DNA from: Bdellovibrionia bacterium | GTDB taxonomy: Bacteria; Bdellovibrionota; Bdellovibrionia; Bdellovibrionales; JAGQZY01 | DNA: 32,436 nucleotides | NCBI GenBank assembly: GCA_030424715.1 | Contig: JAUHWH010000004.1 | Span: 1 to 32,436 of the forward strand | Direction: 5' to 3' | Part shown: piece after piece, positions 1 to 32,436 of the stretch | How positions within the stretch are numbered: position 1 is the first letter of the stretch | Layout: every line of letters begins with the position of its first letter | Made by a program: the position numbers and the translations under genes | Notes under the pieces: model-generated | The model's database searches: none | What the model was told of the DNA's origin: nothing | Seen by the model: the letters and a program-made list of their open reading frames with translations, nothing else

Positions 1-1
1 C

Positions 2-2164
2 ACTGGTGCGGCTGGTCCAACGGGTGCGACAGGAGCCACGGGAGCAACGGGTGCTACTGGAGCTGCCGGTCCAACGGGAGCTACGGGCCCAACAGGTAAC
101 ACAGGTGCAACGGGAGCAACAGGTGCTACGGGAGCTGCCGGTCCAACAGGAGCTACGGGTGCCACAGGTGCGGCTGGTCCTACGGGTGCGACAGGAGCCA
201 CGGGAGCAACGGGTGCCACAGGTAACACAGGTGCAACGGGAGCTGCCGGTCCAACAGGAGCGACAGGAGCCACCGGTGCTGCAGGCCCAACAGGAGCGAC
301 AGGTCCCACCGGAGCAACGGGTGCTACTGGAGCTGATGGTGCAACAGGAGCGACAGGTGCCACTGGTGCAGCCGGTCCAACGGGAGCGACAGGTGCCACT
401 GGAGCTGCCGGCCCAACGGGAGCTACTGGAGCCACTGGTGCTGCAGGCCCAACAGGAGCGACAGGTCCCACCGGAGCAACGGGTGCTACTGGAGCTGATG
501 GTGCAACCGGTGTCGCCGGTCCAACGGGTGCGACAGGTGCAACCGGTGTCGCCGGTCCTACAGGAGTGACAGGCGCAACGGGGCCGGTGGGATTGGTATC
601 CGGTGTTGCCTCTTATGGGTCGACCGACAACTACACTACTTTTTCCACAAACAATATAGAACGCGTTCGGATTGATTCGAGTGGTAACGTTGGTATCGGT
701 ACAACTATCCCAGCAGTTGCGCTTGATGTTGGAACCGGTGTAATCAATGCGGCCAGTATTTGTGATGAAAACAACGCCAACTGTAAAGACATTTCAGCGG
801 GCTGGAGCGGTGGAGGACTCAGCAATGGTGGTGATGCTGGTGCTGTTACTGTTGGTTCGAATGACAATACTTTGCAGCTTGAAAGTAATGGGGTCACAGG
901 GATCACCCTAGACACTTCACAAAACGCAACCTTCACTGGAGAAATTTTGGCGGCTGAAGGTACTCGTGCTAATCCATCAATTTCTTTTGCAGGCGATTCT
1001 GATACGGGGTTCCGGCGCTTTGGCGACGGCGGAATCGAACTTTCAAGTAACGACACAAGACTCATGTGGTTCTTAAATTACGGAATCTTTAGTTTTCAGC
1101 CAATTTCATCGAGTAGGGACGATTCTGAAGCATACCTATTCGACAATATTTGGCAAAACACCCAGGCGGGTACCGCGTTTATTTCAGAGAACTCTTCTTG
1201 GACCACGGGCGCTTCATCGGTCATGGAATATAAAGTTAAGAATTCTAGCGGAACAGACCAGAAGGGCTATGTGGGAGTTGTTTCACAGGCTTCTGGAAAT
1301 ACTCCTGATATGGTTTTTGGTTTGCAGTCTGCCGCGACCCAAACTCTCGAGCGAATGCGAATTAATTCAAGTGGTAATGTCGGTATCGGCACGGCAGGCC
1401 CACTCACCCCGCTTCACATCAGTAATGGTGCAGAAACATCAAATTACATTAAGCTAACCAACAACTCCTCGGGTCATGGAGCAACCGACGGCTTGACCTT
1501 AGGCTTCGACTCTGCAGCTTCGGCGTATTACCTTAACGGGCATGAATATTATGACTTTAGCTTTTTAACCAATGATGCTGAAAGAATGAGGATTAGTCGA
1601 GATGGAGACGTTGGGATTGGAACAACTACGCCGGGCTATAAGCTGCATGTCGTAGGTTCCGCAGGTAAAACAACAGGAACGGCTTGGACTAATATTTCAG
1701 ATCGTCGATTAAAAGATATTCATGGTGATTACGACAAAGGGCTCGAGGAAATTCTTGGCCTGCGTACTGTTCGTTATAGCTACAAAAAAGATAACGCCAT
1801 GGGATTACCTTCAGATAATGAAATTGTGGGCTTTGTTGCTCAAGAGGTGCAAACTCTTATTCCAGAGGCAGTCAATGAGCGTGAAGATGGTTACTTAGAA
1901 CTTAATGTGGATCCTATACATTGGGCATCGGTAAATGCAATTCAAGAGCTTCATGGGATGTGTCGGGCTACAGATAAGGATTTGTTACAAATCAAATCCC
2001 TTATGGAGCAGAACAAGCGTGACATTGCTAGCTTGCAAGTGAATGACAGTGTTCAAGATGAAAAACTTCAGACTTTAGAAAAAGAGAACAAAAACCTTAA
2101 ATCTGAAAATGAAGATCTTAAAAAACGTCTAGAGAGATTAGAACAATTTCTTAATATAAAATAA
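2..2164 (+). CDS. Collagen-like trimeric fibre protein with C-terminal S74 chaperone (5' end outside window)
   Basis: The reading frame is open from the left edge, so the N-terminus is missing; 720 residues are visible. Residues 1 to about 195 are uninterrupted Gly-X-Y triplets ([12 protein letters not shown], a few GAD), a collagen-like stalk. A glycine/serine/asparagine-rich beta region follows, with three copies of an ER(M/V)RI..GNVGIGT..P repeat near residues 220, 450 and 527. Next comes a peptidase S74 intramolecular chaperone beginning at SDRRLK (Ser 566), then a C-terminal heptad-rich coiled coil. In the S74 family, Ser and Lys of SDRRLK form the self-cleaving dyad, and the chaperone is released after the trimer folds. 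Role inferred: a secreted or surface trimeric fibre or adhesin, comparable to phage tail fibres and to the Bdellovibrio mosaic adhesive trimer proteins. The tip would be the roughly 330 residues before Ser 566. The 2-569 region is also open in another frame as an Arg/Gln-rich product, which is a shadow of the repeat. Confidence 0.88.
275..345 (+). repeat. 71-bp direct repeat, copy 1, in collagen-coding region
   Basis: By my reading this stretch is identical to 437-507. The two are 162 bp apart start to start, that is 54 codons or 18 Gly-X-Y triplets, so recombination between them would delete or duplicate in frame. The eight bases before each copy match as well, apart from the last base. Confidence 0.85.
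437..507 (+). repeat. 71-bp direct repeat, copy 2, in collagen-coding region
   Basis: This is the second identical copy of 275-345. A shorter 23-bp repeat follows immediately (500-522 and 536-558), also in frame. Together they suggest the stalk grew by segmental duplication. Confidence 0.85.
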
Positions 2165-2596
2165 TTCATCGGAACAGCATCTGAAAATAATATTCCAAGT
2201 TCAAGTTTCCTTGGAACAAAAACGTCTTGTTTTGATTTGCTGAAATACCCGTATATTGTCCTAGTGTCTTAATTTTCCGTTTTTCTCTGAGCCCCAAAAA
2301 ATAAATTGAGCAGTTTCATAACAACGACATTCTGAGCTTGTCTGATTTGTTCTTTCTATCATGTATTGTTTTTTTTCCGAATGGATCAAGTGGGAAAGGA
2401 CTAAGATCGACTCAGGAGGTCGTGATTTGCTACGGACTTAGATTTCCCGAGGGTTTTAAGGCAGTCTCTATTCGAGCTCCAGATTTCTGTTCGATCAAGT
2501 TTGGAGTCTAGGTTGTGTCAGCGAAATTCATCTTAAGGTCTTTCTAAAAAAAGCCGATATAAATAATGAAATAGAATAGTTGTGGAGATTCTTAAT
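2165..2596. other. Intergenic region, 432 bp, no gene seen
   Basis: No convincing reading frame is present. A 7-bp hairpin lies shortly after the fibre gene stop, with arms TTCCAAG at 2193-2199 and CTTGGAA at 2210-2216. It has no T-run, so it is a weak terminator candidate. The AT-rich segment about 2548-2580 (with GATATAAATAAT) could hold the promoter of the lipoprotein gene, but I see no clear -35 element. The length suggests that the fibre gene and the lipoproteins are separate transcription units. Confidence 0.5.
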
Positions 2597-4180
2597 ATGA
2601 GGGTTCGCTTTTTGGTTTTAATGGCCTTAACGTTATTTGTCGTCAATTGTTCAGAGGTTGAGAACGGCAACCAAGATTCCGCCTCTGAGATCAGTTGTGC
2701 GAGCGCCTCTGGTAATTGGGTGGTGTCGAGTGTCACCTGTGATGGTGTTGCCAACACCAGTTTTGGTTCGATGGCCTTTGCTTTCAACTCCAGTACCAGT
2801 GTGACCCAAACCCAGGGGAGCACTGCTTGTTCGGGTACTGTTGATTGGACGGCGGAGCACGTTGCCTTCAACAATAGTTTAAACCTCACCGGGGTCGGAG
2901 CCTTTCGTTGCTCCGCCAACAATGCGACAGTTAGCAGTTGTTCCACAAGTTTGATGGATTGTGACAGTTCCGTTGATGCTACCGGCTTTCAAAACAACTT
3001 TGAGACCTGTGCCATACGAAGCTCTAATATGATTGTATCGCGTACTGTTTCTAGCACAAACAATCCCAATGGCTTTGCAGTTTGTACCGACGGAGAGGTC
3101 GAAGAAATGACATTAACTCAGGCCGCCAGTGACCCAACGGGGCCGGCAGTTCTAACCATTTCAAACGACAACCCGGCTGTGTTTGGAACCGTCGCCACCG
3201 GCGGCAGTCAACAACTCACTTTCAATATGAGCAACTCTGGTGCAGAGGCGGCAACAGCGATCTCCGCTTCGGGGCTGGCCGCTCCTTATTCTTTTTTTGG
3301 CGGATCCTACCCTGGAACTGGCGGCACCTGTGGAGCCTCTTTGGCGGGCGGCGCGAGCTGCACCTTTGTCGTTTCTTTTAATCCAACAGTCGCAGGAACT
3401 TCGACAGATGATATTTCCATTGCCTATAATGATAGTGCGGCCGTTCAAAGCCTTACTCATGGGGTGACGGGAGCGGGTGTCAACGGTGGATCTTCTGCTG
3501 TTTTAACAATTTCTGAGAGTGATCCTTACGATTTTGGAACCCGTGTGGTCGGTTCTAGCAGTCAGCATACATTTACAGTCACGAACATTGGATCTGCCAC
3601 TGCCACGTCTATTTCAGAGGTTGGGCTCGCCGCTCCCTTTGGCTTCTCGGGAGGCAGCTTTCCTGGAACGGGTGGAACATGCTCCGCGACATTGAGTGCT
3701 GCAGCGGCTTGTCAGCTAGTGGTCGAGTTTTCCCCTGTCAGTGTGGGAGTCGCTTCGGACGCGATCCTACTGAATTACAACAACGGTCTTTCTACACAAA
3801 GTGCGAGCCGTTCTGTTCAGGGCACCGGCGTAAACCCTGGTCTCCTCGTAATTTCAGATGGTCCGGTCTTTGACTTTGGTTCCGTGCAAGCGTCCAGTAG
3901 TTCCAGCAAGGTTTTTACGGTGACTAACTTGGGTGGTTTTACAGCCATCGCTTTGAGCGGCGGTGGCTTGGCCGCACCATTTTCATTTACTGGTGGCGCC
4001 TACCCTGGTGTCGGTGGTACCTGTGGCTCTTCCTTAGCACCCGCTAGCAATTGTACAATCCAGGTGCGCTATGCTCCCGTGGTCGTCGGCAGTGATTCTG
4101 ACACCCTTAATCTCGACTACAACGACGGGGCCTCAACCCAGCAGGCCAGTCGGAATCTCCTGGGTTCGGGGACACCTTAA
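2597..4180 (+). CDS. Lipoprotein with Cys-rich N-domain and three choice-of-anchor-D/ASH-like repeats
   Basis: The ATG at 2597 is chosen because GGAG lies nine bases upstream; an in-frame GTG at 2582 would bury that site. The product is 527 aa. A hydrophobic signal ends in VVNC (Cys 18), a slightly unusual lipobox with Asn before Cys. Residues about 34-180 form a Cys-rich domain with nine or so cysteines, probably disulfide bonded. Three tandem repeats of about 115 residues start near 183, 299 and 413. Each has (D/V)FG, TF.(V/M)(T/S)N.G, LAAP(F/Y).F.GG.(Y/F)PG.GGTC and a closing G(A/T/S)G. These are Ig-fold repeats like choice-of-anchor-D (ASH/HYDIN-like) domains, usual in secreted surface proteins. 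The next gene is a paralogue. No enzyme motif is visible; function unknown, probably structural or adhesive. Confidence 0.85.
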   Translation: MRVRFLVLMALTLFVVNCSEVENGNQDSASEISCASASGNWVVSSVTCDGVANTSFGSMAFAFNSSTSVTQTQGSTACSGTVDWTAEHVAFNNSLNLTGVGAFRCSANNATVSSCSTSLMDCDSSVDATGFQNNFETCAIRSSNMIVSRTVSSTNNPNGFAVCTDGEVEEMTLTQAASDPTGPAVLTISNDNPAVFGTVATGGSQQLTFNMSNSGAEAATAISASGLAAPYSFFGGSYPGTGGTCGASLAGGASCTFVVSFNPTVAGTSTDDISIAYNDSAAVQSLTHGVTGAGVNGGSSAVLTISESDPYDFGTRVVGSSSQHTFTVTNIGSATATSISEVGLAAPFGFSGGSFPGTGGTCSATLSAAAACQLVVEFSPVSVGVASDAILLNYNNGLSTQSASRSVQGTGVNPGLLVISDGPVFDFGSVQASSSSSKVFTVTNLGGFTAIALSGGGLAAPFSFTGGAYPGVGGTCGSSLAPASNCTIQVRYAPVVVGSDSDTLNLDYNDGASTQQASRNLLGSGTP

Positions 4181-4197
4181 GGGGGCTACCCTTAAGG
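4175..4197 (+). terminator. Hairpin overlapping the lipoprotein stop codon
   Basis: Perfect 9-bp arms CCTTAAGGG (4175-4183) and CCCTTAAGG (4189-4197) flank a 5-base loop and include the stop codon. A T-run (4215-4221) comes only about 18 bases later, so the terminator is imperfect. A competing 7-bp hairpin, GGGGGAT at 4199-4205 with ATCCCCC at 4226-4232, lies just downstream. Either could end or attenuate transcription between the two paralogues. Confidence 0.4.
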
Positions 4198-4288
4198 CGG
4201 GGGATTTTCGTCGGGTTTTTTAGAGATCCCCCAAAAATTTCAATCCTTTATAAAATTTTAAGCGTCTTATACCGATACATGTATTGGT

Positions 4289-5569
4289 ATGAGAATTCTT
4301 TTTTTAACCTCCATTCGATATTTTACTCTATTGAGTCTTTCGCTGCTATTTTTTGCGTGCAATGGTGAGAATATTGATCCCGTCACTGAAGTCAGTTGCT
4401 CCAGTGCTAAAGGGCTTTGGACCATCGTGGGTGTGACTTGTGACGGGGTGAGTGTCGAAATTGACCCAGTCACATACCTGTTTGATGACGTGACCGGCAA
4501 CATCACCCAAACCACGGGGCGAGTGGACTGTGCCACTCAATTCAATTGGCTTGTAGAGGTTGGCGCAGAAACCGCAATATTTTCTATGACTGGCTCCGGC
4601 AATTTGAGCTGTTCGAAAAGTGGAGCCGATGTTAACTTCTGCTCCAGCGAAATCAACTCTTGCAACGCTGGCATCAACATAACCGGTCTGCGCAATGAGT
4701 ATCCCACCTGTGTTATTGAGCGCGATGGTATGTCGCTGATTCGAAATGTTTCATTGGTAAACAATCCCGACAACCTCTCGTTTTGTGAAAATGGGCAAAC
4801 GGAGACGGTGACGTTACGTCAAGGGGACTACATCCCTCCGCCTCCGCCACCACCAGGTAACGACCCCGAAGACACTCGCGCCTTTATCGAGGTGGTCGGT
4901 AACAATCCCACGGACTTTGGGGTGCATCCTGTGGGCAGTCGAATTGTGCGGGCTTTAACACTTACAAACACTGGTTTTGGCCCGGCAACAGGATTGACCG
5001 CCCATGGATTAGACGCTCCTTTTTTGTTTGTGGGCGTCAAGTATCCTGGTATCGGGGGAAGCTGCACCGAAACTCTTGAAAAAGGCGACAGTTGCACAAT
5101 CTTGATTGAGTTTTTTCCGCAGGTGGCGAGCTACTACACTGACAATCTGACCATCAATTATTCGAACGGTTCCAGTGCGATCGCCATCAGTCAGGGCTTG
5201 GCTGCAACAGCCAGTGCTAACTTGGCGCAACTGACAATCTCGCGAGGGCCTTTTTACAACTTTGGCAAAATTGTAACGGGTCAACCAGAGGTCCAAACTT
5301 TCACTGTGCGCAATAGTGGCGGCGCCGATGCCATCGGTGTGTTTCCATCCGCTTTGACACCTCCGTTCTCTTACACCGGAGGTGTCTACCCCGGCCTGGC
5401 CGGCGATTGCGGGAGTTTGCTAACCACAACCCAAGACTGTATTCTGGAAGTTGAATTCACACCTCAGGCCGTCGGACCATTTAACGACACAATCGAAATG
5501 AACTATTTCGACGGTGCGAATGATCAGAAGACCCGGCGCAACATCTTTGGCGAAGGTGTGGCCCCCTAG
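4289..5569 (+). CDS. Paralogous lipoprotein: Cys-rich N-domain, polyproline linker, two choice-of-anchor-D-like repeats
   Basis: 426 aa. The signal peptide ends in LLFFAC (lipobox Cys 24). No good ribosome-binding site precedes the ATG, but it is the only start that keeps the lipobox. Residues about 36-175 match the N-domain of the upstream lipoprotein: EVSCSSAKGLW..VTCDG here against EISCASASGNW..VTCDG there, with the later cysteines in the same order. A run of seven prolines near residues 181-187 then separates it from two Ig-like repeats of about 110 residues, each with (N/D)FG, TN.G/RN.G and YPG..G.C. It has one repeat fewer than its neighbour, so tandem duplication was followed by repeat loss or gain. 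Function unknown; probably a surface-exposed or periplasmic lipoprotein. Confidence 0.85.
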   Translation: MRILFLTSIRYFTLLSLSLLFFACNGENIDPVTEVSCSSAKGLWTIVGVTCDGVSVEIDPVTYLFDDVTGNITQTTGRVDCATQFNWLVEVGAETAIFSMTGSGNLSCSKSGADVNFCSSEINSCNAGINITGLRNEYPTCVIERDGMSLIRNVSLVNNPDNLSFCENGQTETVTLRQGDYIPPPPPPPGNDPEDTRAFIEVVGNNPTDFGVHPVGSRIVRALTLTNTGFGPATGLTAHGLDAPFLFVGVKYPGIGGSCTETLEKGDSCTILIEFFPQVASYYTDNLTINYSNGSSAIAISQGLAATASANLAQLTISRGPFYNFGKIVTGQPEVQTFTVRNSGGADAIGVFPSALTPPFSYTGGVYPGLAGDCGSLLTTTQDCILEVEFTPQAVGPFNDTIEMNYFDGANDQKTRRNIFGEGVAP

Positions 5570-5707
5570 TCTCTCAATTGTCACGCCTTGTGCAGATGCA
5601 TAGCTTATTGCTTTGAATAAGATAGATAGAAGCTTTGTCCTGATGGCACATTTTCCTTGTTTTAAAGAGCGATCATGGATACCTAATACCCATTCTTGGG
5701 AGGGAGC

Positions 5708-6112
5708 ATGAAAAAACTATTTCTATTTATTGTGTGTGTTGGGCTCAGTGTTTCAGTATCGGCGAACTCGGATCTTGAGGCATCGATGAAAATTATTGGT
5801 GAGCAATTCAAAGCAATCGGAGCAGGCTTGCAATCTCATCAAATCTCGGCGAACGAGCTGCAGGCTGTAGAGCTTTTACAGCGCGAGGTGGCTGCATCAA
5901 GCTTGATCTATCCGGATGCTGCCACCAGTGAAGCCTTAAAGCTGCAGTACTCAAAGTGGATGGCGGAGTTGATGCAGTTGGCGTTGGTGCTAGAGGACGA
6001 TTTTGAGTTGGCCATGATGGCGGACCCTCAAGATCTGAGCGCTAGCTTCGCGACTTTTGTTGCAATCAATGAGCTTCGCAAAAAAGGTCACGACCAGTTT
6101 AAGCCAGAATAG
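5708..6112 (+). CDS. Cytochrome b562-like periplasmic four-helix protein
   Basis: The ATG at 5708 is chosen because a GGGAGGGAG Shine-Dalgarno lies just upstream and MKK begins a clean signal peptide ending SVSA/N. The product is 134 aa, and its mature part of about 115 residues is all helical. The mature N-terminus (NSDLEASMKIIGEQFKAI) resembles that of E. coli cytochrome b562, which uses Met 7 as haem ligand; Met 27 here is mature residue 8. His 128, in KKGHDQF near the C-terminus, sits where the family has its second ligand, His 102. There is no CXXCH, so haem would be non-covalent. The role would be periplasmic electron transfer. It ends four bases from the convergent SH3 gene. The family call rests on length, fold and the two putative ligands. 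Confidence 0.6.
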   Translation: MKKLFLFIVCVGLSVSVSANSDLEASMKIIGEQFKAIGAGLQSHQISANELQAVELLQREVAASSLIYPDAATSEALKLQYSKWMAELMQLALVLEDDFELAMMADPQDLSASFATFVAINELRKKGHDQFKPE

Positions 6113-6116
6113 TCTA

Positions 6117-6563
6117 CTAGTTGATCCAGAGCAGTTTGCGGAAGATCCAGTAAGAGTCACCAAAAGAGTCGGTGACTTTTGCCCATTCACCTTTGATTTT
6201 TGCCACTTTGAAAACGGTATACTTTTCAACGGATGGCAGGTCAGAGGCCAATTTGTAGCGAGTGCCTGGTCCAGTTCTCAAGTTGGCTTTTTTGACTTTC
6301 ACCACGCCACACATATAACGACTGGTGACCAATTTTTTGTAAACCCAATGTTGATCGCCTTCGAAGTCTTTGACTTTAATCCAAGAGCCCTTTTTTTTCT
6401 GTTTCTGCAGAGGCATGTACTGAAACACCTCCCAGCTGATAGGGTTTTTGGTACCGGGCCCAGAGCGAAGGTTGGCTTTCTTAACGTTAATACACAATGC
6501 ACAAGCCAGAGTTGGAAAAGTCAGTTGCGAAATCAGAGTAGAAAAAAAAGCAAAACGAAACAT
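6117..6563 (-). CDS. Secreted protein with two bacterial SH3 domains
   Basis: 148 aa with an N-terminal hydrophobic signal (residues 1-23). Two bacterial SH3-like domains follow, about residues 24-80 and 84-146. Each starts with a VKKANLR.GPGT motif and ends with a (Y/F)GD.(H/Y)W(V/I)(Y/F)(K/R)KL-type segment, and each begins at a cysteine (CINVKK, CGVVKV). Bacterial SH3 domains of this type usually bind peptidoglycan or cell-wall peptides. It lies 12 bases after the oxyR stop on the same strand, so the two are probably cotranscribed. A cell-envelope role is inferred; whether it has anything to do with peroxide stress is unknown. Confidence 0.8.
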   Translation of the reverse strand: MFRFAFFSTLISQLTFPTLACALCINVKKANLRSGPGTKNPISWEVFQYMPLQKQKKKGSWIKVKDFEGDQHWVYKKLVTSRYMCGVVKVKKANLRTGPGTRYKLASDLPSVEKYTVFKVAKIKGEWAKVTDSFGDSYWIFRKLLWIN

Positions 6564-6575
6564 ACCCCCATTGTG

Positions 6576-7526
6576 TTAAAAAACTTCAACGACGTCAATG
6601 TCACTCTTTTTGAGAGAACGGATGTTTTTCGGGAGTTGACTAATAATCAGTTCTTCCATGGCGTTGATGGTCTGCTCTTTTAAAAAGCTGCGACTGTGGA
6701 CAAGGCTCACTTCTCTTGTAGGCACGGGCTTTTTAAACTTTTTGATGTGACGTTCGACTTCCGCCGCTGAGAGATCGCAGACGGCAAGCTCAGGGAGCAA
6801 GGTGTACCCCGCGTTGCGTTTGACCATATTTTTTAAGGTCTCTAGGTTCCCACCAGTGAACTCAATGTTTCCCAGGGGGGTGCTTTTTCTATCTTTAGTA
6901 CAAATTTTTAGGACCTGGTCCCTAAAGCAGTGGCCTTCTTCGAGAAGCCAAAGGCTTTCACCCGAAAGATCTTTCTCAGTGATCAGGCGCCGTCGAGAAA
7001 GGGGGTGGGATTCCGAGGTGTAGGCGAAAAAAGGTTCGAAAAATAAATGTCGCTCAATCAATCGGTCGTCACCCAGAGGGGTGACCAAAAGTCCCCCATC
7101 CAGTTCATCATCGGCCAAGCGCTTGATGATTTCAGCCGTTTGGTATTCGTGGATCTTCAGTTTCACCTTGGGGTAGGCCTCAGAGAACGGACCGACAAAA
7201 AGAGGGATGAGGTAAGGGGTCAAGGTCGGGATGACCCCCAGTTGAAACTCTCCACGAGGCTCTTTCGAGCCCGCCAAGGCCACGTGCGCCAATTTCCGAT
7301 GCTCTTTAATGATACGCCGAGCCTGCTCGATGACCTCGGCTCCCGTTGCGGTGGCAATTATAGGCTTTTTTGACCGATCAAAAATGACCACATCCAACTC
7401 GGCCTCTAGTTTTTGGATCTGCATGGAAAGGGAGGGCTGGGCCACATGACAGGCCAGCGCCGCTTTGCCAAAGTGCTTCTCGCGATCGACGGCCAAAATG
7501 TATTCCAGTTGAGCAATGGATGCCAT
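6576..7526 (-). CDS. oxyR: OxyR-type LysR-family peroxide sensor/regulator
   Basis: 316 aa, typical of the LysR family. The N-terminal winged helix-turn-helix (residues 1-60) includes the AA..(C)HVAQPSLSMQI..LE signature. The substrate-binding-like domain spans about residues 92-300. The segment EEGHCFRDQVLKIC carries Cys 200 and Cys 209, the same spacing as the redox pair Cys 199/Cys 208 of E. coli OxyR (EEGHCLRDQ...C). This makes it a genuine thiol-switch OxyR rather than a generic LysR. In the known family, peroxide oxidises the pair and the tetramer activates peroxidase genes. Here it is divergent from a peroxiredoxin-glutaredoxin gene, its expected target. Its own promoter overlaps OxyR-like sites, so autoregulation is likely. 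Confidence 0.92.
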   Translation of the reverse strand: MASIAQLEYILAVDREKHFGKAALACHVAQPSLSMQIQKLEAELDVVIFDRSKKPIIATATGAEVIEQARRIIKEHRKLAHVALAGSKEPRGEFQLGVIPTLTPYLIPLFVGPFSEAYPKVKLKIHEYQTAEIIKRLADDELDGGLLVTPLGDDRLIERHLFFEPFFAYTSESHPLSRRRLITEKDLSGESLWLLEEGHCFRDQVLKICTKDRKSTPLGNIEFTGGNLETLKNMVKRNAGYTLLPELAVCDLSAAEVERHIKKFKKPVPTREVSLVHSRSFLKEQTINAMEELIISQLPKNIRSLKKSDIDVVEVF

Positions 7527-7543
7527 AGGGTCTCCGACAAGTG

Positions 7544-7558
7544 ATAGTTATTAGCTAT
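7544..7558. promoter_or_regulatory. Candidate OxyR half-site (ATAG-N7-CTAT)
   Basis: ATAG at 7544-7547, seven bases, then CTAT at 7555-7558 is the classic OxyR dimer half-site. A second ATAG lies at 7565-7568 but is one base out of register and lacks a good partner. The site is downstream of the predicted oxyR -10, in its leader, which suits autorepression, and about 115 bp before the peroxiredoxin start. Confidence 0.55.
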
Positions 7559-7569
7559 AGTTAGATAGA

Positions 7570-7596
7570 ATTATAATATTTAACATCTATCGTCAA
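7570..7596 (-). promoter_or_regulatory. Candidate sigma70 promoter of oxyR
   Basis: On the minus strand, TTGACG (7591-7596) and a consensus TATAAT (7570-7575) are separated by 15 bases, slightly short of the optimum. The -10 lies 43 bases before the oxyR start codon. Confidence 0.5.
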
Positions 7597-7609
7597 GGCT
7601 GCGATGTTA
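7581..7609. promoter_or_regulatory. Inverted repeat overlapping the oxyR -35
   Basis: Perfect 7-bp arms TAACATC (7581-7587) and GATGTTA (7603-7609) are separated by 15 bases. The repeat covers the predicted oxyR -35 and lies upstream of the peroxiredoxin gene, so it is a second candidate regulator site in this divergent region. Confidence 0.35.
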
Positions 7610-7671
7610 TGGGTATAGCTTCAACGCTGCCATAGTGTTATGAACTATAAAAACTATCCAAAGGAGAAAAC

Positions 7672-8403
7672 ATGAGTTTAGAAGACAAAACAGGTCAGAA
7701 AGTCCCCAATGTGACATTTAAAACCCGCGAAGGGCACAAGTGGGTTGAAAAGACCACTGACGATTATTTTAAAGGTAAAAAGGTTGTGCTTTTTGCTCTC
7801 CCAGGAGCCTACACACCCACTTGCTCCTCGACCCATTTGCCACGTTACAACGAGCTTTATGAGACGTTCCTTAAAGAGGGAATTGACGACGTGATTTGCT
7901 TATCGGTGAATGACACTTTCGTCATGAACGAATGGCAGAAAGATCAGATGGCTGAAAATATCACTATGCTCCCTGACGGTAACGGCGAGTTCTCTGAGCA
8001 GTTGGGCTTCTTAGTCGACAAAAAGGCCATTGGTTTTGGTCCTCGATCTTGGAGATACTCAATGTTGGTCAACGATGGAACCATCGAGAAAATGTTTATC
8101 GAAAAAGAAGTCGACGGAGACCCCTTTGACACGTCTGACGCGGTGACTATGCTTAAGCACATCAACCCCCAGATTGAAATCCCTAAGTCGATTACAATTT
8201 TTACTCGCGAAGGTTGTGAGCATTGTCATGCGGCCAAAGAACTTCTTGAAAGTAAAAATCTAGATTACGAAGAGCATGTTCTTGGTCTCGACTATACGAT
8301 TAAAACTTTGGTCGGAATCAGTGGCGGTACCACAGTCCCTCAGATTTTCATGAATGGTGAAAAAGTGGGTGGAGCCGATCAGTTGAAGAAGTATTTTTCT
8401 TAA
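7672..8403 (+). CDS. Peroxiredoxin-glutaredoxin hybrid protein
   Basis: 243 aa with an AAAGGAG ribosome-binding site. Residues 1 to about 165 are a Prx5-type peroxiredoxin with the active-site motif PGAYTPTC; the peroxidatic cysteine is Cys 51. Residues about 172-243 are a glutaredoxin domain with a C-E-H-C redox motif (Cys 182, Cys 185) and the TVP cis-proline motif (221-223). Known hybrids of this type, such as Haemophilus PGdx, reduce hydrogen peroxide and alkyl peroxides with glutathione, the glutaredoxin half resolving the peroxidatic site. It is divergent from oxyR, so peroxide induction is very likely. It is followed 12 bases later by a flavoprotein disulfide reductase that may recharge the thiol pool. 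No signal peptide: cytoplasmic. Confidence 0.93.
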   Translation: MSLEDKTGQKVPNVTFKTREGHKWVEKTTDDYFKGKKVVLFALPGAYTPTCSSTHLPRYNELYETFLKEGIDDVICLSVNDTFVMNEWQKDQMAENITMLPDGNGEFSEQLGFLVDKKAIGFGPRSWRYSMLVNDGTIEKMFIEKEVDGDPFDTSDAVTMLKHINPQIEIPKSITIFTREGCEHCHAAKELLESKNLDYEEHVLGLDYTIKTLVGISGGTTVPQIFMNGEKVGGADQLKKYFS

Positions 8404-8415
8404 TCGAGGTTTTTG

Positions 8416-9837
8416 ATGAGAACTTTTGATGTCGTTATCATTGGTGCCGGAACGGCGGGCTTAACGGCGCGTCGAGAGGTGGCTAAACAAACCCAAAGCT
8501 ACGCCATCATTGATGACGGCCCTCTAGGGACAACATGTGCTCGCGTGGGCTGTATGCCGTCAAAGGTTCTTATTCAAGTCGCTAACGATTACGACCGCCG
8601 CAGAAAGTTCTCGACCGAGGGCATTCACGGCGGTGATTCTTTGTTGATCAATCACGAACAGGTCATGGAGCATGTCCGCAGTTTGCGCGACCGTTTCGTA
8701 CGAGGCGTGAAAAGTGGTATGGATGAGTGGGAAAGCCATCTCATTCGTGGTCAGGCGAAGTTTGTGGATTCCAACACTCTCGAAGTGAATGGCGAAAAAA
8801 TAAAAGCCAATAAAATCATATTAGGTTTAGGCTCTCGTCCCATTTTACCAAAGCCATGGTTGCCCTGGCGGGATCATATTGTGACAACTGACGACTTCTT
8901 CGAACTCGATGAATTACCCAAAAAAATGGCTGTCATAGGCCTTGGTGTTATCGGTCTTGAGCTTGGACAAGCTCTGCACCGCCTTGGAGTCGAGGTTGTG
9001 GGAGTGACAACAAACAAATCTATGGGAGGTCTGACCGACCCAGTTTTACAAAACTATGCTGCAAATAAGTTTTCAGAAGAGATGAACCTTCATTTCAACG
9101 GAGCCAAGTTGCTCGGTTTGACGACTGATGGGCAGTTGCAGGTCGAAGCCGATGATACTATTTACAACGTCGACAAGGCTCTGGTGGCGGTTGGTCGCAG
9201 GTCTAATATCGATCGAGTGGCCATAGAGAACTTGGGACTGAATCTTGATGAACAAGGATTACCTGAAATTAATAAAAACACTATGGAGATCTCAGGAGCG
9301 CCCCATATTTTTGTCCCCGGTGATGTCAATGGCGAGCGACCTTTGTTACATGAGGCTGCAGACGAGGGTGTCATTGCTGGTCTGAACGCCGCCACTGTTT
9401 CTACAGAGAACGAGTGTTTCAAGAGGCGAGTGCCTTTGGGGATCACCTTTAGTGATCCTAACATCGCCACCATTGGTCGGCGCTATATCGAGCTTCAAAA
9501 AGAAAATGTGGATTTTGTCACGGGCACTGTTTCGTTTGAGGGCCAGGGACGTAGCATTGTTAAGTTGAAAGAAATAGGTTTGCTTCATGTTTATGTTGGC
9601 AAGCACGATGGTAAACTACTGGGTGCGGAACTCTTTGGACCTGACGGAGAACACTTGGCCCACCTTTTGGCGTGGGCGATCTCAATGGACCTCACTGTTC
9701 ATCAGACTTTGCGGATGCCTTTTTATCATCCTGTTGTTGAAGAAGGATTGAGAACCGCCTTGAGAAATGCAGCCAAACAGCTGGGTAGTGAAGGCCACAA
9801 CGAGCTTTTCCGTTGTGGTGATGCGCCCATTCGTTAA
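8416..9837 (+). CDS. FAD-dependent pyridine nucleotide-disulfide oxidoreductase (dihydrolipoamide dehydrogenase-like)
   Basis: The ATG at 8416 is chosen over the adjacent TTG because CGAGG lies about six bases upstream. The product is 473 aa, full length for the class. The FAD fold GAGTAG is at about residues 10-15. The redox disulfide GTTCARVGC gives Cys 41 and Cys 46. The second Rossmann motif GLGVIGLELG is at about 174-183 and the FAD-binding APHIFVPGD at about 296-304. The C-terminal His-Glu pair HPVVEE (His 438, Glu 443) activates the thiol in this family. The CARVGCMPSK motif is closer to dihydrolipoamide dehydrogenases than to glutathione reductases, but no 2-oxo acid dehydrogenase genes are nearby. 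Cotranscription with the peroxiredoxin-glutaredoxin suggests it supplies reducing power to that system, perhaps as a glutathione reductase substitute; the substrate is inferred. Confidence 0.85.
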   Translation: MRTFDVVIIGAGTAGLTARREVAKQTQSYAIIDDGPLGTTCARVGCMPSKVLIQVANDYDRRRKFSTEGIHGGDSLLINHEQVMEHVRSLRDRFVRGVKSGMDEWESHLIRGQAKFVDSNTLEVNGEKIKANKIILGLGSRPILPKPWLPWRDHIVTTDDFFELDELPKKMAVIGLGVIGLELGQALHRLGVEVVGVTTNKSMGGLTDPVLQNYAANKFSEEMNLHFNGAKLLGLTTDGQLQVEADDTIYNVDKALVAVGRRSNIDRVAIENLGLNLDEQGLPEINKNTMEISGAPHIFVPGDVNGERPLLHEAADEGVIAGLNAATVSTENECFKRRVPLGITFSDPNIATIGRRYIELQKENVDFVTGTVSFEGQGRSIVKLKEIGLLHVYVGKHDGKLLGAELFGPDGEHLAHLLAWAISMDLTVHQTLRMPFYHPVVEEGLRTALRNAAKQLGSEGHNELFRCGDAPIR

Positions 9838-9870
9838 AATTCCTGGTGAAAATATTTTTAGAAAGGAAGA

Positions 9871-9897
9871 CCAGACCGCTAGTCTTCAGCAGTCTGG
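9871..9897. terminator. Bidirectional intrinsic terminator between convergent genes
   Basis: Arms CCAGAC (9871-9876) and GTCTGG (9892-9897) are extended inward by GCT (9878-9880) pairing with AGC (9888-9890) across one mismatch. The loop is seven bases. A T-rich stretch follows on the plus strand (ctcttgtttt), and the minus strand is also pyrimidine-rich beyond the stem (tcttcctttct). The position between two convergent stop codons fits. Confidence 0.7.
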
Positions 9898-9906
9898 ACT
9901 CTTGTT

Positions 9907-10566
9907 TTAGTAGGTCGACAGCTCTAAAGAGTCGCCTTCTTCAGGGTCGATGACCAAAGAGCCTTGTGCATCAGGAGCTTGTTGCTGTTTGGTGTCTCGC
10001 GCCTCTCCATGGTCATGACCGACTGGAAAGCAATCGTCTGAGCTAAAGGACTTTTTTTCGACATACTGTTGAGCCAATTCACGTAACTCAGTTTCTGTCT
10101 GATTACTGGTGGCTGAATCGTAGACAGCCATCGTGCAGGTTTTGGTGTTTCTTTGGGTGTTGGGCGTACGAACGGTGATGATTTGAAAACCCGTTTTTCC
10201 TGTGTCTGTTTTATAATTTAATCGATAGACTAGCGCATGACGAGTCCAGCGGCCTGATCCGTTTTTCTTTTGAATCACTTCGATGTCACCGGCGACGGAG
10301 TGTGTGCCACTCTGTCTGCCGAGGGGCATGAAATAGGCGTTGTCGTTGAGTTTTCGATTGGTCACCACGAGGTTTGAGCGTTTATGGTTGCCCTGAATCA
10401 TTATGCGATCACCGTTACCACTGTAAGAGCCGCAGATGCTCTGGACGTAGTCCACGTGGCCGACCACTTGGCAATTTTTCGTTGAGATGTTTTGACTTTT
10501 ATAGTCCGAGTTCGCGAATCCAACGGCGGGTAAGCCGAGTAAAAAACCTACAATCAATGATTTCAT
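9907..10566 (-). CDS. Secreted protein of unknown function
   Basis: The ATG at 10566 is chosen because AAAGGAG lies just upstream and the signal peptide MKSLIVGFLLGLPAVGFA begins there; a longer open frame upstream (to 10812) has no such support. The product is 219 aa, about 201 after cleavage. Four cysteines in the mature part (CQVVG, SICGS, KTCTM, DDCFP) could form two disulfides. The middle part looks beta-rich (RIMIQGNHKRSNLVVTN, GTHSVAGDIEVIQKK), and the tail is acidic and Gln-rich. I do not recognise a family. It shares a 299-bp divergent upstream region with the efflux operon but need not be related to it. A periplasmic or exported location is inferred from the signal alone. Confidence 0.75.
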   Translation of the reverse strand: MKSLIVGFLLGLPAVGFANSDYKSQNISTKNCQVVGHVDYVQSICGSYSGNGDRIMIQGNHKRSNLVVTNRKLNDNAYFMPLGRQSGTHSVAGDIEVIQKKNGSGRWTRHALVYRLNYKTDTGKTGFQIITVRTPNTQRNTKTCTMAVYDSATSNQTETELRELAQQYVEKKSFSSDDCFPVGHDHGEARDTKQQQAPDAQGSLVIDPEEGDSLELSTY

Positions 10567-10739
10567 AATGACTCCTTTATATAAGGTTTGTTCAATGCAA
10601 AAAAGGGACCCGCATATTGAGCTCTGTTTTGAGCTGAAGAATTTCTGGCAAGCGGGAGTGCTCATTTTGGGCACCACCTGGACTCCTCTGACCGGAAAGG
10701 GGGAGGGTTCTTTTGGGTGGGTGGCAGAAAACGAGCAAG

Positions 10740-10760
10740 GTTGTTTCACAATGAGACAAC
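10740..10760. promoter_or_regulatory. 21-bp palindrome, candidate TetR operator of the efflux operon
   Basis: Arms GTTGTTTCA (10740-10748) and TGAGACAAC (10752-10760) match at eight of nine positions around a three-base centre. The length and symmetry are typical of TetR/AcrR operators. It lies about 105 bp before the TolC-like gene, whose operon ends with a TetR-family gene, so self-repression of the operon is the simplest reading. Confidence 0.5.
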
Positions 10761-10865
10761 GAGACCAGGCGCACCTCGTTAATGGCCCAGAACGGAAACT
10801 ATTTGTTGCCAAACCCCCAAGGCTACCTTAATTTAAAACGAACGTTTGAATCAAACAGGTGTTTT

Positions 10866-12317
10866 ATGAGAAGCTATCTATCCGTTATTTCTATTCTTTT
10901 TCTGATACCCTCCATAGTTTGGAGTCAAAATAAGGTCATCTTGTCTGAGCCCGTCTTGAATGGCTTGATTAAAAAAGAGCCCCCTGGTGTTCAGGAGATT
11001 GAGGCCAGCTTTCTTGCTGTCAAAAGCCAGCAACTGGATAAGTCCACTTTGTACAGTGCTCGGATCGATGGTGAGGGCTCGGTCTATAGATCTGACGAGC
11101 GCCTGCTTAATAATTTTGACGGGGCCGTCACGAGAAGCGCCAACTCTTACTCTTTAGGGGTCGTGAAGCCGACACCCTATGGGGTGACCATCGGGGCCAA
11201 GGCCTTCTCAGGAAAATCGACCAATGCATTTGTGACAGACGCTGCCAATGCCGGTGTGTCGGTGACTTTAGCTGTGGATCTCTTTCAAAACTTTTTGGGT
11301 CGTCGTGCCCTGAGTGATCTTGAGAAAAGCGAAATGAGTGTCAAGCGGGCCGAGCTGGAGAAAGTCAGTCAGTTGAAAGCTTACGAGGCCAATATTCGCA
11401 AACTGTATTGGGCGCTTGTGGCAAACAATGAACAGTATGAACTGATAACCAATTTGGTGGCCACGGCCGAGCAGCAATACAAAGAAGCCACCCGGCGACA
11501 AAGACAAGGTGTGGCTGATTCTGGAGAAGTGGCACGCTATCGGTCAGAGTGGACCACACGCAAGGCTAACCTGTTAACCATCGGATACCAAAAAAGTGAT
11601 CTGCTTCGATCTTTACGAGAGCTATTGCCAGATCTTGCTGGCAAAGAAATTGTTTTAGCCCCTTATAGTGTTGAAAAAATTCAATCCAAAGTTTTGGCAT
11701 GCACGGCTCAGATAGGGCAGCACAACGCGGCACCGGTGCAGTATACAAACTATGATGAAATAGTGGCCCTACTAGAAGAGGAGCGTGAGTTAGAGGAGAA
11801 GGTCGCACGAACGGTGGGTGACCCAACCGTGCAACTGACCGGTGAGTACGCCAGTGTCGGGCGTGACTTTGGTGCGGGAGCCGCGCAAGACAACTTCTAC
11901 AGCGACCCTCGGGGGCGGAGAAGCCTTGGCCTACGCGTGTCCATTCCCATAGGAGGGCGCAATGCCGATAGCAGTGAAGTCAAAGAGCGGTTGGCCAAAA
12001 AGCGCTACTACGCCCTGGCGCAAAACAACCTTTTAAAAATTAAGGCTTTCCATCAAGAGACGGCTAAAAAAATAGAGCTTCTTCACGAGGTGGTAAAAAA
12101 CCAGAGGGACACCAACGAATCCTTATCGAAAAGTCTTAAGCTGAGCCGACGTAAATACAAACAGGCCCGTATTAGTTTACAAGAGCTGATCAGTGAAAAG
12201 GATTTACGACTGAACTCTCAGTTGAGCGAGATTCAAACCAACCTAACCATTATCAATTCGTTGATGGACTATTTCAGTATTTACGGCGACTTCCCATGTG
12301 AGTTTAACAGGATCTAA
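10866..12317 (+). CDS. TolC-family outer-membrane efflux protein
   Basis: The ATG at 10866 is chosen because it begins a signal peptide (MRSYLSVISILFLIPSIVWS/Q) with AGG-type ribosome-binding bases upstream. The product is 483 aa. The family is recognised from two structurally repeated halves. Each has long amphipathic helices (for example about residues 140-250, with LEKSEMSVKRAELEKVSQLKA, and 370-460, rich in Lys/Glu) and short beta strands expected to form the outer-membrane barrel (TLYSARIDGEGSVYR; DPTVQLTGEYASVGRDFG). TolC proteins are trimeric exit ducts for RND pumps. It ends two bases before the RND permease start, so the two are translated together. Substrate unknown. Confidence 0.88.
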   Translation: MRSYLSVISILFLIPSIVWSQNKVILSEPVLNGLIKKEPPGVQEIEASFLAVKSQQLDKSTLYSARIDGEGSVYRSDERLLNNFDGAVTRSANSYSLGVVKPTPYGVTIGAKAFSGKSTNAFVTDAANAGVSVTLAVDLFQNFLGRRALSDLEKSEMSVKRAELEKVSQLKAYEANIRKLYWALVANNEQYELITNLVATAEQQYKEATRRQRQGVADSGEVARYRSEWTTRKANLLTIGYQKSDLLRSLRELLPDLAGKEIVLAPYSVEKIQSKVLACTAQIGQHNAAPVQYTNYDEIVALLEEERELEEKVARTVGDPTVQLTGEYASVGRDFGAGAAQDNFYSDPRGRRSLGLRVSIPIGGRNADSSEVKERLAKKRYYALAQNNLLKIKAFHQETAKKIELLHEVVKNQRDTNESLSKSLKLSRRKYKQARISLQELISEKDLRLNSQLSEIQTNLTIINSLMDYFSIYGDFPCEFNRI

Positions 12318-12319
12318 TT

Positions 12320-15300
12320 ATGACAAAGATATCACAATTTTTTATTGAAAATGCAAAACTCACCATTGTTCTCTCATTGGGTTTGTTTCTGTTTGGCTAC
12401 GAAGGCCTAAAGGCGATGAACGCGGAGAGTTTCCCGTCCGTGTCTTTCGCCACCGCTACGGTTGTCACAAGTTATGATGGTGCGACGGCCTCGGATATCG
12501 AAACGAAAATCACGAAACCCTTAGAAGACGAGATTCGCGGTGTTGCTGGTTTGAAAGATGTTAAGTCAACATCCCAAGCTGGTCTGTCATCGATCACGGT
12601 GCGTGTTGATATGGATGATCCTAAAGTGGATGTGGATAAAACCATCGACGAGGTTCAGAAGGCGGTGGATCGCGTCTCAGACCTTCCCCGAGATCTAAAA
12701 GATGCGCCTAAATTTACTGAACTCAATAGTGATGAATTTCCTGTTATCGAAATTGCGATAACAGGAGAGAACGTCAATCGCTCTCGCGATTTACTGGCTG
12801 ATCAATTAAAAGAAGACCTCGAAGACAATCGGGCGGTCAAAGAGGTTCGCTTGGTGGGTTTTAAAGAGCGTGTGTTTGACATCTTTCTCGATCTCAAGAA
12901 GCTTCGCTCCTACCACATCTCAGTATCAGAGGTGATGGCCCGCATCCAGAGTCGTAACTCCAATACCCCAGGGGGAGCTCTTCGAACCAGTGCCACCCAA
13001 GACTTGGTGCGAGTCGAGGGTAAAATCAGTGATGTTGATGAGCTAAATAATGTCGTGGTTCGCTCAAACTTTTCAGGCGAGACGATTCTGCTGAAAGACA
13101 TTGCTGCCGTGACGGACTCCTCTGAAGAGGTGAAAGTGCTATCTCGATACAATGCTCAAGATGCCACCTTGTTGGTGGTTAACAAAAAGGCCGGTGCGGA
13201 TACCATTAAGATGGTGCGTGAGCTCGATGAAATCATAAAAAGCTATCGGAAGCGCAATGGTGACTATCAGTTTAATATTTATCATTCAGAAGGACAAAAA
13301 GTAAAAGAGCGGGTCGATGTCCTGGCCAGTAATGCAGCCACAGGGCTTGTACTCGTGGTGTTATTTTTGTTTCTTTTTCTGCCCGGTAAAATTGGACTGG
13401 CAGCCTCGCTATCACTGCCCTTGGCGATGATGGGTGCCATGGGGCTGATGCCAAGCTTTGGCATGAATATCGATGCCATCACTGTGTTGGCTTTGGTTAT
13501 CGCTCTAGGGATGATGGTGGATAACTCGGTTGTTATTAGTGAGAACTTCACGAGACTTCGAAAAGACGGGGTTTCACCGATGGATGCGGCCACGCAATCG
13601 ATCGACAGTCTTTGGTTGCCCATCACCGCCACGGCCTTCACGACCATTGCCGCCTTTTTGCCGATGCTCGTTACCAAAGGCGTTATGGGGCAGTTTATCA
13701 AGTGGATACCCATTGTTGTTACCATGACACTGTTACTGTCGCTGCTGGAGTCTTTCTTCTTTTTACCCATGCGTTTGGTTTGGGCCGGAAAAAAAGTTAA
13801 GCCAAAAGATGATCAAGGAAACTCTGACTGGTTCTCTCGTTTTGAAAACAAATTCGAGTCTTTCATGACTGTTGTTGTTCGTCATCGATACTGGGTGATG
13901 GGTGTGTTCAGTCTGCTCTTAGTGTTTTCGATATTCATGATGACGGTTGCGAACAAATTTATTCTCTTCCCGGCAGATCAAACGGAACAGTACATTGCAA
14001 GAATTGAGATGCCCACCGGGACACGCCTTGAAGCCACCCATGAAAAACTGATTGATATTTCTCAGCGAGTGAAAGAGGTGCTTAAAGAGGATGTGTTGCA
14101 CGTGGTCGCTCGCGCTGGTACGGCCCAAATGGGCCCAAGCGACCCCAAGGGGCAAGAAGGGGCCAATATCGGTATGCTCACGATCTATGTGAGCGACAAT
14201 GCCAAATACAATCGCCCTTACACAGAAATTTTAAAAGCCTTGCGAGTGATCAAACCAGATTACGTGAAAAGTATTTCTTTTGAAGAAATGGTCAACGGCC
14301 CACCGGTAGGAAATCCCATCGAAGCCACTTTCCGATCCAACTCAGAAAAAGAAATCGACCAAATGATCGCAGTGATTTCGGAGAAGTTATCAAAAACCGA
14401 CGGTGTGCAGGACCTTCGCGTTAATGACGTGTATGGTGATGACGAGGTGTTCGTTGATATCGACTACGCGAAGGCCGCTCGTCTCGGCATTGAAGTTGAG
14501 CAAATTGGTAGTGTCATCCGAACCGCAGTGTCAGGGCGTAGAATCTCGGATGTGACTTTGAACAACAAAGAGGTCGATCTTGTCTTACGCCTTGACCAGC
14601 CCTATCGACAGGACATTGAAGACCTAAAAAAACTTGTCGTGAGAGACCCCCTAGGCAATTTGGTGCCTTTGGGGACCCTGGCGCAGTTTCGAAAAGAGCG
14701 GGGCACGCCGCAAATCAAGCGTTTTGATTTTAAGAGATCAAAGACCCTGACTGGTAATGTGGACGTGGACAAAATCACTTCAATGCAAGCCAACCAAATT
14801 GTGAAAGAAACCTTCGAGAGTAATAAATCTCAGTTTCCGGGAGTGAGCTTGGTCTTTGGCGGTGCCCAAGAGTCGACAAATGAGTCCATGTCCTCTTTGT
14901 TCTCGGCCCTCAAGCTCAGTCTGATTGGCATTGCCGCACTTCTTGTTTTTCTTTTCAATTCATTTTTGCGACCGCTGATTATCATGACCACCATTCCATT
15001 GGGGTTACTGGGGTTTTCTGTGGCCTTTTTTCTCCATGGTCGACCTATTTCTTTTCTGGCGCTTATCGGGATCATCGGATTGGGGGGAATCATTGTGAAT
15101 TCCGGAATTGTTTTGATCAGCTTTATTGATGAAATGCGTGCTGAAGGAAAAATGCCTTTAAACGAAATTCTAATAAAGGCCTCGGGAATGCGTCTGCGGG
15201 CGGTTTTTGTGACCAGTTTAACCACGATCAGTGGCTTGTTTCCGACAGCTTATGGAATTGGCGGTAACGATGCGTTGTTGATACCCATGACATTGGCCAT

Positions 15301-15454
15301 GGCCTGGGGCTTGACTTCGGGGACAATACTGACACTGGTTTGGGTGCCAGCGGCTTATGCAATTCTAGAAGACGGTACATCGTTGGCGACCCGTATTGTG
15401 AATGCCTTGTTAAAAAGACGTCAGAGTCCTACAGGAGCAAGTAGTGACCAGTGA
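12320..15454 (+). CDS. RND-family efflux permease (AcrB/HAE-like)
   Basis: 1044 aa, the usual length for RND transporters. One N-terminal membrane segment (about 12-30) precedes a large periplasmic loop with the porter sub-domains. A block of transmembrane helices follows at about 337-490. The second membrane anchor (about 525-545), second periplasmic loop and C-terminal helices (about 870-1030) repeat the plan. The proton-relay helix has GMMVDNSVVISEN with Asp 401; the second aspartate of AcrB's DD pair is Asn here, as in many RND proteins. The partner outer-membrane gene is directly upstream and the TetR gene overlaps the 3' end by 11 bases. No membrane-fusion (adaptor) protein is encoded in the operon, although RND pumps normally need one. 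Substrate cannot be told from sequence. Confidence 0.93.
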   Translation: MTKISQFFIENAKLTIVLSLGLFLFGYEGLKAMNAESFPSVSFATATVVTSYDGATASDIETKITKPLEDEIRGVAGLKDVKSTSQAGLSSITVRVDMDDPKVDVDKTIDEVQKAVDRVSDLPRDLKDAPKFTELNSDEFPVIEIAITGENVNRSRDLLADQLKEDLEDNRAVKEVRLVGFKERVFDIFLDLKKLRSYHISVSEVMARIQSRNSNTPGGALRTSATQDLVRVEGKISDVDELNNVVVRSNFSGETILLKDIAAVTDSSEEVKVLSRYNAQDATLLVVNKKAGADTIKMVRELDEIIKSYRKRNGDYQFNIYHSEGQKVKERVDVLASNAATGLVLVVLFLFLFLPGKIGLAASLSLPLAMMGAMGLMPSFGMNIDAITVLALVIALGMMVDNSVVISENFTRLRKDGVSPMDAATQSIDSLWLPITATAFTTIAAFLPMLVTKGVMGQFIKWIPIVVTMTLLLSLLESFFFLPMRLVWAGKKVKPKDDQGNSDWFSRFENKFESFMTVVVRHRYWVMGVFSLLLVFSIFMMTVANKFILFPADQTEQYIARIEMPTGTRLEATHEKLIDISQRVKEVLKEDVLHVVARAGTAQMGPSDPKGQEGANIGMLTIYVSDNAKYNRPYTEILKALRVIKPDYVKSISFEEMVNGPPVGNPIEATFRSNSEKEIDQMIAVISEKLSKTDGVQDLRVNDVYGDDEVFVDIDYAKAARLGIEVEQIGSVIRTAVSGRRISDVTLNNKEVDLVLRLDQPYRQDIEDLKKLVVRDPLGNLVPLGTLAQFRKERGTPQIKRFDFKRSKTLTGNVDVDKITSMQANQIVKETFESNKSQFPGVSLVFGGAQESTNESMSSLFSALKLSLIGIAALLVFLFNSFLRPLIIMTTIPLGLLGFSVAFFLHGRPISFLALIGIIGLGGIIVNSGIVLISFIDEMRAEGKMPLNEILIKASGMRLRAVFVTSLTTISGLFPTAYGIGGNDALLIPMTLAMAWGLTSGTILTLVWVPAAYAILEDGTSLATRIVNALLKRRQSPTGASSDQ

Positions 15455-16082
15455 AGATGCTAATAAATCCACGAAACAAAAAATTCTTGAGGTGGCTAAC
15501 GATCTGTTCGCAAAAAACGGTTATGCGGGTACCTCGGTCAGGGACATCGCCACAGCCGCTGATGTCAACCTGGCCGCCATCAACTATCATTTCAAAAACA
15601 AAGACAGCCTTTATTTACAGGTCTTTGAATTCAACTATGACTTGATCAACACCGCGGTGACAAAGATCGGCGAAAAAGCCACTTCGACTGAGGATCTCGC
15701 CATTGAAGTCTATCGACTTTTCATCTCCAGAGAGTCAGCTATTCTCAATACATTTAGAACTTTTCTTACGGATAATGTGACTATCCCGACTGATGACTCG
15801 GTTGATCGGACACAAGGTGAGTTCGGTCCACCGGGCGCTCAAACTTTTTTACAGCACGTGGATAATGACTTGGGTGGTGGCCATTCAGAAAGAGAAAAGC
15901 AGTGGGTTGTAAAAATGATTTTCTCCATTGTTGTTCATCACGGAGTGATCATGAGCACAGCGGTGATGAAAGAGAAGTGTAAAACCAACAAAGAATTCAC
16001 CCCTGAAGCCCTCGAAGATGCGGTTCGCCATGCAGTCCGTGCTTTCCTATTTTATTTGAAATCCAAGCAACTGAAAATGTGA
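15444..16082 (+). CDS. TetR/AcrR-family transcriptional regulator
   Basis: 212 aa with a GTG start preceded by AGGAG seven bases upstream; it overlaps the permease gene by 11 bases, so translation is coupled. The N-terminal helix-turn-helix (about residues 10-57) has the TetR pattern: ILEVANDLFAKNGYAGTSVRDIA, then VNLAAINYHFKNKDSLY. The C-terminal ligand-binding domain is helical, with no recognisable specificity. It is the last gene of the efflux operon and probably represses it. The palindrome at 10740-10760 is the likely operator, giving negative feedback relieved by the pump's substrate or another signal. Confidence 0.92.
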   Translation: MTSEDANKSTKQKILEVANDLFAKNGYAGTSVRDIATAADVNLAAINYHFKNKDSLYLQVFEFNYDLINTAVTKIGEKATSTEDLAIEVYRLFISRESAILNTFRTFLTDNVTIPTDDSVDRTQGEFGPPGAQTFLQHVDNDLGGGHSEREKQWVVKMIFSIVVHHGVIMSTAVMKEKCKTNKEFTPEALEDAVRHAVRAFLFYLKSKQLKM

Positions 16083-16112
16083 ATATCCCATTGCTGGGAT
16101 GATGCCCCGTAT

Positions 16113-16145
16113 CAGAGCTTAAAAAGAAGGGCTCTGCGAGTTTTG
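16113..16145 (+). terminator. Possible intrinsic terminator after the efflux operon
   Basis: Arms CAGAGC (16113-16118) and GCTCTG (16131-16136) with a 12-base loop are followed shortly by GAGTTTTG. A second small hairpin, ATCCCA (16085-16090) with TGGGAT (16095-16100), lies just after the tetR stop. The T-run is short, hence modest confidence. Confidence 0.4.
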
Positions 16146-16181
16146 AATTGACCAAATTTCAATATTAGGGAACCTGAGATT

Positions 16182-16799
16182 ATGATTATTCCATGGACTC
16201 AAATCAAATGGATCTCAGACGAAAAAGGCTATGGGCTTTTTGCGACTCAAGATATTCCACAAGGAACCATCACTTTTGTGCAGGATGGTTTAGATATTGT
16301 CATCTCTCCAGAGCACTTGGAGACGATCAATCCCCTTTTGCAGATTTATGTTGAAAAATATTCTTACGAGGACTTTTTAGGGAATCGCATCGTCTCGTGG
16401 GACCTAGGGAAGTATATGAACCATGATGACAACGCGAATACATTATCCACCGGTTACGGATTTGAAATTACGGTGCGGGACATTATTGCTGGTGAAGAGG
16501 TGACGGACGACTATCGGATTTTCAGCACTCATCACAACACTTCGAACTGGCACATAGAGGCGAACAAAGACAGTGTGGTCGTATTATTCCCCCAAGAGCT
16601 TGAGAAACAATGGGATCAAAAAGTTTTTGAAGCACTTCTTCAATTGAAAAAGGTAGAACAACCCTTGCGAGATTTCCTCGATAATGAAACTTGGGAGCGA
16701 GCAAACTCCATCGACTCCAATCCTGATGAATACGTTATGGTAAGGAACTCTTTTCCGCTCAAATACCGAACCCATATGGAGAGCTTAAGACCTGAGTAG
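16182..16799 (+). CDS. SET-domain protein (putative protein-lysine methyltransferase)
   Basis: 205 aa, no signal peptide. The SET fold is seen from KGYGLFATQDIPQGT (15-29), which matches the GxGxFAxxxIxxGT opening. YMNHDDNANT (78-87) corresponds to the NHS..PN knot motif that binds S-adenosylmethionine. ITVRDIIAGEEVTDDYR (96-112) matches the AxRDIxxGEELTxDY motif that carries the active-site tyrosine. The C-terminal about 90 residues are helical and are not the cysteine-rich post-SET of eukaryotic enzymes. SET proteins methylate lysines; the bacterial target is unknown. It stands alone, with no partner gene nearby. The ribosome-binding site is weak. The family originated in eukaryotic-type proteins, so transfer is possible but not shown. 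Confidence 0.85.
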   Translation: MIIPWTQIKWISDEKGYGLFATQDIPQGTITFVQDGLDIVISPEHLETINPLLQIYVEKYSYEDFLGNRIVSWDLGKYMNHDDNANTLSTGYGFEITVRDIIAGEEVTDDYRIFSTHHNTSNWHIEANKDSVVVLFPQELEKQWDQKVFEALLQLKKVEQPLRDFLDNETWERANSIDSNPDEYVMVRNSFPLKYRTHMESLRPE

Positions 16800-17097
16800 C
16801 TCCATATCTAAAAACTTGTTAGACTCCACCGAAGAAAGATAAAACTCTCGCTAATCGAAAAGCCACCTTTGGGTTTGCCAAGAATTCTTGCCTGATGAGT
16901 CTCTCACTCCAAATTTGCATTTACATAGGAATGTTCCTTCAAGGAGCCCAGCTTTGCCTAAATGTAAAGCTTGATTTTCATCGAAATCATAGACAACCTC
17001 CTGGTTTTCTATGGACCAAAGGTTTGGAATGACTCGCAAAGTATCCCTAAAATGATTATGGCAAGGTAATATTTTATCACTACAAAAAGGAGTCATT
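16800..17097. other. Intergenic region, about 300 bp
   Basis: No well-supported gene. A minus-strand open frame (16851-17096 from an ATG, 81 codons) reads as ordinary protein but lacks a ribosome-binding site, and its start collides with the next gene's own ribosome-binding site; I treat it as unproven. AAAAAGGAG at about 17083-17091 is the ribosome-binding site of the following gene. Confidence 0.4.
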
Positions 17098-17694
17098 ATG
17101 GTTCGCTCGGTATTCATTTTTGTTTTGTTTTGCTTTTTCTCGACAGCGGGACATGGAAAAGAAGAGACCCATATTACCAGTCTTAATTCTGAAATCTTCT
17201 TTTTCCGGCAACTGCCCAATCTGAAAAATATCGATTGGAAGGTGGGAGATTTTCAGAAAAGAGAACTCTTCAAGGGCGGACTACGGGGGGGAACCTTGCA
17301 CACTTGGATTGATCGGGAGCAGGGGGCGGCCATTTGGATTCTCAGTCATTTAAAGATTATTTTTCAGAAACGACAGTTTATAGAAGTCCTTATGGACCGA
17401 CAGTCTGGTAAAATTTTAAAGTATATTGTCGATGGCGAAGAGCAAGATCCACCGGATGTGACTGACATTGAGAATTGCAAAGTTCTCGCGGAGGCCAAAG
17501 TAAAAATAAAAATTCCAGCGGGCGAGTTTATTACGGATCGAACGATCGCGAAATGTGATCAAGACGTCTTGGGGATTTATGAGGCCGATGATGTCAACAT
17601 GGGCGGTTTTGTAAAGTTAACCGTTCTTGGAGCAGATGAAGATCCCTCCAAGCCCGAATACACCGTAAACCTCGTCGAGTTTGGGAGCAAATAA
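17098..17694 (+). CDS. Secreted protein of unknown function
   Basis: 198 aa with a strong AAAAAGGAG site before the ATG. Signal peptide: MVRSVFIFVLFCFFSTAGHG. The mature part is mostly beta (GGLRGGTLHTWID, AAIWILSHLKIIFQ, QFIEVLMDRQSGKILKYIVDG). Two cysteines, in ENCKVLA and AKCDQDV, probably pair. The stretch VKIKIPAGEFITDRTIAKC resembles the 'xVxVPAGxFxxxxV' strands of DUF3108-like periplasmic beta proteins, but this is only a resemblance. It stands alone, its 3' neighbour being convergent. Function unknown; exported location inferred. Confidence 0.75.
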   Translation: MVRSVFIFVLFCFFSTAGHGKEETHITSLNSEIFFFRQLPNLKNIDWKVGDFQKRELFKGGLRGGTLHTWIDREQGAAIWILSHLKIIFQKRQFIEVLMDRQSGKILKYIVDGEEQDPPDVTDIENCKVLAEAKVKIKIPAGEFITDRTIAKCDQDVLGIYEADDVNMGGFVKLTVLGADEDPSKPEYTVNLVEFGSK

Positions 17695-17824
17695 TACGAT
17701 CCTCTTACCTGTACTAGGCTTGGTGTCTAAATCAGGGAGCCCGGAGTTTCAGTGGCCGAATCGAACGAAACCACCAAGTGGACCTATCGCTTCGACCTTT
17801 AACTTCCAACCACGGGTCTTCAAC

Positions 17825-19183
17825 CTAGGATTTTACCCATAGGTTTTGTAGTTGACTGATCACTTTCGTGCGATAGGCAAAAATCTTTGAGACATCTTTT
17901 TTAACAAACTGCCCAGCGACCAGTTGTCCCAACCGGCCCATGGGTAATTCGTATACCACTTGATCTTTCATCAGAGTGCCCTTGTCGAAAGGTTCGAAGC
18001 TGTGGGTGTGGTGCCACTTTTTGTAGGGACCGCGCAGTTGATTGTCGACAAAGACTTCAGGTGGCTTCCAGGTGGCAATATTAGTTCGCCACTTCATCGG
18101 AAGGCCTTTCAACGAGATTGTGTAGTCAATCAGAGTTCCTTCGTTGATAGAGTCCGTTGACTGGCGTAGAACTTTGAAATTGAGCCACGGGGGAGTGATT
18201 TTTTCAAGGTTCTTGGCTTCGGCAAAAAATGGAAAAACGTCTTCTCGCTGGGCTGAGATCCATTGTTCAGCTTTATGAATGCGATGAGATTTTTTTTTCT
18301 TCCATTGATAAATATCTTCTAAGGCTCCTTGCAAGGTTTCGAATTTAAACTCAAAATCTTGTTCCATAAGTTTGGCACACGAAACCCTCTGACTGTTTAA
18401 AGCCAAAGCCGACATTTCTCCAAGCACGAGTTTCAGCATAAATGCGGGAGCCGGTAAGTAAGCTCCCACCTGCAATTGTTGGCTGTATGCCTTTGTCCAT
18501 TCTCGGTTGGTGACCGGTTGCGGGGCGACGGCATTAAACACACCTCGAATCGGCTGCTCGAGGGCAAACAAAAAGGCTCGGACAAGGTCATCAATATGAA
18601 TCCAGCTTAGCCACTGCTCACCATCAGAGACTCGGCCTCCGAGGCCCAGAGAAAAGAGCTCTTCCATGGGCTCCAAGAAACCCTGGTTGCTATCGAGAAC
18701 CACGCCAAGTCTGAGAATGGCGGTGCGGGAGTGGCTTTCGAAAAGGCGGTGGGCCTCCTCCCATTGCACACAGACCTCGCTGAGAAAGCCTTCTCCCGGA
18801 GAGTCGTCCTCCGAAAGCACTTTGTCGCCCCGGGTTCCGTAATAACCGATAGCCGAAGCTCCGATGTAAACAGATGGCCACTGCCCCTCTAAAGCCTCCG
18901 CCAGGGATTGGGTGGTTTTTGTCCGTGACTCCAGAATAATTTTTTTCCGTTTCGTGGTCCAACGGCCACTGGCAATACCAGCGCCGGCTAAGTGAAAAAC
19001 CGCATCGATATTAGAAAGTTTCAGGTTGTCCCACGAATGGTACTCGCAGGGGATGCTAAAACCCTCGCGAAACGACGCCTCCGGTGAGCGTCCGACGACA
19101 ACAAGGTCGTGGCCTTTTAAAAAGAGTTCTCGAGACAATTGTCGACCAACAAGTCCAGTGGCACCAGTTACTAATACACGCAT
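17825..19183 (-). CDS. TIGR01777-type NAD-dependent epimerase fused to an SRPBCC domain
   Basis: 452 aa, well above the about 300 aa of the stand-alone family (E. coli YfcH). Residues 1-295 are an extended-SDR Rossmann domain. The nucleotide motif GATGLVG (7-13) is followed by HLAGAGIASGRWT (64-76), GASAIGYYG (108-116) and RLGVVL (158-163). LGEMSALALNSQRV (254-267) is typical of the C-terminal DUF1731 region. Residues about 300-450 (IHKAEQWISAQREDVFPFF..., ITPPWLNFKV, LPMGRLGQL) form an SRPBCC/START-like ligand-binding domain, known in other bacteria as a separate or fused partner. The substrate is unknown; a hydrophobic or lipid-like ligand is inferred from the fused domain. It begins four bases after the lipocalin stop and is the last gene of the sigma-chrR operon. 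Confidence 0.85.
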   Translation of the reverse strand: MRVLVTGATGLVGRQLSRELFLKGHDLVVVGRSPEASFREGFSIPCEYHSWDNLKLSNIDAVFHLAGAGIASGRWTTKRKKIILESRTKTTQSLAEALEGQWPSVYIGASAIGYYGTRGDKVLSEDDSPGEGFLSEVCVQWEEAHRLFESHSRTAILRLGVVLDSNQGFLEPMEELFSLGLGGRVSDGEQWLSWIHIDDLVRAFLFALEQPIRGVFNAVAPQPVTNREWTKAYSQQLQVGAYLPAPAFMLKLVLGEMSALALNSQRVSCAKLMEQDFEFKFETLQGALEDIYQWKKKKSHRIHKAEQWISAQREDVFPFFAEAKNLEKITPPWLNFKVLRQSTDSINEGTLIDYTISLKGLPMKWRTNIATWKPPEVFVDNQLRGPYKKWHHTHSFEPFDKGTLMKDQVVYELPMGRLGQLVAGQFVKKDVSKIFAYRTKVISQLQNLWVKS

Positions 19184-19187
19184 TGTT

Positions 19188-19784
19188 CTACTGCAGTCCT
19201 TTCACATAGTCGCACATTGAAATATCGTCTTCAAAGTCCATGCCGGGTGTGTCTGTCATTTTAAAAACACAGGTGTCATAACCTTGCGAAACAAGCTCAT
19301 CGTTTAAAGTTTTATAGTCGGCTGGGTTCAGTTGCTCTGTTTTTGCAAGAATCCATCCGTAATTGTAAGTGGGGTGGCCAACGATTGCGATATCGTAGTC
19401 TTTCGAGATATAGAGCGTCCAATAATCACCAGCGGCCTCCCAGATCCAGCCGCCAAAATTCACAAAAGTCACTTCAAGGGTTGAGTTCAGCCCGTAGTCT
19501 TGGTTGACCCGGGCTCGGGCCTCTCTCGACACTCGTTTTCCATTCTTTTCATCACAACTGTTGACCACTTTAACCAGCCCATCTGGAAGGATCGAGTATT
19601 CTGCCGTGGCATTACCTATGCAGTTGTTTTGGAAGCTAGCGGGGATGGTGGCGTGTTGATGCCACAACCCTTGGTACTTGACCAGGTCTAAATCGGGTAA
19701 GGGCATTGGCTTTCGTGGTGCATTCATCGCTAACAACAAGGGTGCCGAAAAGAGCAAAATAAAAGCGGTGATAAATTGTGGCAT
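19188..19784 (-). CDS. Exported lipocalin (Blc-like)
   Basis: The ATG at 19784 is chosen with GGAG eight bases upstream; the in-frame TTG one codon earlier is less likely. The product is 198 aa. A signal peptide (1-19) ends at LLLA/MNA; there is no lipobox, unlike E. coli Blc, which is a lipoprotein. The lipocalin motif Y.GLW (37-41) begins the barrel, followed by NCIGNATAEYSILPDGLVKVVNSC (54-77). The closing strand pair DYWTLYISKDYDIAIVGHPTYNYGWILAKT (120-149) matches the bacterial lipocalin pattern. Lipocalins bind fatty acids or lysolipids, and bacterial and plastid forms are tied to membrane stress. It follows the chrR-type gene by 12 bases, so it is probably released by the same sigma factor. 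Confidence 0.88.
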   Translation of the reverse strand: MPQFITAFILLFSAPLLLAMNAPRKPMPLPDLDLVKYQGLWHQHATIPASFQNNCIGNATAEYSILPDGLVKVVNSCDEKNGKRVSREARARVNQDYGLNSTLEVTFVNFGGWIWEAAGDYWTLYISKDYDIAIVGHPTYNYGWILAKTEQLNPADYKTLNDELVSQGYDTCVFKMTDTPGMDFEDDISMCDYVKGLQ

Positions 19785-19796
19785 CAAAAAGTCTCC

Positions 19797-20477
19797 TTAA
19801 AAAATGGTTTTGAAAAAAAGTTTACGAAACGGATTTAAAACTCTAGGCAGACCTTCACTAAAAACGAAAGGCCCTTCCAGAGAGACCAGCAACAAGCAGC
19901 CATCGGGATCATCCGTGTAAGGATGGTGCGAGTCCTCAACGCCAAAGCAAGCAAAGTCACCGGTGACATAATCAGAATGTTGGTCTCTAAAGCTGCCGGC
20001 AACAACATAAGCGTATTCGTTACCGTCGTGGGAGTGCTGGGCTATCTTGGCACCCGCCTCAAAGTGGACAAAATAGAGGTTACTAGTTCCGGCAATGTTC
20101 ACTTTCGAGTAACTGATTGAGCCAAGACGTCTCCAAGATGTCATAAACCGCTCAGCCTTTTGCAGAGCTTTAGGTAGCAAGACCTTTTTGTTTTTGAACG
20201 ACAAAGTTCTTGATGACGTGACGACTTGAGGGGACGCAGGAGAATCACTCTGACTAAGGATTCGATCTTGAATCTTCGATAAATCAGGCCGCACACCGTC
20301 GTTAATCAGGGGTGCCGAAGACATCTCCTCGGCCAATCGCTTTTCTGTCTGCTCTAACCGTGAACAGCAGTGGGCACAATCTTGCGAGTGAGCGCTTACG
20401 AGTATCGCCAGGTGATCATCCAGGTGGCCTGAGGCAAACTCCGTCAGTACAGCGTCGCAGGGGTGCTTGGTAGTCAT
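19797..20477 (-). CDS. chrR: ChrR-type zinc anti-sigma factor with cupin domain
   Basis: 226 aa. Residues 1 to about 85 are a zinc anti-sigma domain: His 5, His 30, Cys 34 and Cys 37 reproduce the spacing of the Rhodobacter sphaeroides ChrR zinc ligands (His 6, His 31, Cys 35, Cys 38). Residues about 110-210 are a cupin. His 148, His 150, Glu 154 and His 184 match the second metal site of ChrR (His 141, His 143, Glu 147, His 177), within QHSHDGNEYAYVVAGSF. In the known system the zinc domain sequesters the ECF sigma factor, and singlet oxygen or organic hydroperoxides trigger release through the cupin. The start overlaps the sigma stop by four bases (ATGA), as expected for stoichiometric synthesis. 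Singlet-oxygen sensing here is inferred from complete ligand conservation. Confidence 0.93.
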   Translation of the reverse strand: MTTKHPCDAVLTEFASGHLDDHLAILVSAHSQDCAHCCSRLEQTEKRLAEEMSSAPLINDGVRPDLSKIQDRILSQSDSPASPQVVTSSRTLSFKNKKVLLPKALQKAERFMTSWRRLGSISYSKVNIAGTSNLYFVHFEAGAKIAQHSHDGNEYAYVVAGSFRDQHSDYVTGDFACFGVEDSHHPYTDDPDGCLLLVSLEGPFVFSEGLPRVLNPFRKLFFKTIF

Positions 20478-21088
20478 AAGCCCTCCATAAAATGATTTAA
20501 CTTGCGAATCGCCAGTCGGATGCGGGATTTTACGGTGCCCAGCGGAATTTGCCGAGATTGGGAATATTCTTCTTGAGTCAGACCCGAGAAGTAAACTTGC
20601 TTGATTGCATCTTTCTGGCTTACAGAAAGTCGGTCCACAAATCTGTGCAATTCTTGTTTTTCCTGGGAGGTTTCGATATCGGCATTGGGGTCGACGACTT
20701 TTTGGGCCAGAGTTGAATAGAGGTCCTCCGATGAGAGAGCTCTGGCATCGCGTGCCGACTTTCGCAAAAGATCAAAGCGAACGTTGCGGGAGAGGGTGAA
20801 TATCCATGTTTTCGCCTCGCCTTTATCGGCCTGAAAAAGATGAGCTTTAAACCACACCCGGCTCATGACTTCTTGCACTAGGTCTTTCGATTGAGCCGAA
20901 GTGAGACCATTGGAGACACCATAACTGTAGACTTTGGGGGCAAAAGTTTCAAAGATCTTGTTGAATGAGCTTTGACAACGGGCTCTGGCCACCTTTGATA
21001 ATAGTTCTGTGTGGTTGTCATTTTCCACGATGAGGAACCGCCTTCGATAGGGTCTTTTCAGTTCTCTAACATTAGCAGCCATTAGCAT
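20474..21088 (-). CDS. rpoE: ECF-family RNA polymerase sigma factor (RpoE of RpoE-ChrR type)
   Basis: 204 aa. Region 2 (about residues 38-110) contains SSFNKIFETFAPKVYSYG, the DLVQEVMSRVW core-binding motif and WIFTLSRNVRFDLLRK for the -10 element. Region 4 (about 137-202) has LHRFVDRLSVSQKDAIKQVYFSGLTQEEYSQ followed by IPLGTVKSRIRLAIRKL for the -35 element. GGAGG lies ten bases before the chosen ATG (21088). Pairing with a ChrR-type anti-sigma places it in the ECF group responding to photo-oxidative stress. It starts a leftward four-gene operon and sits back to back with the photolyase operon, so it probably transcribes both. Promoter motifs of the Rhodobacter TGATCC type are not evident in the intergenic region, so the recognised sequence may differ here. 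Confidence 0.92.
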   Translation of the reverse strand: MLMAANVRELKRPYRRRFLIVENDNHTELLSKVARARCQSSFNKIFETFAPKVYSYGVSNGLTSAQSKDLVQEVMSRVWFKAHLFQADKGEAKTWIFTLSRNVRFDLLRKSARDARALSSEDLYSTLAQKVVDPNADIETSQEKQELHRFVDRLSVSQKDAIKQVYFSGLTQEEYSQSRQIPLGTVKSRIRLAIRKLNHFMEGL

Positions 21089-21151
21089 CGGGATAAAGCC
21101 TCCGTGGAGATGAGCAACCGTGAGTCATTCCTATTTAAATACGGTTTAATC

Positions 21152-21175
21152 CTAAAAAAAGTTCACTTTTTTTAG
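21152..21175. promoter_or_regulatory. Perfect 24-bp inverted repeat between the divergent sigma/chrR and photolyase operons
   Basis: Arms CTAAAAAAAGT (21152-21162) and ACTTTTTTTAG (21165-21175) flank a two-base centre within the 148-bp divergent spacer (21089-21236). Nearby is a small inverted repeat, GGGTT (21185-21189) and AACCC (21194-21198). The symmetry could reflect paired promoter elements read in both directions, a regulator site or a transcription boundary. I cannot assign -35/-10 boxes for the ECF sigma factor. Confidence 0.45.
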
Positions 21176-21236
21176 TCCCCAATCGGGTTCTCTAACCCCT
21201 TGTAGCTACTGGTTTTTTTAAAGCGGTGATGTTTTA

Positions 21237-21599
21237 GTGGCCGTCGTTGAACCTTTTCTCGATAGTCAGCGTATTACCCGTATGATTACGACTCAACGGG
21301 CCTTAATCTTGGCTATTGTTCTTTTTTTAGTAGCGCTCGGGCTTTCCGGGGTGCGTGGAGAGTTTTGGAACGAAGCGAGTCAGATTGCCACTCTGCCCTG
21401 GGGTCAACTGATGTTGTTCGATTTGTATGTCGGGTTCGCAATTTTCTCTCTTTTAATTTTCAGAGTCGAGAAAAGGGGTCTCCGACGCTTTCTATGGACA
21501 CTCAGTCTCTTTGTTTTGGGTAACATCGTCGCTCTGGTATTTCTTCTGGTTCATCTGCCCTCAGTCCAATTTCAACGAACTTCCAAGGAGCGGTCATGA
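21237..21599 (+). CDS. Small integral membrane protein (DUF1475-like signature)
   Basis: 120 aa from a GTG start. GGTGAT six bases upstream is a partial Shine-Dalgarno; the in-frame ATG at 21282 has none. Three hydrophobic segments are seen at about residues 21-40, 56-76 and 85-107. The pattern LMLFDLYVGFAIFSLLIFRVEKR followed by LFVLGNIVALVFLL resembles small bacterial and plant membrane proteins of the DUF1475 type (LLDLY.GF ... LGN), but the assignment is tentative. It overlaps the next gene by four bases (ATGA) and is the first gene of the rightward run facing away from the ECF sigma gene. Function unknown; an inner-membrane protein of the photo-oxidative stress response by context. Confidence 0.7.
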   Translation: MAVVEPFLDSQRITRMITTQRALILAIVLFLVALGLSGVRGEFWNEASQIATLPWGQLMLFDLYVGFAIFSLLIFRVEKRGLRRFLWTLSLFVLGNIVALVFLLVHLPSVQFQRTSKERS

Positions 21600-22045
21600 A
21601 GTACCCCGCAGCTGTCCAAAACTTTGTAGATTTCTACAATGAATTTAGCGTCGAAAATCCCTCGGTCTTTAACAAGGTCTATGGAGAGAGCGTTGTTTTT
21701 CAAGACCCCTTTCATCGAATCGAAGGGCGCCCGGCACTCTACTCTTATTTTCAGGGAATGATGCGACAGGTTTTGAAGTGTGAGTTTAACATCTTGGATA
21801 TTCACCTCGGGGATTTACCAGCTGGAGAGCCTGGTGCGGCCTCGGTGATTTGGGATATGACTTTGCAGCACAAGGCCCTCAATAGGGGCAAAGAGTTTGT
21901 CGTGAACGGATCGACTCTGATTCAATTTGATGGACAGGTGATACTCCATCGCGACTTCTTTGATTCCAGCCAGCTGATTTATAAGAACATCCCGGTCATT
22001 AAATCCTTTGTCCGCTTAATTGAAAAGGGGATGGCTGTTGAGTGA
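21596..22045 (+). CDS. SnoaL/NTF2-like protein
   Basis: 149 aa, no signal peptide. AAGGAG precedes the ATG, which overlaps the upstream stop. The pattern VQNFVDFYNEFSVENPSVFNKVYGESVVFQDPFHRIEGRPALYSYFQGMM is the typical opening of the SnoaL/NTF2 cone fold. There, helices are followed by a strand with 'F.DP...', and 'G...L..Y' leads into the next helix. Strands GAASVIWDMTLQHKALNRGKEFVVNGSTLIQFDGQVILHRDFFD complete the sheet. Members are hydrolases, isomerases or binding proteins for small hydrophobic molecules; catalytic residues vary and I cannot assign one. SnoaL-like genes recur in ChrR-type clusters. Here the role is probably with lipid or oxidised-lipid chemistry, an inference from context only. 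Confidence 0.82.
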   Translation: MKYPAAVQNFVDFYNEFSVENPSVFNKVYGESVVFQDPFHRIEGRPALYSYFQGMMRQVLKCEFNILDIHLGDLPAGEPGAASVIWDMTLQHKALNRGKEFVVNGSTLIQFDGQVILHRDFFDSSQLIYKNIPVIKSFVRLIEKGMAVE

Positions 22046-22075
22046 GTTCTTCACCGACTGTTCGAGGCCTCTTTT

Positions 22076-22618
22076 TTGAACAACGGCGTCGCACTGTCCT
22101 CAGAAAATATTGTTCTTAATGCTGTTGGCTTTCAGCTTTCTTGGTGGGGTATTGCCCTGTACAAAGAAAAGGCTATTCTTCCGGTGTTAATCTTGGTTTG
22201 CTTCCACTTGTTATTTTTGAAAAAAAGACGAAAAGAAGAGGCCTTTTTTATTGTTGGCGTTGCCTTGCTGGGAGTCTGCATGGACTCTTTTCTGTTTGAC
22301 CTGGGTATTTTTCGATTTGAGCAATCTCTGGTCGCTTCGTCTCCCATAGTGCCTCTTTGGCTTATCACCTTGTGGCTTGCTTTTGCGACGACCCTCAATC
22401 ATTGTCTTGCTTGGTTGTTTAAAAACCCGAGAGTCACATTTCTGGCCGGTGGTGCGGGAGGGGCTCTAAGTTATGTTGGCGCAGCTCGCTTAGGGACGCT
22501 GGAAATGCCTATGCCTTTACTAGTGAGTGTTCCCCTTTTGTTTATGCTATGGGGTGTGTTTTTAAGCCTGGTACGGCCCGCGTCTGATTATTTGAAGGTG
22601 AGAGGAGCGACTTCATGA
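22076..22618 (+). CDS. DUF2878-like integral membrane protein
   Basis: 180 aa from a TTG start supported by GAGG eight bases upstream. Hydrophobic segments are seen at about residues 32-50, 55-75, 88-112, 122-140 and 145-168. The pattern NAVGFQLSWWG near the start, MDSFLFDLGIF in the middle, then P(I/L)WLITLWLAFATTLNHCLAWL and GGAGGALSYVGAARLG, matches my recollection of DUF2878. These proteins often sit beside photolyase and ChrR-regulated genes in marine gammaproteobacteria. It lies 30 bases after the SnoaL gene and overlaps the photolyase by four bases (ATGA). Biochemical function unknown; inner membrane. Confidence 0.75.
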   Translation: MNNGVALSSENIVLNAVGFQLSWWGIALYKEKAILPVLILVCFHLLFLKKRRKEEAFFIVGVALLGVCMDSFLFDLGIFRFEQSLVASSPIVPLWLITLWLAFATTLNHCLAWLFKNPRVTFLAGGAGGALSYVGAARLGTLEMPMPLLVSVPLLFMLWGVFLSLVRPASDYLKVRGATS

Positions 22619-24027
22619 AAAAGTATTCTCGCGGCCTGGTTTGGCTACGTCGTGATCTGCGTTTACAGGACAACCGAGCGGTAAGCCGAGCGACCCACGA
22701 GTGTGACGAAGTGGTTCCTGTCTTTGTTTTTGACCGGAAAATTTTAGATAAACTCGGTAACCGAGAAGACAAGCGCATAACATTTCTGCACGAAACCCTC
22801 GCCGAGCTGGACGAGGAGTTGCAAGAGATGGAGTCATCACTGGTGGTTCGCCAAGGCGACCCTGTAGAGGAGATCCCAGCTGTACTGCAAGCCCTTGATT
22901 GCGACGTGTTGTATTTCAACGAGGATTATGAACCCTATGCTAAGCAGCGAGATCCCAAGGTCTGCGAACGGATTCAGAAAGAGGGCGCCAAGGTTTTCTC
23001 TTTCAAGGACCATGTGATTTTTTCGGGTGCGCAAGTATTAAAATCTGACGGCGACCCCTATCAAGTGTTTACACCCTACAAAAACACCTGGCTCAAAAAG
23101 GCTGAGGCCAAAGACTTTGAGGCTGAGAAGTTTAAAAAGAATTTTGTGAGCCGTCAAAAAGCCAAGAAGGTCTCCCAAAGCCCGACTTTGAAAGATTTAG
23201 GATTTGAAAAAGCCGAGCTCCCCCTTGATTTTCAGAAACCCGGGCGCAAACAAGCGCTCAAGAGGCTGAAGGCCTTTGCCAAAAAAATGAGCCAATATCA
23301 AGATGAAAGAGATTTTCCAGCTCTAGAAATGGGCACCTCAGGCCTTTCTGTGCATTTGCGATTTGGCACTCTGTCGATTCGAGAGTGTTTTAGGGAGTGC
23401 CGTTCTCAGAACAGCAAGGGGGCTCGGGTTTGGCAGTCAGAATTGATCTGGCGCGATTTCTATCAGATGATTCTGGATCAGTATCCTCATGTTGCGAAAA
23501 AGGCATTCAAAGAAAAATACGCCAGTATCAAATGGAAGGGCAGCAAGAGTCACTTCGAGGCTTGGTGCGAAGGCCGAACGGGCTTTCCCATTGTCGACGC
23601 AGGAATGCGGCAACTTAATGAAACAGGGTGGATGCACAATCGCGTGCGGATGATTACGGCCTGCTTTTTAGTCAAAGATCTGTTGGTCGACTGGAAAAAA
23701 GGAGAAGCCTACTTCGCCGAGAAGCTGTTGGACTTCGACTTGGCATCAAACAACGGAGGCTGGCAGTGGAGTGCGTCTACGGGATGTGATGCCCAGCCTT
23801 ACTTTCGAATCTTCAACCCGTCCTCGCAATCGGAACGTTTTGATAAAGACGGAGAGTACATCAAAGAATGGATCCCGGAGCTTAAAGATGCCGAGGTGAA
23901 AGATCTGCACAAGCCGGAGTCGGCTCGATTGGACTGGGGGACGGAGTATCCGGCACCGATCATTGTCCATAGCGAACAAAGGGACAAGGCTTTGGCTTTA
24001 TTCAAAGGAGCCAAGGATGGGAAGTGA
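22615..24027 (+). CDS. phr: Deoxyribodipyrimidine photolyase (class I CPD photolyase/cryptochrome family)
   Basis: 470 aa, full length. The N-terminal antenna-binding Rossmann domain starts at LVWLRRDLRLQDNRAV (8-23), the photolyase signature, and spans about 1-135. The C-terminal FAD domain contains GTSGLSVHLRFGTLSIRE, WQSELIWRDFYQMIL, RTGFPIVDAGMRQLNETGWMHNRVRM and the signature LDFDLASNNGGWQWSASTGCDAQPYFRIFNP, with the WQW tryptophan involved in electron transfer to FAD. The enzyme repairs cyclobutane pyrimidine dimers using blue/near-UV light. Photolyase genes are classical targets of RpoE-ChrR, and this one sits in the divergent operon. It overlaps both neighbours (4 bases upstream, 11 bases downstream). 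CPD rather than (6-4) specificity is the likely call but not proven from sequence. Confidence 0.94.
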   Translation: MKKYSRGLVWLRRDLRLQDNRAVSRATHECDEVVPVFVFDRKILDKLGNREDKRITFLHETLAELDEELQEMESSLVVRQGDPVEEIPAVLQALDCDVLYFNEDYEPYAKQRDPKVCERIQKEGAKVFSFKDHVIFSGAQVLKSDGDPYQVFTPYKNTWLKKAEAKDFEAEKFKKNFVSRQKAKKVSQSPTLKDLGFEKAELPLDFQKPGRKQALKRLKAFAKKMSQYQDERDFPALEMGTSGLSVHLRFGTLSIRECFRECRSQNSKGARVWQSELIWRDFYQMILDQYPHVAKKAFKEKYASIKWKGSKSHFEAWCEGRTGFPIVDAGMRQLNETGWMHNRVRMITACFLVKDLLVDWKKGEAYFAEKLLDFDLASNNGGWQWSASTGCDAQPYFRIFNPSSQSERFDKDGEYIKEWIPELKDAEVKDLHKPESARLDWGTEYPAPIIVHSEQRDKALALFKGAKDGK

Positions 24028-25306
24028 CGAAAACACTGTGACGAAAAATCGCACCACGGCTCTGCTAAAAATGGCGACGAAGGTGGCGCTGCGAGAAGGT
24101 AAAAGCTTTTTTGAGAAAAAAGCGGAACAACAGTTAGCGAAAATGTTGGACCAAGCGGACGTGATAGTGAAGCAAGTGGGGCAATTAAAAGGAGCGGCGA
24201 TGAAGGCTGTGCAAATGGTGTCTGTGGAAGCACAAGACCTGCTACCGCCCGAGGTACTACAAGTCCTGGAGAAATTGCAATCCCAAGCCCCGCCACTGTC
24301 AAACGAGGTTATGATTGAGGAGTTGCGATCCGAGCTGGGCCCGCAGCGTTTCTCGGAAATAAAAAATCTATCAAGCCAGCCCATCGCATCTGCGAGCATT
24401 GGACAGGTCTATCGGGGTGATATCGACGGGCAAAGTGTGGTGATAAAAATTCAGTATCCGGGTGTCGCCGACAGTGTTGATCAGGACCTCAGGATATTGA
24501 AAAAGTTGGTGCAGGCGCTATTGGTTTTGGCGCGTAAAAGAATTGATATGGACGCCTTGTTTGTCGAAATGAAGCGGGTTCTTAAGCTCGAGACCAACTA
24601 TCTCAATGAGGTCGAGCAACTTCTCAAATACAAGGCCTTTTTCCAAGGCGAGACCCAGTATAAAATCCCAGAGGTTTACCCCGAGTTGTCCACCAGTAAG
24701 GTTATTGTTTTAAGTAACGAAGAGGGATTGGAGTTCACCGACTGGTTGAAGACCAATCCGTCGCTCGCGATGCGAGAGACCATAGGCATTTCCCTTCTTA
24801 ATCTTTACATGGAAGAATTCTTTAAAAATCAGTTGGTCCAAACCGACCCCAACCCGGCCAACTTTTTGATTAACCACCAGAATCAACTGGTGTTGTTGGA
24901 TTTTGGTGCGACCATTTCGTATTCCGATGAATTTGTGACCGATTACAAGGCATTGTTGCGCACCGTCTTCAGTGGCAGTGACGATGAAATTCTTCAGAAA
25001 ATTCAAACTTTGGGCTTTGTTTCTCCGAAAGAGACCGACGAGGTGAAAAATGACTTCGTCCAATTTATCAAGCTTTCCTTGTTGCCATTCTCCGAAGATT
25101 TACAGCCCTTCGACTTTGGTTCAGAGGAGTATCCGGAGCAGGTTCGAGAAACCGTCCTTAGTTTTTCAAAAAAGCTAAAGCACTCGGCGCCACCGAGCAA
25201 CATTATTTTTTTGCATAGAAAGCTCGGAGGCATCTTTCAGATGCTGAGAAAGCTAGGCGTTAAAATTGATATCACCCCGTACCGAGATATGATTTTGAAG
25301 AATTGA
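24017..25306 (+). CDS. ABC1/AarF (UbiB/COQ8/ABC1K) atypical kinase family protein
   Basis: The ATG at 24017 is chosen because AGGAG lies six bases upstream; it overlaps the photolyase by 11 bases. The product is 429 aa. Family motifs are in order. The KxGQ-like helix region is LKGAAMKAVQMVS (57-69). The alanine-rich nucleotide loop is IASASIGQVYRG (123-134). The VIKIQYPG strand carries Lys 144, the catalytic-loop counterpart QTDPNPANFL has Asp 277 and Asn 282, and the metal-binding DFG is at 295-297. The KxGQ motif reads K63-A-V-Q66, with valine for the usual glycine. No transmembrane anchor is evident. ABC1 proteins support ubiquinone or other prenyl-lipid metabolism; UbiB-type E. coli proteins are longer, with C-terminal membrane helices. 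Context with lipid-protection genes suggests a role in quinone or lipid homeostasis under oxidative stress rather than core ubiquinone synthesis. Confidence 0.9.
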   Translation: MGSDENTVTKNRTTALLKMATKVALREGKSFFEKKAEQQLAKMLDQADVIVKQVGQLKGAAMKAVQMVSVEAQDLLPPEVLQVLEKLQSQAPPLSNEVMIEELRSELGPQRFSEIKNLSSQPIASASIGQVYRGDIDGQSVVIKIQYPGVADSVDQDLRILKKLVQALLVLARKRIDMDALFVEMKRVLKLETNYLNEVEQLLKYKAFFQGETQYKIPEVYPELSTSKVIVLSNEEGLEFTDWLKTNPSLAMRETIGISLLNLYMEEFFKNQLVQTDPNPANFLINHQNQLVLLDFGATISYSDEFVTDYKALLRTVFSGSDDEILQKIQTLGFVSPKETDEVKNDFVQFIKLSLLPFSEDLQPFDFGSEEYPEQVRETVLSFSKKLKHSAPPSNIIFLHRKLGGIFQMLRKLGVKIDITPYRDMILKN

Positions 25307-25345
25307 ACAGCAATGAGTAAAAGATCTTTAATATAAGGAGAACAC

Positions 25346-25900
25346 ATGAGTTTAACGTCCATTTTTTACAAAACAGCCTTGGTTACATTGGTTGTCTTAA
25401 CAGGAGGCATTGTGAGTGCAACAACAATACAAGATCAGAAAATAGAAGACATTGGTGGCAAGTCCATGAGCCTGGCGGACTACAAAGGTAAAGTGGTTCT
25501 GCTGGTCAATATCGCCACAAAGTGCGGATACACGCCTCAGCTTAAGGGGTTAGAGGCGCTTTATCAAAAGCACAAAGATCAAGGCCTGGTGGTTGTGGGG
25601 ATCCCGAGCAATGACTTTGGTGGTCAGACTCCCGAAGATGAAAAAGGTGTGAAAAAGTTTTGCCTTCTTAATTACGGAGTGACTTTTCCGCTGACCAGTA
25701 AGACCGTCGTTAAGGGAGAAAACAAGCACCCATTGATTGCGAGTTTGGTGAAGGCCTCGAGCGATGCCAAAGAAATCGGCTGGAATTTTGAAAAATTCTT
25801 GATCGGAAAAGACGGCCAACTGGTACAACGTTATGGCTCATCTGTTAAACCTGACGACCAAAATCTGGAAAAGCAAATCACGACGTTGCTTGCTAAGTAA
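25346..25900 (+). CDS. Exported glutathione peroxidase (cysteine type)
   Basis: 184 aa with AAGGAG before the ATG. Residues 1-25 form a signal peptide (hydrophobic core ALVTLVVLTGGIVSA), unlike the cytoplasmic BtuE-type enzymes. The catalytic tetrad is recognisable: Cys 60 in NIATKCGYTPQ (where animal enzymes have selenocysteine), Gln 94 in FGGQTPED, and Trp 146/Asn 147 in WNFEKFL. Two further cysteines sit away from the active site only as KKFC, so thioredoxin- or glutathione-type resolution cannot be told. The enzyme reduces hydrogen and lipid hydroperoxides, here in the periplasm. It follows the ABC1 kinase gene by 39 bases and probably belongs to the same stress-induced run. Confidence 0.92.
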   Translation: MSLTSIFYKTALVTLVVLTGGIVSATTIQDQKIEDIGGKSMSLADYKGKVVLLVNIATKCGYTPQLKGLEALYQKHKDQGLVVVGIPSNDFGGQTPEDEKGVKKFCLLNYGVTFPLTSKTVVKGENKHPLIASLVKASSDAKEIGWNFEKFLIGKDGQLVQRYGSSVKPDDQNLEKQITTLLAK

Positions 25901-25936
25901 ATCGCATTTTTAAATCGACCGAACAAGGAAGGCCGT

Positions 25937-26719
25937 ATGGAACTCAACGGGAAAAACATTCTAATATCCGGAGCCAATCGAGGCATTGGTTTGGCCCTAG
26001 CTAAAAAAGCCGCTTCTTCTATGATGAACGTTCATCTACTTTGCCGCACCCGCGATCCCGGGGTAGAGGCGGAGCTTAAAAAACTGGGAGCTTCCCTTGT
26101 CAAGTCTTGGAGCCTTGATCTCAGCGACCCTAAAAATATTGAGGCTTTTGCCGCAGAGTTTGAAAAGTCCGACTTCACTTGTGATGTTTTGGTTAACAAT
26201 GCTGGACAACTCACGGGCGGGCTTGTTGAAGAGCAGGACATTCAAAAAGTCTATCAGATGTTTCAGGTGAATCTTGTCGGTTTGATCGACCTCACCAAAC
26301 GAATGTTGCCAGGGATGCTAAAATTGCCTGAGGCGAAGGTTGTTAACAATGCATCGGTCTCTGGCTTGATGTATTTACCATGTGCTAGTACCTACGCCGC
26401 TAGCAAAGCGGGAGTCATCGCGTTTACCGAGTCGTTGCGTAACGAGTTGGAGGGGACTTCTGTTTCAACACTAACAATGATCACTCCCGGAGTGAAAACG
26501 AGGATGTACGATGAGATCCCCGACCTTTACTCGGGACACCTCGATTTAAAATTTTTGTCGTCAATTCCGGCTGACGAGTGGGTTGAAGAAGTCTTCCGTT
26601 GTATGAAAAAGGACATTGCTGTTTGTTGGCCGTCGGGGCAGTCGTTTTTGGGAGTCAAACTCGGGCAGCATTTTCCGGGACTTCTCAGTCGGATGGTTCG
26701 TCCTTATTTTAAAAGGTGA
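25937..26719 (+). CDS. Short-chain dehydrogenase/reductase
   Basis: 260 aa, classical SDR length. The nucleotide-binding motif SGANRGIG (11-18) and NNAG (87-90) are present. The catalytic Ser lies in NNASVSG (Ser 140 or Ser 142), followed by Tyr 153 and Lys 157 in STYAASKAG, with Asn 112 in QVNLVG completing the tetrad. The C-terminus GQHFPGLLSRMVRPYFKR is typical of SDRs acting on acyl or hydrophobic substrates, often membrane-associated. It starts 36 bases after gpx with AAGGAAGG as ribosome-binding site, and the next gene starts one base after its stop. SDR genes recur in ChrR-regulated clusters. Substrate unknown. Confidence 0.92.
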   Translation: MELNGKNILISGANRGIGLALAKKAASSMMNVHLLCRTRDPGVEAELKKLGASLVKSWSLDLSDPKNIEAFAAEFEKSDFTCDVLVNNAGQLTGGLVEEQDIQKVYQMFQVNLVGLIDLTKRMLPGMLKLPEAKVVNNASVSGLMYLPCASTYAASKAGVIAFTESLRNELEGTSVSTLTMITPGVKTRMYDEIPDLYSGHLDLKFLSSIPADEWVEEVFRCMKKDIAVCWPSGQSFLGVKLGQHFPGLLSRMVRPYFKR

Positions 26720-26720
26720 T

Positions 26721-27194
26721 ATGAGAGTCTTGCTGGCGTTTCTCATTTTTACTCCTTTGTATTTGATTTGGCTCCTGGTCTGTGCGGTATTGAGTTTCAT
26801 TGGCGTTTTTATTCCTCTGTCCAACAAAAAATTACAGCCAACTATGGTTCAGAAAAGGCAGACCGTTTGTCGCGTGATGAATGAGAAGGGACTCTTGTCC
26901 GATCACGAATATAGTTTTGAAACCGAAGTGGTTGCCTCACAGTACGATGAATTCACGTTTTCTGGTTACCTCGTGATCTTGGGGCCGGTGATTTTGCTGT
27001 TAAAGCATTTCGCGTTTCTCGACAGCTTTATGATGGCCTTGATCCGACAGTGGATGCGAGTTCATAGCTTTCGTGAGGACGCCGGTAGTGGTTCTCCAGT
27101 GCCCCGCTTTCTCGTGAGCCTCGCCGCCTTTTGTGTGGGGATTGCCCGATCTTTTGGGAAAGTTCTTTATGTTTTGAGCTGGGGTCGGCGTTAA
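26721..27194 (+). CDS. Membrane protein of unknown function
   Basis: 157 aa. The ATG at 26721 follows the SDR stop by one base, with AAAAGGTGAT directly upstream; longer starts inside the SDR gene are not supported. Residues 4-33 form one long or two short membrane segments (LLAFLIFTPLYLIWLLVCAVLSFIGVFIPL region). A second hydrophobic segment lies at about 84-100 (LVILGPVILLLKHFAFL) and a third at about 131-150. The middle region is hydrophilic and basic. I do not recognise a family. Tight coupling to the SDR suggests the two proteins act together, perhaps on a membrane-embedded substrate. Confidence 0.78.
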   Translation: MRVLLAFLIFTPLYLIWLLVCAVLSFIGVFIPLSNKKLQPTMVQKRQTVCRVMNEKGLLSDHEYSFETEVVASQYDEFTFSGYLVILGPVILLLKHFAFLDSFMMALIRQWMRVHSFREDAGSGSPVPRFLVSLAAFCVGIARSFGKVLYVLSWGRR

Positions 27195-27280
27195 GCCTTT
27201 GATTTTGTATGAAAAAGACGAAATCAGGTACCAATCTTGCGCGGGATAGGGTACTGGTCAAATTACAAAGGGGCTTCACC

Positions 27281-27580
27281 ATGAAAAAGACGTTCTCCAT
27301 TATTTCTGACAACAAAAAGCCGGCCCGGCAAGTGGATGCTATTAAGCACGAGGTCAAAAAGTACATAGCCCGCGAGCGCCGACGAGACCTACCCGAGGGC
27401 GCCGACTTTTGGGATTTCAATTGTAAAATTGGCCCATCCGAAGACGCCGCCCAGGATGTCCATCCGACCAAAATCAATCAAGCGATTGATGAAATGGTTA
27501 CTGCAGGCAAGCAAAGCTTTTTCATTCAGGTGCTAGCTCACCCACGAACTCGTCAAACGAAGCCTAAAAACGAAACATAA
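27281..27580 (+). CDS. DUF6172-like small protein
   Basis: 99 aa from the ATG at 27281; an in-frame ATG at 27209 has no ribosome-binding site. The pattern MKKTFSI..., ARQVDAIKHEVKKYIARERRRDLPEGADFWDFNCKIG, then INQAIDEMV..GKQSFFIQVLA matches a small conserved proteobacterial family I recall as DUF6172. It has a basic helical start, then a FWDF strand and a C-terminal alpha/beta part. There is no signal peptide, so it is cytoplasmic. Function unknown. It lies 86 bases after the membrane protein gene and may have its own promoter. Its link to the stress cluster is only by position. Confidence 0.8.
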   Translation: MKKTFSIISDNKKPARQVDAIKHEVKKYIARERRRDLPEGADFWDFNCKIGPSEDAAQDVHPTKINQAIDEMVTAGKQSFFIQVLAHPRTRQTKPKNET

Positions 27581-27701
27581 TTCTTGCCGCACAATCTCAT
27601 AGACCCCAACGCGGTCCGCTGCCTCCCCCCTGGGAACGACGCATCCCTTGCCACTGGCTTCTTGATTGATAACAATGAGGCATCATCAAAAGGGGGATTG
27701 C

Positions 27702-28385
27702 ATGAAAAATATATTTTTAATTTTAGGAATTGGTTTTTTAACTATCACGGCACAAGCGGCCGATGTGACTGCTTTGAAACAGGAGATCACTGTTCTCGCC
27801 AAAGCCAACACCACCAACGTTAGTGCTCAGTCCGAAGTGCGAAAAGATTTGGACAATCTCATTAGCGAGTTGACCGCCTCGCAGCCTGAAGTGACGGAGC
27901 AGCAGTGGGTCAAGTTTTCCCCGGGCAGTTGGAGACAAATCTGGTCTGACGAAGCTGACAATTCCCCAGCGGGTTCACCGAGTCGCAACCTCGATAAAAT
28001 ATTTCAGTATGTTTCCAACGCAGGGCGTGCGGTGAACTTTGGAGAACGAAGACTTCCCAATGGCGTCACTGTAACCTTCGCTCTTGAAGCTGTGGGAGCT
28101 GTCAGTGGAAACAAGCAAAACACCAAAATATTAAAAGGCTTTAGCCGCAATCAGGGCCTGGTCAGCGGAGAGTATATTAGCCAACTGGCGACCAGTATTT
28201 TAGAAGGCGACCTTGGTGAGTTCGAACCGGCCAAATTAGGAGAGTTTCCCAAAGGGCCGATCAATGCGGAAAGCGATTTAACCATTCTTTATCTCGATGA
28301 CGATTTGAAGATTGGCACAGCTCCAAACGTCTACACCGGTGCCATTGAGCTTTTTGTTCTCGAGCGGGTGATATCCGTTCAGTAA
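27702..28385 (+). CDS. Exported PAP/fibrillin-like protein
   Basis: The ATG at 27702 is chosen because AGGGGG lies upstream and MKNIFLILGIGFLTITAQA begins a signal peptide; an earlier ATG in frame has no such support. The product is 227 aa. Residues 44-62 (EVRKDLDNLISELTASQP) followed by a W-containing strand (VKFSPGSWRQIWSDE) resemble the opening of plastid-lipid-associated (PAP/fibrillin) domains. The C-terminal SDLTILYLDDDLKIGTAPN (191-209) matches their conserved 'D.TYLDDDLRIGR..N' end. The fold is a lipocalin-like barrel that binds lipids. In plants and cyanobacteria these proteins coat plastoglobules or protect photosynthetic membranes. Here it would act in the periplasm. Call rests on end motifs and domain shape. 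Confidence 0.68.
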   Translation: MKNIFLILGIGFLTITAQAADVTALKQEITVLAKANTTNVSAQSEVRKDLDNLISELTASQPEVTEQQWVKFSPGSWRQIWSDEADNSPAGSPSRNLDKIFQYVSNAGRAVNFGERRLPNGVTVTFALEAVGAVSGNKQNTKILKGFSRNQGLVSGEYISQLATSILEGDLGEFEPAKLGEFPKGPINAESDLTILYLDDDLKIGTAPNVYTGAIELFVLERVISVQ

Positions 28386-28420
28386 AATAGAGAATTTCAG
28401 AATCACGGAGGAGGATGGAT

Positions 28421-29878
28421 ATGAAGCCGATCAATTTTTTTTTGGTCCTTGTTTTTTGGGGTTCTTGTGCATGGTCAAAGGCCAGCCTTAGCCCCGCCTT
28501 ACAGCAGAGTTTAAGCTCCAGCGAGACCAGTGATATTGTCATCTATTTAAAGACAAAGGCTGATCTAAAATCAGCCTTTGCTATTTTGGATCGAACCTCG
28601 CGCGTCGCCCATGTTGTCGAAAAACTTTTAGATGCGTCGGAGTCATCGCAAAAGCCGATCCTGCAGTTTTTGGAGACTCGCGGATTTAAGGCTCGCGGTT
28701 TTGTCTCCACCAATGCGATTGCTGTGTCAAAGGTACCGTCAAATTTAGTCCAGCGGTTGTCGCGATTCTCCGCGGTTCGCAGCATTGGGTTGGATGTTCG
28801 ATCTAAACTCAATCTTCCTTTTCCGTTTCCGGAATCTCCAGAAGAAGAAAAAAAAGTGATAGGGATACCTTCTCACCTCTCTCGCATCAAAGTGGATCGA
28901 GTGTGGAATGAACTTAAAGTCAGAGGCGAAGGGATCGTCATAGCTGGGCAAGACACCGGTTACTTTTGGAAGCACAAAGCTCTGCAAGACAAGTACCGAG
29001 GCTTTAACCAGGGGTTTGTCGATCATAATTACAATTGGCACGACGGTATCGTGGGGGCGCCCTGTTCCCCCGGAGGCGCTGAGCCTTGCGACGACAAGGA
29101 CCACGGAACTCACACCATGGGCTCTATTGTGGGTGACGACGGTCAAGGCAATCAAATTGGCGTGGCGCCGGGAGCTCAGTGGATCGGGTGTCGCAATATG
29201 CAAAAAGGTGTGGGGACGGTTTCTAGTTATCTCGAGTGCTTTGACTTTTTTCTTGCGCCTTTTCCGATCAATGGCAGCGTTGCAAAAAATGGACGACCTG
29301 ACTTGGCTCCTCATATTTTAAACAATTCGTGGAGCTGCCCTAAAAGCGAAGGCTGTGTTGGCGATGAGTTTTTGAATGTGGTGCAAGCCTACAAAGCCGC
29401 CGGGATTCTATTGGTGGCAGCAGCCGGCAACGATGGGCCCAGTTGCGGAACAGCCAGTAATCAGCCGGCCAGTTTTGCGGGAGATGTACTGGTTGTTGGT
29501 GCCTGGAATTCGTATATCAACGAAATCGCCTTTTTCTCTGGCGTCGGGCCATCACCCTTTAAGAAACAGTTGGCGCCCAACGTGATTGCAGTGGGCACTG
29601 GCGTGAAGTCCTCCATGGCGTCTGGCCCCAATGATTACGACGACAAAGCGGGCACATCGATGGCCTCACCACAGGTGGCTGGAGTTGTGGCTTTGCTCTG
29701 GTCCTATAAACCCGAACTGATTGGTCAAATTGACGCCACTCTTGATGTGATACAGAGAACGGCAGACCCCATCCGAGCCAGTCAAACTTGCGGCGCTTTT
29801 TCAGGCGGCAGTATTCCCAACGCCGTCTACGGCTATGGAATGGTTAATGCCTACAGGGCTTTGACTGAGAAACTTTGA
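28421..29878 (+). CDS. Secreted S8 subtilisin-like serine protease
   Basis: The ATG at 28421 is chosen because GGAGGAGG sits six bases upstream; the in-frame ATG at 28415 directly abuts it. The product is 485 aa. Signal peptide: residues 1-21. Residues about 22-130 are an inhibitor-like propeptide (IVIYLKTKADL..., FKARGFVSTNAIAVSKVPSNLVQRLSRF). The catalytic domain has Asp 178 in AGQDTG, His 228 in DHGTHTMGS and Ser 413 in GTSMASPQVAG. The oxyanion Asn is Asn 337 in AAAGNDGP (or the Asn pair at 301-302). Several cysteines (CSPGG..PC, WSC..EGC, SCGT) suggest disulfides typical of extracellular forms. Resembles bacillopeptidase F-type subtilases. It begins 35 bases after the fibrillin-like gene; the following gene is another subtilase. 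Confidence 0.92.
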   Translation: MKPINFFLVLVFWGSCAWSKASLSPALQQSLSSSETSDIVIYLKTKADLKSAFAILDRTSRVAHVVEKLLDASESSQKPILQFLETRGFKARGFVSTNAIAVSKVPSNLVQRLSRFSAVRSIGLDVRSKLNLPFPFPESPEEEKKVIGIPSHLSRIKVDRVWNELKVRGEGIVIAGQDTGYFWKHKALQDKYRGFNQGFVDHNYNWHDGIVGAPCSPGGAEPCDDKDHGTHTMGSIVGDDGQGNQIGVAPGAQWIGCRNMQKGVGTVSSYLECFDFFLAPFPINGSVAKNGRPDLAPHILNNSWSCPKSEGCVGDEFLNVVQAYKAAGILLVAAAGNDGPSCGTASNQPASFAGDVLVVGAWNSYINEIAFFSGVGPSPFKKQLAPNVIAVGTGVKSSMASGPNDYDDKAGTSMASPQVAGVVALLWSYKPELIGQIDATLDVIQRTADPIRASQTCGAFSGGSIPNAVYGYGMVNAYRALTEKL

Positions 29879-29931
29879 ACAGTATTTTTCAAGACTTTAT
29901 TTGTTGAGTGAACACTTCATAAGGAGAAAGT

Positions 29932-31986
29932 ATGCAAAGATTTTTAATCACTCTTGTTTTAATTTTGGGAGTTTCCGTTGCTTTAGCACAAGTGCCGGCT
30001 CCGGCTGACACCTCTCATCCGGGTAACGAGACAGCGGTTCTCTCCTTTGAACGCTTTGAAATAAAAGAGTTGGGTCGGACCTCACCACTTTATCTCCCCA
30101 AGCGAACCGATGGTAAAAAGGTTCCGCTGGTGGTTTTTGGACATGGGCAAGCCTTGAATGAAACTCACTACGACAAAACCCTAGAGCATTTGGCAAAGAA
30201 AGGTGTCGCAGCCCTTTTTCCAAAATTTGATGATGGTTTTTTTGATCAAAATTGGCGGCGAATGGCCGACGACTGGAACGCTATAACAAAAGCGGCTTTG
30301 AAGGAGTATGGAATTCGTGTTGACGCCAAACATGTTGTCTACAGTGGGCATTCCAAAGGTGGCTATGTCGGGTTGATGGCCATGGGGGCCCCAAGCCAGC
30401 CGGCCGTTGATAGTGGGGTGTTTTTTGCTCCCGCAGGCTATGACTCGGAGTATTTACAGAATCTTGAGGACGACGTCGAGGTCACTTTAGTTTGGGGCGA
30501 GAAAGACTCCGTCATTGAAAAAAGTGCGGTTATGGAGATCTACAACGCCCTTACCGTTGAGAACAAGCAGTTCATCGAAGTGCTGAGCTACAACAACCGA
30601 GAGGCCGATCACTATTTCCCACAAAATAAGTCGACATTTTTTGGAGGTAAAAATGGTGTGAGTGCTTTTCATCATCATGGCGTCTGGCAATGGTTGGTAG
30701 CGGCAGCCTGGGATGTTGAAAATGGAGGAGATGCGCTGCAGCCCTATCTGTATGGTGAAAAGGCTGGAGTCAGTGGGCAACCAGGTTTAAAGCACAAGGT
30801 CCAGCGCAGTTGGTCGCCTCGCTTTGAGGCTCTTATAAAGCCAACGGATGCCAATAGCTTTTTAACAACCACCGGGCGCAATTTAGTCCTTAGCGAAGTG
30901 GGGTGGGGTTGGTATAAAGCCATTTTATCGGAGCAGATCTTCCAGCGACTTCAGCGCTCTAAGGATGTTCAATATGTTGGTCGCAACCATGAGTTGAAAT
31001 TGCTGTTAGAGCCCAATGACTTGGATCCGAGGCAGTGGGCGTTTAAAAATCCTTTGGGCTTTGACGTTTCCGCCCCTGGGGCTTGGGATCTTGTTTCCAC
31101 CGCAGAAGAGGTTGTGGTGGCCGTGATAGATTCTGGGATTCAGTGGAAGCATTCGGACCTTCGAGACAATCTTTGGATCAACCAAGCCGAAGCAGAGGGG
31201 CAGGCGGGTGTTGACGACGATAACAATGGCTATATTGATGATGTTAAGGGCTTTCACTTTCTTTTGAACAATGGAGAATCCAACGATAGCCGAGGTCATG
31301 GCACCATGGTCAGTGGAATGATTGGAGCCGTTGGAAACAACGGACGTGGTATCACGGGAATGGCCTGGAACGTGAAGTTGATGTCTTTAAATATGTTTCC
31401 CAATTTGTGGGGAAATGCCACTCTAGAGGCAGCGGTTAAAGCTGTGCACTACGCTGTTGATAACAAGGCAGACATTATTAACGCCTCTTTTGGCCAAGCC
31501 GATGAAGACTTGGTGCCGGATGACGGCTTCAAGATCTTTATCGAGGCCCTGGAGAGGGCGGAAAAGGCGGGGATACCCGTGATTGCGGCGGCTGGCAACA
31601 GCTCGGGCAACAACGACAAGACGGGGATGATTCCGGCCACATTGGGACTAAGCAATATCATTTCTGTAGGGGCTATGAATCGTAAGGGGGAAAAGTGGGC
31701 GAAAACAAATTACGGTAAAAACAGTGTGCATGTGATGGCCCCAGGTGAAGAGATTCTTACGACCCACACCAGTGGCACCCGCAGCCCTTCGGGGACATCT
31801 TTAAGCGCTCCTATCGTCACAGGTATTGTGGCCTTGATGTTGGATAAAAATCCCGACCTCACCTTAGCTCAAATCAAAGATATTTTGCTGAACTCATGTG
31901 ATGCCCATCCTCCGTTGGCAGAACTGAGCCTTTGCGGCGGATACATCAATGCGGCTAAGGCTGTGGAGGCGGCCAACCTTAAGTAA
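29932..31986 (+). CDS. Secreted alpha/beta-hydrolase fused to an S8 subtilase
   Basis: 684 aa with AAGGAG before the ATG. Signal peptide: residues 1-19 (cleavage ALA/Q). Residues about 40-260 form an alpha/beta-hydrolase of the dienelactone hydrolase/chlorophyllase-like type. Oxyanion strand VVFGHGQ is at 67-73, nucleophile elbow GHSKG has Ser 141, WGEKDSVI has probable acid Asp 192, and ADHYF has probable His 227. Residues about 360-684 form an S8 protease: Asp 400 in AVIDSG, His 456 in RGHGT, Asn 556 in AAAGNSS and Ser 623 in GTSLSAP. The joining segment (280-390) carries a subtilase lead-in (PNDLDPRQWAFKN...APGAWDL). Both triads look intact, so two serine hydrolases appear joined in one exported chain. 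The hydrolase sits where a protease propeptide usually is. Whether the parts are separated by processing is not visible. Confidence 0.88.
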   Translation: MQRFLITLVLILGVSVALAQVPAPADTSHPGNETAVLSFERFEIKELGRTSPLYLPKRTDGKKVPLVVFGHGQALNETHYDKTLEHLAKKGVAALFPKFDDGFFDQNWRRMADDWNAITKAALKEYGIRVDAKHVVYSGHSKGGYVGLMAMGAPSQPAVDSGVFFAPAGYDSEYLQNLEDDVEVTLVWGEKDSVIEKSAVMEIYNALTVENKQFIEVLSYNNREADHYFPQNKSTFFGGKNGVSAFHHHGVWQWLVAAAWDVENGGDALQPYLYGEKAGVSGQPGLKHKVQRSWSPRFEALIKPTDANSFLTTTGRNLVLSEVGWGWYKAILSEQIFQRLQRSKDVQYVGRNHELKLLLEPNDLDPRQWAFKNPLGFDVSAPGAWDLVSTAEEVVVAVIDSGIQWKHSDLRDNLWINQAEAEGQAGVDDDNNGYIDDVKGFHFLLNNGESNDSRGHGTMVSGMIGAVGNNGRGITGMAWNVKLMSLNMFPNLWGNATLEAAVKAVHYAVDNKADIINASFGQADEDLVPDDGFKIFIEALERAEKAGIPVIAAAGNSSGNNDKTGMIPATLGLSNIISVGAMNRKGEKWAKTNYGKNSVHVMAPGEEILTTHTSGTRSPSGTSLSAPIVTGIVALMLDKNPDLTLAQIKDILLNSCDAHPPLAELSLCGGYINAAKAVEAANLK

Positions 31987-32012
31987 GGGGGCGAGGGCGT
32001 CAGGGGAAAAGA

Positions 32013-32435
32013 CTATTGAGGGGTGATGAACTGAACTTGCAGGTTCTTCACTTCTGAGTCCACGAAATGGTACTCTAAAAGACTGGCTAAGTTTTTGACC
32101 TGAGCTTCGGCCAGAGTCTCTTCTCGAATATTCACCAAGATTAAATCACTGGCACCTTGCGAGAACTTGCGGCGCTCGGCAGCGGCTAACTTGTCGGCGA
32201 GCTTCACTTGATCTGTGGAGATTTTATAAATTTCAGCGTAGGCGTTGAGCTGTAGGACGAGGTTCTCGGTGTTCACTTTGAGCTTTTCATAGGTTAGCTT
32301 TTGCTTGGCCTCAATTTGGGCTTGTTTCGCCTTTCCGGCGCGACGCTTACCAAGCCCCTTGCGAAACTGCAGAGGAATATCGATGTTGAGCATAATGCGA
32401 TTTTCATCGGAGTTGATATTGGGCGGGCCAACAAT
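32013..32435 (-). CDS. TolC-family outer-membrane protein, C-terminal part (5' end outside window)
   Basis: The minus-strand frame is open to the right edge, giving the last about 140 residues. An internal Met at 32393 is not the start, since VGPPNINSDENRI is read before it. NRIMLNIDIPLQF followed by a glycine and then basic, helical, coiled-coil-like sequence (KRRAGKAKQAQIEAKQKLTYEKLKVNTENLVLQLNAY) is the usual turn from a barrel strand into the second long helix of a TolC-type protein. A second helix leads to LVNIREETLAEAQVKNLASLLEYHF. It is probably the outer duct of an efflux or heavy-metal/RND system whose other genes lie beyond the window. It is convergent with the hydrolase-subtilase gene. 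Confidence 0.8.
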   Translation of the reverse strand: MVGPPNINSDENRIMLNIDIPLQFRKGLGKRRAGKAKQAQIEAKQKLTYEKLKVNTENLVLQLNAYAEIYKISTDQVKLADKLAAAERRKFSQGASDLILVNIREETLAEAQVKNLASLLEYHFVDSEVKNLQVQFITPQ

Positions 32436-32436
32436 C

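Follow-up and report, generated by a model that had tools for sequence, protein, structure and literature searches.

Fibrillins, the plastid-lipid-associated, lipid-binding proteins that carry a PAP domain, are known from chloroplasts and cyanobacteria and are described as proteins of photosynthetic organisms (PMC11580037, PMC8793873). The 32,436-nucleotide stretch of Bdellovibrionia DNA analysed here, called the window, comes from a relative of predatory bacteria and contains an open reading frame that raises the question of what a fibrillin with a bacterial signal peptide would do in such a cell. Searches of an open-licence library, whose entries were taken mostly at the level of titles and the first lines of abstracts, turned up no account of a fibrillin from Bdellovibrionota or from any other heterotrophic bacterium. 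An automatic annotation of the Bdellovibrionota homologues as PAP/fibrillin may well exist. The reading frame starts with an ATG at 27702, immediately preceded by a G-rich ribosome site, and its stop codon ends at 28385. An alternative in-frame TTG at 27666 would give a longer product; the ATG is favoured because it agrees with both the ribosome site and the signal peptide. Homologues are present at 50% identity in two genomes of its family and, more remotely, across the phylum, so the frame is more than chance. It is real and correctly placed. The features of the gene and its product are as follows.

27702..28385, plus strand: PAP/fibrillin-family protein of 227 amino acids, probably exported (reading frame, ribosome site, PF04755, homologues, predicted fold, profile)
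27702..27758, plus strand: signal peptide, residues 1–19, predicted cleavage after AQA (sequence, rule, low pLDDT at 1–14)
27759..27917, plus strand: N-terminal helical part, residues 20–72 (predicted secondary structure)
27924..28367, plus strand: eight-stranded lipocalin-like barrel, residues 75–222 (predicted fold, fold searches)
27924..27932, plus strand: G-x-W of lipocalin motif 1, residues 75–77 (G75 and W77 invariant in alignments A1 and A2)
28290..28316, plus strand: C-terminal YLDDDLKIG motif (D199 and I204 invariant in A1 and A2)

The initial annotation had called the product a PAP/fibrillin-like protein and expected a lipocalin-like barrel. In a Pfam scan the sole family above its curated score was PAP_fibrillin (PF04755), which reached 26.5 bits over residues 38–205 (E 7.4e-6; the gathering score is 22). 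The NCBIfam scan gave no match, and neither did a PDB search with the single sequence. We then used a profile built from an alignment of 13 relatives including the window protein (A1), which has no plant or cyanobacterial rows. In the PDB this profile found rice fibrillin 5 (9jwr, E 1.9e-7; 9kaf, E 2.2e-7), and its matches there were fibrillins, with no lipocalin among them. Two features described for fibrillins (PMC5507956), lipocalin motif 1 with its G-x-W towards the N-terminal side of the domain and a conserved C-terminal Asp, are common to the window protein and cyanobacterial fibrillins, as seen in the alignment used for structure prediction (A2). That alignment comprises the window protein and seven homologues, two of which are cyanobacterial fibrillins. 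The AlphaFold2 model obtained from it has a pLDDT of 83.3 and a pTM of 0.81, with low pLDDT at residues 1–14. The eight predicted strands at residues 75–222 form the barrel that had been anticipated. The profile search did not point to another family, nor did the model lack a barrel.

A lipocalin-like barrel could in principle resemble fibrillins through convergence or through general calycin kinship. Many lipocalins match the predicted model at Z 9–11, the Pfam score is modest, and five of the ten relatives scanned (L081, L082, L083, L053 and L055) fall below the PF04755 gathering score. However, Foldseek placed rice fibrillin 5 first (E 5e-9), and a second aligner gave 9jwr_A a Z score of 16.0 over 174 residues (rmsd 3.2, approximately 20% identity), with the match taking in the N-terminal helices as well. 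This is 5 Z units over the best lipocalin, the second-ranked entry, a retinol-binding protein (Z 10.9). No Pfam lipocalin model matched the window protein at a nominal limit of E 10, although HMMER's filters discard most matches with E values over roughly 0.1. Together with the fibrillin-specific profile matches and the common motifs, these results leave convergence or mere calycin kinship disfavoured and, in our judgement, very improbable. Membership of the 27702–28385 protein in the fibrillin family is well supported.

The N-terminus of the window protein reads M-K, then a hydrophobic stretch, then AQA/AD. By rule and by eye this is a Sec-type signal, with n-, h- and c-regions and an A-x-A cleavage site, in agreement with the bacterial signal peptide noted at the outset. 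The rule requires positive charge, a hydrophobic window and small residues at −3 and −1. It is passed by 33 of the 35 Bdellovibrionota homologues described below, and the other two (L077 and L063) are signal-like by eye; only one of 43 cyanobacterial fibrillins passes it. The rule is loose, since 141 of 336 neighbouring reading frames of at least 150 amino acids (42%) also pass. The cleavage site has no cysteine, hence no lipobox, and the window protein does not look like a lipoprotein. In one homologue (L081, 7518–8636, genome G265), the fibrillin-like domain lies C-terminal to a Fasciclin domain within one protein. Fasciclin domains are usually extracytoplasmic, and this fusion agrees with an extracytoplasmic protein. 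Judged from the sequences, the homologues are likely exported. These observations bear on a second reading, in which the protein coats intracellular lipid droplets, the role that fibrillins have on plastoglobules and cyanoglobules. The family and the fold are those expected of such a coat, and plant fibrillins are located on plastoglobules (PMC11580037). Against this stand the signal-like N-termini found throughout the clade and nearly absent from the cyanobacterial set, as well as the Fasciclin fusion, and we regard a droplet coat as improbable.

How widely is this protein distributed? The A1 profile matches 35 of 368 genomes of Bdellovibrionota; these are spread patchily over 17 of the 181 genera. 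PF04755 itself was found once in the window genome, in 9 of 147 close relatives, in 30 of 79 sampled genomes of the cyanobacterial group and, among 14 control genomes, only in Synechococcus elongatus. The named relatives in the genome collection are two cyanobacteria and five MAGs assigned to Bdellovibrionia, Bdellovibrionales, Oligoflexia or Bacteriovoracaceae. The host had been described as a proteobacterium; the Bdellovibrionia/Oligoflexia group is now usually classed outside Proteobacteria, and that part of the description has to be corrected. None of the 89 stretches of viral contigs that fitted a pattern encodes a relative. In an unrooted tree of the 35 Bdellovibrionota sequences and 43 distinct cyanobacterial rows (out of 45 hits, and drawn from sampled genomes and two named loci), the two groups are separated by a branch with 99/95 support. 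Two genomes from a different family (f16) are among the nearest kin of the window protein in this tree, a placement that suggests transfer of the gene within Bdellovibrionota.

The context genes of the fibrillin gene in the window are listed here.

19188..19787, minus strand: Lipocalin_2 protein
19797..20477, minus strand: ChrR anti-sigma factor (TIGR02451, 131 bits, cut-off 124.5)
20474..21088, minus strand: ECF sigma factor (family match; a response shared with the fibrillin is presumed)
22615..24027, plus strand: DNA photolyase
24020..25306, plus strand: ABC1 atypical kinase-like protein
25346..25900, plus strand: glutathione peroxidase with an N-terminal hydrophobic stretch
25937..26719, plus strand: short-chain dehydrogenase

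Upstream of the fibrillin gene on the plus strand are genes for a SnoaL-like protein, a DUF2878 protein, the photolyase, the ABC1 protein, the glutathione peroxidase and the short-chain dehydrogenase. The ChrR gene, which scores above its model's cut-off and has an ECF sigma gene alongside, forms a pair with it 6.6 kb from the fibrillin gene. ChrR systems respond to singlet oxygen, and an ECF–ChrR pair is the known switch for that response (PMC6852236); in Shewanella, photolyase, short-chain dehydrogenase and periplasmic glutathione peroxidase genes all belong to the RpoE2–ChrR regulon (PMC4336711). The sigma–ChrR pair at 19797–21088 has around it genes for lipocalin, photolyase, glutathione peroxidase, DUF2878 and SnoaL proteins and a TIGR01777 oxidoreductase, and this part of a Bdellovibrionota genome is likely an island for photo-oxidative stress. 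The fibrillin gene is no more than a putative member of the set, with a gap of some 120 bases in front of it. No ECF11-type TGATC motif was found near the gene, and this motif may not be the one used in the phylum; a window-wide scan for motifs of the type gave one hit, at 2364, where chance gives a mean of 2.89. The regions upstream of the fibrillin genes share no promoter dyads beyond those of shuffled sequences. The sigma-70-like site before the fibrillin gene belongs to a set of 6, against a chance expectation of 6.9.

Elsewhere in the window, a subtilase gene (28415–29878) follows the fibrillin gene. Directly after it, a 684-amino-acid reading frame (29932–31986) has weak alpha/beta-hydrolase matches (residues 53–235) and a subtilase domain (residues 393–659), an unusual pairing. 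At the other end, 6–2164 holds a low-complexity stretch followed by a protein with, by eye, a tail-fibre type chaperone-like end; the probable explanation is an out-of-frame reading of a collagen-like repeat protein.

We asked which of these neighbours recur across the 35 genomes. The initial annotation had placed the gene next to lipocalin and ABC1 genes. That placement needs correcting. In the window, the ABC1 gene is 2.4 kb upstream and separated from the fibrillin gene by four others, and it lies within 5 kb in that genome only (1/35). A plastoglobule-like ABC1–fibrillin pairing is thus ruled out as a conserved neighbourhood. The lipocalin gene is not adjacent, being 7.9 kb away on the other strand, and it is ruled out as a conserved neighbour with 0/35 genomes within 5 kb. 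A member of the photolyase/cryptochrome family, by comparison, lies within 5 kb in 7/35 genomes (G032, G302, G000, G163, G184, G239 and G244), where uniform placement gives an expectation of 0.36 (P 6e-8). These seven genomes, that of the window among them, span six lineages. Since the proximity test was conceived only after a photolyase had been seen in the window, the window genome does not count as independent evidence, which leaves six others, two of them in one genus. The types of neighbour include a CPD-photolyase-like protein (window), DPRP-type proteins and, below the model's cut-off, a short protein whose closest type is cryptochrome DASH. Most fibrillin copies have neighbours other than photolyase.

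Other genes near the fibrillin recur as well. A CarH-like MerR–B12 regulator, below the CarH model's cut-off in both cases, lies directly before the fibrillin gene at L061 (6908–10211) and, across two intervening genes, at L066 (5724–8696). At these two loci, which belong to two lineages, the regulator is near both the fibrillin gene and a photolyase-family gene. A SOUL haem-binding gene lies within 5 kb in 3/35 genomes; SOUL4 is located in plastoglobules together with fibrillins (PMC7006542). Pirin genes occur three times among the nearest reading frames. A blind Pfam count over these frames (132 of 134 scanned, omitting one very long frame of L064 and one short frame of L085) gave six efflux proteins, four short-chain dehydrogenases and three each of SOUL, photolyase, pirin and DNA polymerase III.

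At the level of whole genomes, the photolyase family is present in 34/35 genomes with fibrillin versus 240/333 without (Fisher P 4e-4, uncorrected for relatedness), and the sole fibrillin-carrying genome without it is 64% complete. Within genus g108, the mean number of photolyase genes is 3.5 in the 10 genomes with fibrillin versus 1.6 in the 16 without, one genome with no listed photolyase match being entered as zero. The phytoene synthase family shows no association with fibrillin (12/35 versus 108/333 genomes), and for this reason a carotenoid ligand is not supported by co-occurrence. A Cupin_7 protein, mostly with two cupin matches, co-occurs with fibrillin (12/35 versus 17/333 at E 1e-12 or better, a threshold chosen after the list was seen); we claim no role for it. 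In one genome (G236:C7:754160-756509, L135), a SOUL gene adjoins a two-cupin Cupin_7 gene approximately 13–16 kb from the fibrillin gene.

With the family and the neighbours in place, a lipid-binding role in the periplasm, as first suggested, is reasonable given the PAP_fibrillin domain, the signal peptide and the predicted lipocalin-like barrel. On balance, we lean towards the view that the protein is a periplasmic carrier of hydrophobic molecules acting against light and oxidative damage; we infer the location, the ligand and the response to light. The signal peptide would send the protein across the inner membrane and then be cleaved, and with no lipobox the protein would work in soluble form in the periplasm. 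The mature protein would consist of a helical N-terminus and an eight-stranded calycin barrel, as in rice fibrillin 5. A calycin barrel holding a hydrophobic molecule has been proposed for plant fibrillins (PMC5507956), and by analogy with them, the barrel here might hold a prenyl quinone, an oxidised fatty acid or lipid, or a tetrapyrrole such as haem or a porphyrin breakdown product. The bound molecule would be kept safe or moved, and the carrier would in this way help to defend the cell against oxidation of its envelope driven by light.

Whether light is the relevant stress across the branch is a separate matter. As a tentative proposal, the exported fibrillin branch as a whole may serve defence against light and singlet oxygen in non-photosynthetic bacteria. 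Some lineages would have it wired to CarH-type sensors and photolyase-family genes, with the SOUL haem protein as a partner, and photoprotection by fibrillins would either predate thylakoids and plastoglobules or not depend on them. The exported protein may instead be unrelated to light and carry lipids in the periplasm more generally, to maintain the envelope or to process what is acquired from prey. Consistent with this, 28/35 genomes have their photolyase-family gene more than 5 kb away or lack one, including all five of genus g15 (0/5), families of outer-membrane efflux proteins and prolyl oligopeptidases are among the counted neighbours, and two subtilases come after the window gene. However, photolyase, CarH-like and SOUL genes are found near the fibrillin gene repeatedly and in distinct lineages, and a gene present in only 35/368 genomes is more in keeping with a niche trait than with basic upkeep. 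We consider a carrier unrelated to light rather unlikely.

For most plant fibrillins, the function remains unknown (PMC8793873). The Bdellovibrionota protein, from a coherent exported branch, is a small and usually single-copy bacterial fibrillin that is open to deletion, and in which the ligand and light protection are testable in the absence of plastids, and a bacterial system of this kind could make fibrillin function testable.

The closest known counterpart is rice fibrillin 5 (9jwr; 9kaf is a fibrillin 5 homologue), which is like the window protein in its fold, in sequence kinship across the domain, in the G-x-W and in the C-terminal Asp. Unlike the window protein with its bacterial signal peptide, fibrillin 5 of plants carries a transit peptide for the plastid, and it works together with solanesyl-diphosphate synthase to make plastoquinone (PMC5507956). 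Cyanobacterial fibrillins have the PF04755 domain and the motifs of the Bdellovibrionota branch but differ in the absence of a signal peptide (42/43 by rule) and in their place on the other side of the tree. Lipocalins such as retinol-binding protein (1aqb) and bacterial Lipocalin_2 also form an eight-stranded barrel; they differ in their lower fold score and in that no Pfam lipocalin model matches the window protein. For the putative regulation, the nearest likeness is the Sigma-E/ChrR (ECF11) response of Rhodobacter, Shewanella and Vibrio. Published accounts of it, in the parts available, mention no fibrillin, and its promoter motif was not found near the window gene, but the window shares with it the sigma–ChrR pair, the photolyase, the glutathione peroxidase and the short-chain dehydrogenase.

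Follow-up and report, generated by a model that had tools for sequence, protein, structure and literature searches.

An alpha/beta-hydrolase fused in frame to a pro-subtilase in a predicted secreted protein of a Bdellovibrionia bacterium

One open reading frame in the 32,436-nucleotide stretch of Bdellovibrionia DNA analysed here (the window) appears to unite two serine hydrolases, an alpha/beta-hydrolase and a subtilase, in a single exported chain. This raises the questions of whether the chain is a genuine protein, what each half is, and what their linkage may be for. The features of the gene and of the adjoining protease gene are collected in Table 1. The frame is uninterrupted when read from the sequence, and an AAGGAG box closely precedes its ATG start codon. 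A search of the source genome (3.13 Mb, 18 contigs; gene interior to a 259-kb contig) with the fusion protein returned the gene itself as the best match, in an open frame of 687 amino acids with 0 stops, while the other 14 of the 15 matches were confined to the subtilase half.

Table 1. Coordinates of the fusion gene, its parts and the upstream subtilase gene (positions in the window)
Feature	Position	Strand	Basis
Additional secreted subtilase encoded by its own gene (487 aa), which ends 53 bp before the fusion gene	28415..29878	+	PF00082, E 4.1e-30
Whole fusion gene, 684 aa	29932..31986	+	Open reading frame read; own-genome match
Signal peptide, residues 1-19, MQRFLITLVLILGVSVALA, without lipobox cysteine	29932..29988	+	Direct sequence reading; putative cleavage site
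Alpha/beta-hydrolase domain, residues about 20-294, with the C-terminal (R/K)SW motif of its family	29989..30813	+	22-member alignment, Pfam, PDB profile
Hydrolase nucleophile Ser141 in GHSKG	30352..30354	+	Invariant 22/22
Hydrolase acid Asp192	30505..30507	+	Invariant 22/22
Hydrolase His227 (ADHYFP)	30610..30612	+	Invariant 22/22
Subtilase propeptide (I9-like), residues 297-360	30820..31011	+	Gapless alignment with five subtilases; MAFFT
Subtilase catalytic domain, residues about 361-684	31012..31983	+	PF00082; PDB deseasin MCP-01
Protease Asp400	31129..31131	+	Invariant 20/20
Protease His456	31297..31299	+	Invariant 20/20
Protease oxyanion Asn556	31597..31599	+	Invariant 20/20
Protease Ser623 (GTSLSAP)	31798..31800	+	Invariant 20/20

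The chain opens with a signal peptide of the Sec type that has no lipobox. Next come the hydrolase, which extends to W294, and then the propeptide and the protease. Each part has its stand-alone length, the sole loss being the signal peptide of the protease, and a spacer between hydrolase and propeptide is nearly absent (residues 294-297 in the MAFFT alignment). A preliminary description, made from the letters alone, had read two serine-hydrolase modules with complete-looking triads in one exported chain; Pfam matches and invariant residues bore this out, and the triads it had named were correct in every position. It had also known no name for the arrangement, which agrees with Pfam, NCBIfam and a search of the open-access literature, where no named family combining S8 and alpha/beta-hydrolase was found. 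The fusion is a real, precise and rare joining of two ordinary secreted enzymes; the architecture is new and its parts are known.

When Pfam was searched with the full-length protein, the N-terminal half stayed under the cut-offs. The isolated 274-residue domain scored above the gathering thresholds for three families of the alpha/beta-hydrolase superfamily, namely Chlorophyllase (PF07224, 26.4 against 26), Peptidase_S9 (PF00326, 24.3 against 22.6), and DLH (PF01738, 22.1 against 21). The Chlorophyllase score of 26.4 bits fell to 24.2 for the whole protein, and the match implies no substrate. A profile built from 22 relatives matched PETase-like and arylesterase structures in the PDB (E 1e-5 to 1e-4). 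The domain thus has the profile match, the GxSxG nucleophile, and the acid and histidine in the order of the superfamily. With the branch of PETase-like enzymes, dienelactone hydrolases and chlorophyllases it shares the GxSxG nucleophile, an HG(Q) oxyanion loop and the Asp/His order, but it is remote from them and has its own C-terminal end. Its family also has invariant motifs of its own compared with the PETase-like branch: HPG near the N-terminus, GFFDxxWxRM, GHSKG, and H247.

Two candidate assignments were rejected, as the scores lay below the cut-offs of the PET hydrolase-like/cutinase family (PF12740, 22.3 bits against 28) and of the PHA/PHB depolymerases (NF050058, 22.2 bits against 150). 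Since none of the curated NCBIfam families was matched by the hydrolase at its cut-off, we name the substrate, which from the sequence is probably an ester, no more finely than that. Single-sequence AlphaFold2 models, made without relatives, were too poor to show the interface or either active-site geometry (mean pLDDT 37.5 for the whole protein and 41.5 for the hydrolase alone).

The C-terminal half is a member of peptidase family S8, with a match to PF00082 over residues 393-659 (E 1.7e-49), the complete triad and the oxyanion asparagine. Among solved structures, deseasin MCP-01 is the nearest to it in sequence (E 3.7e-47, residues 377-678). The closest stand-alone subtilases, with frames of 412-454 amino acids, were found in five genomes of the phylum (G235 and G238-G241); each has a signal peptide, followed by a propeptide that begins with (E)YLVK or a like sequence and by a catalytic domain that begins with P(N/D)DL.

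The preliminary description held that a protease propeptide had been replaced by the hydrolase. This did not hold: gapless and MAFFT alignments both place a propeptide, kept in full, directly before the catalytic domain. Pfam Inhibitor_I9 gave no match on the fusion protein. The 64-residue propeptides of the five stand-alone subtilases were slid without gaps along the whole fusion, and their summed score was 22 at the window starting at residue 297 versus -101 for the next-best one. Pairwise identity was low (8-15 of 64) and single-pair Z values ranged from 2.1 to 4.5. The fusion propeptide opens with RFEALIK and stops just before PNDL; its counterpart in G239 opens with RFEYLIK. Because an ordinary propeptide is present, control of one half by the other as a zymogen, another of the initial suggestions, is unnecessary. 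In its catalytic domain, triad, oxyanion asparagine and adjacent propeptide of normal length, the fusion resembles S8 subtilases with I9-like propeptides of the deseasin MCP-01 or thermitase type, and it differs from them in the whole alpha/beta-hydrolase inserted between signal peptide and propeptide.

We consider it probable, with some reserve, that a complete secreted hydrolase of the esterase/lipase type and a pro-subtilase lacking only its signal peptide were joined in frame by a natural fusion, and that the product serves 1:1 co-export followed by autocleavage. The whole chain would be exported by Sec in one event, and the propeptide would fold the protease in cis, as expected from subtilase biology. 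On the model of thermitase and similar subtilases, the protease would then cut its own chain close to residue 360, directly ahead of PNDL, to release the mature protease from a hydrolase that keeps the propeptide as a C-terminal tail; the latter piece may stay bound to the protease until it is degraded. The purpose would be to export an ester hydrolase and a protease in equal amounts, for digestion of envelope material or another external substrate.

The almost absent spacer at residues 294-297 makes a stable complex plausible, and the two-enzyme chain could itself function uncleaved, or the piece made up of hydrolase and propeptide could act as an inhibitor or carrier bound to the protease. 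We regard this as unlikely. Cleavage and degradation of the propeptide are normal for subtilases, and a conserved active triad together with a propeptide predicts self-cleavage here as well.

To see how often the arrangement recurs, 369 genomes of the phylum were surveyed. The hydrolase half had matches in 25 of them at E 1e-3, 22 of which were clear (E < 1e-50). The matching frames are mostly 285-340 amino acids long and thus stand-alone, ending at the residue that matches the hydrolase terminus within the fusion. Among the 22 clear carriers the source genome alone has the subtilase fusion, and a 60-residue junction query (residues 265-324) likewise matched this genome only (1/369). One further homolog (G174; L032, L035) is split into two short overlapping pieces in different frames and is likely a decayed copy. 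Searches outside the phylum were narrow: exact-peptide patterns, suited to close relatives only, found no relative of the hydrolase half in named genome contigs, no relative of hydrolase or fusion was found in viral contigs, and a plasmid search for either gave one weak partial match. Within these searches the hydrolase family is restricted to the phylum.

This rarity, one genome in 369, would fit a neutral event in which the stop codon of the hydrolase and the signal peptide of the protease were lost and two unrelated secreted enzymes became joined with no functional gain. The same-genus genome G001 fits it too, as it has no hydrolase and lacks the gene pair beside the conserved HlyD-OEP operon that flanks it in the source genome. 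We nevertheless find a neutral origin improbable, somewhat more so than a lasting complex. Every catalytic residue is kept in both halves despite at most 46-48% identity to relatives, and the hydrolase adjoins another subtilase in two distant genomes. The retention of all catalytic residues over this distance indicates that the proteins are under selection; the fusion itself may be old or young. As the fusion is known from one genome, conservation provides no argument for a functional linkage of the halves. The flanking operon, which encodes a TolC-like OEP/HlyD-type efflux system, lies directly downstream of the fusion on the minus strand (32013-32435 of the window and L116 2114-5538) and is kept in G001 without the fusion.

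An assembly chimera or missed frameshift joining two genes, which the preliminary description had named as its own possible undoing, is very improbable as judged from the assembly. The frame runs on unbroken, the junction falls precisely where the hydrolase family stops and the propeptide family begins, third-position GC is similar across it (0.48/0.52/0.56), and the contig around it, one of 18, is 259 kb long.

Further evidence on the hydrolase comes from its partners. A lipocalin is fused to it, or encoded close by, in 11 of the 21 other clear carriers. It is attached at the C-terminus in G181, after the same SW end, and at the N-terminus in four genomes (G218, G243, G246, and G261); the three of these fusions that were tested matched Pfam Lipocalin_2 with E values of 1e-26 to 1e-31. 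In five genomes (G208, G122, G123, G106, and G012) the lipocalin gene overlaps the hydrolase gene or immediately precedes it. In G268 the two share a strand, the lipocalin gene being three genes upstream and the gaps between genes short. The loci are L038 8816-10249, L039 2787-4175, L048 9117-10544, L050 8370-9887, and L030 949-2262, together with L045, L046, L047, L049, L053, and L036. In the tree, nine of the 11 lipocalin-linked hydrolases form one well-supported clade (100/99), with those of G181 and G268 outside; the subtilase fusion branches elsewhere, beside lipocalin-free stand-alone enzymes (95/90). These lipocalin-linked proteins share the hydrolase family of the fusion, but their partner is a Lipocalin_2 (Blc-type) domain and not a protease. 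The pairing suggests a lipid-like substrate or product of the hydrolase. As a separate observation, the lipocalin gene run of G268 has a gene for a SOUL heme-binding protein immediately after the hydrolase gene (L036 9598-10302); according to a published report, Blc may bind heme (PMC8177097).

The second subtilase gene (Table 1) has clear orthologs in 40 of the 369 genomes (E 1e-90). Hydrolase and subtilase occur together in three genomes, the source genome (G000), G262, and G268, no more often than chance would give (40 and 22 carriers among 369 predict about 2.4). The two genes are close together in each of these genomes, with a different relative orientation every time, and such adjacency in every co-carrying genome is unexpected by chance, small as the number is. 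Delivery of an esterase together with a protease, also raised at the outset, is plausible for the fusion, and a weaker form of it does recur, since each of the co-carriers has a separate subtilase gene next to that of the hydrolase. The fusion protein would act next to this second secreted subtilase.

Elsewhere in the window, a cluster at 17825-28385 encodes an ECF sigma factor, a ChrR-cupin anti-sigma-like protein, a lipocalin, a DUF1731 epimerase/cyclase, a SnoaL-like protein, and a DUF2878 protein, as well as a photolyase, an ABC1 kinase-like protein, a glutathione peroxidase, an SDR, a DUF6172 protein, and a fibrillin-like protein; the set resembles a photo-oxidative stress regulon. The stretch 2582-5569 codes for a tandem pair of proteins bearing HYDIN/ASH-type Ig-like domains (PF22544); upstream of them, at 566-2164, is the gene of a protein whose intramolecular chaperone domain is of the Peptidase_S74 type.

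Equal co-export for the breakdown of mixed lipid and protein material would be the simplest reason for the linkage of the two enzymes. A use in attack on other cells, whose lipid and protein barriers the preliminary description had suggested it might open, is possible. The Bdellovibrio subtilase Bd2269 is secreted and upregulated at prey exit, and the title of the report calls it a prey-lytic protease (PMC12546842). Like the C-terminal half of the fusion, it is a secreted protease of the subtilase family, possibly from the same phylum; it differs in that it is not known to carry a hydrolase fusion. A broader and rather doubtful idea is that the phylum has an unnamed secreted module, in which the hydrolase works with a lipocalin and/or a neighbouring or fused subtilase against lipid esters and proteins of envelopes, and that here the protease has been built in, so that self-cleavage would activate the pair.

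The recurrent pairing of hydrolase and lipocalin is a more general observation than the fusion. Realized as fusion at either end and as overlapping or neighbouring genes, it leads to the prediction that the substrate or product of the hydrolase is a lipid-like compound that a lipocalin can carry. The fusion, if our reading is true, would be a self-processing two-enzyme precursor and an example of secreted degradative enzymes tied to each other at a fixed ratio.
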